NCBI GenBank assembly: GCA_002238725.1 | Contig: MPMX01000019.1 | Location: 1-64,000, forward strand | Direction: 5' to 3' | Length of the DNA: 64,000 nt | DNA from: Rhodospirillaceae bacterium bin65 | Lineage (GTDB): Bacteria > Pseudomonadota > Alphaproteobacteria > Bin65 | Shown here: positions 1 to 64,000 of the stretch, piece after piece | How positions within the stretch are numbered: position 1 is the stretch's first letter | Layout: each line of letters starts with the position of its first letter | Translations under genes and position numbers: made by a program | The notes under the pieces: model-generated | Told to the model about the DNA's origin: nothing | Database searches by the model: none | What the model saw: only the letters and a program-made list of their open reading frames with translations

Positions 1-2
1 GC

Positions 3-449
3 GAAGCGCTGCGCGACGGCGAGACGGACCTGCTGTGCTCCCGCGCCGACCGGCCGCAAAACCTTGTCGAGCGGCAGGAAGCCTCGTGGCAGCCCCTGCT
101 GGAATGGCTGCGTCGCCGCCACGGCATTGCCCTGGCGGCGGTCAGCGGCGTCCTCCCGCAACCCCAGGATCCGCATGCCATCGCGAGCCTGGAACATGTC
201 GTCGGCGGCTGTGACGATTTCGAATTGACAGCGCTGCATTTGGGCGTGACAAGCGCCGGCTCCGTCGCGATCGGCCTCGCCACGATCGCGGGCGACATAA
301 CGGCGGAGGAAGCTGCGGATGCCGCGTTTCTGGACGACCGCTATCAGATCGAGCACTGGGGCGCCGACGCGGAGGCCGAGGCCCGCCTGGCGCAGGGCCG
401 GGCCGACATCGCCCTGGCGTGGCGGTTTGCGGCGCTGCTTCGCACCTGA
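3..449 (+). CDS. ATP12 family F1-ATPase assembly chaperone, C-terminal part
   Basis: The frame is open from the left window edge to TGA at 447-449, so the N-terminal part lies outside. The visible 148 residues match the C-terminal part of the ATP12 family (chaperone for the F1 alpha subunit, common in Alphaproteobacteria and mitochondria): an LLCSRADRP segment, a QPLLEW segment, and the helical end with [17 protein letters not shown] and [10 protein letters not shown]. Seen: sequence and frame. Known: family role in assembling F1-ATPase in the cytoplasm. The gene lies 95 bases upstream of the carboxylase beta subunit on the same strand. Confidence 0.85.
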
Positions 450-544
450 CCGAACTGCCGGCGGCGGCCGCAACGGACTGGCCTCAATCCGGGGGGAGTG
501 CTAATCCCGCAAGTGGGTTTACCGGATGCGGCCGGGAGGCGGGC

Positions 545-2077
<1,533 letters not shown>

Positions 2078-2180
2078 GGCGGCCAAAGCAAGGGCGCCGA
2101 AGCCTGACGGAAGCCTTGTCGATGCCGGGATTGGCCGATATCGACTTCGACCCGCCGCGGGTCCGCATCGAAAGCAAAGC

Positions 2181-2202
2181 GGCCGATCCCGATATATCGG
2201 CC
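2181..2202. terminator. Stem-loop between convergent pccB and cytochrome b561 genes
   Basis: A perfect 7-bp inverted repeat, GGCCGAT/ATCGGCC, with an 8-base loop sits in the 206-base gap between the convergent genes. There is no long T run on either side, so a bidirectional terminator function is inferred from position only. I see no other gene in this gap; a 65-codon frame covering it has no recognisable similarity. Confidence 0.3.
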
Positions 2203-2283
2203 GCCGAGGCGACCGATTTCCGGTCCGGCGCCCGCCAAGGGTAGCCGGATAGCCCTATCCGAGTAACCGGCCCTGAGGCGCTG

Positions 2284-2850
2284 TCAGCCGCGCCGCCCGG
2301 TCGGTGGGCGCGGGTTCAGCATTCGTTTCAGGGTCGAGCCCCTGTCGACGAAATGGTGCTTGAGCGCAGCGCCGGCGTGAACGGCGACCAGGGCGATGCC
2401 GCCGTAGGCCAGGTAGTAATGCAGGTCGATGGCGAGATCGCGGAACGCCTCGGTCTTGCCAAGGACCGCAGGCACTTCGAACAGGCCGAACATGTCGATG
2501 CCGGCGCCCTCGGAGGTCGAGATGACGTAGCCGGTGACCGGCACGAGGACGATGAGCGCGTTCAGGCACCAGTGCATGACCGTGGCGCCGGCCCGCTCGT
2601 GCGGCCTCAGGTCCACCGCGAGCCCGGGCTTTCGGTCGGCGAACCGCCAGCCGAGTTTCGCCGCGGCAAGCGCGAGGGCGACGATCCCGATTGCCTTATG
2701 CAGGGCGAGGGAATCGTTATACCAGGGATCGTAGTAGCTCAGCCCGACCATCCAGACCCCGAGCGCAACGAGCCCGACAAAGGCAAGGGCAATGGCCCAG
2801 TGAAAGGAAATCGAGACGAGGCCATAACGGTCGCTGCCGTTCCGCCACAT
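2284..2850 (-). CDS. Cytochrome b561 family membrane protein
   Basis: A 188-residue integral membrane di-heme cytochrome of the bacterial CybB type, which takes electrons from or to quinol in the cytoplasmic membrane. Four hydrophobic helices are visible, with candidate heme-ligand histidines in SFHWAIA (about residue 17), ALHKAIG (about 51), VMHWCLN (about 92) and DLHYYLAYGG plus VAVHAG (about 140-157). Length and helix count fit the family. It lies 44 bases downstream of the YceI gene on the same strand, and YceI/b561 pairs are common in Proteobacteria, so the two probably form an operon. Confidence 0.88.
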   Translation of the reverse strand: MWRNGSDRYGLVSISFHWAIALAFVGLVALGVWMVGLSYYDPWYNDSLALHKAIGIVALALAAAKLGWRFADRKPGLAVDLRPHERAGATVMHWCLNALIVLVPVTGYVISTSEGAGIDMFGLFEVPAVLGKTEAFRDLAIDLHYYLAYGGIALVAVHAGAALKHHFVDRGSTLKRMLNPRPPTGRRG

Positions 2851-2894
2851 GCCGGTTCCCCCCGGACGCCGGAACGCCGGACTGCAGGCCGGCC

Positions 2895-3470
2895 CTAATT
2901 GCGGATGCCCTCGACGGAGAGGAAGAAATACACAGTGTCGGACGCCGGGCCCAGATTCATGCCCGCGCCGAAGGCCTTGCGGGACAGGGTTGCCGTGCCT
3001 TCGAAACCCGCGCGGTAGCCGCCCCAGGGATCCTTGCCCTCGCCGACTTTCTTCACGGCAATGGCGATCGGCTTCGTGACGCCCATCAACGTCAGGTTTC
3101 CTTTCATCGTGCCGCCCTTGGCATCGCCCTCATATCCGGTGCTGACGAAGGTCGCCTTGGGGAATTTCCGCACATTCAGGAAATCGGGCGAACGCAGATG
3201 CTTGTCGCGCTCGGCATGGCCGGTGTCGACGCTGGCCGTGTCGATCTCGACCGAGATTTTCTGGCCGGCCGGCCCCGCTGCCGGATCGAAGGAAAGGCTG
3301 CCCGAAATTCTGTCGAACGTGCCGACCATCCAGGAATAGCCCAGATGGCTGATCTTCAACTGGACGAAGCTGTGGGCTCCATCGATCCGGTATTGGGCGG
3401 CCTGGGCCGCCGTCGCCGAACATGCGATGGCGGTGGCAGCGAGAACGGCAGCCAGCGTGCGTGCGATCAT
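2895..3470 (-). CDS. YceI family periplasmic lipid-binding protein
   Basis: A 191-residue secreted lipocalin-like protein of the YceI family. Residues 1-24 form a Sec signal peptide ending in AAQA, followed by [22 protein letters not shown], the usual family opening, then SLSFDP and a C-terminal beta-rich part. The family binds long-chain isoprenoids or similar amphiphiles. I chose the start at 3470 (MIARTL) rather than 3485 because it gives a standard signal peptide; the longer form adds MEVRP. It is the upstream member of the pair with cytochrome b561. Confidence 0.88.
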
Positions 3471-3485
3471 GGGTCGAACCTCCAT

Positions 3486-3906
3486 TCGAATATGCCTTTA
3501 CGTTTGGTATGAGGCGGACGGCATTCGGATCCGCCCCGATGATGGACATAAGCGCCGATGGACCGATGAGCAGGAAGGCGAACTGATTTCTCCAGTTTCA
3601 GAAGTTACCAAAATCACGAGTACAGATTGCCGATGCCACAACGGCATAAGAGTTATCCAAGTAATTGCTGTGCTTTTCGCCAATAGTGACAGTGGCGCTG
3701 AAATTATCGGCCGAAATTTCAATTCCCGCAGTTTTCCGATCGCCGGTTGCCGGCAATGTCATGCTGCCCGCACGATGCCGGCGACACCCGCTCGACAGCG
3801 GCGGCTGAGCCGACCCTTACAGGGACCGTCGTTCGAACCGCGCCGTCCAGCGCTCGCTTCGGTGTACGACGGGGCGGCGGGATTCCGTCGCTCCGCAAGA
3901 AGCCTT
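3486..3906. other. Intergenic region with an AT-richer island
   Basis: I see no supported gene in these 421 bases. Bases about 3580-3720 are only about 44% G+C, far below the surroundings. The stretch probably contains the promoter of the yceI/b561 pair, which reads leftward from 3470. Bases 3780-3906 return to high G+C. No known RNA family was recognised. Confidence 0.5.
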
Positions 3907-4263
3907 CTAGGGTTTGCTCAGGGCGGACAGCTTCAGTACGTGCTGGTTGCCGAGCCAGGTCGCATAATCCCTGTGATCGGCGAGGTCGTCGCCGGTCAGC
4001 GGATGAAGGAAAACATCGAGATTGCCGCGATTGAGAATCAGAAAGGGCAGAAGCTCGCCGAGCTGTTCGGCCTTGAAGGCGATCTGGTAGCTCCATTCCG
4101 GATGCGGGCCGACGGGGAAATCGCGCCACCGGCCCATGACGATATCGAACCGGGCCTCCACCGCCTCGCGCAGCACCGCGGCGGCCGGCTTCGACTCTGC
4201 CGTGTAATAGACATGGGCGTGATAGCCCTCGATTGCCCCGGTATCGGCTGTCTCGGTGGTCAT
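3907..4263 (-). CDS. DOPA 4,5-dioxygenase family protein
   Basis: A 118-residue small extradiol-dioxygenase-like protein of the bacterial DOPA dioxygenase family (related to fungal and plant DODA). Conserved pieces are YHAHVYY near residue 12, VGPHPEWSYQI near the middle and HPLTGDDLADH near residue 90; the histidines are the probable metal ligands. The start at 4263 (MTTETAD) is chosen because the longer frame to 4464 has low-complexity arginine-rich sequence and overlaps the divergent pccA start. Substrate is unknown; many bacterial members are found far from any pigment pathway. Confidence 0.8.
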   Translation of the reverse strand: MTTETADTGAIEGYHAHVYYTAESKPAAAVLREAVEARFDIVMGRWRDFPVGPHPEWSYQIAFKAEQLGELLPFLILNRGNLDVFLHPLTGDDLADHRDYATWLGNQHVLKLSALSKP

Positions 4264-4400
4264 GGCTGCCGTCGGTCGCTCCGTTCGGTACCGCGCTGAC
4301 GATATAGTCTCGCCCGTCCGGCGCGGCGACGGCGAGTCTGTACCTGAAAGGCGGCAGGGGATAAACAGGTTGGCGCTTCTCTTGTTCCCGGATGTCCGCC

Positions 4401-6407
4401 ATGTTCGAGAAAATTCTGGTCGCAAACCGCGGCGAGATCGCCTGCCGGGTGATGAAAACGGCAAAGCGGATGGGCATCGGCACCGTCGCGGTCTATTCCG
4501 AAGCGGACCGGGATGCGCTGCATGTCGCGATGGCCGACGAGGCGGTCGCCATCGGGCCGGCGCCTTCCGCCGAATCCTATCTGGTCGCCGAAAGGATCGT
4601 CGGGGCCTGCAAGGAGACCGGTGCGGACGCGGTGCATCCCGGCTACGGCTTCCTGTCCGAAAACACCGCCTTTGCCGAAACCCTGGCTGACGCCGGCATC
4701 GCCTTTATCGGCCCGCCGCCGGCTGCGATCGCGGCGATGGGCGACAAAATCGAATCCAAACGCATCGCGAAGGATGCCGGCGTCAACACGATTCCCGGCC
4801 ATGTCGCCGTGATCCGGGACGAGGCTGAAGCGCTGGAGATCGCCCAGGGCATCGGCTTTCCGGTGATGATCAAGGCGTCGGCCGGCGGCGGCGGCAAGGG
4901 TATGCGCATTGCCCGGGCCGCGGACGAAATGGCCGAAGGATTCCGGCTGGCGACCAACGAGGCCCGCAGTTCCTTCGCCGACGACAGGGTCTTCATCGAG
5001 AAATTCATCGAAGACCCGCGCCACATCGAAATTCAGGTGCTGGCCGATACCCACGGCGGCGCCGTCTATCTGAATGAGCGCGAGTGTTCGATCCAGCGCC
5101 GGCATCAGAAGGTGATCGAGGAGGCGCCGTCGCCGTTTCTCGACGCGGCGACGCGGCGCGCGATGGGCGAGCAGGCGGTCGCTCTGGCGAACAGGGTCGC
5201 CTATTGCTCGGCCGGGACCGTGGAATTCATCGTCGACAAGGATCGCAATTTCTATTTCCTTGAGATGAACACGCGGCTGCAGGTCGAGCATCCGGTGACC
5301 GAGTTGATCACCGGCCTCGACCTGGTGGAGCAGATGATCCGCGTCGCCGCCGGCGAGAAGCTGGCCTTCGGTCAGGACGACGTGACGCTGACCGGCTGGG
5401 CGATGGAAAGCCGGGTCTACGCCGAGGACCCGCTGCGTGGCTTCCTGCCGTCGGTCGGCCGGCTCGTCCGCTACATTCCGCCCGAGGAAAGCGAGACCGT
5501 CCGCGTCGACACCGGAGTCGGCGAAGGCTCCGAAATCTCGATCTACTACGACCCCATGATCGCCAAGCTGGTCAGCTACGGCGCGACCCGGGACGAGGCG
5601 ATCGCAGAGATGCGCCGGGCGCTCGACGGCTACTATGTCCGCGGCGTCAGCCACAATATGCAGTTCCTCTCGGCGGTCATGCAGCATCCGCGGTTCGTCG
5701 CCGGCGACCTGACGACGGGCTTCATCGAAGAGGAATTTCCCGACGGGTTCAAAGGCGTGGCGCCGGGCGAGGCGGAGACCGGGACGCTCGCCGCCATCGC
5801 CGCCGCGGCGGCGCAGATTGTGCGCGAACGCGAAAGATCGGTCGGCTGCGAGGAGCCGGCTACCGAAGACGCGTCCCATTGGACGGTCCAGCTCGGCCCG
5901 GACTACATCGACGTTGCTCTCGAAGGCGAACCCGGCGATGTCCTGGTGATAATCGGAGCCGCATCGACGGATAGCGCCGACCGGCGCCCGGCAATTCCCG
6001 TGTTGACCGGCTGGCGACCGGGCGAACCCCTGTTCCGGGCTCAGGTCGGCGGCGCCCAGGTGATCGCCCAGATCGACGCGACCGGCACCGGCTGGCGTAT
6101 CGCGCAGGGCGGCACGGCGGTCGAAGCGCGGGTTCTCCGCCCCAGGGTTGCACAGTTGGCTGCAACCATGCCGGTCAAGGAACCGCCGGACATGTCGAAA
6201 TTCCTGCTTTCGCCGATGCCGGGCCTGCTGGTCTCGGTGGCGGTCGCCGGCGGACAGTGGGTGAAGGCCGGAGAAGAACTGGCGGTGATCGAAGCCATGA
6301 AGATGGAAAACGTTCTGCGGGCCGATCAGGATGGCGAAGTGAAGGCGATCCACGCCAGCCCGGGCGATTCGCTGACGGTGGATCAGAAAATCGTCGAATT
6401 CGTCTGA
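4401..6407 (+). CDS. pccA: Propionyl-CoA carboxylase alpha subunit (biotin carboxylase plus BCCP)
   Basis: A 668-residue biotin-dependent carboxylase subunit, standard for PccA. The order is: biotin carboxylase domain (MFEKILVANRGEIACRV at the start, ATP-grasp glycine loop GGGGKGMRI near residue 161, carboxylase signature ending MNTRLQVEHPVTE), a linker/BT domain, and a C-terminal biotinyl domain with EAMKMEN, whose biotinyl lysine is about residue 634. ATG 4392 is an alternative start two codon groups upstream; homologues begin at MFEKIL. It uses ATP and bicarbonate to carboxylate biotin for the pccB product. An acylphosphatase gene follows 67 bases downstream. Confidence 0.94.
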   Translation: MFEKILVANRGEIACRVMKTAKRMGIGTVAVYSEADRDALHVAMADEAVAIGPAPSAESYLVAERIVGACKETGADAVHPGYGFLSENTAFAETLADAGIAFIGPPPAAIAAMGDKIESKRIAKDAGVNTIPGHVAVIRDEAEALEIAQGIGFPVMIKASAGGGGKGMRIARAADEMAEGFRLATNEARSSFADDRVFIEKFIEDPRHIEIQVLADTHGGAVYLNERECSIQRRHQKVIEEAPSPFLDAATRRAMGEQAVALANRVAYCSAGTVEFIVDKDRNFYFLEMNTRLQVEHPVTELITGLDLVEQMIRVAAGEKLAFGQDDVTLTGWAMESRVYAEDPLRGFLPSVGRLVRYIPPEESETVRVDTGVGEGSEISIYYDPMIAKLVSYGATRDEAIAEMRRALDGYYVRGVSHNMQFLSAVMQHPRFVAGDLTTGFIEEEFPDGFKGVAPGEAETGTLAAIAAAAAQIVRERERSVGCEEPATEDASHWTVQLGPDYIDVALEGEPGDVLVIIGAASTDSADRRPAIPVLTGWRPGEPLFRAQVGGAQVIAQIDATGTGWRIAQGGTAVEARVLRPRVAQLAATMPVKEPPDMSKFLLSPMPGLLVSVAVAGGQWVKAGEELAVIEAMKMENVLRADQDGEVKAIHASPGDSLTVDQKIVEFV

Positions 6408-6474
6408 CGCGCTGCCGGCCACAGCCGGCATTTTGCAGATTTCTGCTGCGTCTCTTGCAATCCGCGGCCGGCCG

Positions 6475-6768
6475 ATGGGAAAAGGTACACCGGAAACAGC
6501 CGTTCATTTGCGCATATCCGGCAGGGTCCAGAATGTCTGGTACCGCGGTTGGCTGGCAGAACTGGCAGACAGCGCCAGGATTCGGGGCTGGGTCCGCAAC
6601 CGGTCGGACGGCACCGTCGAGGCGTTGTTGATCGGACCCGAAAGTCTCGTGCAGGACGTCGCCGGCCGTTGCCGGTCCGGTCCGCGGGCCGCTGTCGTCG
6701 ATAAGGTCCGGGCCACGCCGGGGCGCGATGACGGGTCGGCCGGATTCCGGCTGCGTCCCACTGTGTGA
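6475..6768 (+). CDS. acyP: Acylphosphatase
   Basis: A 97-residue enzyme that hydrolyses carboxyl-phosphate bonds of acyl phosphates. The diagnostic motifs are present: ISGRVQNVWYRGW, where R of GRVQNVWYR is the catalytic phosphate-binding arginine, and GWVRNRSDGTVEALLIG with the catalytic asparagine. The family usually has 90-100 residues, so the start at 6475 (MGKGTPE) is preferred over 6433. It follows pccA on the same strand and precedes the MaoC gene by 9 bases, so co-transcription is likely. Confidence 0.93.
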   Translation: MGKGTPETAVHLRISGRVQNVWYRGWLAELADSARIRGWVRNRSDGTVEALLIGPESLVQDVAGRCRSGPRAAVVDKVRATPGRDDGSAGFRLRPTV

Positions 6769-6777
6769 CAAGGGGCG

Positions 6778-7323
6778 ATGGCCGGCCCGGGAAGCGAGTT
6801 GGTGCGCATGGGCCGTTTATTGATCGAGGGAATTCCTTTCCATGTCGACACGATGGGGGGGTATGTCGGCAAGCCGCTCGGCGAGAGCGACTGGATGCCG
6901 ATCGACCAGAACCGGATCGACCTGTTCAGCGAAGCGACGGAAGACCGGAATCCGTTGCACGTCGATCCGGGCTGGGCCGAGGCCAACGGCCCCTTCGGCG
7001 GCACCGTCGCCCACGGTTTCCTGACGCTCTCCCTTTTGAGCCATCTTTCCCGAAGCGGCGAATTGCAGCCCGACGGCGTGGACTATGGCATCAATCTCGG
7101 TTTCGAGCGGATACGCTTCCTCGCGCCGGTGGCGGAAGGCGACCGGATCAGGCTTCGGCTGTTCCTGATGGAGATCAAACCGCGCGGTCCGGGCAAATGG
7201 CAATACAAGCTGCGCTGTACGATCGTGACCGAAAAGACCGGCAAGACGGCGTTGAGCGCGGTCTGGCTGGTCATGTTCGTCAGCGCGGCCCTCGCGGGAG
7301 AAGAAGGCCGACCGTTCGGTTGA
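6778..7323 (+). CDS. MaoC family (R)-hydratase/dehydratase
   Basis: A 181-residue hot-dog-fold protein of the MaoC family, acting as an enoyl-CoA hydratase or acyl-CoA dehydratase. The catalytic Asp/His signature appears as DLFSEATEDRNPLHVDPGWAEANGPFGGTVAHGFLTLSL. Family members usually begin near DWMPIDQNRIDLF, so the N-terminal 30-45 residues are longer than normal; ATG 6808 is a plausible later start. It lies 9 bases after acyP, and its last 44 bases overlap the convergent lipB gene. A role beside propionyl-CoA metabolism or polyhydroxyalkanoate supply is inference. Confidence 0.85.
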   Translation: MAGPGSELVRMGRLLIEGIPFHVDTMGGYVGKPLGESDWMPIDQNRIDLFSEATEDRNPLHVDPGWAEANGPFGGTVAHGFLTLSLLSHLSRSGELQPDGVDYGINLGFERIRFLAPVAEGDRIRLRLFLMEIKPRGPGKWQYKLRCTIVTEKTGKTALSAVWLVMFVSAALAGEEGRPFG

Positions 7324-8038
7324 ACGTGGCCTTCAACGCTGCGTCCAGATCGGCCATCGACGCACAGGTCCCGAGTTCTGCAAGCGACGTTACCCCATAG
7401 CGCGGATCGTCGATGCCGCAGGGCAGGATGCGCTCGAATTCAACCAGATCGGGCGCAACGTTGATCGAAATGCCGTGGTAGCTCACCCAGCGGCGCAGCC
7501 GGATGCCGAGGGCGGCGATCTTGTCTTCGCGGCCCGGCCCCTTGTCCGCAGAGCGGTCGACCCACAGGCCGACCCGGCCGTCCCGGGGCGACGCCTCGAC
7601 GCCCAGTTCTCCCAGTGCTGCCGCGACCCAGGCCTCAAGGGCCCGAACCAGCAGCCGGACGTCCCTGCGCCGCCGGTTCAGGTCGAGCATGACGTAGACG
7701 ACGCGCTGGCCGGGCCCGTGCCAGGTGTAGCGGCCGCCGCGGCCGACACGATAGACGGGCAGGCCGCCGGGATCGCGCAATTCGGCCGGGTCGGCGCTGG
7801 TTCCGGCGGTCAGGACAGGTCGATGCTCCAGCAGCCAGATCGCTTCGGGCGCCTGCCGCGCCAGGATCGCCTCGACCCGGCATTCCATGTCGCGCAGCGC
7901 CGGACCGTAATCGCGCGGCCCGGCGAAGACCGACCACTCCGGCGCCGCTGCGGCCTGCCCCGCCGTCTCCTGCCTCTCGTCCGGATTAGACACCTGCGCC
8001 CTTCGCACCAGCGGCCCGTCTTGCGCCGATTTGGTCAC
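7280..8038 (-). CDS. lipB: Lipoyl(octanoyl) transferase LipB
   Basis: A 252-residue enzyme that moves octanoyl from acyl carrier protein to lipoyl domains of 2-oxoacid dehydrogenases and GcvH. Signature regions are visible: RGGRYTWHGPGQRVVYVMLDL, the EDKIAALGIR segment with the active-site lysine, VSYHGISINV, and FERILPCGIDD with the catalytic cysteine. Start 8038 is GTG; an internal GTG 15 codons in (V-S-N-P-D) is an alternative, and the first 30 residues are not conserved in the family. The 3' end overlaps the convergent MaoC gene by 44 bases. Confidence 0.92.
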   Translation of the reverse strand: MTKSAQDGPLVRRAQVSNPDERQETAGQAAAAPEWSVFAGPRDYGPALRDMECRVEAILARQAPEAIWLLEHRPVLTAGTSADPAELRDPGGLPVYRVGRGGRYTWHGPGQRVVYVMLDLNRRRRDVRLLVRALEAWVAAALGELGVEASPRDGRVGLWVDRSADKGPGREDKIAALGIRLRRWVSYHGISINVAPDLVEFERILPCGIDDPRYGVTSLAELGTCASMADLDAALKATFNRTVGLLLPRGPR

Positions 8039-8162
8039 CTTGGCGACCGGCGCAACCGCTTATATAACCCGTGTTCGTTCGCCGGTCCCCGGAATCGCGG
8101 ATCGGCGCTCTACATAGGCGGGCCTTTCGATCAGACAGTTTCGGTCGGACGGGGCGCCGCAT

Positions 8163-8249
8163 GCGGTCGTGGCGGAATTGGTAGACGCGCAGCGTTGAGG
8201 TCGCTGTGGGCGAAAGCCCGTGGAAGTTCGAGTCTTCTCGACCGCACCA
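8163..8249 (+). tRNA. tRNA-Leu (anticodon GAG)
   Basis: An 87-base class II tRNA with genome-encoded CCA at 8247-8249. The acceptor stem GCGGTCG pairs perfectly with CGACCGC. The anticodon stem CAGCG/CGCTG encloses loop TTGAGGT, giving anticodon GAG at 8197-8199 and decoding CUU/CUC. A long variable arm (GTGGGCGAAAGCCCGT) is present, as expected for leucine tRNA. It lies between divergent lipB and mgtE. Confidence 0.97.
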
Positions 8250-8339
8250 GATCATCCGAGGGCCGGCAATCCGGCCACTTGCGAGACAGGCGGCTGGTGG
8301 CCGGCGGTTGGTTCGTCGCCTCGCCGGGGAAATCCGGAT

Positions 8340-9740
8340 ATGGCCGACACCATCGACAAGCCGGCAAAGAAAAAGAAAAAGCGCGCTGCAGAGCCGCTCT
8401 ACGGCCTGCGCCCGGCCGTGGTCGATGCCGTCTCTGCAGCGGCGCGGGCCGGGCAGGCCAAGCAGGTGCGCCGCCTGATCCATCCCCTGCATCATTCCGA
8501 TGTCGCCGACCTGCTCGAGCGCCTGCCGTCGGACGTCCGGTTTCGGGTCGTCGATTTTTCGCGCCGCACGTTGCCGCCGGAAGTGCTGCCCGAACTCGAC
8601 GACGCGGTGCGCGACGAGATTCTGGATATCCTCGAGCCCAGGCAGGTCGCCGCCGCGGTCAGCGATCTGAGCACGGACGACGCCGTCGAGATACTCGAAG
8701 ACCTCGATCACGCCACCCGGCAGGAAATCCTGACCAAGGTCGAGCCCGAAGACCGGTTGCTGATCGAGGACAGCCTGTCCTATCCCGACGACAGCGCGGG
8801 CCGGCTGATGCAGCGGGAATCGGTCGCCGTCGCCCAAAGCTGGACGGTCGGCGAGGTGATCGACCATATGCGCGAAAGCACCGATCTGCCCGACGATTTC
8901 TACGATATTTTCGTGATCGACAGCGCGTCGCGCGCGCTGGTCGGCAGCCTGCCGCTCAACAAGCTGCTGCGCACCCGCCGGGCGGTGCGCATCGCTGCGA
9001 TCATGGACAGGGACATCACCCTCATTCCGGCGGCAATGGACCAGGAAGATGTGGCGATCCTGTTCCGCGACCGCGATCTGGTTTCCGCGCCGGTCGTCGA
9101 CGCAGACAATCGCCTGGTCGGCATGATCACCGTGGACGATGTGGTCGACGTGATCGATGAGGAGGCCGAGGAAGACCTGCTCAAGCTCTCCGGCGTCAGC
9201 GAGACGGACTTCTACCAGGACATGATCCAGACGACCCGGCGCCGGTTCAGCTGGCTCGGGGTCAACCTGGTCACGGCGATCGCCGCGTCGATCGTCATTG
9301 CGATCTTCGCCCGGACCATCGAGCAAATCGTGGCGCTGGCCGTGCTCATGCCGATCGTCGCCTCGATGGGCGGCATCGCCGGCACCCAGACGCTGACGGT
9401 CGCGGTCCGCGCCATCGCCATGCGCGATTTCGGGCCCGGCAAGGCGTCGCGCTTCATTCTGAAGGAAGTCTCGGTCGGGCTGGCGAACGGCGTTCTGTTC
9501 GCCGTCATCATGGGCCTGATCGCCGGCCTCTGGTTCGCCGATCCCGGCCTGGGGACGGTCATCGCCGTTGCCATGGTCCTCAACCTGGTGATCGCAGGCC
9601 TGTCCGGCGCAATGGTGCCGTTCCTGCTCGACCGCCGGGGCGTCGACCCGGCGATCGCCTCGCCCGTCATTCTCACAACGGTCACCGACGTCATCGGCTT
9701 TCTGACGTTCCTCGGTCTGGCGACCGTCTTCCTGCTCTAG
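8340..9740 (+). CDS. mgtE: Magnesium transporter MgtE
   Basis: A 466-residue Mg2+ channel/transporter of the cytoplasmic membrane. Domain order is a lysine-rich N terminus (KKKKKR), an MgtE N domain of helical repeats (about residues 50-150), a pair of CBS domains (about 155-280, including IMDRDITLIPAAMDQEDVAILF and GMITVDDVVDVIDEEAEED), and five membrane helices from about residue 300 onward with the MGGIAGTQTLTVAVRAIA pore region. Frames that begin at 8220 run through the tRNA gene and are rejected; ATG 8340 follows GGGGAAATCCGG. Gating by cytosolic Mg2+ through the CBS pair is family knowledge. Confidence 0.95.
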   Translation: MADTIDKPAKKKKKRAAEPLYGLRPAVVDAVSAAARAGQAKQVRRLIHPLHHSDVADLLERLPSDVRFRVVDFSRRTLPPEVLPELDDAVRDEILDILEPRQVAAAVSDLSTDDAVEILEDLDHATRQEILTKVEPEDRLLIEDSLSYPDDSAGRLMQRESVAVAQSWTVGEVIDHMRESTDLPDDFYDIFVIDSASRALVGSLPLNKLLRTRRAVRIAAIMDRDITLIPAAMDQEDVAILFRDRDLVSAPVVDADNRLVGMITVDDVVDVIDEEAEEDLLKLSGVSETDFYQDMIQTTRRRFSWLGVNLVTAIAASIVIAIFARTIEQIVALAVLMPIVASMGGIAGTQTLTVAVRAIAMRDFGPGKASRFILKEVSVGLANGVLFAVIMGLIAGLWFADPGLGTVIAVAMVLNLVIAGLSGAMVPFLLDRRGVDPAIASPVILTTVTDVIGFLTFLGLATVFLL

Positions 9741-9757
9741 CCCGGGTCTGACCGCGC

Positions 9758-10159
9758 ATGCGGATCGTCTTCGACACTTGGCAGTTCGTCCGCGTGATGG
9801 TGCGGCTGGAGAAAACCCGGAGCCGGGATTCTGCGCGCCGCGCCCTTTGGGTCGCGTGGGCTGCGGACTGGCATCGGCTGGACGGCGATCTGGAGAGATT
9901 GCGCGCCACGGAATTCGGGCGCTTTGCCGAAGCGATGATGGATCAGGAGGTGACCTTCGATCCGGTCGATGCCCCGACGATCCGGACGGTTGCCCGGCTG
10001 TCGCGGGAGGTTGCCGGCGAACTCGGCCGGGCGCAGAAAGCGGCCGCCGCCGCAGACCGGGACAACCTGGCCTTCGAACGCGACGGCCTTTCCGATCTGG
10101 CAGAGCGACTGGAGGAACTGGCGCGGCAAGCCTCCGGCAGGTGGCCTGGCCGCGGCTAA
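9758..10159 (+). CDS. Hypothetical protein, 133 residues
   Basis: A 133-residue soluble, charged protein that I cannot assign to a family. It starts 17 bases after mgtE (ATG 9758). Third codon positions are strongly G/C-rich in this frame, as in neighbouring real genes. The N-terminal half (MRIVFDTWQFVRVMVRLEKT) is mixed, and the C-terminal half from residue 85 is strongly helical and rich in Ala, Arg and Glu, possibly a short coiled coil. An antisense frame of similar size exists but reads as arginine/proline-rich low-complexity sequence. Confidence 0.5.
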   Translation: MRIVFDTWQFVRVMVRLEKTRSRDSARRALWVAWAADWHRLDGDLERLRATEFGRFAEAMMDQEVTFDPVDAPTIRTVARLSREVAGELGRAQKAAAAADRDNLAFERDGLSDLAERLEELARQASGRWPGRG

Positions 10160-10244
10160 AGCTTCGAGAGGTCCGCTTTAGGGTGCGGGCTAAGGACCTT
10201 CGGATCCGGTAGTTTTAGTCAACGAAATGACCGCGTTCCGGCGA

Positions 10245-11429
10245 TTATGCCTTGCGGGGATTTCCCTTCGATCCGGCAGTCGCTCGGCCGGCATCGTCCG
10301 GCTCGCCGCGCGGCTCTTCGGCATCTTGCTCCAACCGGTCGACTCGCTGCCGCAGCCGTCGAATTTCGCGCACCGCCTTGCCAATCCGCAGCTTGTCCCT
10401 TTCCTGCGCCCATACCTGCCTGATCGGCCGGGCGAAATATCCGGCGTAGACGGCCTTCGGTTCGATGTCGGAAATCACGCCTGCCTTGGCGGCGATCATC
10501 GCGTCGTCGCTGATCGTCTTGTGGTCCGCGATACCGGCCTGGCCCCCGATCACCACACGGTCGCCGACCGTTACGCTGCCGGCGAAGCCCACCTGGCCTG
10601 CGATCAGGGCATTCTCGCCAATGGTCCCGTTGTGACCGATATGGACCAGATTATCGATCTTCGTCCCGTCGCCGATTCGGGTCGGCCCGAGCGTGCCGCG
10701 GTCGATGCAGGCGCCGGCGCCGATTTCGACGGCATCGCCGACGATCACGTTGCCGAGCGAATCGATGCGTAGGATATCGAAATTGAAGGGCGTGACCTGA
10801 CCGGTCTTCCGCGCCCGCTCGATGCCATCCTCGTCCGGCGATACGAAGCCGAATCCGTCTGCGCCGACGGACGCGTTGTGGTGCAGGATACAACCGTGGC
10901 CGATGCTGCAGTTCTCACCGATCCGCACACCCGGATGCAGAATGCTGCCGGCCCCGACCTCTGCCCCGGCCGCTACGGTGACCTGGGAGAGCAGCACCGC
11001 GCCCGGTCCGACCGTTGCTTCGGGTCCGACGACGCAGAGCGGTCCGACCGAGGCGCCGTCGTGGATGTTCGCCGCCGGGTCGACAACGGCGCTGGGGTGG
11101 ACACCGGGAAGAAAGTGCAGGGCGGGCGACAAGAGTTGCGTCAGCCGCGCCAGCGCGACCCGAAATCCGCTGCCGATCGTCAGTCCTCCGGCGAACCGGT
11201 CTGCATCGATCTCCATGCCGCGCGCGACGATGGCCGCACCGGCGTGGGTGCGGTCGAGCAGGGCGTGGGAACCCTTGTCCATGGCCAGCGCCAGGGTTTC
11301 GCGATGCCGGGCAAAAACCGGGTGGGCGATCGCTGTGACCGTAAAGTCGCCGTCGCCGACGACCTCTGCGCCCAGCAGTTCGGCGAGATCGTTCAGGGTA
11401 TGCGGATCGGGCGGAGAGAGCAGGGGCAT
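10245..11429 (-). CDS. lpxD: UDP-3-O-acylglucosamine N-acyltransferase LpxD-type
   Basis: A 394-residue left-handed beta-helix acyltransferase of lipid A synthesis, transferring a 3-hydroxyacyl chain to the 2-amino group of UDP-3-O-acyl-glucosamine. The N-terminal LpxD domain ([19 protein letters not shown]) is followed by hexapeptide repeats (about residues 110-330). The catalytic histidine region appears as [18 protein letters not shown], and [13 protein letters not shown] is typical. It has a charged C-terminal tail of about 50 residues ([14 protein letters not shown] onward) beyond the usual end. The start at 11429 is preferred over a TTG at 11468. No other lpx, fabZ or bamA gene is in the window, so it is outside the usual cluster and may be a paralogue. 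Confidence 0.85.
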
Positions 11430-11564
11430 TGGTTGCGGTCTATGGACGGCGGCGATGCGGCGGAACAACGACGGCCGCGTGGATTGCGACAGACAGTCAG
11501 ATAAGCCGGCAGCCGGCGCGGCGGCAACTCCCGCCGATGCCGCATCGGCAGTTTCCGGCCTGGA

Positions 11565-12497
11565 TCAGGCGGCGCGGCCGAAGCGGCGAAGGCAGGCTTC
11601 CACGGCGTCCCAGACGTCCTCGGAGCGCTCGATCTGCAGAAAATGGGTGCAATCGTCGATCATGGTGTAGGGCAGGCCGTGCCCCTCCGCCAGCGCCCGG
11701 CCGAGAAGGGCCGGCGGCTGCACCTCCGGCAACGACGCATCGGCGCCGATCACGGCGATATCGCCGGGCATGGCGCCGACTTCCGGCCAGATGGTCGGGT
11801 CGATGTTGGCGGCGAATATCTGCGCTTCCAGCCGCTTGGGGCACGCGAGCACCCAGCCGTCTGCCGTCCGGCGCGTCGTCGCCAGCGCGAACAGTTCGTG
11901 CGTCCCCGGCTGCCAGCGGCGGAATGCCCGCCGCGCCCGCAGCACGGCGGCCAGTTCCTCCGGATCGTCGAATCGGTCGGGCCGGCGCAGGGCGATGGCC
12001 TCCATCTCCTCCATATGGAAACTTTGGCGCTTCTCCAGGTTGTGGCCCGGCGGCGGGAAGATCGGCGGGTCGACCAGGATCAGTGGCGACCAGCGCTCGC
12101 CGAACGCCCGCGTCTGCAGCAGGGCCGAAATGGCGGACATGGAGTGGAAAACCGCCGCAACCGGCCTGGCGCCGAAGATCTCGTCGATGCTGCATCGGAT
12201 GGTTTCGAAATCGTCCTGAAACCGGTCCCAGTTGTGGTTCTCCACGCCGTCGGCCGGATTCTGTCCATGGTTTCGGGTATCGAACAGAATCACGTCGTAG
12301 TCGGCGAGCATCAGGCGCCAGAACGGGTAATAGGCCTCGATCGCCATGCCGTTGCCGTGGCTCAGCGCAATCCTCGGCCCGTCCGGGTTGCCGTGGCGAC
12401 GCAGGATCATCGTGGCGCCGTCGGACAGCGAGACGGCATGGGTTTCCTGCGGTTCCGGCGGGATCAGGGACAGGAACAGGCGCGTCGAGAAATTCAT
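11565..12497 (-). CDS. Alpha/beta hydrolase family protein
   Basis: A 310-residue alpha/beta hydrolase. The oxyanion-side motif is ALSHGNGMAIEAYYPFWRLM, the strand-4 region is DVILFDTRNHGQNP, and the nucleophile elbow is FHSMSAISAL, that is H-x-S-x-S rather than the standard G-x-S-x-G. The late histidine is probably DDCTHFLQIE. No signal peptide is seen. The substrate is not predictable; related proteins are annotated simply as alpha/beta hydrolases. It lies 135 bases upstream of lpxD on the same strand and is separated from the OYE gene by 192 bases. Confidence 0.8.
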   Translation of the reverse strand: MNFSTRLFLSLIPPEPQETHAVSLSDGATMILRRHGNPDGPRIALSHGNGMAIEAYYPFWRLMLADYDVILFDTRNHGQNPADGVENHNWDRFQDDFETIRCSIDEIFGARPVAAVFHSMSAISALLQTRAFGERWSPLILVDPPIFPPPGHNLEKRQSFHMEEMEAIALRRPDRFDDPEELAAVLRARRAFRRWQPGTHELFALATTRRTADGWVLACPKRLEAQIFAANIDPTIWPEVGAMPGDIAVIGADASLPEVQPPALLGRALAEGHGLPYTMIDDCTHFLQIERSEDVWDAVEACLRRFGRAA

Positions 12498-12689
12498 GCC
12501 GACCGGCTAGACCGGTTCGGCCGGCCGGTCAACGCCGGCGTCACGGTGCGCCTGCCTTCAGAGCATTCCGATGGACCGATACGGCGTTCCCGAAGACGTG
12601 GCGGCCGCGGCAGTCGATCCCGCCGCCCCCGCCATACGGCAGGTTTCGCCTCATGGAGGTTGGCGTCGGTAGCGTATCGAGCGGCGGTT

Positions 12690-13835
12690 CTATCGTTCCC
12701 TGTCCGGTGCGACGGTTCGGTCCCGGTAGTCGAGCCACCATCCGTAGGGTCTGGGCCACAGGCGGAAATCCGGGTCGACCCCCAGTTCCCGGGCGGCGTG
12801 AAGCGCCCAATAGGGGTCGTGCAGGGCCTCGCGGCCGATCGCGACCAGGTCGCATCGGCCGCGTTGGAGGATGTCTTCGGCCTGCCGGGCGCCGGTGATC
12901 AGGCCGACGCCCATGGTGCGGACACCGGTGCGCCGGCGTATCTCTTCTGCCAGGCCGACCTGGAAGCCCGGCACCCGCCGCCCGCGAATCGCGAAGCCCT
13001 GGGCCCCGATGCCGCCGGACGAGCAGTCGATGACGTCGATGCCGCGCTTCTGCAACTCGCCGACGAAAACCGCGACTTCGTCCATGGTCCAGCTGGGATC
13101 CCCTTCGTCGCTCGCCGAAAGGCGCAGGAAAACTGGTTTTTCCCGCGGCCACACCCGGCGCACCCGCTCAGCCACCAGCAGGGGAAAACGCATCCGCCCC
13201 TCAAGAGCACCGCCCCAGGCGTCGTCGCGCCGGTTCGAGACGGCGGACAGGAACTGATGCAACAGGTAGCCGTGCGCGGCGTGGATCTCGACGACCTCGA
13301 ACCCGGCCTGATGCGCCCGCAATGCGGCGCTGGCCCAGGCTTCGACGACGGCGGCGATCTCTTCCGCATCCAGGGCATGGGGCGGGCCGGCGCCGTCGAA
13401 CGGGGGGAGGGCGCTCGGCGCCACGGTTTGCCAAGGCGGCTCGCTCGCCTCGGCGTCGCTGTCGTCGAGCGGCGCGCCGCCGTCCCAGGGCCGCCGCGCG
13501 CTGGCCTTGCGCCCGGCATGGGCAAGCTGGATGCCGGGGACGGCGCCCCTGTCCTTCAGGTAACGAGTAATGCGCCGCAGCGCCTCCGCATGATCGTCCG
13601 ACCAGATGCCCAGGTCGCCGAAGGTGATGCGGCCGCGGGCCTCGACGGCTGTGGCCTCCGTGAAGACCAGTCCGGCGCCGGCGAACCGGCCCAGATGCTG
13701 GAAGTGCCAGTCGTTGGCCAGGCCGCCGTTTGCCGAGTACTGGCACATGGGCGAGATGGCGACGCGGTTGGGAAGCTCGACTTCGCGGAGCTTGAGCGGC
13801 GTGAACAGCAATGGCGTCTCGGGACGTTCGGACAC
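12690..13835 (-). CDS. NADH:flavin oxidoreductase, Old Yellow Enzyme family (YqjM-like)
   Basis: A 381-residue FMN-dependent ene-reductase of the OYE superfamily, thermophilic-like/YqjM class, as indicated by ISPMCQYSANGG near residue 28 (regulatory cysteine) and HAAHGYLLHQFLS near residue 175. YqjM proteins have about 340 residues; extra length is at the C terminus. The start is GTG 13835: a strong Shine-Dalgarno GGAGGT lies 5-7 bases upstream, whereas the frame extending to 13871 has none. It reduces C=C bonds of unsaturated carbonyls with NAD(P)H. Neighbouring transport and oxygenase genes suggest a catabolic role, which is inference. Confidence 0.9.
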   Translation of the reverse strand: MSERPETPLLFTPLKLREVELPNRVAISPMCQYSANGGLANDWHFQHLGRFAGAGLVFTEATAVEARGRITFGDLGIWSDDHAEALRRITRYLKDRGAVPGIQLAHAGRKASARRPWDGGAPLDDSDAEASEPPWQTVAPSALPPFDGAGPPHALDAEEIAAVVEAWASAALRAHQAGFEVVEIHAAHGYLLHQFLSAVSNRRDDAWGGALEGRMRFPLLVAERVRRVWPREKPVFLRLSASDEGDPSWTMDEVAVFVGELQKRGIDVIDCSSGGIGAQGFAIRGRRVPGFQVGLAEEIRRRTGVRTMGVGLITGARQAEDILQRGRCDLVAIGREALHDPYWALHAARELGVDPDFRLWPRPYGWWLDYRDRTVAPDRER

Positions 13836-13955
13836 GTCAGGACCTCCGGAACAGGGCCAATGCCGAGGCAAGGCTCGGTCGTCGCCGGCAAAGCAGCCCT
13901 CGCACCATTTTGAAGCCGCCGCCGGGCCCGTTCCGCCAAGCCCGTTTCGCGCGCG

Positions 13956-14759
13956 TCAGACCTCGCCGAGATAGGCCTTGCGGATATTCTCGCTCTTCAG
14001 GATGTTCTCCGCCGTGTCGCTGATGACGATCCGGCCGTTCTGAAGCACATAGCCCCGGTCGGCCACGGACAGCGCCATGGTGGCGTTCTGCTCGACGATG
14101 AACATGGTCGTGCCGGTGGCCTCGATCTCGGCGATGATCTCGTAGACCTTCTCCACCAGGGCCGGCGCCAGGCCCATGGACGGCTCGTCCATGAGGATCA
14201 TTTTCGGGCGCGCCATGAGGGCGCGGGCGACGGCGACCATCTGCTGCTCGCCGCCGGACAGCGTGCCGCCGATCTGGCCCAGGCGTTCGCGGATGGCCGG
14301 AAACAGCTCCAGCACCCGGTCCATGTCCTCCTGGGTCCGGTTGCTCTTCTCGCGGCGGTGGACATAGGCGCCCATCAGCAGGTTCTCGCGCACGGTCATG
14401 GTCGGGAACAGGCGCCGCGCCTCGGGCACCGGCGCCAGGCCCATGGCGATCACCTCGCCCGTGGACAGGCCGTCGATGCGCTTGCCGCCGAACCAGACCG
14501 CGCCGGACACCGGCTTCACCAGGCCGAGGATGGTTTTCATGGTCGTCGTCTTGCCGGACGCGTTGCCGCCCAGCAGCGAGACCACTTCGCCCGGGTAGAC
14601 CTCCAGGTTGACCTCCTTGAGGATTCTGATCGACCCGTAGTAGGTCACCACGTCCTCAAGTTTCAGCAATGGCTGCGCGGCATCGGTCTCCGTTGCCGCG
14701 GCGGTGGCGCTTTGCTGCATCTGTCCGGTTCCGGGGTCCGCCTCGCTCTCCGAAAGCAT
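13956..14759 (-). CDS. livF: Liv-type ABC transporter ATP-binding protein (LivF), importer 1
   Basis: A 267-residue ABC ATPase of the LivF class. Walker A is GGNASGKTT, the signature LSGGEQQM and Walker B ILMDEPSMGLAP. Typical LivF proteins have about 235 residues and begin near PLLKLEDVVTYYGS, so the N terminus here is 25-30 residues longer; ATG 14720 (MQQSAT) is an alternative and the frame to 14873 is unlikely. It completes importer 1, whose other genes are at 16668-21065 on the same strand, but two plus-strand genes intervene, so it must have its own promoter or rely on a very long transcript. Confidence 0.92.
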   Translation of the reverse strand: MLSESEADPGTGQMQQSATAAATETDAAQPLLKLEDVVTYYGSIRILKEVNLEVYPGEVVSLLGGNASGKTTTMKTILGLVKPVSGAVWFGGKRIDGLSTGEVIAMGLAPVPEARRLFPTMTVRENLLMGAYVHRREKSNRTQEDMDRVLELFPAIRERLGQIGGTLSGGEQQMVAVARALMARPKMILMDEPSMGLAPALVEKVYEIIAEIEATGTTMFIVEQNATMALSVADRGYVLQNGRIVISDTAENILKSENIRKAYLGEV

Positions 14760-14976
14760 AGTGCCCGGCCCTGTGACGGCACAAGTTCTCGTTATCCGGC
14801 TTCGATGCCCGGCCCGCCGAAATCGTTCGCGCCCCGGCAATGGTCCGTTGATCTCGAATTGCCGCGGCACCAACTAAGGGCCGGGACCCCGGCGACCGGT
14901 CTCGGCCGGCCCGGCTTCGGCGTGTCTGCGATGCCCGGAACGCCGGCTCGATACGATCTGCGTGGAGAGACAGACC

Positions 14977-15405
14977 TTGCCCCTGGAAAACCTCAACCAC
15001 TTTCTTGTGGCCGCCGACGATCTTGAGGCGACCCGCAAATTTTACGTCGACGTCCTGGGCCTTAAGGAAGGCTTCCGCCCGCCCTTCGATTTCCTCGGCC
15101 ACTGGATCTATCTGGGCGACCGCGCGGTGGTCCATCTGGCCGATCAGCGGGACTATCTCGACAAGGTCGACCATATCCGCGACGGCTCCGGGGACAGCGC
15201 CACGGGCCCGATCGACCACATCGCCTTTGAGGCGACCGGCCTGCGGGGCATGGTCGAAACGCTCGAAAGACACGGCGTCCCGGCCCGCCACCGCAAGGTG
15301 CCGGACGTCAACCTGCACCAGGTCTTCGTCCACGACCCGAACGGCGTTCTCATCGAACTGAACTACCCGGCGGACGAAGGGGCCGGCCTGGACCTATCCG
15401 GCTAG
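14977..15405 (+). CDS. VOC (glyoxalase/extradiol dioxygenase) superfamily protein
   Basis: A 142-residue single-domain vicinal-oxygen-chelate protein. The beta-alpha-beta-beta-beta unit opens with LNHFLVAADDLEATRKFYVDVLGLKEG and ends with HQVFVHDPNGVLIELNYP; metal ligands are probably H of LNHF, H of VVHLAD or PIDHIAFE, and E of LIELNY. Start choice is uncertain: TTG 14977 has GGAGAG about 8 bases upstream, and GTG 14962 is in frame 5 codons earlier. It precedes an alpha/beta hydrolase on the same strand, and both are embedded between livF and livG of importer 1. Activity is unknown. Confidence 0.82.
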   Translation: MPLENLNHFLVAADDLEATRKFYVDVLGLKEGFRPPFDFLGHWIYLGDRAVVHLADQRDYLDKVDHIRDGSGDSATGPIDHIAFEATGLRGMVETLERHGVPARHRKVPDVNLHQVFVHDPNGVLIELNYPADEGAGLDLSG

Positions 15406-15511
15406 GGTGCAAATACGCTATTCGGAAGCGCAACCGGCAATTCTGAAGTAGTTTGCGCATTCGGCCGGCGGCGCCTGCCTGCGGACCGAAGCGCGAAGGA
15501 GGGAGGAGACC

Positions 15512-16276
15512 ATGGTACTCGGACATCGCATTCACGGTAACGGCCCCGAGAAGGCCTTCCTGTACAACGACTGGCTGGCCAGCGCGGAGAGCTGGGACCC
15601 GACGCTGCCCTATCTGGATACGGAGCGTTTCACCTACATCCTGACCGACCTGCGAGGCTACGGCGAATCCCTCGACCAGACAGGCGACTACAACGAGGTG
15701 GAGGGAGCGGCCGACACCCTCGCGCTGGCCGACCACCTGGGCTACGAAAAATTCCATCTGGTGGGCTTTTCCATGACCGGCATGGTGGTCGAGCGCCTCG
15801 CCATCGACGCGCCGGAGCGGATCAAGAGCGTCGTCGCCATCGGCCCCGTGTCGGCGGCCGGCATCAAGATGAGCGAGGAGGAGCGCCAGTTCTTCGTCGA
15901 CGTTATCACGAACGACGACAAGGCGCGGGAACTCGCCGACCGCATCACCGGCGGGCAGCTCTCCCGCCAATGGCAGGACGTGAAGCTGCGCCTCGCCCGC
16001 GAGACCCGCACCCCTGTGGCGGCGCGGGGCTATCTCGACATGTGGACTCTGCACGACTTCTCCGACGAGGCCGGGGCCCATAACGTGCCCTTCCTGGTTA
16101 TCGGCTGCCGCTACGACCAGCCGAATTTCCTCGAAGACGACATGCGCAACACCTTCCTCAAATGGCACAAGAATATCGAGCTGGTGATGATGGATTGCGG
16201 CCACTGCCCGATGCAGGAGATGCCGATCCGGCTGCAGACCCTGATGGAAGACTTCATGAACAAGCACGCCGGCTGA
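15512..16276 (+). CDS. Alpha/beta hydrolase
   Basis: A 254-residue alpha/beta hydrolase. Motifs are GFSMTG (nucleophile serine, about residue 92), TDLRGYGES after strand 4, and the terminal MDCGHCPMQEMP with the catalytic histidine. The start at 15512 has GGAGGGAGGAGACC immediately upstream, a strong ribosome-binding site. The likely acid is Asp in IGCRYDQP. It follows the VOC gene by 106 bases and is nested in opposite orientation inside the importer 1 gene set. Substrate unknown. Confidence 0.88.
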   Translation: MVLGHRIHGNGPEKAFLYNDWLASAESWDPTLPYLDTERFTYILTDLRGYGESLDQTGDYNEVEGAADTLALADHLGYEKFHLVGFSMTGMVVERLAIDAPERIKSVVAIGPVSAAGIKMSEEERQFFVDVITNDDKARELADRITGGQLSRQWQDVKLRLARETRTPVAARGYLDMWTLHDFSDEAGAHNVPFLVIGCRYDQPNFLEDDMRNTFLKWHKNIELVMMDCGHCPMQEMPIRLQTLMEDFMNKHAG

Positions 16277-16667
16277 GGCGCCATGGCCGGTCCCTTCGCC
16301 GGCCGCGCCGATGCCGAGGAAGGCATTTGCGCCCTACCGGAAATGCGCTGGCCCCGGTTCGAAGACCGATTGCGGGCTGGTAAATGAAAAGCCGCTTTGC
16401 CCGGTCTGTAGGGGCGGCAACGAAGGGTGCGTCGGGAGCCTGCCTTGAGCGAAGCCGAAGGGGCGGCCGGTCCGATCGGGCGACTCCGGTCCCCGGATCG
16501 CGGTCCGGGACAGGCCGCTCCGTCCGGCGCGGTCAAAGACTGTACCATTTGGCCTTCCGTCAACCATTCTGGATAAGCCCCGTTTCAAACCCTCCCCTAC
16601 GCCGATTGATCGAATGGCATCCGCTATGCAGCGCGCGCACCGACCGGCGATATCGTCCTGACCCGCC
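16277..16667. other. Intergenic region with degenerate REP-like hairpin
   Basis: These 391 bases separate the convergent hydrolase and livG genes. I see no supported gene. A CCCCGGA/TCCGGGA hairpin at 16491-16510 resembles the units of the repeat family at 54.8-55.3 kb and 60.4 kb. The adjacent CTTGAGCGAAGCCGAAGG (16444-16461) is also typical of dispersed intergenic repeats. Confidence 0.45.
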
Positions 16668-17471
16668 TCAATGCCTGGCCGCCCGTTTGCCGAGATAGGC
16701 CTCGATGACGGCGGGGTGGGTCGAGACATCGCGGAAGGAGCCTTCGGCGATCTTGGTGCCGTGGTCGAACGCGAAGACCCGGTGCGCCACGCCCTCCACC
16801 AGCTTCATGTCGTGTTCGATGAGCAGCACCGTGTGGCCCTTCTCGTGGATGCGCTGGATGTCCTCGATGACGCCCCGTGTCTCAGTCGGATTCATGCCGG
16901 CGACGGGTTCGTCGAGGAGGATCAGCCTGGGCTGCGAGGCGACGCAGCGGGCGATCTCCAGGCGCCGGCGGTTGGCGTAGGAGAGCGACGATGCCGGCTC
17001 GTTGCACATGCTGATGAGCCGCGCCCCGAACATGGAGAGCGTCTCCAGGGCCTTCTCTTCGGCGTCCTTGTCCTGCTGGCGCAGCGATTTCGGCTTGACC
17101 AGCGCCGAGAGAAACCCTGCGTTGACGTGGGAACTCATGGCTATCAGCACGTTCTCCAACACCGTCAGATTCGGAAACAGGCGCAACGTCTGGAAGGTCC
17201 GGGCCAGGCCCTGGGCGTTGATCTTGTGGGTCGGCAGATCAAGCAGGTTGCGGCGCTCGCCGCCGAACAGGATTTGCCCCGAGGTGGCGTCGTAGAGGTG
17301 CATGATCAGGTTGAAGAATGTCGTCTTGCCCGACCCGTTGGGCCCGATGATGGCGGTAATCTCGCCCTCGCGGACTTCCAGGCTGAGGTCGTTGACCGCC
17401 AGCACGCCGCCGAAATTCTTGGTCAGGGCCTCGCTGGCCAGCAGGGTCGCGGCGGTTTGGTCTGCAGCCAT
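16668..17471 (-). CDS. livG: Liv-type ABC transporter ATP-binding protein (LivG), importer 1
   Basis: A 267-residue ABC ATPase of the LivG class. Walker A is GPNGSGKTT (about residue 42), the signature is SSLSYANRRRLEIAR, Walker B LILLDEPVAGMNP, and the C-terminal LivG-specific segment AHRVFAFDHGTKIAEGSFRDV is present. It energises uptake with LivF at the cytoplasmic face. It starts 19 bases after livM, consistent with an operon reading leftward from the binding-protein gene at 21065. Confidence 0.94.
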   Translation of the reverse strand: MAADQTAATLLASEALTKNFGGVLAVNDLSLEVREGEITAIIGPNGSGKTTFFNLIMHLYDATSGQILFGGERRNLLDLPTHKINAQGLARTFQTLRLFPNLTVLENVLIAMSSHVNAGFLSALVKPKSLRQQDKDAEEKALETLSMFGARLISMCNEPASSLSYANRRRLEIARCVASQPRLILLDEPVAGMNPTETRGVIEDIQRIHEKGHTVLLIEHDMKLVEGVAHRVFAFDHGTKIAEGSFRDVSTHPAVIEAYLGKRAARH

Positions 17472-17490
17472 GCCGTCCGTCCCCGCCGCC

Positions 17491-18777
17491 TTACACTTTC
17501 ACTTCGTCCGGCAGGCCCGGGGCCTCGGCGTCGTCGCGTCCGGACTCGGCGATGAGCGTATTGATCTTCTCGGCCTGCAGTTCCCGCCGCCGGCGCGAGT
17601 TGGGGAACAGGCCCTGGGGCCGGTAGATCATGATCAGCACCAGGGCGCCGCCGAACAGCAGCATGCGCAGGTCCTCGAACTCGCGCAGGCGCTCCGGGAT
17701 CAGGGTCAGGGCGACGGCGCCGACCACGACGCCGGCGATGTTGCCCATGCCGCCGATGATGACCATGGCCAGGATCATGATGGATGTCAGCAGGACAAAG
17801 TTGTCCGGGTGCACGAAACCGATCATGTGCGCGAAGACCGCGCCGCCGATACCGCCGAAGAAGGCGCCGGTGGAAAAGGCGATGATCTTGAGCCGCCGCA
17901 CGTTGACGCCGAAGCACCGGGCCGCCACCTCGTCCTCGCGGATGGCCTCCCACTGCCGGCCCAGGTTGGAATCCCGCAGGCGGATGCTGACGAAGACGGT
18001 CAGCACCGTGATGATCAGGGCCAGGAAGTAGAAATTCATCTGGAACGGCAGCTCCAGGTCGCCGATCTCGATGGGAGTGACGAAATCCCAGCCGAAAATG
18101 GAAGGCGGCGGGATGTTGATGACCCCGTCGGTGCCGTGGGTCAGGAAGGTGAAGTTGCGGTGCAGCAGGTTCATGATCAGCCCGTAGCCGAGCGTCACCA
18201 GAGCCAGATAATGATCGCTGACCCGGAGCGCCGGCCAGGCGACCAGGAACCCGAAAAAGGCAGCCGTGAGCCCGCCTATCGGCAGCCCGATCCAGAAACT
18301 GACGTCGAAGATCACCGCAAGTTGCGAACTGGCATAGGCGCCGGCGGCGAAGTAGACGGCGAAGCCCACGTCCAGCAGGCCGCAGAAGCCGAGCGTGATG
18401 TTGAGCCCCAGGGCCATGATCGCGAAGATGGCGGCGAGCGCGCCCAGGTGGATCAGGTAGGGATTGTCGAGAAAGACGAACGGGAACAGCACAAGCAGAG
18501 CGAGCAGGACAAGCTGCGCGAAGCGCTTGTCTCTCGCCAGATGATTCCGGGCCCAACTGTTGAGCTTCGGCATGCGGCCCCAGCCGACCGCGCCGGCGAC
18601 GATGAACAGGAGGAAGCCCGTCACCAGGATGGCGTCCTCCAGGGCGATGCCGACCAGGAAGGCCGCGAACAACGCCACCTGGCAGCCGCCCAGCGCCAGA
18701 CGGTCCCTGGCCTTCTCCGCCAGTGTCCGCGTGTCCTCGCGCGCAACCTGGGTATCGATGAAATCGACTTCGGGCAC
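17491..18777 (-). CDS. livM: Liv-type ABC transporter permease (LivM), importer 1
   Basis: A 428-residue inner-membrane permease of the LivM class. The first 90 residues carry two extra hydrophobic segments before the conserved LIHLGALAAIFAIMALGLNITLGFCGLLDVG; the conserved EAA-like cytoplasmic loop is LGRQWEAIREDEVAARCFGV. Start is GTG 18777 with GGAGGAG upstream. LivM proteins vary from about 310 to 430 residues, so the length is within range. Gene order livH-livM-livG with gaps of 18-19 bases supports one transcript. Confidence 0.93.
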   Translation of the reverse strand: MPEVDFIDTQVAREDTRTLAEKARDRLALGGCQVALFAAFLVGIALEDAILVTGFLLFIVAGAVGWGRMPKLNSWARNHLARDKRFAQLVLLALLVLFPFVFLDNPYLIHLGALAAIFAIMALGLNITLGFCGLLDVGFAVYFAAGAYASSQLAVIFDVSFWIGLPIGGLTAAFFGFLVAWPALRVSDHYLALVTLGYGLIMNLLHRNFTFLTHGTDGVINIPPPSIFGWDFVTPIEIGDLELPFQMNFYFLALIITVLTVFVSIRLRDSNLGRQWEAIREDEVAARCFGVNVRRLKIIAFSTGAFFGGIGGAVFAHMIGFVHPDNFVLLTSIMILAMVIIGGMGNIAGVVVGAVALTLIPERLREFEDLRMLLFGGALVLIMIYRPQGLFPNSRRRRELQAEKINTLIAESGRDDAEAPGLPDEVKV

Positions 18778-18795
18778 CGCGCCGGCTCCTCCGCC

Positions 18796-19713
18796 TCAAC
18801 CCACTTTCTGTTCCGGCGCCCGCAGGAGGCCCGAGGGGCGGAACACCAGGACCCCGATCAGGAGCAGGAACACGAAAACGTCCTTGTAGCGCGAGCCTTC
18901 GGGGATCAGCGCCACCACCAGAACCTCCACGGCGGCGACGATATAGCCGCCGAACATGGCGCCATAGATGTTGCCGAGGCCGCCGACGACGGCGGCGGTA
19001 AAGCCCTTGATCGCCATTACCCAGCCCATGTCGAAGCGGATGGACAGGTACAGGAGGCCGTTCATGACCCCGGCGACGCCACCCAGCGCAGAGCCGAGGA
19101 AGAAGGTGTTGCGGATGACGATGTCCACGTCGATGCCCATCATCCGCGCTGCATCGAGGTCTTCCGACGTCGCCCGCATGGCGCGGCCGACCCAGGTCTT
19201 GGCGACCAACAGGTAAACTGCGTAGACGAGGACGATGGAGGTCAGGATCAGCCCGATCTGCGTATAGTCGAGGACCACCGAGCCGAGATTGAAGCTGTCG
19301 TACTTGAAGGGCGAATAAAAGGCGTGGGGGTTGGCTCCCTCGGGGAAGAACTCCTTGACCGCCTCTCGGACGACGATGCCCACGGCGAGCGACGTCACCA
19401 GCATGATCAGCACCGGCATGCCGCGCACGGGACGGTAGGCGAAGCGTTCCATCAGCGCGCCGATGACGGCGCAGACCGCCATGGAGAAGACGAACATCAG
19501 GAAGATGATCAGGAGCCCGCTTTCGATCCCCAGATCCTCGGCCAGCCAGGCCACGACCAGGCCCGTGAACCCGCCCAGCATGAAGACCTCGCCGTGGGCG
19601 AAGTTGATTAGCCGCAGAACCCCGAAGAACAGCGTGAAGCCCACGGCCACCAGGGTGTACATCCCCCCGATGGTGAGGCTGTTGACCAGCTGCTGAATCC
19701 AGGTCTCGAACAC
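18796..19713 (-). CDS. livH: Liv-type ABC transporter permease (LivH), importer 1
   Basis: A 305-residue inner-membrane permease of the LivH class: GGMYTLVAVGFTLFFGVLRLINFAHGEVFMLG opens the conserved part, MRATSEDLDAARMMGIDVD is the cytoplasmic coupling loop, and GGLGNIYGAMFGG is near the end. The start is GTG 19713. It follows the binding-protein gene after a 161-base gap that contains two strong stem-loops, which probably lower its expression relative to the binding protein. Confidence 0.93.
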   Translation of the reverse strand: MFETWIQQLVNSLTIGGMYTLVAVGFTLFFGVLRLINFAHGEVFMLGGFTGLVVAWLAEDLGIESGLLIIFLMFVFSMAVCAVIGALMERFAYRPVRGMPVLIMLVTSLAVGIVVREAVKEFFPEGANPHAFYSPFKYDSFNLGSVVLDYTQIGLILTSIVLVYAVYLLVAKTWVGRAMRATSEDLDAARMMGIDVDIVIRNTFFLGSALGGVAGVMNGLLYLSIRFDMGWVMAIKGFTAAVVGGLGNIYGAMFGGYIVAAVEVLVVALIPEGSRYKDVFVFLLLIGVLVFRPSGLLRAPEQKVG

Positions 19714-19744
19714 GGGCGGAGGTTATGCTTTCGCGAGTCGGCAC

Positions 19745-19812
19745 GCACCCGGGCCGGACCCGGGTGCCGCCGATTTGAGCCGGACGCCGGGGGAGGGCGG
19801 CATTCCCTCCCC
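19745..19812 (-). promoter_or_regulatory. Two stem-loops between binding-protein gene and livH, importer 1
   Basis: Two perfect inverted repeats lie in the gap: GCACCCGGG/CCCGGGTGC with a 5-base loop (19745-19767), and GGGGAGGG/CCCTCCCC with a 7-base loop (19790-19812). Neither has a T run, so an mRNA-processing or stabilising role, giving more binding protein than permease, is more likely than full termination. This is inference from position and from equivalent hairpins in the other two operons. Confidence 0.55.
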
Positions 19813-19874
19813 GCGGCTCCGGACGATCGGTTTATGTTACTGGAAAGCCCGGCGCCGGTTTCCCGGCAGACGGG

Positions 19875-21065
19875 TCAATCCGCGATCTTCTGGAACTTCG
19901 TGGCCGCCCGGTCGGTCCGGTAGAGCAGCTTCCACTTGGCGTTCTCGACCCGGAAGATGCCGATATGCAAAATATCGAGCATGCCGTGCTTGTCGAAGCC
20001 GAAGTCCCCGATCGAGGTCTTGTACTGGCCCTTGTTAAGCTCGGCCAGAAGCGCCTTGCGGGTGACCTTGCCGGCCTTGGCGAGGCGCGCAACGGCCTGG
20101 ACATAGACCTGCCCCGCCGCATGGGCCATCGGCCCGAAGGACTCGTACGGATCCTGGAACTTGGCCGCTGCATAGGCCTTCTCGAAGGCCGTGCCGCGGC
20201 CTTCCGGATAGTGGTCGAGCGGCAGTCCCCAGAAGCTGGCGAGCGTTCCCTCGGAAGCCTTGCCGGCGACCTTGATGTAGGTGTTGGAGAACACGCCGCC
20301 GGAGCTCATCATCGGCACCTTGAGGCCGAGCTTCAGCATCTGTTGGCGGAACAGCGCCGCCTCGACCATGTGGCCGGCATAGAAGACGGCGTCCGGGTTC
20401 ATGGTCTTCAGCTTGGTGATCAGGGGCGTGAAGTCCTTTTCGCCCAGTTGCACGCTCTCGCGGCCGATGATGCGGCCCTTGCCGTGCAGCTTGATGGCCG
20501 CCTTGGTGAACTCGTTGACCTGGGTCACTGAAAACGCCGTGTTGTCGTCGATCGTGAAGATGCGTTTCAGCTTGGCGTAGTTGGTGGCGTAGGTCGCCAG
20601 CATCTTCATGTTGATGAGATCGTAGGGCGAATTCCGGAAAATGACCGCGCTCTTGTGGAACGGCCGCGTCGAGCGGTGGTCGTTGGAGCCGCCGAGTATG
20701 GTCGGCAATCTATAGCGGTTGTAGATGGCGTGGGTGGCCAGCGCCAGGCCGCTGCTCCAGCAGCAGAAGGCGCCGATGACCCTGGAATCGGCCCCCGCCT
20801 TGGTCGCCAGGCTCGCCGCCTGGGCGCTGTCGCCGGCATTGTCGCCGCGCACGACCTCGAGCTTGACCTTGCCCATGACGCCCGAGGCGTTGCCCTGGTC
20901 GATAGCCAGCTTGAACGAGTTGAACATGCCCTCGCCGAACGACGACCAGGGTCCGCTCAATGGCAGGTTGACGTAGAGTTTGTAGGTTTGTGCCTTGGCG
21001 TGGCCGCCTGCCAGCAGGCTCATCGCCAGCACGGTCGAAATGGCCCAAACAGTCCGTTTCAACAT
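19875..21065 (-). CDS. Liv-type ABC transporter substrate-binding protein, importer 1
   Basis: A 396-residue periplasmic binding protein, type 1 fold (Leu/Ile/Val-BP family). A Sec signal peptide of about 25 residues ends in GGHAKA, followed by QTYKLYVNLPLSGPWSSFGEGMFNSFKLAIDQGN, the usual mature start. Two lobes follow with the VIGAFCCWSSGLALATHAIYNRYRLPTILGGS region. The start at 21065 has GGGAGGG about 8 bases upstream. Ligand is unknown; aromatic or amide compounds are as possible as amino acids for this family. It is the first gene of the importer 1 operon. Confidence 0.92.
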   Translation of the reverse strand: MLKRTVWAISTVLAMSLLAGGHAKAQTYKLYVNLPLSGPWSSFGEGMFNSFKLAIDQGNASGVMGKVKLEVVRGDNAGDSAQAASLATKAGADSRVIGAFCCWSSGLALATHAIYNRYRLPTILGGSNDHRSTRPFHKSAVIFRNSPYDLINMKMLATYATNYAKLKRIFTIDDNTAFSVTQVNEFTKAAIKLHGKGRIIGRESVQLGEKDFTPLITKLKTMNPDAVFYAGHMVEAALFRQQMLKLGLKVPMMSSGGVFSNTYIKVAGKASEGTLASFWGLPLDHYPEGRGTAFEKAYAAAKFQDPYESFGPMAHAAGQVYVQAVARLAKAGKVTRKALLAELNKGQYKTSIGDFGFDKHGMLDILHIGIFRVENAKWKLLYRTDRAATKFQKIAD

Positions 21066-21494
21066 GGGTAATCCCTCCCTTTTTCAGGCTCCCGGCTCCT
21101 CGGCTCGGAGCGCAAACGCATCATCTTGTACCTGCACGCACAAGAAAAGGCTGCGAAGTTCCGCGAAGCGGAGCGACCGACGATTCTAGACCGGGAAAAA
21201 ATATTGTATACAACTTACCGGAACCGTCAAGCCGTCGCGGATGGCATTGGCGAGGGGCCCGGCGCCGAGGCCGATTTCGGTTCCGTTCGCCCTATTCGGT
21301 TCGCATCTGACGGTCGCCGTCCGGCGCGCCGGAGTCCGGGAAAGTTAACGCTGACCCCAATACGCGACCCGATATATAGTAGCGTCAGGTTTCCGTTGGT
21401 GCGGGACCGAATCCGAATTGGAACAATTTTCCGAACACATACCGGCCGCGCGAATCCGGCCGATGCAGGATCAGCCGTTCAAGGAGGTCACGTC
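21066..21494. promoter_or_regulatory. Divergent promoter region with TTGTATACAA palindrome
   Basis: This 429-base gap separates importer 1 (leftward) from the TauD-type dioxygenase (rightward). A perfect 10-base palindrome TTGTATACAA at 21204-21213 sits in an AT-rich patch (about 21190-21220) and resembles GntR-family (FadR subgroup) operators. The dioxygenase start is preceded by AAGGAGGT at 21481-21488, a near-perfect Shine-Dalgarno. I see no gene in the gap. Confidence 0.5.
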
Positions 21495-22376
21495 ATGGCG
21501 GCCGTTGCCGAAGCGAGAACCTGCCGGCACATCTCCGTCAGGCCCATCAACCCGGCGATCGGCGCCGAGATCACGGGCGTCGATCTCAGCCGGGAACTGG
21601 ATGCGGCGACGGCGTCCGGGATCATGGACGCCATCCTCGACCATCTGGTGGTGTTCTTCCCGGGCCAGGACATCACGCCGGACCGGCAGGCCGCCTTCGC
21701 GCGCCATTTCGGCGACGTGCCCATAGTCCCTGATTCCATGTTCCGTGTGCACGCCGATAATCCCCATGTCTCGGTGCTGGAGAACGACGCCGAGCGGCCG
21801 CCGACCGTCAACAACTGGCACTCGGACTATTCCTTCGCCGCAAAGCCCGATTTCCTGTCCATCCTCCACGCCCGGTCGATCCCCGACGTCGGCGGCGACA
21901 CCATCTGGGTCAACATGTACGCCGCCTACGAGGCCCTGACCGACCCCATGAAGGCGCATCTGGCGCGCCGCGAGGCAACCCACGATTTCATGAAGCTCTA
22001 CGAGCGGCCCTTCAAACGGCATCTCTGGGAAGGCGAGCGATTCCAATGCATGGAGGCGGCCAGACTCGAACATCCGCCGGTGCGCCATCCCGTCGTCAGG
22101 ACCATCCCGGAAACCGGGCGCCGGGCGCTGTACATCAACGAGTCCTTCACCCGCAACATCGAGGACCTGGACGAACGCGAAAGCGCCAGCCTGCTCGCCT
22201 ACCTGTTCGAGCACACCCGCACGCCGGAATTCCAGATCCGGTATCGATGGGAACCCGGCACCCTGGTCGTCTGGGACAACCGGGTAACGGTCCATTACGC
22301 AGTCGCCGACTATCACCCGCGGCACCGGCTGATGCACCGGGTGACGGTGCTCAACCACGAGGTGCCCCAAGCATGA
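21495..22376 (+). CDS. TauD/TfdA family 2-oxoglutarate-dependent dioxygenase
   Basis: A 293-residue Fe(II)/2-oxoglutarate dioxygenase. The N-terminal signature is INPAIGAEITGVDLSREL; the metal-binding H-x-D is in NNWHSDYSF (about residues 112-114) and the distal histidine with the 2-oxoglutarate arginine is in HPRHRLMHRVTV near the C terminus. ATG 21495 follows AAGGAGGTCACGTC, which fixes the start. Members hydroxylate sulfonates, chlorophenoxy acids and others, releasing sulfite, phenol or similar; the substrate here cannot be read from sequence. It heads a probable operon with the enolase-superfamily and acyl-CoA synthetase genes. Confidence 0.92.
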   Translation: MAAVAEARTCRHISVRPINPAIGAEITGVDLSRELDAATASGIMDAILDHLVVFFPGQDITPDRQAAFARHFGDVPIVPDSMFRVHADNPHVSVLENDAERPPTVNNWHSDYSFAAKPDFLSILHARSIPDVGGDTIWVNMYAAYEALTDPMKAHLARREATHDFMKLYERPFKRHLWEGERFQCMEAARLEHPPVRHPVVRTIPETGRRALYINESFTRNIEDLDERESASLLAYLFEHTRTPEFQIRYRWEPGTLVVWDNRVTVHYAVADYHPRHRLMHRVTVLNHEVPQA

Positions 22377-22413
22377 ATGTCGTCCATGAGTGCCGTCCGA
22401 AGAAGATCGCCCC

Positions 22414-23511
22414 ATGAAGATCATCGGGGCCGAGACGATCCTGGTCTCCGTCCCGTTCGAGGCCGGCGGCATTCCGCCGTGGAGCTTCGGCGGCGATCCC
22501 AAATGCGCCTTCGACACGCTTTTCGTGCGCCTGGAGACGGATACCGGCCTGGTCGGCTGGGGCGAGGCCTTTTCGCGCAACGAGGACACGGCCCTCAAGA
22601 GCCTCATCGATACCCGGGTGCTGCCGCTGGTCGTGGGCCGCGAGGCGGCGGAGATCGCCCGGATCAAGTTCGATCTGGAGTTCGAGCTGCAGAATTTCGG
22701 CCGCGTCGGCCCGATCGTCTACGGAATCTCGGCCATGGACACGGCGCTCTGGGACATCCGCGGCAAGGCCTGCGGAGAGCCCTTGGTCAATCTGCTGGGC
22801 GGGCCGTTTGCCGGCGAACTCGAGGTCTACGCCAGCCTCCTGCGCTACGGCAATGTGGACGACGTCGTGCGCATTACCCGCCAGGCCGTGGACCGGGGCT
22901 ACCGGTATATCAAGCTGCACGAGATAACGATGCCGGAGATCGCGGCGGCCTGCGAGGCGGCCGGCGACGACGCCGTCGTCATGCTCGACACCAACTGCCC
23001 GTGGTCGGTCGAGGAGGCGCTGCGCTACGATGCCGAGCTGGCGCCGCTCGGCCTCCATTGGCTGGAAGAGCCCGTTTGGCCGCCGGAAAACTACCGCGGC
23101 CTGGCAAGAGTGCGGGCGACCGGCCGCCACCGCATCGCCGCCGGCGAGAACGCCGGCAGCCTTTACGATTTCGTGGCCATGGTCGACGCCGGGGCCATCG
23201 ACATTGCGCAGCCCGACGTGGCCAAGACCGGCGGCGTGACGGAACTGGTGAAGATCGCCGCCTTCTGCGACGCCGCGAGCATCGAATACGTCCCCCACTG
23301 CGCGCTGTTCGGCCCCGGCCAGGTGGCAACCCTGCATCTCAACGCGGCCCACCGCTCAACGCCGATGCTCGAACGCCTCTATTGCGATTTCGAGGCCGAA
23401 CTCTACGGCGGCGCGACCCTGCCCGTGGACGGGCGGCTGAAGGTGCCGCAGGGGCCCGGGCTCGGCCTGGAGCCGGACCCCGATATCATCGAGCGCTATC
23501 GCGTCGCCTAG
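22414..23511 (+). CDS. Mandelate racemase/muconate lactonizing enzyme family protein
   Basis: A 365-residue enolase-superfamily enzyme. The capping domain ends near residue 120 and the barrel carries metal ligands in MLDTNCPW (Asp, about residue 191), WLEEPVWP (Glu, about 217) and AAGENAG (Glu, about 242). The general base position on strand 2 reads YIKLHE: the first lysine of the usual K-x-K pair is present but the second is His. A conserved VPHCALFGPG histidine is near the end. ATG 22414 is the start giving the standard MKIIGAETILVSVPF opening. It probably dehydrates or isomerises an acid sugar or hydroxy acid; the exact reaction is unknown. Confidence 0.9.
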   Translation: MKIIGAETILVSVPFEAGGIPPWSFGGDPKCAFDTLFVRLETDTGLVGWGEAFSRNEDTALKSLIDTRVLPLVVGREAAEIARIKFDLEFELQNFGRVGPIVYGISAMDTALWDIRGKACGEPLVNLLGGPFAGELEVYASLLRYGNVDDVVRITRQAVDRGYRYIKLHEITMPEIAAACEAAGDDAVVMLDTNCPWSVEEALRYDAELAPLGLHWLEEPVWPPENYRGLARVRATGRHRIAAGENAGSLYDFVAMVDAGAIDIAQPDVAKTGGVTELVKIAAFCDAASIEYVPHCALFGPGQVATLHLNAAHRSTPMLERLYCDFEAELYGGATLPVDGRLKVPQGPGLGLEPDPDIIERYRVA

Positions 23512-23524
23512 GGTGCCACTCCCC

Positions 23525-25621
23525 ATGACCGTCCTGCTCGAACACCGGGCCAAGGAACTGCTGCGCCGTTACGGCATCCCGGCGACCGAGGCCCGCCTGG
23601 CCCGGACCGCCGATGAGGCGGCAGCCCTGGCCCGCGCGGCAGGCGGCTCCGTGGCCATGAAGATCGCGGCGCCCGGCATCGTCCACAAGGCCGCGGCCGG
23701 CGGGGTTCGGCTGAACGTCGAGGCGGTGGACGCCGAGGCGGCGTTCGGAGAGATCGTCGACGCGGCAGGTGCCGAAGACGTCGAAGGGGTCGTCGTCGAG
23801 CCGATGGCGGCGCCCGGTCACGAGGCCGTCGTCGGCGCCGTCCGGGACCCGGTGTTCGGCCCCGTGGTCATGTGCGGCGTCGGCGGGACGGGCGTCGAGG
23901 AAGCGGCGAACGTGGCGTTCCGGCTGGCGCCGCTCGGCGCGGCGGATCTCCGTTATCTGGCGCAGGCGGCGGCGTACCCCGATGGCGCCGACGCGCTGAC
24001 GGCGATCCTGTCGGCCGTCGGCGGTCCGGAGGGCCTGCTCTTCAAGGAAAACATCGCCGAGCTGGATATCAACCCGGTCATTCTTTCCGGGTGTGCCGCC
24101 GTCGTGGTGGACGCCCATATCGTGCTTTCCGAAGACGAGCCGGCCGAACCGTCGGCGTTCGGGTGTCTCGATCCCGCGGCGCGCAAAACCTTGCAAAAGG
24201 ACATCCACGAATCCCTGCGCCCGATCTTCCACCCGGCGGGCATCGTCGTGGTTGGGGCCTCGGCGCAGCCCGGCAAGCTGGGCTTCCGGATCGTCCAGAA
24301 CCTGGTCGACTTCGGTTACGCGGGGACGCTCTATCCCGTCCATCCTAAGGCCGAAAGCATCTATGGCTGCAAAGCCTTCCCCAGCGTCGGCGACCTGCCC
24401 GAAACGGTCGACCGGGCGATCGTCGCCATCGGCGCCAGGGGCGTTCCGGAAGCGCTTCGACAATGCGCCGCCAAGGGCGTCAGGGTCGCACAGATCCTGA
24501 CGGCGGGGTTCGCCGAATGGGACGACGAGGGCGCGAAGCTCGAAAATGCCATCGGGGACGTGGCCGAGGCCACGGGCATGCGCATCGTCGGGCCCAACAC
24601 CATCGGCGCCTACTGCGGCGCGGCGAAGATCACCATGAGCACGCCGCGCCACGCGCCGGAGAGCGCGGGCGGCATCACCTTCATCTCCCAGAGCGGCACC
24701 TACGCCTGGGACATGATCCACCGCGCCAAGGTGCTGGGCCTGCCGCTCGGCAAGTCCCTGTCCTGCGGCAACTGCGCGGACGTAACGCCGACCGACTATC
24801 TGCTCTACGCTGCCGAAGACCCGGACACCGACATCCTCGCCATGTATCTGGAGACGGACCGGGACGCCGGGCGCTTCTTCCGCCTCGCCCGCGAGATCGA
24901 AAAGCCGCTGGTGCTCTTCAAGGGCGGCCGCTCGGCCGCCGGGATGCGCGCCGCGACCAGCCACACGGGCGCGCTCGCCGCCGACGGGAACCTGTGGCTG
25001 GCGGCGGCCCGCCAGGCCGGCGCGGTCGTGGTCGACAGCATGGACGAACTCCTGGACGTGCTGCTGGCCCACGCCGCTTTCGGCAGGGCCGACGGCCGGC
25101 GGCTGGCGCTGTTCGGGTCCGGCGGCGGGGTCAGCGTCGTCTCGGCCGATGTCGCCGAGGCCAACGGCATGACTTTCGCCGACTTCGGCGGCGAGACCCG
25201 GCGGCGCCTCGCGAAGTTCGGCGTTCCGGGAACGAGCGTCGACAACCCCATCGATATCCCCGTGTGGGGCCTGAAGCGCGACGGCACCTTCATCTTCCAC
25301 GAGATCGTCGAATTGCTGGCCGCCGATGCCGGGGTGGATTCGATCATCGCCTATGTCGAGATGAACTCCATTTTCGAGTTCTCCGACAACGTCGCGTCGG
25401 GGCAGGCCGAAATGGAAGCCATCGTCCGGTCGCTGCTGCGCGCGGACACGGCGGGCATCGCGTTGTCGGCCGTGCTTCGCACCGCAGGCGACAAGGCTCA
25501 GGACGACATCCTGCGCGTCGCGCGGCCCCGCCTGCTCGAAAACGGCATCGCGGTCTACCCGACGACCGCCCGGGCCATCCGCGCTCACGCGCGCATGGCC
25601 CCATCACAGGTCCATCCGTAG
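23525..25621 (+). CDS. Acyl-CoA synthetase (ADP/NDP-forming), beta-alpha fusion
   Basis: A 698-residue ADP-forming acetate/acyl-CoA ligase. Unusually, the ATP-grasp beta part is N-terminal (about residues 1-215: AMKIAAPGIVHKAAAGGVRLNV, FGPVVMCGVGGTGVEE, IAELDINPVIL) and the CoA-binding alpha part follows (GIVVVGASAQPGKLGFRIVQN, then NTIGAYC, ISQSGTYAWDMI, and TSHTGALA with the phosphorylated histidine). Most fused homologues have alpha first. It would activate or release a carboxylic acid with CoA and ATP. It begins 13 bases after the enolase-family gene; GTG 23513 is an alternative start. Confidence 0.88.
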   Translation: MTVLLEHRAKELLRRYGIPATEARLARTADEAAALARAAGGSVAMKIAAPGIVHKAAAGGVRLNVEAVDAEAAFGEIVDAAGAEDVEGVVVEPMAAPGHEAVVGAVRDPVFGPVVMCGVGGTGVEEAANVAFRLAPLGAADLRYLAQAAAYPDGADALTAILSAVGGPEGLLFKENIAELDINPVILSGCAAVVVDAHIVLSEDEPAEPSAFGCLDPAARKTLQKDIHESLRPIFHPAGIVVVGASAQPGKLGFRIVQNLVDFGYAGTLYPVHPKAESIYGCKAFPSVGDLPETVDRAIVAIGARGVPEALRQCAAKGVRVAQILTAGFAEWDDEGAKLENAIGDVAEATGMRIVGPNTIGAYCGAAKITMSTPRHAPESAGGITFISQSGTYAWDMIHRAKVLGLPLGKSLSCGNCADVTPTDYLLYAAEDPDTDILAMYLETDRDAGRFFRLAREIEKPLVLFKGGRSAAGMRAATSHTGALAADGNLWLAAARQAGAVVVDSMDELLDVLLAHAAFGRADGRRLALFGSGGGVSVVSADVAEANGMTFADFGGETRRRLAKFGVPGTSVDNPIDIPVWGLKRDGTFIFHEIVELLAADAGVDSIIAYVEMNSIFEFSDNVASGQAEMEAIVRSLLRADTAGIALSAVLRTAGDKAQDDILRVARPRLLENGIAVYPTTARAIRAHARMAPSQVHP

Positions 25622-25628
25622 ATCCGCT

Positions 25629-26699
25629 CTACGCCGCGGCGGCTCCTGATTCTTCCGCTTCCAGTGCAGTGAACAGCTTGCGGATGCTCATCACCGCCTT
25701 GTCCGTCTTGAGCGGGACTTCCGAATAGCCGTCATCGTCGTATTCGAACATCTTCTGCTGTTTCTCGAGCGCCCAGCGATCCTCTTCGATGACCGTCGGG
25801 AATGTCTCCGAGAATCTTTCTGCAACCGACTTCGACGGATTGCCGGCGTGCTTGTAGTAGGCCGGCGTGTTGACGATCCAGTGCCATTCGACATTCTCGC
25901 GGTCGATGGGAAAATGCGTGTGATAGAGGACGTAGCCGCGATCCTCTCCCGCGCCCAGCTTTCCCGGGGGCGCGACACGAATTTCGACCCTCGTCAGTCC
26001 GGGGTTCATCATGTGATGGGTGTGGTCGCGGTCGACGAACTCATAGCCGAACCAGTCGACCATCATCGGCGGCTGCTCATAGCCTTCCGCCTGCCTTATC
26101 GATTTGATCGTGTGATTGCCGTCGATGATATCCTCTTCGAACCGGACGGGAATTCGGCTGTTCGCCTCGTCGCCGATATTGCCGTCGTGCAGCGGGTAGA
26201 AGTGCGTGATATCCAGCAGGTTTTCGATGACCAGGCGGTAGTTCGCGTTCACGCGAATCGCTTCGGAGCTGACCGTATCCCACTCGTCGCTGACCAGTTC
26301 CGGCGTCCGCGGCGGCCGGCAATTGCCGATCTTTACCGGGTCGCCCGGCCAGAGCCAAACGAGCCCCTCCTGCTCGACGACGGGATAGGGGCGCAGTTTT
26401 GCCCTAACCGGGATCGGCCCATCGGGCTGGGACGGTATCTTAACGCAGATCCCTTCGGTATCGTAGCAAAGGCCGTGATATGCGCATTCGAGAAGTCCGT
26501 TCTCCAGCAAACGGCCGGCCGACAGCGGCATGCGCTTGTGCACGCAGCGATCGTCGAAGGCGGCAACCTCGCCATCCGCGGCGCGCCACATGACCATCGG
26601 TTTTCCGCCGATCACGCGACCCTGTAATTCGCCAACCGGGAACTCCGAAGCCAGTCCGGCCGCATACCAGGCGTTCAGTATCAAACTGTTCGCGATCAT
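25629..26699 (-). CDS. Rieske [2Fe-2S] ring-hydroxylating oxygenase (VanA-like)
   Basis: A 356-residue oxygenase component of the vanillate-demethylase type. The Rieske cluster ligands are CVHKRMPL (C-x-H) and CAYHGLCYD (C-x2-H), about residues 49-75. The mononuclear iron site is in NLLDITHFYPLHDGN, two histidines after a bridging-type Asp. The start ATG 26699 has AGAGG five bases upstream; GTG 26705 is in frame. No reductase gene is nearby, so electrons must come from an unlinked partner. It ends the minus-strand series behind the TetR gene and could hydroxylate or demethylate an aromatic or N-heterocyclic ring. Confidence 0.92.
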   Translation of the reverse strand: MIANSLILNAWYAAGLASEFPVGELQGRVIGGKPMVMWRAADGEVAAFDDRCVHKRMPLSAGRLLENGLLECAYHGLCYDTEGICVKIPSQPDGPIPVRAKLRPYPVVEQEGLVWLWPGDPVKIGNCRPPRTPELVSDEWDTVSSEAIRVNANYRLVIENLLDITHFYPLHDGNIGDEANSRIPVRFEEDIIDGNHTIKSIRQAEGYEQPPMMVDWFGYEFVDRDHTHHMMNPGLTRVEIRVAPPGKLGAGEDRGYVLYHTHFPIDRENVEWHWIVNTPAYYKHAGNPSKSVAERFSETFPTVIEEDRWALEKQQKMFEYDDDGYSEVPLKTDKAVMSIRKLFTALEAEESGAAAA

Positions 26700-26851
26700 C
26701 GTCACCTCTCAGTAACCGGCCTGCACCGATGAACGATCCGCATGTTGTGCGATTGCGTCCCCATCCGCAATGCCGATAACGAAGGTTGCTTCCGCCGCGG
26801 GCCCATCGGTGCCGCCGGTCTGTCCGAAAAGGCGGGACCGCCTCAGCCCAG

Positions 26852-27145
26852 TCACGGGTTCTCCAGCAGTTCGATTTCGACGAATACGAACTCGTAATCG
26901 TTGGCGTTGATCACATCGTGGTCGACGCCGCGCGGCCGGTTGTAGGGCTGGCCGGTGACAAGCTCGGCGTCGCGCGTGCCGTCCGGCTCGACCAGGCGGA
27001 GGGTTCCGGTGGTGATGGGCACGACGACATAATCGTACTCGTGAACGTGGCGTCCGGTCGCTGCGCCCGGGGCGAAGCGCCACTCGGTCACCCGGACCCG
27101 GTCATTCTCGATCATTACCGTCGGTACCGCCTTAATCTCGCTCAT
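26852..27145 (-). CDS. Small cupin-domain protein
   Basis: A 97-residue single cupin. Motif 1 reads FAPGAATGRHVHEYDYVVVPITTG with metal-ligand histidines, and motif 2 reads NRPRGVDHDVINAND. The start at 27145 (MSEIKAV) has GGAGG with a 5-base spacing. The protein is too short for 3-hydroxyanthranilate dioxygenase (about 170 residues), but small cupins are known as quercetinase-like, sulfur dioxygenase-like or sugar isomerase-like proteins. It lies between tryptophan dioxygenase and the Rieske gene in the same orientation, so a metabolic role in that pathway is likely. Confidence 0.82.
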   Translation of the reverse strand: MSEIKAVPTVMIENDRVRVTEWRFAPGAATGRHVHEYDYVVVPITTGTLRLVEPDGTRDAELVTGQPYNRPRGVDHDVINANDYEFVFVEIELLENP

Positions 27146-27197
27146 GGCTTCCTCCAAAGGGTGCAGTCTGCATCGGCCCGGCAGGTTCCGCCGCCGA

Positions 27198-28136
27198 TTA
27201 CAAATCGTCCCGGATATCCCAGAGTTCCGGGAAGAACTTGTGCTCGGTCACGCTGCGCAGCCAGCCGACGCCGGCCGAGCCGCCGGTACCCGGCTTGTAG
27301 CCGATGATCTTGTGGACCGAAGTGAAATGCCGCCAGCGATAGAACGAGAACTTTTCGTCGACCGAGACCAGGGCCTCCGCCAACCGGTACAGCAGGTTGT
27401 CCGCCGCCGGGTTCTCGTACACTTGCAGCCATGCCGCGCGAACCGAGGCGTTCGGTTTGTATTCTTCGGACCAGTCCCGGTTCAGGGCCGCATCGTCGAT
27501 CTCGTACCCCGCTTCGCTGACGGCCGCGATGGCGGCATCGTACAGGCTCGGCGAATTCAGGGCTTCCTCGATTGCGGGCCAGACATGAGGCACATTCCTG
27601 TGTGCGCTGGCCAGGCGCATGTTCTTGTTGCCGAGGATGAATTCGACGTGCCGGTACATGAAGGAAAGCTGCCCGGACGCCGTCGACAGATAGTCGCGAA
27701 ATTCGTTGAAACCCTCGGTCGTTATGGTGGTCAGGACATTCCATGAGTTCGCGATGTAGTCGATGAATGCGCCGGCCCGCGAAAGAATGATCAGCGCATC
27801 GGCCAGGTTTCCTTCCCGGATTTGCGCCCGCGCATTGTAAAGCTCGAAATGCAAGCCGCGGAACAGCAGCTCCTTGGTCTGCCCCATGACGAAGAAACAC
27901 ATCTCGTCGTAGCCGCCGCTGCGCGGGTGCTGCAGCGAGAGCAGCAGATCGATACTCTGATAGTCGATATAGGGGTTGGTCCTGCCGTCGAAGGTCACCG
28001 TCGGCTCGCCGCCGGTTTCCCGGGCGGCTGCAAGGCGCGATTCCGCGCTGGATTTGCCCATCGGCCGCGGATCGACCGACGCCACAACCCGGGAGGCGTC
28101 GATCAGATCGGGAAACACGGGTTTGTATCTCGGCAT
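27198..28136 (-). CDS. kynA: Tryptophan 2,3-dioxygenase
   Basis: A 312-residue heme dioxygenase that opens the indole ring of L-tryptophan to N-formylkynurenine. Clear family blocks are YDEMCFFVMGQTKELLFRGLHFEL, the QLSFMYRHVEFILGN block, and RWRHFTSVHKIIGYKPGTGGSAGVGWL with the heme-ligand histidine. The start ATG 28136 has GAGGAGA upstream. Length is slightly above the bacterial norm (about 280). It begins 11 bases after the kynurenine-formamidase-like gene, so the pair should be translated from one message and would give kynurenine. Confidence 0.94.
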   Translation of the reverse strand: MPRYKPVFPDLIDASRVVASVDPRPMGKSSAESRLAAARETGGEPTVTFDGRTNPYIDYQSIDLLLSLQHPRSGGYDEMCFFVMGQTKELLFRGLHFELYNARAQIREGNLADALIILSRAGAFIDYIANSWNVLTTITTEGFNEFRDYLSTASGQLSFMYRHVEFILGNKNMRLASAHRNVPHVWPAIEEALNSPSLYDAAIAAVSEAGYEIDDAALNRDWSEEYKPNASVRAAWLQVYENPAADNLLYRLAEALVSVDEKFSFYRWRHFTSVHKIIGYKPGTGGSAGVGWLRSVTEHKFFPELWDIRDDL

Positions 28137-28147
28137 TCCTTGTCTCC

Positions 28148-28993
28148 TCAGACACCGGCCAGAGCGGCCAGCTTTTTTCCGAGCGCCGTATCGTTTGCGA
28201 TGTCATCGACGATATCGAAGTGATTGCGCGCTTCCATTTCCAGGGTCTCGACCTGACGGCCGGCAGCTGCCAGCAAACCCGCAAAATACCGGCTCTGGCG
28301 CTTGAATTCGTCCGTTTCCTGCCGCCCCCAGGAGATCACGGCCTTCGGGAATGCGCCCAGGTCCGCCAGCGCCGGACTGTTTCGATCCGTCGTTTCCCGA
28401 TCCATCCCGAGAGCCTCGTTGACGTAGGTGCCGAGTAGCGGGGCAAGCTCGTATATCCCCGACATAAGCACAGCGCCCGAGGGGCGAAGATGCGGCGGCA
28501 GTTTCAGGCAGCACATTGCGGCCAGATGAGCCCCGGCGGAACTGCCGGTCACGACGATGCGCTTAGGGTCGACCCCCAGCTCCCCGGCGCCGGCGGCCAG
28601 GCGGGCGAGCGCAGCGCAGCATTCTTCGACGATGTCGTCGATGCCGGCATCCGGCGCCAGCGTGTAGTCCACCGCGGCAAAGGCCATGCCGCGCGACAGG
28701 GTGTCGATTGCCGGGAAGAACGACTCATTCTTGGAAAGCTCCTGCCAATAGCCGCCGTGGATGAAAACATGAAGCGGCACGGCAGAGGCGGAAGAGGGCG
28801 CAATGACATCGATCGTATTCGACGGACGCGGGCCGTAGCCGATGCTTCGCACGTTCGGGCACGCGGCATAGGCTGCCGCGCTCTTGTCGACATAGCCCTG
28901 GATATACGGATCCAGGTCTCCGTCGAGCGCGGAGCTGGGCGAATAGGCGATCGCGCGGGTCTCGGCATCCATGGAACGCCACAGGGGTTTCAC
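28148..28993 (-). CDS. Kynurenine formamidase-like alpha/beta hydrolase
   Basis: A 281-residue alpha/beta hydrolase of the kynurenine-formamidase/HSL type. The oxyanion motif is FIHGGYWQELSKNES, the nucleophile elbow VTGSSAGAHLAAM, and the acid/histidine parts lie in the last 60 residues (EARNHFDIVDDI). HGGYW is characteristic of eukaryote-like kynurenine formamidases, unrelated to the cyclase-fold KynB. The start is GTG 28993 with GGAGGTGCGAAG immediately upstream. Position next to tryptophan dioxygenase makes hydrolysis of N-formylkynurenine the likely reaction; deformylation of another N-formyl product is possible. Confidence 0.87.
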   Translation of the reverse strand: MKPLWRSMDAETRAIAYSPSSALDGDLDPYIQGYVDKSAAAYAACPNVRSIGYGPRPSNTIDVIAPSSASAVPLHVFIHGGYWQELSKNESFFPAIDTLSRGMAFAAVDYTLAPDAGIDDIVEECCAALARLAAGAGELGVDPKRIVVTGSSAGAHLAAMCCLKLPPHLRPSGAVLMSGIYELAPLLGTYVNEALGMDRETTDRNSPALADLGAFPKAVISWGRQETDEFKRQSRYFAGLLAAAGRQVETLEMEARNHFDIVDDIANDTALGKKLAALAGV

Positions 28994-29035
28994 CTTCGCA
29001 CCTCCGTTGACCCGCCTCGGTCGGCGACGCCGGGA

Positions 29036-29611
29036 TTACTCGCCCAGAATCAGATCGACCATCAGGTCGAGGCAGCGCTCGAGCCTTCGGGACGGCCCGA
29101 CAAGGACGTAGTTCACGGCGAATCCGTCGAACGCCATGAACAGGATATGGGCCAGCGCGGTGTCCTGCATCTGCCGTGCGCGCGCTTCCGGCAGGCACGA
29201 AACGATGAGGTCGGTAATGCGGCGCTCGGCCCAGCGCAGCAGGTCGCGCGAATAGCGGCCTTCGCTGCCCGAGACCGCCAGCCCCTCGACAAAAGTGTTG
29301 CCGAAGGCGCCGTCGGCCGCCGGAAACGTCTTCCACAGCGTCGCGACGATCGTGCGCAGCCGCTGCCGCGGATCGGAGATCGCCGCCGCCTCGGCTTCGA
29401 GCGCCCGGATCTGCCCGCGCAGCCACGGATCGTAGATCGCGAACAGGATGTCCAGCTTCGAATCGAAATAGACATACACGTTCGACGGCGAAATGCCGGC
29501 CCGCTTGGCGATGCCGCGGATCGTCGTCGCGGCATAGCCCCCTTCCTCGAACTCCCGGCGGGCGCTGTCTACGATGCCGGCGCGAACGTCTTCTTTTTTG
29601 GTTTGCGCCAT
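29036..29611 (-). CDS. TetR family transcriptional regulator
   Basis: A 191-residue TetR-type repressor. The N-terminal helix-turn-helix is typical: IVDSARREFEEGGYAATTIRGIAKRAG then SPSNVYVYFDSK. The ligand/dimer domain fills the rest. The frame continues upstream to 29707, but MAQTKKEDVRA is the normal start. It reads leftward at the head of a series (formamidase 42 bases behind) and is divergent from the NicX-like gene. A palindrome at 29667-29681, repeated at 37297-37311, is the probable operator; binding by this protein is inference. Confidence 0.92.
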   Translation of the reverse strand: MAQTKKEDVRAGIVDSARREFEEGGYAATTIRGIAKRAGISPSNVYVYFDSKLDILFAIYDPWLRGQIRALEAEAAAISDPRQRLRTIVATLWKTFPAADGAFGNTFVEGLAVSGSEGRYSRDLLRWAERRITDLIVSCLPEARARQMQDTALAHILFMAFDGFAVNYVLVGPSRRLERCLDLMVDLILGE

Positions 29612-29666
29612 GGCCGAATCGATCTTGACTTGCCTGCCCGGTAGACCGCACCTTGGGGCCATAAAC

Positions 29667-29681
29667 GAACAGTGTTCTTTT
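29667..29681. promoter_or_regulatory. Probable TetR operator, copy 1 (tetR/nicX-like intergenic)
   Basis: The plus strand reads GAACAGTGTTCTTTT. Its core GAACAGTGTTC is an inverted repeat with a single central base. The reverse complement AAAAGAACACTGTTC is identical over 15 bases to 37297-37311. On the minus strand a candidate TetR promoter (TTGCTT at 29707-29702, CATAAA partly inside the site, 17-base spacing) would be blocked by a bound repressor. The site lies 55-67 bases from both divergent starts. Confidence 0.75.
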
Positions 29682-29733
29682 ATGCAATGCCCCCTTTGTG
29701 CAAGCAAGGGCCGGCGACCGAGGGAGTAGGAGC

Positions 29734-30813
29734 ATGGTGCATCTCAATCAGCGCGCGCAAGAGGTCAATCCGGCCAAGCTGGCCATGCTGTACAAGCGCC
29801 AGTTCGAGCTGTGCCGGGTGCAGGAAGGCGAGACCATCGCCTGCGTCTCGGACCTGTCGACCCGGCGCGAATATATCGAGGCCGCGTTCGCCGCGGCTGA
29901 CGAGCTGGGCGCGGACATCTACGAGATGTGCGTCAACAGCATCCCGTCCTGGACAAGGGTCGGCGTCGCCACGATCGGCCAGTGCAAGGGCACGCTCGAA
30001 GCGGCCAAGGCGGCCGACATGATCGTCATCTTCCATGTTCCGCTGTTCACCCGATGGCTGAAGGACGTGACGGAGGCCGGCACACGGGTGCAGATGATCA
30101 TCGATTCGCCGGACGACCTGGAACAGCTCATGGCGCCCGAAGGCCTGAAGGAAGCCTGCCTTTACGGCGACGCCCTTTATGCCAAGACGAAGACGGCCCG
30201 GGTCATCAGCGACGCCGGCACCGACCTGACGTGGGAATGCGGCGAATACCCGGTGATGACCCAATACGGTTTTGCCGATGCGCCCGGGCGGTTCGACCAT
30301 TGGGGCGGCGGCCATATCCACACCTTCCCGAACGAGGGCTCGGCCAACGGCACGGTCGTCCTCGCGCCGGGCGATATCGTGATCCTGCCCTACTGCCGCT
30401 ACATCCAGGACGAGGTCCGCCTCACCGTCGAGGACGGCTACATCCGCAAGGTCGAGGGCGGGCTCGACGCCAGGCTGATGCAGGACTGGCTGGACGACAA
30501 CCGGGAAGACGAGACCGACATGGATCCCTATGCGATCTCGCATCTCGGCTGGGGCCTGAACCCGCAGGCCCTGTGGTATGGCATCGCGCTCAACGGCGAC
30601 GAGCCGGAGCGCAGCCGGGCCGCGGCGCGCACCTTCCCGGGCAATTTCCTGTTCTCGACCGGGCCGAACACGCAAGGCGGCGGCAAGCGCACCACCCGCG
30701 GCCACTACGACGTGCCGATGCGCGACTGCACGATGATGCTGGACAACAAGGTGATCATCGAGAAGGGCCGGATCGTCGATCCGGCGATGATCGTGCCGCG
30801 GGAAATGCGCTAG
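29734..30813 (+). CDS. NicX-like 2,5-dihydroxypyridine 5,6-dioxygenase family protein
   Basis: A 359-residue iron dioxygenase with an M29-aminopeptidase-like fold, the family of nicotinate-pathway NicX, which opens 2,5-dihydroxypyridine to N-formylmaleamate. The three expected iron ligands are visible: His in ISHLGWGLNP (about residue 270), and the H-x-D pair in RGHYDVPMRD (about 326-328). Further family sequence is HWGGGHIHTFPNEGSANG. ATG 29734 follows GGGAGTAGGAGC. It is the first gene of a plus-strand operon with a molybdenum hydroxylase, as expected for N-heteroaromatic breakdown. The exact ring substrate is not certain. Confidence 0.85.
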   Translation: MVHLNQRAQEVNPAKLAMLYKRQFELCRVQEGETIACVSDLSTRREYIEAAFAAADELGADIYEMCVNSIPSWTRVGVATIGQCKGTLEAAKAADMIVIFHVPLFTRWLKDVTEAGTRVQMIIDSPDDLEQLMAPEGLKEACLYGDALYAKTKTARVISDAGTDLTWECGEYPVMTQYGFADAPGRFDHWGGGHIHTFPNEGSANGTVVLAPGDIVILPYCRYIQDEVRLTVEDGYIRKVEGGLDARLMQDWLDDNREDETDMDPYAISHLGWGLNPQALWYGIALNGDEPERSRAAARTFPGNFLFSTGPNTQGGGKRTTRGHYDVPMRDCTMMLDNKVIIEKGRIVDPAMIVPREMR

Positions 30814-30851
30814 CCGCTGGCGCCGGCGCGCCGGGCCGCCGATTTGCGCCT

Positions 30852-31313
30852 ATGAAGATTGCCGGCAGTTTCAACGTTGCGGCGCCTGTGGAACTGACCT
30901 GGCGGGCGATCACCGACCCGCAGGTCGTCGGCGCCTGCCTGCCCGGCTGCGAGGAGATCGAGGCCGTGTCGCCGACGCTGTACCGCGCCCGGATCGGCGT
31001 GAAGCTGGGCCCGATCTCGGCGACGTTCGCTGCGGAGGTCGAGGTGCTCGAGGAGGAGCCGCCCGTCAGGGTCGTATCGGTGACGCGCGGCGAGGAAGGC
31101 GGCCGCGCCAGCCATATCCGATCCGAAAATACCCTGACGCTCGAACCGGCGGATGACGGCGGGACGCGCGTGTCCTATGAAGCGGACATGACGGTCACCG
31201 GGCGGCTTGCCAAATTCGGTTTCGGCGTGATGAAGAAGAAGGCGCAGTCGCTGGCCGCGGATTTTGCCGGCAATCTCGAAGCCCGGCTCAACGAAGCGGC
31301 AAGCGGCGGATAG
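30852..31313 (+). CDS. CoxG-like SRPBCC protein
   Basis: A 153-residue START/SRPBCC-fold protein of the CO-dehydrogenase subunit G group: MKIAGSFNVAAPVELTWRAITDPQVVGACLPGCEEIE is the standard opening, and GVKLGPISATFAAEVEV the second block. CoxG proteins associate with maturation or membrane recruitment of CoxMSL-type enzymes. The C-terminal membrane anchor of classical CoxG is absent; the protein ends soluble at NEAASGG. It lies 38 bases after the NicX-like gene and 6 bases before the FAD subunit. Confidence 0.88.
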   Translation: MKIAGSFNVAAPVELTWRAITDPQVVGACLPGCEEIEAVSPTLYRARIGVKLGPISATFAAEVEVLEEEPPVRVVSVTRGEEGGRASHIRSENTLTLEPADDGGTRVSYEADMTVTGRLAKFGFGVMKKKAQSLAADFAGNLEARLNEAASGG

Positions 31314-31319
31314 ACGGTC

Positions 31320-32174
31320 ATGGAATTCATCAGGCCGGACAGCATCGACGCCGCGGTCGCCGCCCTCCAGGCGGAGAACGCGGCCTGCCTCGCCGGCGGC
31401 GCGACGCTGGTCGCCATGATGAACGCCGATCTGGTGGCGCCGGAGCGGCTGGTCTCGCTGCGCGACGTGGCCGCCTTGCGCACTGCAATGCGGCAGCCCG
31501 ACGGCAGCGTGGTCATCGGCGCCATGCGCCGCCATCGCGAGACCGCGGAGGAAACCGACCTGCGCGACGGCCAGCGTGTGCTGAGCGATGCGGCGGGGCA
31601 GATCGCCAACCCGCCGGTCCGCAACATGGGCACCATCGGCGGCTCCTGCGCCTTCGCCGATCCGGCGGCCGATTATCCGCCCGCCCTGGCCGCCGCCGAT
31701 GCGCGGATTGCGCTGGTCGGCGCCGAAGGCCGGCGCACCCTCCCGGCCGACGCGTTCTTTGTCGACTGGTACGAGACCGCGCTCGAGCCGGGCGAGCTGA
31801 TCGAATCCGTCATCCTGCCGCCGGCGCCGGCGGGAACGGCCGGCAGCTACACCAAACTGGCACGGGTCGCCGGCGATTTCGCGATTGCTTCGGTCGCGCT
31901 CGTGCTTGGGATGGAGGGGGATGCCTGCTCGCATCTGGCGGTTGCGGTCGGGGCCTGCGGACCGGCGCCGGTCCGGCGGCGCGACGTCGAAACCGAATTG
32001 CTTGGCGGTGGCCTAGGCGATTCTGAAATCCGGCGGCTCACCGACGCTCTGGCAGACGGGCTCGACCCGGTCGACGATGTGCGCGCCAGCGCGGACTACC
32101 GCCGCAGGGTCGCGCCCCGGCTGGTCCGCCAGGCCATCGCCGAAGCGAAACAGTGTTTGTCGGGGACGCAATGA
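31320..32174 (+). CDS. Xanthine dehydrogenase family FAD-binding subunit (CoxM-like)
   Basis: A 284-residue medium subunit of a molybdenum hydroxylase. FAD-contact motifs are AGGATLVAMMNADLVAPERLV (about residues 35-55) and the TIGGSCAFADPAADYPPALAAADA block (about 105-128), followed by the C-terminal CO-dehydrogenase flavoprotein domain. It passes electrons from the 2Fe-2S subunit to an acceptor. Its stop overlaps the start of the next gene (ATGA), showing translational coupling. Confidence 0.93.
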   Translation: MEFIRPDSIDAAVAALQAENAACLAGGATLVAMMNADLVAPERLVSLRDVAALRTAMRQPDGSVVIGAMRRHRETAEETDLRDGQRVLSDAAGQIANPPVRNMGTIGGSCAFADPAADYPPALAAADARIALVGAEGRRTLPADAFFVDWYETALEPGELIESVILPPAPAGTAGSYTKLARVAGDFAIASVALVLGMEGDACSHLAVAVGACGPAPVRRRDVETELLGGGLGDSEIRRLTDALADGLDPVDDVRASADYRRRVAPRLVRQAIAEAKQCLSGTQ

Positions 32175-32644
32175 CTGGCGCTTCCATTACCCTCAAGGTC
32201 AACGGCGCCGACAGGCCGGTCGCCGCGGTTGCGCCGTGGACCACGCTGCTGACCGTGCTGCGCGACGAACTGGGGCTGACCGGCGCCAAGCGCGGCTGCA
32301 ACCAGGGGGTGTGCGGCGCCTGCACGGTGACGATCGACGGCGAGCCGGTGCGCAGCTGCCTGTCGCTGGCGCTGAACTGCACGGACTGCGAAATCGCCAC
32401 CGTCGAAGGGCTGGCGCCGGCAGGCTCGCTGGCGCCGGTCCAGCAAGCGCTGGCCGAGGGCAACGCGTTGCAGTGCGGCTTCTGCACCCCCGGTATCCTG
32501 ATTGCCGCCCACGCCCTGTTGCGGCGCAATGAGCCGTTGTCGGTGGACGAGGTACGGGCCGGCCTGTCCGGCAACCTGTGCCGCTGTTCGGGGTACAAGA
32601 AGATTGTCGAAGCCGTCGTCCGGGCTTCGGAGGCGCGGCCATGA
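32171..32644 (+). CDS. 2Fe-2S subunit of molybdenum hydroxylase (CoxS-like)
   Basis: A 157-residue small subunit carrying two [2Fe-2S] clusters. The plant-type N-terminal cluster has GCNQGVCGACTV plus CLSLALNC, and the C-terminal helical cluster has CGFCTPG and NLCRCSGYKKIV. The start at 32171 overlaps the stop of the FAD subunit gene and the stop overlaps the start of the large subunit, both as ATGA. The longer frame from 32153 is not needed. Confidence 0.95.
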   Translation: MTGASITLKVNGADRPVAAVAPWTTLLTVLRDELGLTGAKRGCNQGVCGACTVTIDGEPVRSCLSLALNCTDCEIATVEGLAPAGSLAPVQQALAEGNALQCGFCTPGILIAAHALLRRNEPLSVDEVRAGLSGNLCRCSGYKKIVEAVVRASEARP

Positions 32645-34968
32645 GCCCGCCCGATACCGCCGCAAGCGGCGTCGGCGCCAGCCTGCCCAGGCTCGACGCG
32701 CGGGAGAAGGTGACCGGTCGCGCGCAGTATATCGCCGACATGGTCCGGCCGAACATGCTCCACGCGGCGATCCACGCCAGCCCGGCCGCCCATGCGCTGA
32801 TCACGGGCTACGACACCGCCGAAGCGTCGGCGGTGCCGGGCGTCGCCTGCGTTCTGACCGGCGACGACTTCCCGGACGGCCGCATGGGCGCCTTCATCAA
32901 GGACGAACCGGCCATCGCGAAAGGCAAGGTCCGCTATCCCGGCGAGCCGGTCGCCGTCGTCGCCGCGGAGGACGAAGAGACCGCGCGCCGGGCCGCTGCC
33001 CTGATCCGGGTCGACTACGAGGACCTGCCGGTCGCCGCCACGCCGGACGACGCGATGGCGCCGGACGCGCCAGTTATCCACGAGGACCTGCCGGACTATT
33101 TCAAGGTCTTCCCGGCCATCTGCGGCGGCAATGTCGCCTCGGAGACCGAGCTGTCCGAAGGCGATGTCGACGCCGCCTGGGCGGAGTGCGACGTCATCGT
33201 CGAAGGCGAGTTCGAGACGCCGGCCCAGGCCCATCTCTCCATCGAGCCGGTCGGCGCCCTGGCGGAGGTCGATGCCGACGGGCGCGTTACACTCTGGTCG
33301 GCCAACCAGTCGGTCTTCCGGGTCCAGGCGAATGTCTGCGAAGCGCTGCAACTGCCGATGTCGAAGCTGCGCTGCCTCACGCCCAAGGTCGGCGCCGGCT
33401 TCGGCAACAAGATGGAGCCGCATGTCCAGCCGCTCGTCGTCCAGCTGGCGCTCAAGACGGGCCGGCCGGTCAGGCTGATCCTCAACCGGACCGAGGATTT
33501 CGAGACGGTGCGCGCGCGCCATCCGTTCAAAATCCGCTGCAAGACCGGCGCGAAGAGGGACGGCACGCTGGTCGCGCGCGAACTCAGCGCGATCCTGGAT
33601 TGCGGCGCCTATGGCGACGACAGCCCCGGCGTGCTCGGCTACAGCCTGCTCATGAGCCGGGGGCCGTACCGCATCCCGCACTGCCGCACCTCCGGCAAGC
33701 TGGTCTACACCAACCGCATGCGTTTCGGCGCGTTCCGCGGTTTCGGCAACCCCCAGGTCACCTTCGCGACCGAAAGCCAGATCGACGAAATCGCCGGCCG
33801 GCTCGGCATGGACCCTCTCGACCTGCGCGTGAAGAACATGATGCGGCCCGGCGACCGCTGGTTCGGCGGCGGCGAGGTCGCCTCGAACGGGCTGGCGGAA
33901 TGTATCGAGAAAGCAAGCGCGGCGTCGGGCTGGCGGCAGGGCAGGGCGCGGGCGGCCCCATCCGGCAAGCGACGCGCCCTGGGCGTTGCGGCCTGCGCCC
34001 ATATCAGCGGCCTGCTGGCGACCGGCGCCATCGTCCGGCTGCTCGAGGACGGCTCCGTCGTGCTCAACACCGGCGCGGTCGATATCGGGCAGGGCTCCGA
34101 TACCGTGCTGACCCAGATGTGCGCCTCGGCGCTCAGGGTCCCGGCCGACCGGGTGGCGATCGCCAGCCCGGACACCGACGGCTCGCCCTACAACTGGGGC
34201 ACGACGGCGAGCCGCGTCACCTATACGACCGGGCGCTCCGTGGTCGCCGCGGCGGGGCATGTCGCCGAAGAGATCAAGCGCCACGCCGCCGAGATTTTCG
34301 AGTGCGCCGTCGGGGATCTCGAACTGCGCGACGGCGGCCGGGTCGGCATCAAGGGCGTGCCGGACAAGGAGCTGAGCTATTTCGAGGTCTCGGCCCGGGC
34401 GCACTGGGCCGCCGGCGGGCCCATCGTCGGCGCCGACACCTGGGTCTACAACCAGCCGAGCGTCGATCCGAAACGGGCGATCGCCCGCGGCCTGCCCTTC
34501 CCGCAGATCGGGGTCTACAGCTTCGGCTGCATGATCGCGGCGGTCGAGATCGACGAGACGACCGGTAAGGCCGACGCTGTCGAGGTCTGGTCGGCGATGG
34601 ATGTCGGCAGGGCGATCAATCCCGGCTCGGTCGAGGGCCAGATCGAGGGCGGATTCGTCCAGGGCATGGGCTTCGCGCTGACCGAGGAGATGGTGTTCGA
34701 CGGGCCGCGACTCGTGAATCCGTCGATGATGGACTACAAGGCGCCGACGTCGCTCGATGCACCCTTCGACATCCATTCGATCATCGTGGAGGCGGCTGAG
34801 CCCGACGGGCCGTTCGGCGCCAAGGGGATCGGCGAGATCGGGCTGGTGCCGGCGCCGGCGGCGATCGGGAATGCCGTGGCGGCGGCGACCGGCGCGCGGC
34901 TGCGCCGCTTGCCGCTGACGCCTGAGCGGGTGCTGAACGGATTGCTGGAGAGCGACAGTGAAGATTGA
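32641..34968 (+). CDS. Molybdopterin-binding large subunit of xanthine-dehydrogenase family hydroxylase
   Basis: A 775-residue catalytic subunit. Domains are an aldehyde oxidase hammerhead domain (about 20-130) and the molybdopterin-binding region. The GAFRGFG segment (about residue 363) is the xanthine-dehydrogenase type rather than the AYRCSFR loop of CO dehydrogenase, so CO oxidation is unlikely. The active-site glutamate is in GAKGIGEIGL near residue 727. Three-subunit enzymes of this kind hydroxylate N-heterocycles beside nitrogen (nicotinate, quinoline, nicotine types). It is the natural partner of the NicX-like ring-cleavage enzyme; substrate is inferred only as an N-heteroaromatic. 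Confidence 0.92.
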   Translation: MSPPDTAASGVGASLPRLDAREKVTGRAQYIADMVRPNMLHAAIHASPAAHALITGYDTAEASAVPGVACVLTGDDFPDGRMGAFIKDEPAIAKGKVRYPGEPVAVVAAEDEETARRAAALIRVDYEDLPVAATPDDAMAPDAPVIHEDLPDYFKVFPAICGGNVASETELSEGDVDAAWAECDVIVEGEFETPAQAHLSIEPVGALAEVDADGRVTLWSANQSVFRVQANVCEALQLPMSKLRCLTPKVGAGFGNKMEPHVQPLVVQLALKTGRPVRLILNRTEDFETVRARHPFKIRCKTGAKRDGTLVARELSAILDCGAYGDDSPGVLGYSLLMSRGPYRIPHCRTSGKLVYTNRMRFGAFRGFGNPQVTFATESQIDEIAGRLGMDPLDLRVKNMMRPGDRWFGGGEVASNGLAECIEKASAASGWRQGRARAAPSGKRRALGVAACAHISGLLATGAIVRLLEDGSVVLNTGAVDIGQGSDTVLTQMCASALRVPADRVAIASPDTDGSPYNWGTTASRVTYTTGRSVVAAAGHVAEEIKRHAAEIFECAVGDLELRDGGRVGIKGVPDKELSYFEVSARAHWAAGGPIVGADTWVYNQPSVDPKRAIARGLPFPQIGVYSFGCMIAAVEIDETTGKADAVEVWSAMDVGRAINPGSVEGQIEGGFVQGMGFALTEEMVFDGPRLVNPSMMDYKAPTSLDAPFDIHSIIVEAAEPDGPFGAKGIGEIGLVPAPAAIGNAVAAATGARLRRLPLTPERVLNGLLESDSED

Positions 34969-35785
34969 AGACTACCCGCCGCAGGAGCCGCTCGCGGACT
35001 ACGCCCGGCCCTATCACGAGGAGGTCCAGCGCCTTGGCGCCGGCATCGCCTACGAGGAATTCGCCTACGGCGGCGACGCCTATCAGGGCGTGCTGGTGGC
35101 GCGGGCGGCCGAGCCGACCGGCGACGTGCTCGCCTTCATCCACGGCGGCGGCTGGACCAACGGCTACAAGGAATGGATGGCCTTCATGGCGCCGGCGCTG
35201 ACCGGCCGCGGCATCACCTTCGCCTCCATCGGCTACCGCCTCGCCCCCGGCACGCTGTTTCCGGACGGTTACACCGATGTGCTGGACGGTTTCGCCGCGC
35301 TGCACGGCCGGATCGGCGCGTTCGGCGGCGATCCCGGCCGGATGTTCGTCGGCGGCCATTCCGCCGGCGGCCACTACAGTTCGCTGATGGCGGTGACGGA
35401 CGGGTGGCAGGTGGCGCGTGGGCTGCCGCCGGATGTCGTGCGCGGCTGCCTGCCGGTTTCCGGCGTGTTCGAATTCCGCGAGGGCAGCGGCATGAAGGTG
35501 CGGCCGCGCTTCCTAGGCCCGGCGGAGACCGGCGCGGAAGTGCCGGCCAGCCCGATCGCCAACATCGCCCACACGCCGCCCTTCCTGATGGCCTGGGGCA
35601 GCGAGGATTTCCCGCATTTGCGGCGCCAGGGCGAGGAGATGGCAGCCGCGCTCGAAGCGGCCGGCGGTAGCGCCGAGACCATGGTCTTCGAAGGCTGCGA
35701 CCACTTCCACGCCAACTACGAGGCCGGCAACCCGGACGGCGCGTGGCCGGAACGCGCTACGGCCTGGATGGCGGAGCAAGCGTAG
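34958..35785 (+). CDS. HSL/kynurenine-formamidase-type alpha/beta hydrolase
   Basis: A 275-residue alpha/beta hydrolase starting at GTG 34958 and overlapping the large-subunit stop by 11 bases, so translation is coupled. Oxyanion motif FIHGGGWTNGYKEW, nucleophile elbow VGGHSAGGHYSSL (about residue 134), acid in WGSEDFP and histidine in EGCDHFHANYE. In nicotinate degradation the step after NicX is deformylation of N-formylmaleamate by an alpha/beta hydrolase, so a deformylase or amidase role is attractive, but NicD is of a different subgroup. It ends the plus-strand operon. Confidence 0.87.
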   Translation: MKIEDYPPQEPLADYARPYHEEVQRLGAGIAYEEFAYGGDAYQGVLVARAAEPTGDVLAFIHGGGWTNGYKEWMAFMAPALTGRGITFASIGYRLAPGTLFPDGYTDVLDGFAALHGRIGAFGGDPGRMFVGGHSAGGHYSSLMAVTDGWQVARGLPPDVVRGCLPVSGVFEFREGSGMKVRPRFLGPAETGAEVPASPIANIAHTPPFLMAWGSEDFPHLRRQGEEMAAALEAAGGSAETMVFEGCDHFHANYEAGNPDGAWPERATAWMAEQA

Positions 35786-36190
35786 GCCGGGGCCTTCACC
35801 GGCGGCGCCAACGGCCCCCGCGGCGGCCGGGGTCCGGCGTGTCATGAAATGTCATGATCCATGCCGCTTCGCCTTCTCCCGTCATTCCGACCGAAGCGAT
35901 CCCAAGGATCGCGTAGTGGAGGAATCTCGTCGCCGGCGGCCGGTGCCTGTTTCCAATACCCAGCCGAGGTCCCTCCACTCGCACGCGCTCGGTCGGGATG
36001 ACGGGCGAGGAGGCGAAAGTGTCATGATTTGTCCCGTTCGGTCGGGTCCAGCCGCAGCAGGAACTGGACAGACCATTCTGTTTTTAGTGATTTTTTTTGC
36101 ACACCGGCCTTCCTGCTCGAAGCTGCTGGTTTGTTCATATTATGTTCCTGAAAGAGTGTCAAGCCATTTCACCGGGAATGTCGCGGTCGT
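35786..36190. other. Intergenic region with inverted-repeat element and T-rich tail
   Basis: I see no gene in these 405 bases, which separate convergent genes. It contains the inverted-repeat element described separately (about 35868-36018), flanked by the similar sequences GTCATGAAATGTC (35841-35853) and GTCATGATTTGTC (36021-36033). Bases about 36075-36140 are AT-rich with T runs (TGATTTTTTTTGC) and may terminate transcription arriving from either side. Confidence 0.5.
35868..36018. repeat. REP/MITE-like inverted-repeat element
   Basis: The left arm (about 35868-35898, containing GTCATTCCGACCGAAGCG) and right arm (about 35986-36018, containing CGCTCGGTCGGGATGAC) are imperfect reverse complements over roughly 30 bases, with about 85 bases between. 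The interior GTAGTGGAGGAATCTCG and the arms resemble dispersed intergenic repeats found in many bacterial genomes. No coding capacity. Confidence 0.65.
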
Positions 36191-37177
36191 TCAGGACCGC
36201 TCCACGTCGCGCCATGCGCCGCTTTCCGCGGCCGAGCCCGTCATCGCTTCCATCGCGGCGACGTTGGCGATCGCTTCTTCAGGCGTCACGGCGACCGTGC
36301 CTTCGCCGCGAACGGCTGCCGCGAACCGGGCCAGTTCTTCGGCGACCGTGTCGACCGGCTCGAGCGGGAACGCCGTCACGGCGCCATCCAGGGCAGCGTG
36401 GGTCAGCCGGGCGAAATCCTCGCTTGCGGTGTAGATCCCGTTCGTGGTGCAGACCCGCAGCCAGGCGTCGAGCGAGGTCGCGAACAGGCTGGTGAGGGTC
36501 GCCGTCAGCCCGGACTCGAACTCCAGCAGGGCGGTCGTGACATCGTCGATATCGACCGGCGCCGCCGCCCGGCGCGCCAGGCAGCTTACCCGGCGGACCG
36601 GGCCGAAGAGCCATTGCACGGTATCCACGATGTGCAGCCCCATCGACGCGAGCCCGCCGCCCGGCGCCTCTTCGCGCTGGGCGCGCCACATGTCCGGCCG
36701 GTAGCCGAGCGCGCTCGGGCTGGAAAAATGGCCTTCGAGATGCAGCACCGTCCCGAAGGCCCCCTCCTCAAGCAGGCTGCGCAGCCGCACCGCCGCGCCG
36801 CTGAGCCGCCGGTTGTGCCCGACGGTCAGCACGACGCCGGCGTCGCGGCAGGCCTCGGCCGCCGCCCGGCCGCTCGCCGCGGTAAGCGTGAACGGCTTTT
36901 CGACGAAGACATGCCTGCCGGCCCGCGCGGCGGCCACGACCTGTTCGGCGTGCAGCGAGTGCGGCGTGGCGATCAGCACGGCCTCGACCGCCGGATCGGC
37001 GAGCGCATCGGCGAATACCGGGCCGGCGGGGCAGCCGAAATCCTGCACGAATGCCTCGCGCTCCGCGGCCACGGGCGAGACGCCGGCGACAAGATCGAGT
37101 CCGGGAACGCTTCGGGCCGCCTGCGCCAGTTCCCGGCCCCACCAGCCCAACCCGATCACGGCAACCCCGATCGCCAC
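36191..37177 (-). CDS. Gfo/Idh/MocA family oxidoreductase
   Basis: A 328-residue NAD(P)-dependent oxidoreductase. The Rossmann start is GVAVIGLGWWGRELAQAA, the hinge motif is HVFVEKPFTL (EKP, about residue 93), and GGLASMGLHIVDTVQWLFG is the usual second-domain motif with conserved His. The start is GTG 37177 with AAGGAGG seven bases upstream. It is divergent from the importer 2 binding-protein gene across 233 bases containing operator copy 2, so shared control with the TetR regulon is likely. Family substrates range from sugars and inositols to cyclic amides. Confidence 0.92.
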   Translation of the reverse strand: MAIGVAVIGLGWWGRELAQAARSVPGLDLVAGVSPVAAEREAFVQDFGCPAGPVFADALADPAVEAVLIATPHSLHAEQVVAAARAGRHVFVEKPFTLTAASGRAAAEACRDAGVVLTVGHNRRLSGAAVRLRSLLEEGAFGTVLHLEGHFSSPSALGYRPDMWRAQREEAPGGGLASMGLHIVDTVQWLFGPVRRVSCLARRAAAPVDIDDVTTALLEFESGLTATLTSLFATSLDAWLRVCTTNGIYTASEDFARLTHAALDGAVTAFPLEPVDTVAEELARFAAAVRGEGTVAVTPEEAIANVAAMEAMTGSAAESGAWRDVERS

Positions 37178-37296
37178 GGCTCGCCTCCTTCGAACGATAA
37201 TTTCCGAACCCGCCGGCCGGTCGCAGGAGCATGCCGGTACGGGTCCGAATTTCTGCCGCCACCCTTATAGCAGCACCCGCGACCGGAAATTCTCAA

Positions 37297-37311
37297 AAAA
37301 GAACACTGTTC
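37297..37311. promoter_or_regulatory. Probable TetR operator, copy 2 (oxidoreductase/importer intergenic)
   Basis: AAAAGAACACTGTTC here is identical over 15 bases to the complement of the site at 29667-29681. The local inverted repeat extends to AGAACACTGTTCT with one central base. A TTGACC at 37316-37321 just downstream could be a -35 element for the rightward importer, and TATAAG-like sequence on the minus strand (37264-37269) could serve the leftward oxidoreductase, so a bound regulator would affect both. Confidence 0.72.
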
Positions 37312-37410
37312 TGTATTGACCCCGGACGCCGAACCCGGTGAACTGCGAACGGAACGCTGCGCGGCCGAAAACCGCATGACGGCCGGACCAGAAACGGGAG
37401 GATCCCACAT

Positions 37411-38589
37411 ATGAAGAAATTCGTTGGAGTATTGGCGGCTTCGGCGCTTGCTGCTGCCGCCTGGGCCGCGCCTGCGCAGGCGGCCGAGGTCAGGATCGGC
37501 TATTCGATCGCCAAGACCGGCCTGTTCGCGCCGGCCGCGCCGTCGCAGATCAATGCCTACAATCTGTGGGCGGAGCAGGTGAACGCCCGGGGCGGCCTCG
37601 ACCTCGGCGGCAAGGAAAGGCGCAAGGTCAAGCTGATCCAGTACGACGACCAGTCGAACCCCGGCAACGCCGTGAAGATCTACGAGAAGCTGATCACCCA
37701 GGACAAGGTGGACCTGCTGCTCTCGCCCTGGGGCACGCCGCATCATTTCGCCATCGCGTCGGTGCTCGAGCGGCACAAGTTCCCGATGATCGGCAGCACC
37801 GCCTCGTCGGTGCAGCTGCGCAACATGAAGCCGGGCAACATCTGGTTCACGACCGCGGCGGTGGCGGACAAGCTGGCGACCGCGATGGTCGGGCTGCTCC
37901 AAACGGCCGGCGTCAAGTCCGTAGCCGTCCTGACCAACCAGCTGCCGTTCGGCCAGGAGAACAAGAAATTCCTGATGCCGGCCCTGAAGGCCGCCGGGAT
38001 CGAGGTTCTCGTCGATGCCGACTATCCGCCCAACATCAAGGACATGACGGCGATCCTGGTGAAGGTGAAGGCGGCGAAGCCGGACGGCGTGATCGGGCTG
38101 GCCTATCCGGGCGACTCCATCCTCTACATCAACAAGGCGCGCGAAATCGGGATCGCCGCGAAATTCCAGTATCTGCTGGTCGGGCCGGCCATCGGCTTCT
38201 TCCGCGGCATGTTCAAGGGCGCGGCCGACGGCATCGTCACCCTCGGCCACTGGTCGCCGCACGGCGACAACGCCCGCTCCAAGGCCTTCTATGCCGCCTA
38301 CAAGAAGAAGTTCAAGCAGGAGCCGGACTATCTCGATTCGGTCGAAGCCTGGGTTTCTGTCGAAATCCTCGAGCAGGCGGTCGCCAAGGCCGGCCTGGAC
38401 AAGGACAAGCTGCGCCAGGCGATTTCGACCGGCACCTTCGACACCATCATCGGCAAGGTCCGCTTCGACGGCGTCCAGAATGCGGTGACGCCGACGGGCT
38501 TCCTGCAGATCCAGAAGGGCGAGTTGCACGTCGTCTGGCCGAAGGACCGCCAGACCGCGCCGCTCGCGCCGAAGACCGGTTGGAAATAA
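37411..38589 (+). CDS. Liv-type ABC transporter substrate-binding protein, importer 2
   Basis: A 392-residue periplasmic binding protein of the type 1 fold. The signal peptide spans about residues 1-24 and ends AAPAQA, followed by AEVRIGYSIAKTGLFAPAAPSQINAYNLWAEQVNARGG. The start ATG 37411 follows ACGGGAGGATC. Lobe motifs such as KVDLLLSPWGTPHHFAIASVLERHKFPMIG are present. It heads a five-gene importer operon placed under the same putative operator as the NicX-like operon, so its ligand may be the aromatic or amide substrate of that pathway rather than an amino acid. Confidence 0.93.
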   Translation: MKKFVGVLAASALAAAAWAAPAQAAEVRIGYSIAKTGLFAPAAPSQINAYNLWAEQVNARGGLDLGGKERRKVKLIQYDDQSNPGNAVKIYEKLITQDKVDLLLSPWGTPHHFAIASVLERHKFPMIGSTASSVQLRNMKPGNIWFTTAAVADKLATAMVGLLQTAGVKSVAVLTNQLPFGQENKKFLMPALKAAGIEVLVDADYPPNIKDMTAILVKVKAAKPDGVIGLAYPGDSILYINKAREIGIAAKFQYLLVGPAIGFFRGMFKGAADGIVTLGHWSPHGDNARSKAFYAAYKKKFKQEPDYLDSVEAWVSVEILEQAVAKAGLDKDKLRQAISTGTFDTIIGKVRFDGVQNAVTPTGFLQIQKGELHVVWPKDRQTAPLAPKTGWK

Positions 38590-38618
38590 AGCCCGCACAG
38601 GTCAAACTGAGCCTTGTT

Positions 38619-38640
38619 GGAGCGGCCTTCGAGCCGCTCC
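38619..38640 (+). promoter_or_regulatory. Stem-loop between binding-protein gene and livH, importer 2
   Basis: A perfect 8-bp inverted repeat GGAGCGGC/GCCGCTCC with a 6-base loop CTTCGA lies in the 83-base gap. There is no T run after it. It occupies the same position as hairpins in importers 1 and 3 and probably limits 3' decay of the binding-protein message or partly attenuates the downstream genes. Confidence 0.55.
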
Positions 38641-38672
38641 CACTTTCTGGGACCCGGACCGGATAGCGGATC

Positions 38673-39545
38673 GTGGAATTTCTCCTGTCGGGGCAGTTGC
38701 TGGTGGCGGCCCTGATTATCGGCTCGATCTACGGGCTGGTCGCGCTCGGCCTGAACCTGATCTACGGCACCATGCGCCTGCTCAACATCGCGCATGGCGA
38801 TCTGGTCATGATCGGGGCCTATACCGGATACTGGCTGTTTACCTTGGCGGCGATCTCGCCGGTGCTCGCCATGCTGGCCGCCGGGGCGCTCGCCGGCCTG
38901 ACCGGGGCGGCGCTCTATTTCGGGCTGTTCCGGCGGCAGCTCACCGGCAGCCAGCCGATAGAACGGATCGAAGCAAACTCGCTGCTGATCTTCTTCGGCA
39001 TCTCGATCATCATCCAGAACCTGACGGCGCTCGCCTTCACCGCCAGCCCGCGGACCTACCAGGCGCTCGATACCCTCGTCCGCATCGGTGAGGTCAGCAT
39101 CGCGCAAAGCCGGCTCGTGGCGCTGGCGGTGTGCCTCGGCCTGTCCGCCGCGATCGTGCTGTTCCTGCGCTTCAGCGCGCTCGGCCTGTCGATCCGGGCG
39201 CTGATCCAGCACCGGACGGCGAGCCGGATCGTCGGCATCGACGTCGACCGGGTCCAGGCTTTCCCCTTCGTTCTCGGCCTTGCCGGCACCCTGATCGGTG
39301 TCACCGAACAGATTTCGCCTTTCATGGGCTTCCCCTTCACCATCGTCGCCTTCGTCGTGATCATCCTGGGCGGGCTGGGAAACCTCGCCGGCGGTATCGC
39401 GGCCGGTATGGTGCTCGGATTGATCGAGACCTATGGCGTCGCCCTCACTTCGGCGAACCTGCGCTCGGTGCTGATCTACGGCGTCTTCATTCTCGTCCTG
39501 ATCCTGCGGCCCGAAGGCCTGCTGCAACGGCGCCGCCTGACATGA
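38673..39545 (+). CDS. livH: Liv-type ABC transporter permease (LivH), importer 2
   Basis: A 290-residue inner-membrane permease with eight or so hydrophobic segments. The conserved LivH opening is GSIYGLVALGLNLIYGTMRLLNIAHGDLVMIG, and the coupling loop is RALIQHRTASRIVGIDVDRV. Start is GTG 38673. Its stop codon overlaps the ATG of livM (ATGA), showing translational coupling within the importer 2 operon. Confidence 0.94.
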   Translation: MEFLLSGQLLVAALIIGSIYGLVALGLNLIYGTMRLLNIAHGDLVMIGAYTGYWLFTLAAISPVLAMLAAGALAGLTGAALYFGLFRRQLTGSQPIERIEANSLLIFFGISIIIQNLTALAFTASPRTYQALDTLVRIGEVSIAQSRLVALAVCLGLSAAIVLFLRFSALGLSIRALIQHRTASRIVGIDVDRVQAFPFVLGLAGTLIGVTEQISPFMGFPFTIVAFVVIILGGLGNLAGGIAAGMVLGLIETYGVALTSANLRSVLIYGVFILVLILRPEGLLQRRRLT

Positions 39546-40471
39546 GGCTGCCGGCGCCGCGCGAAACCGTTCCGCTGCTGCTGGTCGCTGCGATCGCTGC
39601 GATCCTGCCCGTGTTCGGCAGCGACTATTACCTCGGCGTCGGTTTCGCCCTGTTCGGCTGGATTGCCCTCGTGCAGAGCTGGACAATCGTCTCGGGGCTG
39701 GCCGGCTATATCTCCCTCGGCCATGTCGTGTTCGCCGGGATCGGCGGCTATGTCCTGGTGCTGACCTGGGGCGCTGTGCCGGTCTGGGCGGGGGCCGTGC
39801 TGGGCGCCTTGGCGGCCGGCCTGTTCGCGCTGCTGGTCGGCCTGCCGGTGCTCCGGGTGCGCGGACCCTATTTCGTCATCCTGACTTTCGGCCTCGCGGA
39901 ATTCGCCAAATATGTCGTCATCAATATCGAGAACGCGCTGGGAAAATTCGGCCGGCTGATCCTGGGCGGGCCGCAGGTCGAAACCCTGTACTGGGCGATG
40001 GCAGCGGCCGCCCTCGCCGGAACGCTGGCCGTGATCGCCACCCGGCGCGTGCGCCTCGGCGCCGGGCTGGCGGCGGTCCGCGAGGACGAACTGGCGGCGG
40101 AAACCATCGGCGTCCCCACGGTGCGCTTCAAGCTGTTCGCCTTCGCCCTTTCCGCCCTGCTGCCCGGTTTCGTCGGCGCCCTGTTCGTGCTGCGCACCGG
40201 CTATTTCGAGCCCGCGCAGGCGTTCGACCCGGTGATCTCCTTCACCATCGTCACCATGGCGATCATCGGCGGCAGCGAGGATGCGCGCGGCCCGGTCCTG
40301 GGCGCCCTGTTCCTGGTCGTCCTGTCGGAGTTGCTGTGGGCGAGCTTCCCGCAGGTCTACATGATAATTCTCGGCGCATTGCTGATCGGCTTCGTGCTGT
40401 TCGCGCCCAACGGCGTTGCCGGCCTGCTGGATCGCCTCCGGTCAACCGGCGGCGCCCGGGCGGCGACATAG
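39542..40471 (+). CDS. livM: Liv-type ABC transporter permease (LivM), importer 2
   Basis: A 309-residue inner-membrane permease. LivM features are WTIVSGLAGYISLGHVVFAGIGGYV (about residues 45-70) and the coupling loop GLAAVREDELAAETIGVPTVRFKL (about 178-200). The start at 39542 overlaps the livH stop by four bases; frames starting further upstream lie in livH. It is followed by livG after 4 bases. Confidence 0.94.
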   Translation: MRLPAPRETVPLLLVAAIAAILPVFGSDYYLGVGFALFGWIALVQSWTIVSGLAGYISLGHVVFAGIGGYVLVLTWGAVPVWAGAVLGALAAGLFALLVGLPVLRVRGPYFVILTFGLAEFAKYVVINIENALGKFGRLILGGPQVETLYWAMAAAALAGTLAVIATRRVRLGAGLAAVREDELAAETIGVPTVRFKLFAFALSALLPGFVGALFVLRTGYFEPAQAFDPVISFTIVTMAIIGGSEDARGPVLGALFLVVLSELLWASFPQVYMIILGALLIGFVLFAPNGVAGLLDRLRSTGGARAAT

Positions 40472-40475
40472 CGCC

Positions 40476-41192
40476 ATGCTGACGGTCGACCGGATCGGCA
40501 AGTCCTTCGGCGGCGTCCGCGCGCTGCACGACATCTCCTTCACCGTTCCCGAAGGCAGCATCTACGGCATCATGGGGGCGAACGGCGCCGGCAAGACGAC
40601 CCTGTTCGCAACCATCGCGGGCAATCTGGCGCCGAGCGCCGGCGAGGTGCGGTTGCGCGACCTGCGGTTGACCGGGCTGCCGCCGCACCGGATTGCCGGC
40701 GCCGGCGTGGCCCGCACCTTCCAGATCGTCCGGCCGTTCCGCGGCCTTTCCGTTCGCGAGAATGTGGCGACGGGCCTGCGCTTCGGCGCACGCAACCGGG
40801 CCGGCGCCGCTGCCCTGGACGCGGCCGGCATTCTCGGGCTGACCGGCCTGGCGCCTGTGGCGGACCGGCCGGCCGGCGCCCTGACGCTGGCGCAGCAGAA
40901 GCGCCTGGAAGTAGCGCGGGCCTTGGCGACCGGGCCGCAATTGCTGCTGCTCGACGAAGTCATGGCCGGCCTGACGCCCGCCGAGGTGCAGCAAATGATC
41001 GCCATGGTCAGGAGCATCCGCTCCGACATGGGCGTCACGGTGATGATCATCGAGCATGTGATGGGCGCATTGATGGCGCTGTCCGACCATGTCGTCGTGC
41101 TCGATCACGGCGAGACGATCGCCGCCGGGCCGCCGGAGGACGTCGCCGACGATCCGGCGGTCCAGACCGCCTATCTGGGGCGTCGGCGATGA
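40476..41192 (+). CDS. livG: Liv-type ABC transporter ATP-binding protein (LivG), importer 2
   Basis: A 238-residue ABC ATPase. Walker A GANGAGKTT near residue 35, signature region LTLAQQKRLEVAR (a LivG-style degenerate signature lacking the full LSGGQ), and Walker B LLLLDEVMAGLTP. The D of the Walker B is followed by Glu as expected. The start at 40476 (MLTVDRIGKSFGG) is chosen over 40416. The stop overlaps the livF start as ATGA. Confidence 0.93.
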   Translation: MLTVDRIGKSFGGVRALHDISFTVPEGSIYGIMGANGAGKTTLFATIAGNLAPSAGEVRLRDLRLTGLPPHRIAGAGVARTFQIVRPFRGLSVRENVATGLRFGARNRAGAAALDAAGILGLTGLAPVADRPAGALTLAQQKRLEVARALATGPQLLLLDEVMAGLTPAEVQQMIAMVRSIRSDMGVTVMIIEHVMGALMALSDHVVVLDHGETIAAGPPEDVADDPAVQTAYLGRRR

Positions 41193-41908
41193 ACGATGGC
41201 GCGCTGCTCGATGTCCGGGGGCTTGCCGGCGGCTACGGCCCGGTCAAGGTGCTGCACGGCATCGATTTTTCCTTGCCGGGCGGAAGGATCACCGCGCTGG
41301 TCGGCGGCAACGGCGCCGGCAAGACGACGGCCATGGCGATGCTGGCGGGATTGCTGGAACCGGATTCGGGAACGATCCGCTACGGGGGCAGCGCGGTCGA
41401 AGGCTGGGGCTCGGCCCGGCGTGTCGCCGCCGGCATCGTCCTGGTGCCGGAGGGACGTCTGGTCTTCCCCGATATGACGGTGGAGGAAAACCTCCGCCTC
41501 GGCGCGATCAACCGGCAGGCGCGCCGGCATACGGCGGACGGCATGGAGCAGGTCTACGCGCAGTTCCCGCGGCTGGGCGAGCGCCGGCGGCAGAGCGCGG
41601 GCACGCTCTCCGGCGGCGAGCAGCAGATGCTTGCGCTGGGCCGGGGCCTGATGTCCCGGCCCCGGATACTCCTGCTCGACGAACCGAGTCTGGGACTGGC
41701 GCCGATGATGGTCGATCTGATTTTCGAGGCCATCGGGGCGCTGGCGGCAGGCGGCATGACCATCCTGCTGTCGGAACAGAATGTCGGCCTTTCGCTGGAA
41801 CTGGCCGACCGGGCCTATGTGTTGGAAAACGGCGCAATCGCGCTCTCCGGTTCCGGCCGGGATCTGCTCGGCAATGCCGAGGTCCGGCGGGCCTATCTGG
41901 GGCTGTGA
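41189..41908 (+). CDS. livF: Liv-type ABC transporter ATP-binding protein (LivF), importer 2
   Basis: A 239-residue ABC ATPase with Walker A GGNGAGKTT, signature LSGGEQQMLALGR, Walker B ILLLDEPSLGLAP and a C-terminal REEVRRAYLGL-like ending (AEVRRAYLGL). It is translationally coupled to livG and is the last gene of the importer 2 operon; the next gene is convergent, 16 bases away. Confidence 0.95.
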   Translation: MNDGALLDVRGLAGGYGPVKVLHGIDFSLPGGRITALVGGNGAGKTTAMAMLAGLLEPDSGTIRYGGSAVEGWGSARRVAAGIVLVPEGRLVFPDMTVEENLRLGAINRQARRHTADGMEQVYAQFPRLGERRRQSAGTLSGGEQQMLALGRGLMSRPRILLLDEPSLGLAPMMVDLIFEAIGALAAGGMTILLSEQNVGLSLELADRAYVLENGAIALSGSGRDLLGNAEVRRAYLGL

Positions 41909-41924
41909 CCGGCCGGCGGCAGGG

Positions 41925-42812
41925 TCAGCGGCCGGACAGGAAGTCCAGGATTTCCCGCGCCGTCTCCTCCGGCGCTTCCTCGGCCAGGAAATGGCCGCAG
42001 TCCAGCGCCCGGCCCCGCACGTCCTCGGCCCGCTCCCGCCAGCTGTCCAGCATGTTCAGCGCCGTGCCGGTCTGCCAGCCGGGGCGCCGCGCCATGTCGC
42101 CGGCCCACAGCACCAGCATCGGACAGGCGATTTTCCGGCCCCGGTCCGCCTCGTCATGGACGAGGTCGAGTGCGATGGCGCGATAGTCCATGCAGGTCGA
42201 GCGGATCGTCTCGGGATCGCTGAAGCAGCGCAGATATTCGGCGTAGGCTTCGTCGGTAATCGCGCCGTCGACCGCCGTCCACTGCCCGAGCAGGAAATCC
42301 AGGTAGAATTTGGCGCTGTTGCCGATCAGTGTTTCCGGGAACGGCGACGGCTGGCGCATCAGGTGCCAGTGGAACCACGAATAGGCCAGATCCCGGTCCA
42401 TATTGTCGAAGGCCGCCTGGGACGCCACCACATCGAGCGACGTGAAGCTGCGGACGCGCTCGGGATGGTCGAGCGCCAGGCGATGGCCGACCCGGGCGCC
42501 CCGGTCGTGGCCGACGACGTGGAAACGCTCGAACCCCAGCGCCGCCATGACCTCGACCTGATCCTGCGCAGAGGCGCGTTTGCAGTGGTCGGCCTGATCG
42601 TCGGAGGCCGGCTTGCCGCTGTCGCCGTAGCCGCGCAGGTCGGGCGCCACGACGGTGTAATGCTCGGCGAACCGCGGCGCCACCTTGTGCCACATCGCAT
42701 GGGTCTGGGGGTATCCGTGAAGCAAGAGCAGCGGCGGGCCCGCGCCGCCATGCATCAGCTCGATGCCGACGGACGAAACCTCGATCCGGGTCCGGGTGAA
42801 ACCTTCGAACAT
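41925..42812 (-). CDS. Haloacetate dehalogenase-like alpha/beta hydrolase
   Basis: A 295-residue alpha/beta hydrolase closely patterned on fluoroacetate/haloacetate dehalogenases. LLLLHGYPQTHAMWHKVAP is the oxyanion region; the nucleophile elbow is VVGHDRGARVGHRLALDHPERV, with aspartate (about residue 109) as nucleophile and the two arginines that bind carboxylate in that family; YSWFHWHLMRQP matches the halide-pocket His/Trp region; the catalytic histidine is in DCGHFLAEEAP. Asp as nucleophile excludes an ordinary serine esterase. Epoxide hydrolase is the main alternative. The gene is convergent with importer 2. Confidence 0.85.
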   Translation of the reverse strand: MFEGFTRTRIEVSSVGIELMHGGAGPPLLLLHGYPQTHAMWHKVAPRFAEHYTVVAPDLRGYGDSGKPASDDQADHCKRASAQDQVEVMAALGFERFHVVGHDRGARVGHRLALDHPERVRSFTSLDVVASQAAFDNMDRDLAYSWFHWHLMRQPSPFPETLIGNSAKFYLDFLLGQWTAVDGAITDEAYAEYLRCFSDPETIRSTCMDYRAIALDLVHDEADRGRKIACPMLVLWAGDMARRPGWQTGTALNMLDSWRERAEDVRGRALDCGHFLAEEAPEETAREILDFLSGR

Positions 42813-43191
42813 GGGAGATTCGTTCTTTGCCGATGGAAGACGGTGACCGGAGAATATGCGGGTTTTCGGGGGAACTGCGAGTCTCTATTCGCCTCCGGGC
42901 CGGGCCGCCGCGGCGGCCGTTCGCAGTACGGCGCGACGTTGAGAGGCGGCCCGACCTGTCCTATGACGAACCGTGCCGGCGACAATGGATTTGCGGAAGG
43001 GTGAGGGGGTTTTCTTGACCAGATCGAAGCAGCGGCGTGGCCAAATCGCCGGGCGGATCGCCGCAAGCCTCGCCCGGTCTCCGGCCGACCCTGGCGACGC
43101 TAGACCGCCGGATGTCCGAGGCAGCCGCCGAAATTGGAATTACCGTTATCGACGCCCAAGCCTGAAGGGGTTCGCGAACTGCCCGGCCGGG
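42813..43191. other. Intergenic region, no gene recognised
   Basis: These 379 bases lie between two minus-strand genes, upstream of the dehalogenase-like gene. I see only a perfect 16-base GC palindrome GGCCGCCGCGGCGGCC (42903-42918) that could form a hairpin. Short frames here are arginine-rich and lack similarity. Confidence 0.45.
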
Positions 43192-44400
43192 CTACTCCGC
43201 CGGCGCGACGGCGCCCAGTTCCGCGCCGGAGCGTGACGGCAGAAGCAAGGCGGCAGCGATGACGACTGCGGCGGCCCCGGCGACGATCAGCATGACGGTT
43301 TCGAAGGAGCCGTCGTTCGCCAGCACCCAGCGGGCGGCCATGATCGCCAGCGCTCCGACTCCGAGATTGAGCAGGAATTTGACCGACAGCACCTTGGTGC
43401 GCCACTGGTCCGGGACATAGCGGGCAAGCACGGCGTCGGTAATCGGGATCTGGCCGAACACGAAGGCCATGGCGAGCAGCGTGGCGGCGAACAATGCGTA
43501 ATCGGTCTGCAGCGCCATGACGGCGAGGAACAGCGGCTGGGCCAGCGCGACGGCCACCAGCACCGGCTTGATGCGGTGCCGGTCGATGAGCCGGCCGACG
43601 GCGAGCTGCGAAAAGGCGGCCGCGGCGTAGACGATTGCGGCGAGGGCGCCGGTCAGCGCGATATCGTCCGTAATGCCGGTCATGCGCACGTCGAACAGGC
43701 GCGGCACCAGGAAGGTCATGGCGCCGAACACGAAGCCGCCGGCCCCGGTGACCAGGGCGAGCGCCACCAGCGCCCGCTGCCAGCCCGCGGCGAAGGAGAC
43801 ATGGGCGCGCTCCTGCGGCGTGCCGGGCGCCGGGTCGGCCCGGCCTGAGCGGATCATGCCGACATAGGCGAGGCCGAGGGCGACAGACATGACGCCCGGC
43901 ACATAGAAGGCGGCGCGCCAGTCGATGAAGGACAGGATCAGCCCGGTCAGCAGGGGCGCGCCGGCCACGCCCATATTGCCCCACACGCCGTTGACGCCGA
44001 GACGCCAGCCGACATTGCCGCCGCCCTGGATGACCATGGAAATGCCGACCGGATGATAGATGGCGGCGAAGACGCCGATGACCGCCAGCCCGATGCCGAT
44101 CTGAAGCGGAGATTGCGCCAGGCCGGTTGCCAGGGAGGACAGGCCGATGCCGATGAAGAACACCGCCATCATGGTGTTGCGGCGCCATTTGTCGGCCAGA
44201 TGCGCGGCCAGCGGGGCGCAGGCGGCGAACAGCACCATCGCCGGGATGCCGTAGGGCAGCATTTCCGCGTAGGCGCCGTTCTCCGCCAGGCCGAACGCCA
44301 GCCCCGCGCTGAACGCCGCCTTGGCGAAGATCAGCATGAACAGGTGGTCGGCGAAATGGCCGACATTGAGGAACAGGAAATGGCTTCGGTTGGCGGTCAT
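43192..44400 (-). CDS. MFS transporter (fosmidomycin-resistance-like group)
   Basis: A 402-residue major facilitator with 12 predicted membrane helices. Family features include FLNVGHFADHLFMLIFAKAAF at the N terminus, LADKWRRNTMM in the loop 2-3 position and AIYHPVGISMV in helix 5, which resemble the FSR/YfkF-type efflux subgroup. Substrate unknown. A palindrome TTGTCATTGACAA 55-67 bases upstream of the start is a candidate operator. No regulator gene is adjacent. Confidence 0.87.
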   Translation of the reverse strand: MTANRSHFLFLNVGHFADHLFMLIFAKAAFSAGLAFGLAENGAYAEMLPYGIPAMVLFAACAPLAAHLADKWRRNTMMAVFFIGIGLSSLATGLAQSPLQIGIGLAVIGVFAAIYHPVGISMVIQGGGNVGWRLGVNGVWGNMGVAGAPLLTGLILSFIDWRAAFYVPGVMSVALGLAYVGMIRSGRADPAPGTPQERAHVSFAAGWQRALVALALVTGAGGFVFGAMTFLVPRLFDVRMTGITDDIALTGALAAIVYAAAAFSQLAVGRLIDRHRIKPVLVAVALAQPLFLAVMALQTDYALFAATLLAMAFVFGQIPITDAVLARYVPDQWRTKVLSVKFLLNLGVGALAIMAARWVLANDGSFETVMLIVAGAAAVVIAAALLLPSRSGAELGAVAPAE

Positions 44401-44454
44401 GCGCGCGGGCTTCAGCGGGGCGGGCCGGCCGCAAGATAGGGGCGCATTCCGCCA

Positions 44455-44467
44455 TTGTCATTGACAA
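44455..44467. promoter_or_regulatory. Palindrome upstream of MFS transporter
   Basis: TTGTCATTGACAA has perfect 6-base arms around one central base and is AT-richer than its surroundings. It lies in the 124-base divergent gap between the MFS gene (ATG 44400, leftward) and cutA (ATG 44525, rightward). A dimeric helix-turn-helix repressor site is plausible; nothing in the window identifies the protein. Confidence 0.4.
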
Positions 44468-44524
44468 CATGCCGGCCGCGAACCCCCAATGCGCAGGCGA
44501 ATAGGCCGGGAGTGGGGGCGCACA

Positions 44525-44857
44525 ATGTCGGAAACGCTGGTTTATATGACGGCCGGGTCGGTCGAGGAAGCCAGGGCGATCGGCGCCAGCCTGGTCGAGC
44601 GGCGGCTGGCCGCCTGCGTCAACATCCTGCCCGGCATGCTCTCGCAATACCGCTGGGAGGGCAGCGTACAGACCGACGAGGAGGCCGTCCTGATCGCCAA
44701 GACGCGCAGCGAACTGGTTGAGGCCATGACCGGCCATGTCCGCGAAATCCACAGCTACGATTGCCCCTGCGTCGTCGCACTGCCGATCCGGGGCGGCAAT
44801 CCGGAATTCCTGCAATGGATCGCCGACGAGACGGCAGGCCCTGAACCCAACGAATAG
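44525..44857 (+). CDS. cutA: Divalent-cation tolerance protein CutA
   Basis: A 110-residue trimeric ferredoxin-like-fold protein linked to copper and other divalent-cation tolerance. Signature segments are LVERRLAACVNILPGMLSQYRWEG and EIHSYDCPCVVALPI. ATG 44525 gives the normal family length; the frame from 44489 adds an arginine-rich extension. It is divergent from the MFS gene and followed by the DUF4160/DUF2442 pair. Confidence 0.94.
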   Translation: MSETLVYMTAGSVEEARAIGASLVERRLAACVNILPGMLSQYRWEGSVQTDEEAVLIAKTRSELVEAMTGHVREIHSYDCPCVVALPIRGGNPEFLQWIADETAGPEPNE

Positions 44858-44923
44858 AGGCCCTCGGCCGTTGCGGCGTATGCCGGGCATTTCCCAAGCG
44901 CTTGGGTTATGTTAGATTAAGGG

Positions 44924-45172
44924 ATGCCGACTGTCCTTCGTCTCGATGGCCTGCGCGTCGTCATCTATCCCAACGATCACCGGCCCGCGCATGTCCATGT
45001 CGTTGGCGGCGACGGAGAGGCGGTCTTTGACCTGCACTGACCGGATGGGCCGCCGGAGCTGCGCAGGTCTCGCGGTTTTGGAATGCGGGACGCGAATCGA
45101 ATTGGCGCATCGCTGGCACGGACTTTGCCGATGCTGTGCGCGGAATGGAGAAAAATCCATGGCGGTGACTGA
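44924..45172 (+). pseudogene. DUF4160 gene interrupted by an in-frame TGA
   Basis: Reading from ATG 44924 gives MPTVLRLDGLRVVIYPNDHRPAHVHV and further DUF4160 sequence up to a TGA at 45038-45040 after 38 codons. The same frame then continues for another 44 codons with the expected family C terminus (PDGPPELR, then LCAEWRKIHGGD) to TGA 45170-45172, with no frameshift. As I recall it, relatives carry cysteine (TGC/TGT) at this position, so one base change would explain it. A decayed gene, a sequencing error, or TGA readthrough are all possible; selenocysteine has no supporting element that I can see. The last 14 bases overlap the DUF2442 gene. Confidence 0.75.
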
Positions 45173-45572
45173 GTTGGAGTTCGAGCGTGCCGAGGCGCGG
45201 GCGCAGAAAGAGCGGAAGGCCGGCTATGTTCGCTCGGCCCGATACGACCGGCGCAGGCGGCGCGTAATTCTGCAACTGAACACCGGCGTCGAACTGAGCT
45301 TTGCCGCGGAAATGGCGGAAGGGCTGGCCGGCGCCTCGCCCGGCGACCTGGCGCAAATCGAGATCAGCCCGAGCGGATTGGGTCTCCACTGGCCGCGCCT
45401 CGACGCCGACCTCTACGTTCCCGCCCTGTTGCAGGGTATCTTCGGCTCCGGAAACTGGATGGCTGCACAAATGGGTGCGGCAGGCGGCAAGGCGAGATCG
45501 GCTGCCAAGTCAGAGGCCGCACGGGAAAACGGGCGCAAGGGCGGACGGCCGCGCCGGACGGCGGGCCGCTAG
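45159..45572 (+). CDS. DUF2442 domain protein
   Basis: A 137-residue protein with the DUF2442 domain (RRVILQLNTGVELSFAAEMAEGL then IEISPSGLGLHWPRLDADLYVPALLQG) and a basic C-terminal tail AARENGRKGGRPRR common in this family. DUF2442 and DUF4160 genes are frequent neighbours and have been suggested as toxin-antitoxin-like pairs. The start ATG 45159 has GGAG eight bases upstream, inside the DUF4160 frame, and the two genes overlap by 14 bases. The reading frame is intact even though its partner is interrupted. Confidence 0.85.
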   Translation: MAVTELEFERAEARAQKERKAGYVRSARYDRRRRRVILQLNTGVELSFAAEMAEGLAGASPGDLAQIEISPSGLGLHWPRLDADLYVPALLQGIFGSGNWMAAQMGAAGGKARSAAKSEAARENGRKGGRPRRTAGR

Positions 45573-45581
45573 GGTTCCCGA

Positions 45582-46316
45582 CTACATGAAATCCCGTTCG
45601 TGGACGATCGCCGTGAGATAGGTTGCGGCGAGCAGGCGGCGGGTATCCGTCATGTCCAGCGGCTGTTCCCGGCGCCAGGCTTCCAGCATGTCGGTCGAGC
45701 GATTGTCGGCGACGGTGCGAATTTTGGCGTCGTAGTGCGCCATCCGCGCGTCGTCCTCGGCGGCATCGGCCCGGCCGGAAAGCACACGGGCGATCTCGGC
45801 GACTTCCGGATTGTTCGGGCCGAACGCCTGTACCCGTTCGGCGAGCGCGGTTTCGAGCAGGCTGTCGGCTGTCCCGTCCTCGTTCAGGAACAGGTTCGCG
45901 ATCGCCAGGTTGAAGCGGGTGAGCGCGACTGCGCCGGTCAGGAATTCGCGGTGGCGGGCGCGGCGGACGTCGCCGAAAGTTTCGACGTGGCGTTGTTCCA
46001 TGCGCTGGTGAAACAGCGAACTGCGCGCGACCGGCGATACCGCCATGCCGCCGGTCCACTCAAGCGCCGCCGCCCAGGCGTCGAGCGCCGACGACAGGGC
46101 CGCGGCGGCGCCCTTATGGTCCTGGTCGATCAGGAAGGCGAGCGCGCAATTGTTTTCGCCGGCGGCGCGGCGCGGGTCGCCGGCCGGAAATTCCTGCGCC
46201 AGCGCGGCTGCCCGCCGCCACAGGTGAACCGCCTCCTCCCGCCGGGCGGCGCGATAGGCCTCCAGCGCGGCGGCCGAAAGCGCGTCCCATTCCCACTCTG
46301 CCGATAAGGTGCCCAC
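45582..46316 (-). CDS. Hypothetical helical (TPR-like) protein
   Basis: A 244-residue soluble protein that I do not recognise. It is mainly alpha-helical with Ala-rich pairs of helices (LEAYRAARREEAVHLWRRAAALAQEF; FNLAIANLFLNEDGTADSLLETAL) suggesting tetratricopeptide-like repeats. GTG 46316 is chosen as start because it lies 20 bases after the tmm stop; the longer frame to 46388 would overlap tmm by 52 bases. Same orientation and spacing suggest co-transcription with tmm, which gives the only clue to function. Confidence 0.6.
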   Translation of the reverse strand: MGTLSAEWEWDALSAAALEAYRAARREEAVHLWRRAAALAQEFPAGDPRRAAGENNCALAFLIDQDHKGAAAALSSALDAWAAALEWTGGMAVSPVARSSLFHQRMEQRHVETFGDVRRARHREFLTGAVALTRFNLAIANLFLNEDGTADSLLETALAERVQAFGPNNPEVAEIARVLSGRADAAEDDARMAHYDAKIRTVADNRSTDMLEAWRREQPLDMTDTRRLLAATYLTAIVHERDFM

Positions 46317-46336
46317 GGCCCGGCGATCCCGCGGCG

Positions 46337-47680
46337 CTATTCGTTCAGGAGATAGCTCTCCATCGAATCGTCCATCGCTTCGACCCACGGCGTGTGGTGG
46401 ACCGGGGCCATGGAGCCGGTCATGACCGATCTGTACCGGTTATCGCGAAAGGTCATGATGTTCTGCTTCTTGTGCTTCTTCCACTGGAAGAAGGCTTCGG
46501 TGGCGCCGTTCACGTCGAAGCTCGGATAGTCGGTCTCCGCGATCAATTCCTTGACGTAGTCGCCCTGGTAGCGGATCGCGCTATAGTCGTCCTCGAGCGC
46601 GTCCTCCCTGGCCTCCCGTTCGGCAACGTCGGCCTCCCGGACCTCCCGGTCCGGCACCTGGATCCGGCCCATGATGACGTCGCGGACATACCAAGCCTGG
46701 CCGTCGAACATGTTGAAGGTGTACCACTGGTCCTGCATGCCCAGGTAGAACAGCCTGGGGTTGTCGACCCAGACGACACCCTTGTAGAGGTCGGCGGTGG
46801 CCAGCCGGTTGGCGGTTTTCAGGCACAGCTCCGGCGCCATGAACGGGAAGTGGTGCAGATAGCCGGTGCACAGGATGATGGCGTCGACGTCCGCCGTCGA
46901 GCCGTCCTTGAAGGTGCAGGTGTTGCCGACGACCTTCTGGAGCAGCGGCACCTCCTTCCAGTTGTCCGGCCAGTCGTAGCCCATGGCGGCGGTGCGGTGG
47001 CTGACGGTGACGGATTTGCAGCCGTATTTCCAGCATTGGGAGCCGATGTCCTCGGCCGAATAGCTGGTGCCGATGATCAGGATATCCTTGTCCTTGAACT
47101 CGACGGCGTCGCGGAAGTCGTGCGCGTGCAGGACGCGGCCGTTGAAGCGGTCGAGCCCGTCGAAATGCGGCACGTTGGGTGTCGAGAAATGGCCTGACGC
47201 CACGACGACATGGTCGAAGCTCTCGGAGTTCTCCGTGTCGCTCTCCAGATCGTGGGCCGTCACGGTGAACAGGCCCGTTGCGGCGTCGAAATCGACCCGG
47301 CGGACCGGCGTGCGAAAGCGGATCGAATCGCGCACGCCCGCCTTCTTCACGCGGCCTTCGATATAGTCGAACAGAACCTCGCGCGGCGGATAGGAGGCGA
47401 TCTGCTTGCCGAAATGCTCCTCGAAGGAATAGTCGGCGAACTCCAGCCCTTCCTTCGGGCCGTTCGACCACAGATAGCGGTACATCGAGCAATGGACGGG
47501 CTCGCCGTATTCGTCCAGCCCGGTTCGCCAGGTATAGTTCCAGAGTCCGCCCCAGTCCGCCTGCCTCTCGTAACAGACGATCTCCGGAATCTCCGCTCCG
47601 CCGACCTTCGCCGACTGGAATGCCCTCAACTGGGCGAGGCCCGACGGCCCCGCGCCGATTACCGCAACTCGTTTGCCCAT
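46337..47680 (-). CDS. tmm: Trimethylamine monooxygenase (flavin-containing monooxygenase)
   Basis: A 447-residue FMO. The sequence follows bacterial trimethylamine monooxygenases closely: [19 protein letters not shown] (FAD site), [40 protein letters not shown], the FMO signature [13 protein letters not shown], and NADPH-site [17 protein letters not shown]. The product is trimethylamine N-oxide from trimethylamine, O2 and NADPH in the cytoplasm. ATG 47680 matches the start of homologues; GTG 47692 is in frame. It is divergent from importer 3 across a repeat-bearing region. Oxidation of other tertiary amines or dimethylsulfide is known for the family. Confidence 0.9.
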
Positions 47681-48118
47681 CGTCTCACTCACTGTCCTGA
47701 CCGGCGGCCCGACAAGGCCGGAAGCGCCGGCACTGTTATGATTTCCGCATCAGCGGCTGAAACCAATCTTTACCAATATGCACCAATTCAGTCACTCATT
47801 TATTCGGCACATCTCGGTAGTTCGGCCCGATGCAGCGATGCACACCGATCGAAACTGCGACATTAGTGCATAATTTGCTTGCATAAAGCCCTTTTTTTGT
47901 CATGCTGTGCTCGATTGACCGTAGCCGCGCGGCATTCGGGCGACCTGCCAGGCAAATTGGTCTAAATTGGTCAAGGCGCGATTTGGTTGCTTTGCGGATT
48001 CGGTCGTGTGGGTCATCCGGTGTGCCGCCAGGCTTCCGGTTGGCCTCGGGGACGCCGCCGGACGAAGAGCGCCGGCGCCGGTGTTTCAATTCAAGCGCAT
48101 CAATTCTGGGAGGCAGGT
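47681..48118. promoter_or_regulatory. tmm/importer 3 divergent promoter region with phased ACCAAT arrays
   Basis: This 438-base AT-rich gap holds three ACCAAT units starting at 47762, 47772 and 47782, exactly 10 bases apart, and two ATTGGT units (the complement) starting at 47956 and 47966, also 10 bases apart, with a weaker TTTGGT at 47982. Exact helical phasing and the mirrored orientation toward the two divergent genes suggest a cooperative DNA-binding regulator. A TTGACC at 47916 may be a rightward -35. No gene is supported in the gap. Confidence 0.65.
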
Positions 48119-49426
48119 ATGGTACGCAAGACACTCGAACGCAAGATCAGCAGGCGGAAATTCCTCGGAACCTCGGCGGCGTCCGGGGCTGCACTAGCCG
48201 CGACGGGCACGGGCCTGTCGCGCGTTTCCTTCGCTGCCGGCCACACCATCAAGATCGGTTTCCTGGCGCCGCTCACCGGCCCGGTCTCCGCCTGGGGCAA
48301 GCCCGGCCTCGACGGCTGCCTGATATGGGCCGACTGGGTCAACGCCAAGGGCGGCGTGAAGATCGGCGGCAAGTCGTACAAGATCGAGTTCGTCGGCTAC
48401 GACAACGAATACGATGCCGGCAAGGCGAAAACCGGCGCGACCAAGCTGATCAAGGAAGACGGCGTCAAATTCATCATGATGCTGGGCGGAGATCCCTGGC
48501 CGGGCGTGGAGAAGATCGCGGCGCGGGAAGGCATGCTGTTCTCGACGCTCCTTCCCAGCGATCTGTCGCCGGACACGAAGACGCTGCTCGCGCCGTGCGA
48601 GGTGCATCCGATCTATAACGTCACCGGCGTCGAATGGCTGGCGGAGAACAAGAAGAATCTCAAGACCGCCGCGATCTGCGCCCAGGACGATTCCCTCGGC
48701 AAGCCTTCGGTGGCGACCTATCTGGCGGCCTTTGAGGCGGCCGGGATCAAGATGGTCGACGCGCCGCTGTTCTTCGATCCGGCGACGACCGACTTCGCGC
48801 CGGTGATGACCAAGCTGCTGGCCAAGAAGCCGGATATCCTGTGCCTGGACACCTGCTACGCGGATTATGTCCATCCGCTGTGCGAACAGGCGTTCCAGCA
48901 GGGCTACAAGGGGCAGATCATCTCCTGCACCGCCGACTTCTACCAGAAGATCATCGAGAAGACGTCGAAGGACTTCATGGAAGGCTTCGTCTTCCAGTTC
49001 CCGGATTTCGACGATCCGGCGCTCAACAGCAAGGCCGTGAACTTCGTCAAGCCGAACGAGTTCTACGCCGAATACGCCAAGCGCTACGGCGCCAAGGAAT
49101 GGGGCGCGGTGTCCTGGGAATATGCCTCGATCATGGACCTGTGGGCAGACGCTGCCGCCAAGGCGGGCAGCGCCGAACCGGGGCCCGTCCTGAAAGCGAT
49201 GAAGGCCGGCGGCACCGGCAAGCACGCCTTCGGCGACGCCAAATGGTGGGGCAAGGAGCTGTTCGGCATCGACAACGCCCTGGTCGGCAACTGGCCGGTC
49301 GTGGTGATCGAGGGCGGCAAGGCCAAAATCAAGGCCTTCAAGTCCATTCCCGCCTGGTGGGACAAGCACAGCAAGCTGATGATCAAGCACATGACGGCCC
49401 TGGGCCAGATGTGGAATCAGCGCTGA
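48119..49426 (+). CDS. Liv-type ABC transporter substrate-binding protein, importer 3 (Tat signal)
   Basis: A 435-residue periplasmic binding protein with a twin-arginine signal: KISRRKFLGTSAASGAALAATGTGLSRVSFA, so export is probably folded through Tat. The mature part starts GHTIKIGFLAPLTGPVSAWGKPGLDG. The start ATG 48119 follows GGGAGGCAGGT. The protein belongs to the amino-acid/amide type 1 family. Divergence from tmm suggests that the ligand may be a methylated amine or other compound linked to it, but the usual TMAO transporter (TmoXVW) is of a different family, so this is inference. Confidence 0.93.
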   Translation: MVRKTLERKISRRKFLGTSAASGAALAATGTGLSRVSFAAGHTIKIGFLAPLTGPVSAWGKPGLDGCLIWADWVNAKGGVKIGGKSYKIEFVGYDNEYDAGKAKTGATKLIKEDGVKFIMMLGGDPWPGVEKIAAREGMLFSTLLPSDLSPDTKTLLAPCEVHPIYNVTGVEWLAENKKNLKTAAICAQDDSLGKPSVATYLAAFEAAGIKMVDAPLFFDPATTDFAPVMTKLLAKKPDILCLDTCYADYVHPLCEQAFQQGYKGQIISCTADFYQKIIEKTSKDFMEGFVFQFPDFDDPALNSKAVNFVKPNEFYAEYAKRYGAKEWGAVSWEYASIMDLWADAAAKAGSAEPGPVLKAMKAGGTGKHAFGDAKWWGKELFGIDNALVGNWPVVVIEGGKAKIKAFKSIPAWWDKHSKLMIKHMTALGQMWNQR

Positions 49427-49474
49427 TTTCGCGCTAGGGTCCCTATGGCGCCGTTGCGGCGCCCGGATGGTGTA

Positions 49475-49501
49475 CCGGGGCCGGGCCTTGCCCGGCCCCG
49501 G
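49475..49501 (+). promoter_or_regulatory. Strong stem-loop between binding-protein gene and livH, importer 3
   Basis: A perfect 12-bp inverted repeat CCGGGGCCGGGC/GCCCGGCCCCGG encloses a 3-base loop CTT, the most stable of the intercistronic hairpins in the window. It lies 49 bases after the binding-protein stop and 36 bases before livH. Without a following T run it is more likely a decay barrier or attenuator than a full terminator. Confidence 0.6.
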
Positions 49502-49536
49502 CTCCGTTCTGCAGCCCCGGCACTTGAGGCCCTTTG

Positions 49537-50400
49537 ATGGATCTGCTGTGGCAGACCGCCATCAACGCCATGTATGCCGCCAGCTATATGGCGCTGATAG
49601 CGGTCGGACTGGTCATGATCTTCGGCGTCATGGGCGTGATCAACTTCGCCCATGGCGAGCTCTACATGGTCGGCGCTTATTGCGTCGTGTTCCTGTACGC
49701 CCACGAGAAGTTTCCCTTCTTCCTGGCGGTCGCCGCGGGCCTGATCTTCGTCGGGATCGTCGGCCTCGTCATGGAACGGGCGATGTTCCGCCCCTTGCGG
49801 GATAACCCGCTGGGCGGCCTCATCGCGTCGATCGGCTTCCTGCTGATTCTTCAGACCCTGGCCGTGCTCGGTTTCGGCCGGCGCATGGGCCATGTTCCGC
49901 CGGCGACCCAGGGCAAGATCGAGATCTTCGGCGCCATCCTGACCTATCAGCGGCTGTTCGTGATCGTCGCGGCCATCCTGCTGCTGGCGGCGCTTTGGGC
50001 CTTTCTCAAGCGCTCGAAATTCGGCTGGGCGCTGCGCGCCTGCGCCCAGGATGCCGAGGCTGCGGCACTCCAGGGCATCTCGATGAACCAGACGGCGCGC
50101 GTCGCCATGTTCATCGGGGCCGCGCTTGCCGGGGTTGCCGGGGCGCTGACCGCGCCGCTGGTGAGCCCGACGCCCTATATCGGCCACTCGATCATCGTCA
50201 CCGCCTTCATCATCATCATCGTCGGCGGCATCGGCAGCCTCGAGGGCGCGGTGATCGCGGCGGTCCTCTACGCCTTCGTCCACACTTTCGTCACGACCTT
50301 CTTCGACGGCGTGATCGCCAACATAGTCGGTCTCGCCCTGATGCTCGCCGTGCTGGTGGTGCGGCCGACCGGCCTGTTCGGAGCGAAGGAACGTGCCTGA
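49537..50400 (+). CDS. livH: Liv-type ABC transporter permease (LivH), importer 3
   Basis: A 287-residue inner-membrane permease: ASYMALIAVGLVMIFGVMGVINFAHGELYMVG opens the conserved part, and RACAQDAEAAALQGISMNQT is the coupling loop; GGIGSLEGAV lies near the end. ATG 49537 is preferred to the adjacent TTG 49534. The stop overlaps the GTG start of livM by 8 bases. Confidence 0.94.
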   Translation: MDLLWQTAINAMYAASYMALIAVGLVMIFGVMGVINFAHGELYMVGAYCVVFLYAHEKFPFFLAVAAGLIFVGIVGLVMERAMFRPLRDNPLGGLIASIGFLLILQTLAVLGFGRRMGHVPPATQGKIEIFGAILTYQRLFVIVAAILLLAALWAFLKRSKFGWALRACAQDAEAAALQGISMNQTARVAMFIGAALAGVAGALTAPLVSPTPYIGHSIIVTAFIIIIVGGIGSLEGAVIAAVLYAFVHTFVTTFFDGVIANIVGLALMLAVLVVRPTGLFGAKERA

Positions 50401-51430
50401 ACCGGCGGGCGCGGCGAATCCGGAAAATTCCGTCTGGCGGATCGCCGGGCGGCTGAAGCTCGTCTTCCTGTTCGCGGCCTTGGCGGTCCTGCCCTACCTG
50501 CTGAGCTATTCGCAGCAGGAAATCGCCGTCCTGCTGGTCGTGAACGTCCTGCTGGTCTGCAGCTACCGCCTGATGACGCTCACCGGCGAATGGTCGCTCG
50601 GTCACGTCGTCATCATGGGCGTCGGCGCCTATGCCAGCGCGTTGCTTTCCAAACGCCTTGGTATGCCGGTGCCGGTTTCCATGCTGGCGGGCGGCATCGT
50701 GGCGGCGGGCACCTCCGCCATCCTGAGCTTTCCGCTGTTCCGGATGAAGGGCTTCTATTTCCTGATCGGGTCCTTCGCCGCCGGCGAGATCATCCGGCTG
50801 ATCTGGAAGCGTTTTACCGATCCGTTCGGCGGCCCCAAGGGGCTCAAGCGGATCGACGCCTTTCCCGACATCGACACCGGTTTCCTGTCGATCGATTTCT
50901 ACGAGCCGGTCAACTACTACTTCTTGGCGCTGGTCGTGGTTTCGGCGTCGCTGTTCGTGCTCTACCGGATTGAGCGCTCGCGCATCGGGCTGACCTTCCA
51001 CGCGATTCACTGGCAGGACAGGCTGGCCGAATCCGTCGGCGTCGACACCTTCCGCTACCGCACGCTCGCCTTTGTCATCGCCTCCTTTTTCGCCGGCATC
51101 GCGGGGGGCCTTTACGGCCACTATGTCGGGGCGGTGAACCCGACCCGCTTCGGCGTCGACCAGATGGTCTATGTCCTGGTCTGGGCGATCGTCGGCGGCA
51201 CCGCGACCTTCCACGGCCCGATCCTCGGCGTCGTCGTGCTGACCGTCATTAACGAGATCGTCCTGCGCGGGCTTGGCCTCGACACGGTCCGGCCGCTGAT
51301 CTACGGCGCCATCCTGATCCTGTCGGTGCTGTATCTGCCCGACGGCCTTGAGAGCGTCGGGCCGAGGCTGCGGGCCTGGGTGCAGCGGCGCCGGGCCGGG
51401 CCGGCCGCGGCGGGAGGCGGGGCGGCATGA
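50393..51430 (+). CDS. livM: Liv-type ABC transporter permease (LivM), importer 3
   Basis: A 345-residue inner-membrane permease starting at GTG 50393 inside the end of livH. Conserved parts are [33 protein letters not shown] and [22 protein letters not shown]. It is about 30 residues longer than importer 2 LivM, mainly in an N-terminal extension and a proline/arginine-rich tail. The stop overlaps livG as ATGA. Confidence 0.93.
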
Positions 51431-52239
51431 ACGCACCGGGCGAAGGGCCGATCCTGGAAGCGCCCATCCTGGAAGCAAGGGGGCTGACCCGCCGCTTCGG
51501 CGGCCTGGTGGCGGTCGACGATTTCAGCTTTACCGTCCGCGAGGGTGCAATCCACGGCCTGATCGGGCCGAACGGCGCCGGCAAGACGACGACCTTCAAC
51601 GTGATCAGCGGTTTCTACGCGCCGACCGCCGGCCAGGTGCTCTATCGCGGCCGGGACATTTCCGGCCGCAAGACCAGCGCGCTCGCCGCGATGGGCCTTG
51701 TGCGAACTTTTCAGGGCTCGACCCTGTTCCAGGAATTCACGGTTCTGGATAACGTCCGGGTCGGGCGCCACCTCAGCGCCGGCGCCGGTTTCGTCAGCCG
51801 GCTGCTCGGCGCCGACCGGGCGTCGGAACGGGCCGCAGACGCCAGGGCGCGGGAGAATCTGGCCTTTTTCGGTCTGCAGGATTTGGCCGACGAACCGGTC
51901 TCGAACCTGCCGCACGGTCACCAGCGCATGCTCGGCATGGCGGTCGCCCTGGCGGCGGAGCCGAGTGTGTTGCTGCTGGACGAACCCTTCACCGGCATGA
52001 ATCCGGAGGAAACCCGGCGCATGATGGACCTGGTCCGGCGCATTCGCGACCGCGGCGTCACCGTCATGCTGGTCGAGCACGACATGCAGGCGGTGATGAA
52101 CCTGTGCGACATCATCACGGTGATGAATTTCGGCGCCCTGCTGGTCGAGGGCGCGCCGGACGACGTGCGCAACGACCCGGCGGTCATCGAAGCCTATCTC
52201 GGCGCCGCCACGGACAACGGGGCGGGCCATGCTGCTTGA
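51427..52239 (+). CDS. livG: Liv-type ABC transporter ATP-binding protein (LivG), importer 3
   Basis: A 270-residue ABC ATPase with an N-terminal [13 protein letters not shown] duplication, Walker [10 protein letters not shown] (about residue 51), a LivG-type signature [14 protein letters not shown], and Walker [14 protein letters not shown]. The tandem ILEAPILEA repeat at the N terminus is unusual but short. Its stop overlaps the livF start by 11 bases. Confidence 0.93.
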
Positions 52240-52936
52240 GCTCCACGACATCGAGGTGCGCTACCAGAAGGTGGTTGCGCTGAAAGGCGTCTCGATGGCG
52301 GTGCCGGCGGGCGGCATCGTCACCATTATCGGCGCGAACGGGGCCGGCAAGACGACGACCCTGCGCGCCATATCGGGCCTCGAGCCGCTGACCCGCGGCG
52401 AAATCAACTTCGACGGCGCGCGCATCGACGGCCTCGTGCCGGAGGAGATCGTACGCCTGGGCGTTGCGCACGTGCCGGAAGGACGGCGGGTGTTTCCGGA
52501 CCTGACGGTCGAGGAGAACCTGCGCACCGGCGCCTTTCTCCGGAAGGACAAGGCGGCGGTCGACGCCACCCTGGCGGAGGTCTTCGAGCGCTTCCCGCGT
52601 CTCGCCGAGCGGCGCAAACAGTGGGCGCGCTCCATGTCCGGCGGCGAGCAGCAGATGCTGGCGATCGGCCGGGCGCTGATGAGCGCGCCGCGGGTGCTGC
52701 TGCTCGACGAGCCGTCGATGGGCCTGTCGCCGGTCATGGTGCAGGAGATCGCCCGCATCGTCACCGACATCTCGGCCCAGGGCACGCCGGTCGTCCTGGT
52801 CGAGCAGAATGCGGAAATGGCGCTGCTGCTGGCGCAATATGCCTATGTCCTCGAAACCGGCGCCGTGGCGCTGGAAGGCCAGGCGGAGGATCTGCACGAG
52901 AACGACCACGTCCGCCGCGCCTATCTCGGCGGGTAG
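52229..52936 (+). CDS. livF: Liv-type ABC transporter ATP-binding protein (LivF), importer 3
   Basis: A 235-residue ABC ATPase, the standard LivF length. Walker A GANGAGKTT, signature MSGGEQQMLAIGR, Walker B VLLLDEPSMGLSP, and the C-terminal HVRRAYLGG. It overlaps livG by 11 bases and ends the importer 3 operon; the dehydratase gene follows 53 bases later on the same strand and may be co-transcribed. Confidence 0.95.
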   Translation: MLLELHDIEVRYQKVVALKGVSMAVPAGGIVTIIGANGAGKTTTLRAISGLEPLTRGEINFDGARIDGLVPEEIVRLGVAHVPEGRRVFPDLTVEENLRTGAFLRKDKAAVDATLAEVFERFPRLAERRKQWARSMSGGEQQMLAIGRALMSAPRVLLLDEPSMGLSPVMVQEIARIVTDISAQGTPVVLVEQNAEMALLLAQYAYVLETGAVALEGQAEDLHENDHVRRAYLGG

Positions 52937-52989
52937 CGCCGGCAGGGCGCCGCCGGTAGGGTGGGGCGTCGCAGACCGGGAGCCCTGCC

Positions 52990-54735
52990 ATGCCTGACGG
53001 CCCGAACGCCCGACCGCCTTCGAATTCCGGGGGTCGTCCCAACAGAAAATTGCGCTCGCGCATCACGACCGACGGGCTCGACCGGGTCGCGCACCGCGCC
53101 TTCATGCGCGCGATGGGGCTGGACAGCGCGGCGATCGCCCGGCCGATGGTCGGCGTCGTGACGACCGAAGGCGAGATGACGCCCTGCAACATGGGCCTCG
53201 CCAACCAGGCCGATTACGCCCAGCGCGGCATCGTCGAGGCCGGCGGCACGCCGCGGGAGTTCCGCACCATCTCGGTCTCCGACGGCATCTCGATGCAGCA
53301 TCAGGGCATGAAATTCTCGCTGCTGTCGCGCGAGATCATCGCCGACAGCGTCGAGGCCGTGGTGCGCGGCCATGCCTACGACGCGCTGGTCTGCTTCGCC
53401 GGCTGCGACAAGACCCTGCCCGGCATGATGATGGCGATGGCGCGGCTCAACGCGCCGTCGGTCTTCATCTACGGCGGCTCCATGCTGCCCGGCACGCGCG
53501 GCGGCGAGGACGTGACGGTGCTGACCGCCTACGAGGGCGTCGGCGGCGTGCTGGTCGGCACGGTGCCCGAAGAAGAAGTCAACGCGCTGGAGCTGGTCTG
53601 CGCGCCGACAATCGGCGCCTGCCCCGGCCAGTTCACGGCGAACACGATGGGCATGGTCTCCGAGGCGCTCGGCCTAGCGCCGCTCGGCTCGTCGATGATC
53701 CCGGCGGTCTTCGCCGAGCGTCAGGGCATCGCCCGGCGCGCCGGCCGCGCCGTCATGGCGGCGCTGGAGCGGGGCGGGCCCCTGCCGCGGGACCTGGTGA
53801 CCCGCACGAGCCTGGAGAATGCCGCGGCCGTCGTCGCGGCGACCGGCGGCTCGACCAACGCGGCGCTGCACCTGCCCGCCATCGCCAACGAGGCCGGCAT
53901 CGGCTTCGACATGGACGATGTCGCAAGAGTGTTCGACCGCACGCCCCTGGTCGCCGACCTGCAGCCCGGCGGGCGCTTCCTCGCCAGGGACGTCCACGGC
54001 ATCGGCGGCGCGCCGGTCGTTTTCCGCCTGCTGATGGAAGGCGGCCTGTTCGACGGCAATGCGCTGACTTTCACCGGCGAGACGATGGCCGACGCGCTCA
54101 AGGGCGTTCCCGATCCGGACGGCGAGATTATCCGCTGCAAGGGCGACGAACGCTCGCCCGACGGCGGCGTGATCGTGCTCAAGGGCAACCTGTGCCCGGA
54201 CGGCGCGCTCCTGAAGGTCGCCGGGCTGAAATCGGCGTATTTCAAGGGCCCGGCCCGGGTGTTCGACGAGGAGGAGAGCTGCAACGCCGCCGTCAAGGCC
54301 CAGGAATACACCGATGGCGAGGTCATCGTCATCCGCAACGAAGGCCCGGTCGGCGGTCCCGGCATGCGCGAGATGCTCGGCACGACGGCGCTGATCTACG
54401 GCCAGGGCCGCGGCGAGAAGGTGGCGCTGCTGACCGACGGCCGCTTCTCTGGCGCGACCCGCGGCATGTGCATCGGCTATGCCGCCCCGGAAGCCGCGGT
54501 CGGCGGCCCGCTCGCCCTGATCCGCGACGGGGACGTTATCGAGATCGACGCCGCCGCGCGCTCGATCAACGTCCTGCTGTCCGAGGAGGAACTGGCCGCC
54601 CGCCGCAAAGCCTGGCAGGCCCCGGACCCGCGCCGGCTCGGCGGCGCGCTGGAGAAATACGCCCGGCTGGTCGGCCAGGCCAACAAGGGCGCCGTCACCC
54701 ATTCCGGCGGCGTCGAGTGGGACTGGGAGGAGTAG
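52990..54735 (+). CDS. ilvD: Dihydroxy-acid dehydratase (IlvD/Edd family)
   Basis: A 581-residue iron-sulfur dehydratase. The three cluster cysteines are in [10 protein letters not shown] (about residue 66), [10 protein letters not shown] (about 139) and [14 protein letters not shown] (about 211). [11 protein letters not shown]-like sequence ([14 protein letters not shown]) near the end is the family hallmark. The PCN motif fits dihydroxy-acid dehydratase of valine/isoleucine synthesis, but this family also includes aldonic-acid dehydratases, and placement behind a transporter operon leaves a catabolic role possible. No other ilv gene is in the window. Confidence 0.88.
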
Positions 54736-54836
54736 GGCGCGCCATTTGCGGCGCCGCCGTTTTGACCGGGGTTCCGCTGCAAAAGGCGCGCAAACATCCG
54801 GAACCCCCTTGAATGCCGCTCCGGATTGAGGCCGTC

Positions 54837-54954
54837 GCGCCCCGTAGAATCTCCATTGTTTCCCCGGACGGAGCGCAGCGACGATCCGGGGACCAGGGCT
54901 ACAGGCTGAAGCCTTTCGGGTCGACTCTGGTCCCCGGAACAAGTCCGGGGCGGC
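54837..54954. repeat. BIME-like paired-hairpin repeat, copy A
   Basis: Two hairpins with identical stems CCCCGGA/TCCGGGG, at 54862-54891 and 54932-54950, flank a middle part ending in GACTCTGG. A leader CCCGTAGAATCTCCATTG precedes it. The arrangement is that of paired REP units (BIME). Copies B and C lie within 400 bases. Confidence 0.75.
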
Positions 54955-55029
54955 AATTGTGTCAGGGTTTCGACAGTCCGATCCGGCCCGGCATCGGCAG
55001 TCGCAGCGCCCTTCGGTTTCGCCCCCGAC

Positions 55030-55150
55030 CCAATCTCCTTTGTTTCCCCGGAGGGAGCGCAGCGACGATCCGGGGCCCAGAGCCACAAGCAGAGGCCTTT
55101 CGGGTTGACTCTGGTCCCCGGATCGCCCCTGCGGGGCGTCCGGGGCGGCA
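55030..55150. repeat. BIME-like paired-hairpin repeat, copy B
   Basis: The same plan as copy A: CCCCGGA at 55046-55052 pairs with TCCGGGG at 55069-55075, and CCCCGGA at 55116-55122 with TCCGGGG at 55139-55145. The second hairpin is extended by CGCCCC/GGGGCG. The middle part shares GGCCTTTCGGGTTGACTCTGG with copy A apart from a few changes. Confidence 0.75.
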
Positions 55151-55224
55151 CTGTGGGATTCGAGTCCGGGGCGCACCGTTCTTGCGTTTTCCGCGCTCCG
55201 GAAAAGCCGCGTCGGGCGAGTCCG

Positions 55225-55270
55225 TTGCGCCCCGTAGAACCCCCGTTGTTTCCCCGGACGGAGCGGTCTG
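55225..55270. repeat. BIME-like repeat, partial copy C
   Basis: A truncated copy keeps the leader (GCGCCCCGTAGAA at 55227-55239) and CCCCGGACGGAGCG but lacks the pairing TCCGGGG. It is a direct repeat of 54837-54875, 390 bases away. Confidence 0.6.
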
Positions 55271-55350
55271 CCCTGGAACCCGGCTCGCCCTTCGGTTGGC
55301 CGGGGTGACAGCTATGGAATTTTCCGACGTGGCGGCAGCGAGGAGAGGTC

Positions 55351-56832
55351 TCAGGATGCCCGGTGCCGCCGCCAGGTCCAGACGATGGTGAAGACGGCGG
55401 CGGCGAGCAGCAGGGCGCCGATCGGGCGGGTCAGGAACACCGTCGCGTCCATGTCGTTGGCCGTTAGTGCGTTCCTCAGGTTGGTCTCGATCATCGGCCC
55501 GAGCACGAGGCCCAGGACGACCGGCGCCATCGGGAAACCGAACCGGATAAGGACGTATCCGCCGAGGCCGAGCACCGCCATCAGCCCGACCTCGAAGGTC
55601 GTGTTGTTGATGGCGAAGGCGCCGGTCGCGCACAGCACGCCGATAATCGGGATCAGGATGCGCGGCGGCAGTTTCAGGATCGCCGGCAGCCAGCGCCGCG
55701 TGCCCAGGCCGATGACCAGGATGCAGAGGTTGGCGAACAGAAGGATGAGCAGGATCTGGACGAACAGGTCGCTCTTTTCGGCGATGAAGAACGGGCCGGG
55801 GTCGATGCCCTGGATGAGCAGGGCGCCGATCAGGACGGCCGTCACTGTGTCGCCCGGAATGCCCAGCGTGAGCAGCGGGATGAGGGCGCCGCCGGTGACA
55901 GCGTTGTTGGCGGTCTCCGCCGCAATCACGCCGCGCGGATCGCCCTCTTCCTCTGCGTTCGGCACCTTTTTCCGCGCCGATTCGCCATAGGAAATCCACG
56001 CGGCGATGGTTGGCCCGGTGCCGGGCAGGATGCCGATGCCGGTGCCGATGAACGCGCTGCGGATCGTCAGCCACTTGTTGCGCAGATAGTGCGAAAGGAC
56101 TTCCCCCATGCCGACCCGCCGCTGCGCCGGCAGGGTCGCCAGGCTGTCCTTGCGCGCCGCCTGGACCAGCATTTCGGACACGGCGAAGAAGGCGATCAGC
56201 GCCGGCATCAGGGGAACGCCGCCGAGCAGGTTCGGATCGCCGAAGGTCAGCCGGGTCATGCCGCCGACCGGGTCGATGCCGCTGCAGCCGAGCAGCATGC
56301 CGAGCGCGGCGGCGATCATGCCCTTAAGCAGCGAGCCGCCGGAAACTGCCGCGACGCAGACCAGCCCGAAGGTGCCGAGGGCGAAATATTCCACCGAGGT
56401 GAATTCGAGCGCAAAGTCCGCGAGCCTGGGCGCGGCGAGCATCAGGACGAGGATCGAGACGAACCCGCCGATGAACGACGAGATGACCGACAGGCTGAGC
56501 GCGAGATCGGCCTTGCCGCGGCGCGCCATCCTGTAGCCGTCGAGCGCCGTCGCCGCGTTGCCCGGCGCGCCGGGCGTGTTGATCAGGATGGCCGGGATCG
56601 AGCCGGCGAAATAGCCGCCGCAATAGATGCCCAGCAGCAGGGCCATGGCGACCTCGAAGGAGGCGCCGAAGGTCAGCGGGGTTGCGATGGCGACGCCGGC
56701 GGTCGCGGTCAGGCCGGGCGCGGCGCCGAAGATGAGGCCGACGACGACCCCGATCAGGATCCAGAGCAGAATCATCGGGTCGGCGATTGCGCCGAGCGCG
56801 GCGCCGATCGCGGAAAACGGGATCAGGTCCAT
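55351..56832 (-). CDS. tctA: Tripartite tricarboxylate transporter large permease TctA
   Basis: A 493-residue inner-membrane protein with 11-12 hydrophobic segments. Hallmarks are GLIFGAAPGLTATAGVAIATPLTF near residue 33, YCGGYFAGSIPAILINTPGAPGNAATALDGYRMARRGKA near residue 90, and GIGILPGTGPTIAAWISYGE near 265. It is the main permease of a proton- or sodium-coupled carboxylate importer. It starts inside the end of tctB (10-base overlap), so translation is coupled. Confidence 0.94.
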   Translation of the reverse strand: MDLIPFSAIGAALGAIADPMILLWILIGVVVGLIFGAAPGLTATAGVAIATPLTFGASFEVAMALLLGIYCGGYFAGSIPAILINTPGAPGNAATALDGYRMARRGKADLALSLSVISSFIGGFVSILVLMLAAPRLADFALEFTSVEYFALGTFGLVCVAAVSGGSLLKGMIAAALGMLLGCSGIDPVGGMTRLTFGDPNLLGGVPLMPALIAFFAVSEMLVQAARKDSLATLPAQRRVGMGEVLSHYLRNKWLTIRSAFIGTGIGILPGTGPTIAAWISYGESARKKVPNAEEEGDPRGVIAAETANNAVTGGALIPLLTLGIPGDTVTAVLIGALLIQGIDPGPFFIAEKSDLFVQILLILLFANLCILVIGLGTRRWLPAILKLPPRILIPIIGVLCATGAFAINNTTFEVGLMAVLGLGGYVLIRFGFPMAPVVLGLVLGPMIETNLRNALTANDMDATVFLTRPIGALLLAAAVFTIVWTWRRHRAS

Positions 56833-57263
56833 GTCGGCAGCAGAACGGTGAAACCGTAGCGGAAGACCGCGTAGACCGTCGCCGAAACCGCGATCGGGAT
56901 CAGGGCCAGTTCAAGCGGCTTGCGCGAGCCGAGAATCCACAGGGCGAGGATTGTGAACGCCCAGGTGCCGAGCCGGAAATCGACATAGCGGAACGCCAGG
57001 CAGTAGAGCAGGAACAGGGCGGCGATCAGGACGCCGCGGCGCCGAATCAATCCTGAAACGGCGTCGGCCGTGGCGAGCGCGCCCGGCTTCAGGGTGAGCA
57101 AGCCGCCGAGCAGCACCAGCGCGCCGGCAATCAGGCCGGGGAAAAAGCGCGCCGAAAGGGTGGACTGACGCTCGTTGATCTCGATGTCGGCGACCAGCAA
57201 CGCCAGCACAATGCCCAGCGCCACGACCGCCAGCCCGACGATCCGGTCCGCCCGTTTCGGCAC
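56823..57263 (-). CDS. tctB: Tripartite tricarboxylate transporter small permease TctB
   Basis: A 146-residue membrane protein with four hydrophobic helices, matching the small TctB subunit: RIVGLAVVALGIVLALLVADIEI at the N terminus, FFPGLIAGALVLLGGLL and LALIPIAVSATVYAVFRYGF near the end. Start is GTG 57263 with GGAGGG about 6 bases upstream. It lies 42 bases after tctC and overlaps tctA. Confidence 0.9.
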   Translation of the reverse strand: MPKRADRIVGLAVVALGIVLALLVADIEINERQSTLSARFFPGLIAGALVLLGGLLTLKPGALATADAVSGLIRRRGVLIAALFLLYCLAFRYVDFRLGTWAFTILALWILGSRKPLELALIPIAVSATVYAVFRYGFTVLLPTWT

Positions 57264-57305
57264 GCGCCCTCCGCGGCCTCTTCGACCGGCCGGACTCGCA
57301 GTCCG

Positions 57306-58277
57306 CTACTTGATCAGGCCGATGTCCTTCAAGACGACCTGGTGCTTCGCGACATTGGCGTCGATGCGCTTCTGGAACCCTTCGCCGTCGAGGAACGCCT
57401 CGTTGAAGTTGAATTTCTTGTAGAGCGCCGACGTCGAAGCCTGGTTGGCCACCGTCTTCACGACCGCGCGGAGCTTGCCGACGACGGCGGCCGGCGTGCC
57501 CTTGCGCGTCAGCAGGCCGAACCACACGGCGACCGTGAAGTCATAGCCCTGTTCCTTGAAGGTCGGCACGTTCGGGAAATAGGGCACGCGCTTGCCGGCG
57601 GCGATGCCGATCACCCGGAGCTTCCCGCCCTTGGCGAGTCCCGTGTAGTTCGGCGCGCCGACGAACACGAAATCGACCTCGCCGGAGAGCGTCTTGGTGA
57701 TCGCGCCTTTACCGCCCCGGCCGCCGATATGCTTCATCCCGATGCCCTGGGCCTTGGCGAAGATCTCCATGTTGATGTGCTGGGTCGCGCCCGGGCCCGG
57801 CGTGGCGTATTTGATGCCGCCGGGCTTGGCCTTGGCCGCCGCGACGATGTCCTTTACCGACTTGAACGGGCTGTCCGCCTTGACGGCGAGGCCGATCGGC
57901 ACCTCGACGAGCTGCGCCAGCGGCACGAAATCGCTCGTCACATAGCCCGGTTTCGAAATCAGCGGCCGGGCCGTCAGCGCGCCGGTCGAGCCCATCAGCA
58001 GGGTGTAGCCGTCGCCCTTCGCCTTGTTGGCTTCGGCGGTGCCCTTGCCGCCGCCGGCGCCCGGAATGTTCTGGACTACGAAGGGCACCTTCAACGCCTT
58101 CTTGAGCTGTTCGGCGATCACCCGGGCGGTGCCGTCGAGGGAATCGCCGGCGCCGAACGGCACGACGATCCTGACCGGTTTTTCCGGATATTCCGCGACG
58201 GCGGGCGCGGCGACGGCAACCGCTGCGATGCCGGCGGCAACGGCGAGCGGACGCGTAAGCGATAACGACAATTTCAT
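57306..58277 (-). CDS. tctC: Tripartite tricarboxylate transporter binding protein TctC
   Basis: A 323-residue periplasmic binding protein (Bug family). The signal peptide covers about residues 1-27 (LAVAAGIAAVAVAAPAVA), then EYPEKPVRIVVPFGAGDSLDGTARVIAEQL, the typical Bug opening, and NIPGAGGGKGTAEANKAKGDGYTLL. ATG 58277 has GGAG nine bases upstream; ATG 58283 is too close to it. The ligand is a carboxylate of unknown identity. First gene of tctCBA, divergent from the ornithine cyclodeaminase-family gene. Confidence 0.93.
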   Translation of the reverse strand: MKLSLSLTRPLAVAAGIAAVAVAAPAVAEYPEKPVRIVVPFGAGDSLDGTARVIAEQLKKALKVPFVVQNIPGAGGGKGTAEANKAKGDGYTLLMGSTGALTARPLISKPGYVTSDFVPLAQLVEVPIGLAVKADSPFKSVKDIVAAAKAKPGGIKYATPGPGATQHINMEIFAKAQGIGMKHIGGRGGKGAITKTLSGEVDFVFVGAPNYTGLAKGGKLRVIGIAAGKRVPYFPNVPTFKEQGYDFTVAVWFGLLTRKGTPAAVVGKLRAVVKTVANQASTSALYKKFNFNEAFLDGEGFQKRIDANVAKHQVVLKDIGLIK

Positions 58278-58423
58278 AACCATTTTCTCCCGATTTTCGG
58301 CCCGTGCCCGGTCCCGGTTTCCGGCGGAACGGATACGTCGAACCGGATGGGGCGAACCCTGCATGGACTTGCCGAAAGCGTATTTCTATCATCCGACCCG
58401 GTCAACGGCGGCAGGGACGGCTC

Positions 58424-59428
58424 ATGCCCGACATCTCGATTTCCTATCTCAACGGCAGGGACGTCGACGCCCTCGCCATGACCGACGGGGAAATCCTCGC
58501 TGCGGTCGAATCCGGCCTGCGCGCCCAGGGCAACGGCGAGACGGTCCTCGAACCGCGGGTCCACCTGGTGCCGGAATCGTCGGACAAAGGCCATTTCAAC
58601 GTCTTGCGCGGCTACGTCAAACCGCTCGGATACGCCGGCTTCAAGATGGTCGGCGACTTCGTCGACAACTACAAACAGGGCCTGCCCTCGGAGATGGCGA
58701 TCCTGTGCCTGTTCGATCCCGAGACCGGGATGCCGCGGGCGATCGTCGACGCGACGGCCATTACCGAAATGCGCACCGGCGCGATGACGGCGATCGGCGC
58801 CAAGTACCTGGCGCGCAAGGACTGCCGGGTCCTCGGCCATATCGGGGCGCGGGGCACGGCCTACTGGAACGTCCGATTGCTCGACAGCCTGTTCGATTTT
58901 GACGAGATCCGAGTCCATTCCCGCCGGCCGGAGAGCCGGGACGCCTTCGGCGCCCGGCTGAGCGAAGACCTGAACAAGACGGTGATCGTCACGGACACCT
59001 GGAAGGACTGCCTCGACGGCGCCGACATTCTGGTCGAGGCTTCGCGCCTACCCGCGCCCGAGCCGCTTTTCCTGACGGAATGGGTCAAACCGGGAGCCTT
59101 CGTCGTGCCCTACGGCACGATGAGCAGCGTCGAGCTTTCGCTCACCGACATCATGGACAAGATCGTGGTCGACGACTGGGGCCAGTGCAAGCCGGGCAAA
59201 CCTTTCGGGTCGCTGCGCCGCCATGTCGACGAGGGCAGGCTGACCGAAGAGACCCTGCACGCCGAAATGGGCGAGATCGTCGCCGGCCTGAAACCCGGCC
59301 GGGAGAGCGACGGCGAGACCAACCTGTTCTGGCACCGCGGCCTCAGCCTGAGCGACATCGCGCTCGGCGCGGCCATGCTGGAAAAGGCGGAACGGACGGG
59401 CATCGGCGCGACGCTACCGTTCGCCTGA
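58424..59428 (+). CDS. Ornithine cyclodeaminase/mu-crystallin family protein
   Basis: A 334-residue Rossmann protein. The NAD(P)-binding site is in VLGHIGARGTAYWNVRLLDSLF (about residue 137), with the conserved substrate-side segments GYAGFKMVGDFVDNYKQG and AIVDATAITEMRTGAMTAIGAKYL. Members act as ornithine or lysine cyclodeaminase, ketimine reductase or amino-acid dehydrogenase. The start ATG 58424 (MPDISISYLNG) is preferred to the long upstream frame. It is followed after 35 bases by the PhnD-like gene and may process a compound imported by TctABC. Confidence 0.88.
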   Translation: MPDISISYLNGRDVDALAMTDGEILAAVESGLRAQGNGETVLEPRVHLVPESSDKGHFNVLRGYVKPLGYAGFKMVGDFVDNYKQGLPSEMAILCLFDPETGMPRAIVDATAITEMRTGAMTAIGAKYLARKDCRVLGHIGARGTAYWNVRLLDSLFDFDEIRVHSRRPESRDAFGARLSEDLNKTVIVTDTWKDCLDGADILVEASRLPAPEPLFLTEWVKPGAFVVPYGTMSSVELSLTDIMDKIVVDDWGQCKPGKPFGSLRRHVDEGRLTEETLHAEMGEIVAGLKPGRESDGETNLFWHRGLSLSDIALGAAMLEKAERTGIGATLPFA

Positions 59429-59463
59429 TCCGCTGTCGCGACGATGCAGCGGGCAACTGTCCC

Positions 59464-60276
59464 ATGACCCTGATTGCCTGTTCGCGCATGTACAATGCGG
59501 CAGCCGGCGTCAAGGCGGCCTGGGACAGCCTGTTCGGCCGGGTGAGCGCGCAGTCCGGGATCGCGCTCGACATTATCGACCATGCGCCGCCGGCACCGCT
59601 GGAAGCGCTGTGGCGGCGTCCGGACGCGGGCTGCGTCTTCATGTGCGGCTGGCCGTTCGCCCTGGCCGAACGGCAGCCCCGGATCGTCTGCGCGCCGGTC
59701 CCGAAACTGCCGCGCTACAGCGGCAGTCCGGTCTGTGTCACCGATTTCGTCGTGCGGGCCGACAGCGGCTTCGCGACACTGGAGGACACCTTTGGCGGCC
59801 GGCTGGCCTGGACGGTCGAGAATTCCCATTCCGGCTACAACGCAGTCCGGCATCACTTGTTGCCGTACCGGACGCGCGAGCGGCCCCGGCTCTACCGCGA
59901 AACCGTGGGGCCGCTGATTACGCCGCGGGCAATCGTAGAGGCGGTCGCGGACGGACGCGCCGATGTCGGACCGGTCGACGGCTGGTATCTCGATATCCTG
60001 CGGCACAACGATCCGGAGGCAGTCGCCGGACTGCGTATCGTCGCGACGACCGCGCCCGCGCCGATCCCGCCGCTGGTCGCCCACCCGGATCTGCCGGAGC
60101 CGGACCTGATGCAGCTGCGACAGGCTTTTCTCGATATCCCGCACGACCGTTCCCTGTCGCCGGTTCTCGAAACCCTGCTGATCCGCCGATTCGCATTCCC
60201 GGAGCCAGGCGACTACGGCGTGATGCTGGACCGCGCCCGCGCGGCCGTTGAGGCCGGATACGCCGCACCGGCGTAG
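59464..60276 (+). CDS. PhnD-like phosphate/phosphonate-type binding protein without signal peptide
   Basis: A 270-residue protein with the type 2 periplasmic-binding fold: LIACSRMYNAAAGVKAAWDSLFGRV, FMCGWPFALAERQPRIVCAPV, GRLAWTVENSHSGYNAVRHHLLPY and GRADVGPVDGWYLDIL are like PhnD/SsuA-type proteins. It begins directly with the first fold strand, so there is no Sec or Tat signal; it should be cytoplasmic, unless an upstream in-frame start is used, which would overlap the preceding gene. No ABC permease is nearby. A cytoplasmic sensor or enzyme role is possible. Confidence 0.78.
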   Translation: MTLIACSRMYNAAAGVKAAWDSLFGRVSAQSGIALDIIDHAPPAPLEALWRRPDAGCVFMCGWPFALAERQPRIVCAPVPKLPRYSGSPVCVTDFVVRADSGFATLEDTFGGRLAWTVENSHSGYNAVRHHLLPYRTRERPRLYRETVGPLITPRAIVEAVADGRADVGPVDGWYLDILRHNDPEAVAGLRIVATTAPAPIPPLVAHPDLPEPDLMQLRQAFLDIPHDRSLSPVLETLLIRRFAFPEPGDYGVMLDRARAAVEAGYAAPA

Positions 60277-60394
60277 CGAGACGCCTTGGCGCCGTGTCAT
60301 TCGCCCGGTCAACGGTATTGGGGCAGTCAGGCCAAATTCGACCTTGCCCGATCCATACCCGTCATTCATCCCGAATTGCCACCCCGGCCGACCG

Positions 60395-60486
60395 GAGGGA
60401 GAGCCGGAGTCCAGAGCCAAACCTGGAATCGGCGCCCATAGCTCTGGGCCCCGGATCTGCGCTTCGCTCCGTCCGGGGCGGCAATG
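60395..60486. repeat. BIME-like repeat, copy D
   Basis: CCCCGGA at 60449-60455 pairs with TCCGGGG at 60472-60478, followed by CGGCAAT as in copy A. The upstream hairpin is degenerate (GAGCCGGAGTCCAGAGCC region). It lies in the 268-base gap between the convergent PhnD-like and hydrolase genes, where I see no gene. Confidence 0.65.
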
Positions 60487-60544
60487 AGAGTGAATTGAAG
60501 TAGCGGCAAGGGCGGTCAGCGCCCGCTTTGTCGGTCCGATCCCG

Positions 60545-61168
60545 TTATCCCGCCAAGGTTTCCAGAAACCCGCATATCCGCTCCACCGCCGCCGCCATGT
60601 TGCCGGCCTCGCTGTGACCTGAGGCCTTGCGCGGCTTGAAGCCGTGGTCGCCGTCGGGCAGCCATGAAAGCGCGATGGCGTCGGAGAGGTTGTAGCCAGG
60701 CACCTCGTCGGCCCGGCCCAATGGATCGCGTTCCCCCTGCAGGATCAGCGCCGGCGTCCTGAGCGTTTCGAGATGTTCGGTGCGCAGCTTCTCCGGCCGG
60801 CCAGGCGGGTGGAAGGGATAGCCGAGGCAGATCAGCCCACGCACCCCGGCCTTGTCGGCGACCATGGTCGCCATCCGGCCGCCCATGCTCTTGCCGCCGA
60901 TAACCAGCTTTTCGCGCCCGAACCCGGCGATAACTTCGCGCCATGTCTCGATCAGGGCCGGCGCCCGGTCCGGCGGCTTTTTCGCACCGGTCGCGCGCCG
61001 GGCGGCCATATAGGGGAACTCGAAACGGACGACGCGCCATCCGGCGGCGGCGACGCCTTCGGCGATCCGGTTCATGAAGGGGCTGTCCATCGGCGCGCCG
61101 GCGCCGTGGGCGAGGACCAGGGTGAGCGGCGCTGCCGCGGGACCGTCCGTCAGAGTTGGAACCGTCAC
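60545..61168 (-). CDS. Alpha/beta hydrolase, KANL3/Tex30-like family
   Basis: A 207-residue small alpha/beta hydrolase. Motifs are VLAHGAGAPMDSPFMN, RFEFPYMAARR, the nucleophile elbow IGGKSMGGRMA (about residue 94), and the histidine in PDGDHGFKPRK. The GTG start overlaps the sspB stop (GTGA), so translation is coupled. Activity is unknown for the bacterial members. Confidence 0.88.
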   Translation of the reverse strand: MTVPTLTDGPAAAPLTLVLAHGAGAPMDSPFMNRIAEGVAAAGWRVVRFEFPYMAARRATGAKKPPDRAPALIETWREVIAGFGREKLVIGGKSMGGRMATMVADKAGVRGLICLGYPFHPPGRPEKLRTEHLETLRTPALILQGERDPLGRADEVPGYNLSDAIALSWLPDGDHGFKPRKASGHSEAGNMAAAVERICGFLETLAG

Positions 61169-61698
61169 CGCTTCTTGCGGAACGTGTCCAGGTTGACGAC
61201 CTCGCCGGTCTGCGGCGCGTCGTCCGCGGCCTCGTCCGCGCCGCTGTCCTCGTTGCTCGCGGCCGGTGCGGCTTCGACGGCGTCGGGGAGATTGCCCGCC
61301 GGCGCCTCGTCGTCCGCGCCCGGCTCGGGCGCATCGTCCCCTGCCGCCAGTTCGAATTTCAGGCCGAAGGGAACGGACGGGTCAGCGAAGGAGGTGACGC
61401 AGTCGAACGGCACTTCCAGCCTTTCCTGGCGCCGGTTGAAGCTGAGTTCGACGGAAAACAGATCCTCGCCGACTTCAAGGTTCCAGAACTGGTGCTCCAG
61501 AACGATGGTCATCTCTTCCGGATAGGTTCTGGTCAGCCGCTCGGGTATGACGACGCCCCGGCCGGCGGTCAGGAAGGTGATGTAGAGCCCGTGGCCTTCC
61601 GGCAAACCGAAGGTCGCCACCTGCTCCAGCGCGGTGCGCACGACGCTGCGCAGGGCGTCCTCGACGATCTTCTCGTAATGCAGGAGTTCCGGCTCCAT
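61165..61698 (-). CDS. sspB: SspB, ClpXP adaptor for ssrA-tagged proteins (alpha type)
   Basis: A 177-residue alphaproteobacterial SspB. The substrate-binding domain covers about residues 1-115 (LYITFLTAGRGVVIPERLTRTYPEEMTIVLEHQFWNL), followed by an acidic Ala/Asp/Glu-rich linker (about 116-165) and the C-terminal ClpX-binding tail GEVVNLDTFRKKR. It tethers tmRNA-tagged proteins to ClpX for degradation. It lies immediately downstream of the tmRNA gene on the same strand, a functional linkage. The following hydrolase gene overlaps it by four bases. Confidence 0.93.
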   Translation of the reverse strand: MEPELLHYEKIVEDALRSVVRTALEQVATFGLPEGHGLYITFLTAGRGVVIPERLTRTYPEEMTIVLEHQFWNLEVGEDLFSVELSFNRRQERLEVPFDCVTSFADPSVPFGLKFELAAGDDAPEPGADDEAPAGNLPDAVEAAPAASNEDSGADEAADDAPQTGEVVNLDTFRKKR

Positions 61699-61844
61699 GG
61701 TCCTGGCCGTCTTGCCTCGCCGCCCTGGGCAGCGCTCCCCGCATTATGAAGCGCCGGGGGCCTGCCGCAAGCGGGGAATGCGGCGCAGAGCCGGGTTCGA
61801 AGCGCGGGCGCCATAACAGGCGTTCACGATATCGTCGGTCGGGG

Positions 61845-62160
61845 AAGGTGGGGGGCTTCTGTTGCCCGGCGCCCCCCGGGCCGCGCTTGCCTAGAAGCTA
61901 GGCAGCGAGTGCCATACGATCGTTGTCGTTAGCATTTGTAATGGCAGCCCGATAACGGTGGTACAATGCCGGGCGAAAAGCGAACCTTTTACTGCACGTC
62001 GATCCTGTTTCGCCCCCAGGAAGGGCCGGGCCGCCGGCGGTGGAACGCCGACCGGGCCCGGCGAAACTGGTGGAGGCGCCGGGTACTGCCCCCGGGTCCG
62101 CAACAGCTATTGCGCACGCCGTTTATCGCCATAGTCGCCCGAAGGCGACAGGCGAAAGAT
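61845..62160 (-). ncRNA. ssrA: Two-piece, circularly permuted tmRNA
   Basis: Read on the minus strand, the order is acceptor piece, intervening sequence, coding piece. The acceptor piece (about 62160-62068) has a GTCGCC-TTCG-GGCGAC tetraloop hairpin and ends CGCCTCC-A-CCA, CCA at 62070-62068, with T-arm CCGGG-GGCAGTA-CCCGG. The coding piece begins GGGGGCG at 62017; this pairs with CGCCTCC over seven base pairs (one G-U). The tag frame GCT AAC GAC AAC... runs 61933-61898 and encodes ANDNDRMALAA-stop; the TAG lies in a GCCTAG-CTT-CTAGGC hairpin, as in other tmRNAs. The exact 5' and 3' ends are estimates. A TATCTT at 62161-62156 may be the -10 element. Confidence 0.93.
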
Positions 62161-62269
62161 AGGACCTGGCGTCGGGAATTGAAAGAGGGGCGAGGCAGCG
62201 AAATCCGGTGACGCGGCAGGAGCGAAACGCTAGTTTCGCCAACCGTAGCGACCGCAACGAACGCCGGAC

Positions 62270-63238
62270 ATGCCGACCGAGCCCGACAGCCTGCCGCCGC
62301 CCAACGTTACCGCGACCGCCGAACAGACCGCCGAGATCGAAGAGGCGCGCGCCCGCACGGCCGGGACGCGGCGGGTCACGGCGCCGGGCCTGGAGGAAAT
62401 CCTCTACACGGCCTTCCCGGTGCTCGATCACGGTTTCGTCCGGGTGGTCGACTATATGGGCGACGACGCCGCGATCGTGCAGGCGGCGCGGGTGTCCTAC
62501 GGCCGGGGCACCAAATCGGTGCGCAACGACGCCGGCCTGATCCGCTACCTGCTGCGCCACCGCCACACCACGCCGTTCGAGATGTGCGAGATCAAGCTGC
62601 ACGTGAAACTGCCGGTGTTCGTCGCGCGCCAGTGGATCCGCCACCGCACCGCCAACGTGAACGAATATTCGGCGCGCTATTCGGTGCTCGATCGGGAGTT
62701 CTACATCCCGGCGCCGGAACATCTGGCGGCCCAGTCCGCCGCCAACCGGCAGGGCCGCGGCGACGTGCTGAAAGGCGACGAGGCGGCGCGGGTCCTGCAA
62801 CTGCTGCGCGACGACGCCGCGGCCTGCTACGACCATTACGAGGAAATGCTGAACGAGGGGCCGGACGGCGATCCGGCCGATCCCGGCCGCCAGGGCCTGG
62901 CCCGCGAGCTGGCGCGCATGAACCTGCCGCTCAACGTCTATACCCAGTGGTACTGGAAGACCGACCTGCACAACCTGCTGCATTTCCTCAGCCTGCGGGC
63001 CGACGCCCACGCGCAATTCGAGATTCGCGCCTATGCCGACGTCATGCTGGCGCTGACGGAGAAATGGGTGCCGATTACGGCGCAGGCGTTCCGGGACTAT
63101 GCGATGGGCGCGGTCAGCCTGTCCGCCACGGCGCTCGCCGCCGTCCGGCGGATGATCGCCGGCGAGACGGTGACACAGGCGGACAGCGGCCTCAGCGCCC
63201 GCGAATGGCGCGAGCTGATGGCTGCGCTGGAGCGGTAG
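62270..63238 (+). CDS. thyX: FAD-dependent thymidylate synthase ThyX
   Basis: A 322-residue flavin-dependent thymidylate synthase that methylates dUMP using methylenetetrahydrofolate and NADPH. The ThyX signature is complete: [17 protein letters not shown] (R-H-R-x-A-N-x2-S type motif, about residue 122-137). The [32 protein letters not shown] block precedes it and [22 protein letters not shown] follows. The N-terminal 45 residues and the end are longer than in many ThyX proteins. It is divergent from the tmRNA gene. Confidence 0.95.
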
Positions 63239-63335
63239 GGGCTTTGCGGTGTTTCGCCCCTCCGGTGCCTGCGCCGGTCCTGGCGCACATCGCGGCCGGT
63301 CGGGTGATCGACAGATTTCCGGAGATTGATTGAAA

Positions 63336-64000
63336 ATGGCGACCGATCCGGCACTGATCGACACGCTGCGCGGCATCTCGACCGCGACTCTCACGATGCA
63401 GCTTTTGAAGCGCGGCATCCGGCGCGGCTGGATGGCGGGAACACGGCCGCTTCAGCCGGGCGGGCCGCGGCTCGTCGGGCCGGCGTTTACCCTGCGCTTC
63501 GTGCCGGGCCGGGAAGACATCTCGACCCGGGAAAGCTACGCCGCGCCGGATTCGCTGCGCGACGCCATCGAGGACATGCCGGCCGGCGCGGTCGCCGTGA
63601 TCGACAGCCGGGGCGAGCAGGGCGCCGGGACGGTGGGCGACATCCTCGCCGGCCGGATGAAACGGCGCGGCGTCGCCGGCATCGTCAGCGACGGCCCGAT
63701 GCGCGACGTCGCCGGTATCCGCGCCGTCGATATCCCGGTCTGGTGCAGCGGCGTGGCTGCGCCGCCGTCGATCGCGGGCCTGTGGTTCACCGGCTGGCAG
63801 GAGCCGATCGGCTGCGGCGGGGTGGCCGTGTTTCCCGACGACATTATCGTGGCGGACGACGACGGCGCTGTGGTGCTGCCCCGGGCGCTGGCCGCCGAAG
63901 TCGCCGAAGAGGGCGCGGAGCAGGAAGACCTGGAAGCCTGGATTCTCTCGGAAATTGAGCGCGGCGTCCCGGTCAAGGGCCTCTACCCGCCGGACGAGGC
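63336..64000 (+). CDS. RraA family protein (oxaloacetate decarboxylase/HMG aldolase type), 3' end outside
   Basis: The frame from ATG 63336 is open to the window edge (221 residues visible). It matches the RraA/4-hydroxy-4-methyl-2-oxoglutarate aldolase family: AVIDSRGEQGAGTVGDILAGRMKRRGVAGIVSDGPMRDV contains the G-x3-A/G and DGxxRD motifs with the catalytic arginine and metal-site aspartate. Such enzymes cleave or decarboxylate 2-oxo acids in aromatic breakdown; the RNase-E-inhibitor role is confined to enterobacterial RraA. ATG lies after GGAG (63321-63324) and is 97 bases downstream of thyX. Confidence 0.9.
   Translation, partial: MATDPALIDTLRGISTATLTMQLLKRGIRRGWMAGTRPLQPGGPRLVGPAFTLRFVPGREDISTRESYAAPDSLRDAIEDMPAGAVAVIDSRGEQGAGTVGDILAGRMKRRGVAGIVSDGPMRDVAGIRAVDIPVWCSGVAAPPSIAGLWFTGWQEPIGCGGVAVFPDDIIVADDDGAVVLPRALAAEVAEEGAEQEDLEAWILSEIERGVPVKGLYPPDE

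Follow-up and report, generated by a model that had tools for sequence, protein, structure and literature searches.

A shared palindrome as putative TetR operator at a NicX-like catabolic operon and a Liv-type importer

Described systems and the present locus

In the nicotinate catabolism of Pseudomonas putida, the TetR-family repressor NicS is reportedly autoregulated and works through a shared palindromic operator. The locus studied here is alike in three respects: a TetR gene stands beside a hydroxypyridine-type operon, a palindrome lies at the promoter and there is a second target operon. It differs from the NicS system in its coxGMSL-type hydroxylase and its Liv importer, and neither nicC nor nicF was seen in the operon. 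The BioQ boxes of actinobacteria (TGAAC-N3-GTTCA) likewise belong to a TetR-type regulator (PMC3398298) and have the core geometry GAAC-N3-GTTC in common with our element. BioQ targets biotin genes, however, while other genes are concerned here and an AATAnC arm precedes GAAY; with arms and target genes both different, identification of the element as a BioQ box was rejected. A literature search found no paper with this motif as an operator; from bacteria, GAACACTGTTC was matched just once, by a primer in the paper that describes the BioQ box. The Liv-type ABC importers (branched-chain amino acid family) share the five-gene JHMGF set with the window, i.e. the whole 64,000-nucleotide stretch of DNA that was analyzed. 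Unlike the Liv amino acid importers, the window set is linked to an aromatic/heteroaromatic catabolic cluster, and its cargo is therefore probably not an amino acid.

Our analysis argues for a regulon of a convincing but ordinary type of gene control, in which a TetR protein would bind two palindromes, repress both tetR plus the nicX operon and livJHMGF, and be released by a small molecule of the pathway. We put the probability of this reading at roughly 0.88. It offers a testable operator, regulator and two-promoter regulon for a heteroaromatic catabolic module.

Putative operator sites and extent of the proposed regulon within the genus

The proposed repressor of both sites is a TetR-family regulator of 191 aa (29036-29611, minus strand; PF00440, E=1e-15), whose TetR_N HTH domain scores 57.6 bits against a cutoff of 24. 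Next to its gene lies a palindromic operator that is likewise conserved at its orthologs. All further genes of the proposed regulon lie on the plus strand. The first is a predicted NicX-like non-haem Fe(II) ring-cleaving dioxygenase of 359 aa (29734-30813), followed by a CoxG-like protein (30810-31313; PF06240), the CoxM-like FAD subunit of a molybdenum hydroxylase (31320-32174; PF00941), a probable CoxS-like 2Fe-2S subunit (32153-32644; assigned by its position, which homologs also occupy in relatives), a CoxL/XdhA-like molybdopterin subunit (32578-34968; PF02738, PF20256) and the alpha/beta hydrolase hydB (34958-35785; PF07859), a candidate for the next step after NicX. The importer comprises a livJ-type substrate-binding protein (37411-38589; PF13458), the permeases livH (38673-39545; PF02653) and livM (39554-40471; PF02653) and the ATPases livG (40416-41192; PF00005/PF12399) and livF (41189-41908; PF00005). 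A second Liv-type substrate-binding protein in the window (19875-21065) is without this operator.

An earlier note on this DNA had described a 15-base operator, AAAAGAACACTGTTC, at 37297-37311 and, in reverse complement, at 29667-29681, with no third copy in the window. Both exact matches were recovered, both are intergenic, and an exact scan of the window with GAACANTGTTC returned these two sites only. The 15 bases are thus present at both places, but the element itself is larger. The actual putative operator is a palindrome of 23-25 bp with a half-site of about AATAnCGAAY, its arms AATAnCGAAY and RTTCGnTATT flanking three central bases; the AAAA of the 15-mer is part of one arm. Putative operator 1, CATAAACGAACAGTGTTCTTTTATG, is a 25-bp imperfect palindrome between tetR and the nicX-like gene (29660-29684), and putative operator 2, CAAAAAAGAACACTGTTCTGTATTG, a second one upstream of livJ (37294-37318); neither is assigned to a strand.

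With up to three mismatches, AAAAGAACACTGTTC was seen six times in the window, four of them at the two sites, compared with 0.22 expected from 100 dinucleotide shuffles. In the genome (a draft of 94 contigs and 4.29 Mb, 96% complete), GAACANTGTTC occurs exactly at the same two places among 4,288,405 bases, and its reversed control nowhere. The observation of the earlier note is correct, and on firmer ground than it stated. The short core with up to one mismatch was dropped as a probe for the genome scan; it is too loose and by itself not diagnostic, because it matched at 40 places and its reversed control at 15. The long palindrome, in contrast, is diagnostic. A genome-wide scan, which the earlier note had proposed, leaves the predicted sites restricted to the target promoters: AWWAMMGAAYNNNRTTCKKTWWT is exact at both sites, and only three further places have two mismatches, compared with one in the reversed control.

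Comparison among relatives, proposed there as well, found both putative operators in 7/7 members of the genus and better conserved than their flanks. At site 1, 21/25 operator columns are invariant across the genus compared with 39/104 flanking columns; at site 2 the figures are 18/25 and 50/164. Set against G004, the species farthest from it, the window agrees in 22/25 operator positions at each site and in 50/104 and 71/164 positions of the flanks. Operator 1 of G004 reads CATAAACGAACGTTGTTCGTTTATG, a palindrome perfect except at its center.

Site 2 of the window has the arrangement TATTGACC-N17-TGAACT, which we read as a predicted livJ promoter (37316-37344, plus strand) with TTGACC at 37316-37321, a spacer of N17 and TGAACT at 37339-37344; its -35 hexamer overlaps operator 2. 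At livJ of G004 the same two hexamers stand at the same N17 spacing, with a diverged spacer sequence. On the other side of operator 2 lies a Gfo/Idh/MocA oxidoreductase gene (36191-37177, minus strand), divergent from livJ. Operator 2 might govern mainly this gene, or both divergent genes equally: the Gfo/Idh gene begins some 120 bp away from it and is found in 6/7 species. Yet G004 has the site and livJ without any Gfo/Idh gene, and the conserved hexamers point toward livJ. We consider such control unlikely, if the most probable of the alternatives, and leave the membership of the Gfo/Idh gene uncertain. Site 2 is also not essentially divergent, as the earlier note had it for both promoters, since in G004 it lies between the co-directional genes hydB and livJ. 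Outside the genus, where a Liv importer adjoins hydB, importer and enzyme genes mostly form one run; no separate operator was seen there between hydB and livJ, which fits a single operon. In the simplest history, livJ would have acquired the site in this genus, and the Gfo/Idh gene would have arrived later or been lost in G004. Within the intergenic region between hydB and Gfo/Idh (35870-36030), a pair of inverted GTCATTCCGACCGA / TCGGTCGGGATGACGG-like arms resembles an interspersed repeat element.

The claim that 25.6-41.9 kb forms one regulated unit stands for a proposed conserved regulon of tetR, nicX-coxGMSL-hydrolase and livJHMGF. It may not extend to the arm directly downstream of tetR (25629-28993, minus strand), which is lineage-specific and consists of the alpha/beta hydrolase gene hydA (28148-28993), a TDO-like (tryptophan-2,3-dioxygenase-like) gene (27198-28136), a cupin gene (26852-27145) and a Rieske oxygenase gene (25629-26705). 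Of the genus members examined, just the window and the sister species G006 carry this arm; elsewhere tetR has a TRAP transporter beside it (G004) or stands alone with a convergent unrelated gene (G003). The segment at 25.6-29.0 kb is accordingly a candidate member by its position downstream of tetR only. With a score of 281.8, the TDO-like protein stays below the curated cutoff that applies to true tryptophan dioxygenase (390.7), and the Rieske oxygenase is of VanA type.

Relatives outside the genus and the proposed mode of control

TetR relatives were collected from the same class and from 50 contigs of public genomes. In 27 of those 50 contigs a NicX-like gene is linked to the TetR ortholog, the order being nicX, usually then coxG, coxM, coxS, coxL and a hydrolase gene, and often livJHMGF. 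The module occurs in Rhodospirillaceae MAGs (one labelled sponge-derived), rhizobia, Comamonadaceae and others. In 26/27 TetR-linked loci nicX is preceded by a palindrome of this form; L084 has no site directly upstream of nicX. Outside the genus the palindrome upstream of nicX reaches the threshold in 21/22 TetR-linked loci, compared with 1.3% of 697 decoy windows drawn from the same contigs. A matrix trained on 16 outside-genus loci ranks the two window sites on top with 27.7 and 24.2 bits, the next score being 5.9; its best score in a 4.29-Mb Markov sequence is 15.1. The training sites were chosen by a consensus seeded with the core seen here, so that this step is not fully blind and the decoy test serves as its control.

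The palindrome could belong to a different regulator, another TetR or a global one, with the neighboring TetR incidental. Two observations would suit this: Mesorhizobium TetR loci without nicX have their nearest site 1.3 kb beyond livG, not adjoining tetR, and the TetR gene of G007 (product 72% identical) has no operator and no nicX next to it. The site nevertheless tracks the TetR lineage, with tetR or nicX next to it in 26/27 linked loci, and a global regulator would be predicted to have more than two sites per genome. A regulator other than the neighboring TetR is thus quite improbable.

In L069, where the cluster is rearranged, a separate operator accompanies each of the nicX, coxM and SBP/TRAP-transporter units, which makes it an independent case of separated units each having one. 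Two operator-like palindromes lie 85 bp apart between the substrate-binding protein gene and the TRAP transporter (L069:1780-1887), and this pair suggests that TetR proteins of this family control different importers. An Opitutales MAG has a short TetR-domain relative with GAACAATGTTC-type sites beside it; three GAAC-N3-GTTC palindromes (L106:6225-6968) lie near this TetR, which is similar only in the DNA-binding domain. The limit of the operator family is marked by the TetR of Variovorax SRS16 (36% identical, beside a liv set), where no such operator site was found.

In most outside-genus nicX loci the palindrome overlaps a promoter of the TTGACA-N16/17 type. In many relatives its right arm continues into TATTGAC, the -35 box (e.g. 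TTGACA-N17-CCTAAT in L094 and L097), and in others the palindrome sits within the promoter spacer or over the -10 element. A palindrome over or abutting the -35/-10 elements has the geometry of steric repression, and this fits a repressor. Some TetR proteins activate, and at the two sites this one might do so too, or might have a dual role that depends on a ligand. A sigma-70 consensus scanner called no promoter at either window site, which for site 1 would suit activation and makes repression at that site an argument from the homologs. Against activation speak the usual occlusion geometry of most nicX loci and the palindrome that touches the livJ -35 box in the window; we regard it as slightly less probable still than a foreign regulator.

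The TetR protein is very probably the repressor of both sites, because within-genus conservation, the outside-genus matrix, the 21/22 loci and the overlap with -35/-10 elements point the same way. The earlier claim of a TetR-centred two-site regulon is hence strongly supported, as far as conservation, matrix and genome-wide uniqueness can carry it. Since just 15 bases are identical, a chance match or a copied repeat might be suspected, but whole-genome uniqueness, conservation and the matrix and decoy-window tests refute this to the point of leaving it hardly any credence.

For the repressor, we infer the following course of events. A TetR dimer or a pair of dimers would occupy each palindrome of 23-25 bp, repressing at site 1 tetR itself along with the divergent nicX-coxG-coxM-coxS-coxL-hydB operon and at site 2 the livJHMGF importer. 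RNA polymerase would be blocked where the palindrome covers or abuts the promoter elements. A small molecule of the pathway, either the N-heteroaromatic substrate once taken up or an intermediate formed early on, would release the repressor, and uptake and ring hydroxylation/cleavage would thereby be induced together. Site 2 would keep the importer co-regulated even though importer and catabolic operon can now be separated, which would make the locus a clear case of an operator holding an importer under the control of the enzymes when gene order breaks.

The NicX-like enzyme and the pathway

The window NicX-like protein is homologous over its full length to NicX of P. putida (PDB 7cn3; E=1.2e-66). 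It keeps the Fe ligands His265, Ser302, His318 and Asp320 as well as His189, and across the lineage the Fe(II) ligands H265/S302/H318/D320 are conserved in 27/27 aligned residues, with one gap each. The iron ligands are thus the same, but the binding residue Glu177 of P. putida NicX, which contacts N1/O1 (ring nitrogen and oxygen) of the substrate (PMC7910607), is Gln in 28/28 lineage members examined. Four other NicX homologs, from plasmids, retain Glu177. Because of this replacement, 2,5-dihydroxypyridine is probably not the substrate. His105 of NicX was dropped as a discriminator, as Phe is found there in other NicX homologs too. A search for a new ring-cleavage substrate could start directly from the Gln177 dioxygenase lineage.

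At somewhat better than even odds, we would extend the reading to an alpha- and betaproteobacterial regulon in which one TetR governs both the import of an N-heteroaromatic compound distinct from 2,5-dihydroxypyridine and its ring cleavage by a Gln177 NicX subfamily, with an importer operator gained when the importer became separable from the enzymes. Taken together, the NicX-like protein, the molybdenum hydroxylase and the hydrolase suggest that an N-heteroaromatic compound is hydroxylated, ring-opened and hydrolyzed. In minimal loci hydB directly follows nicX.
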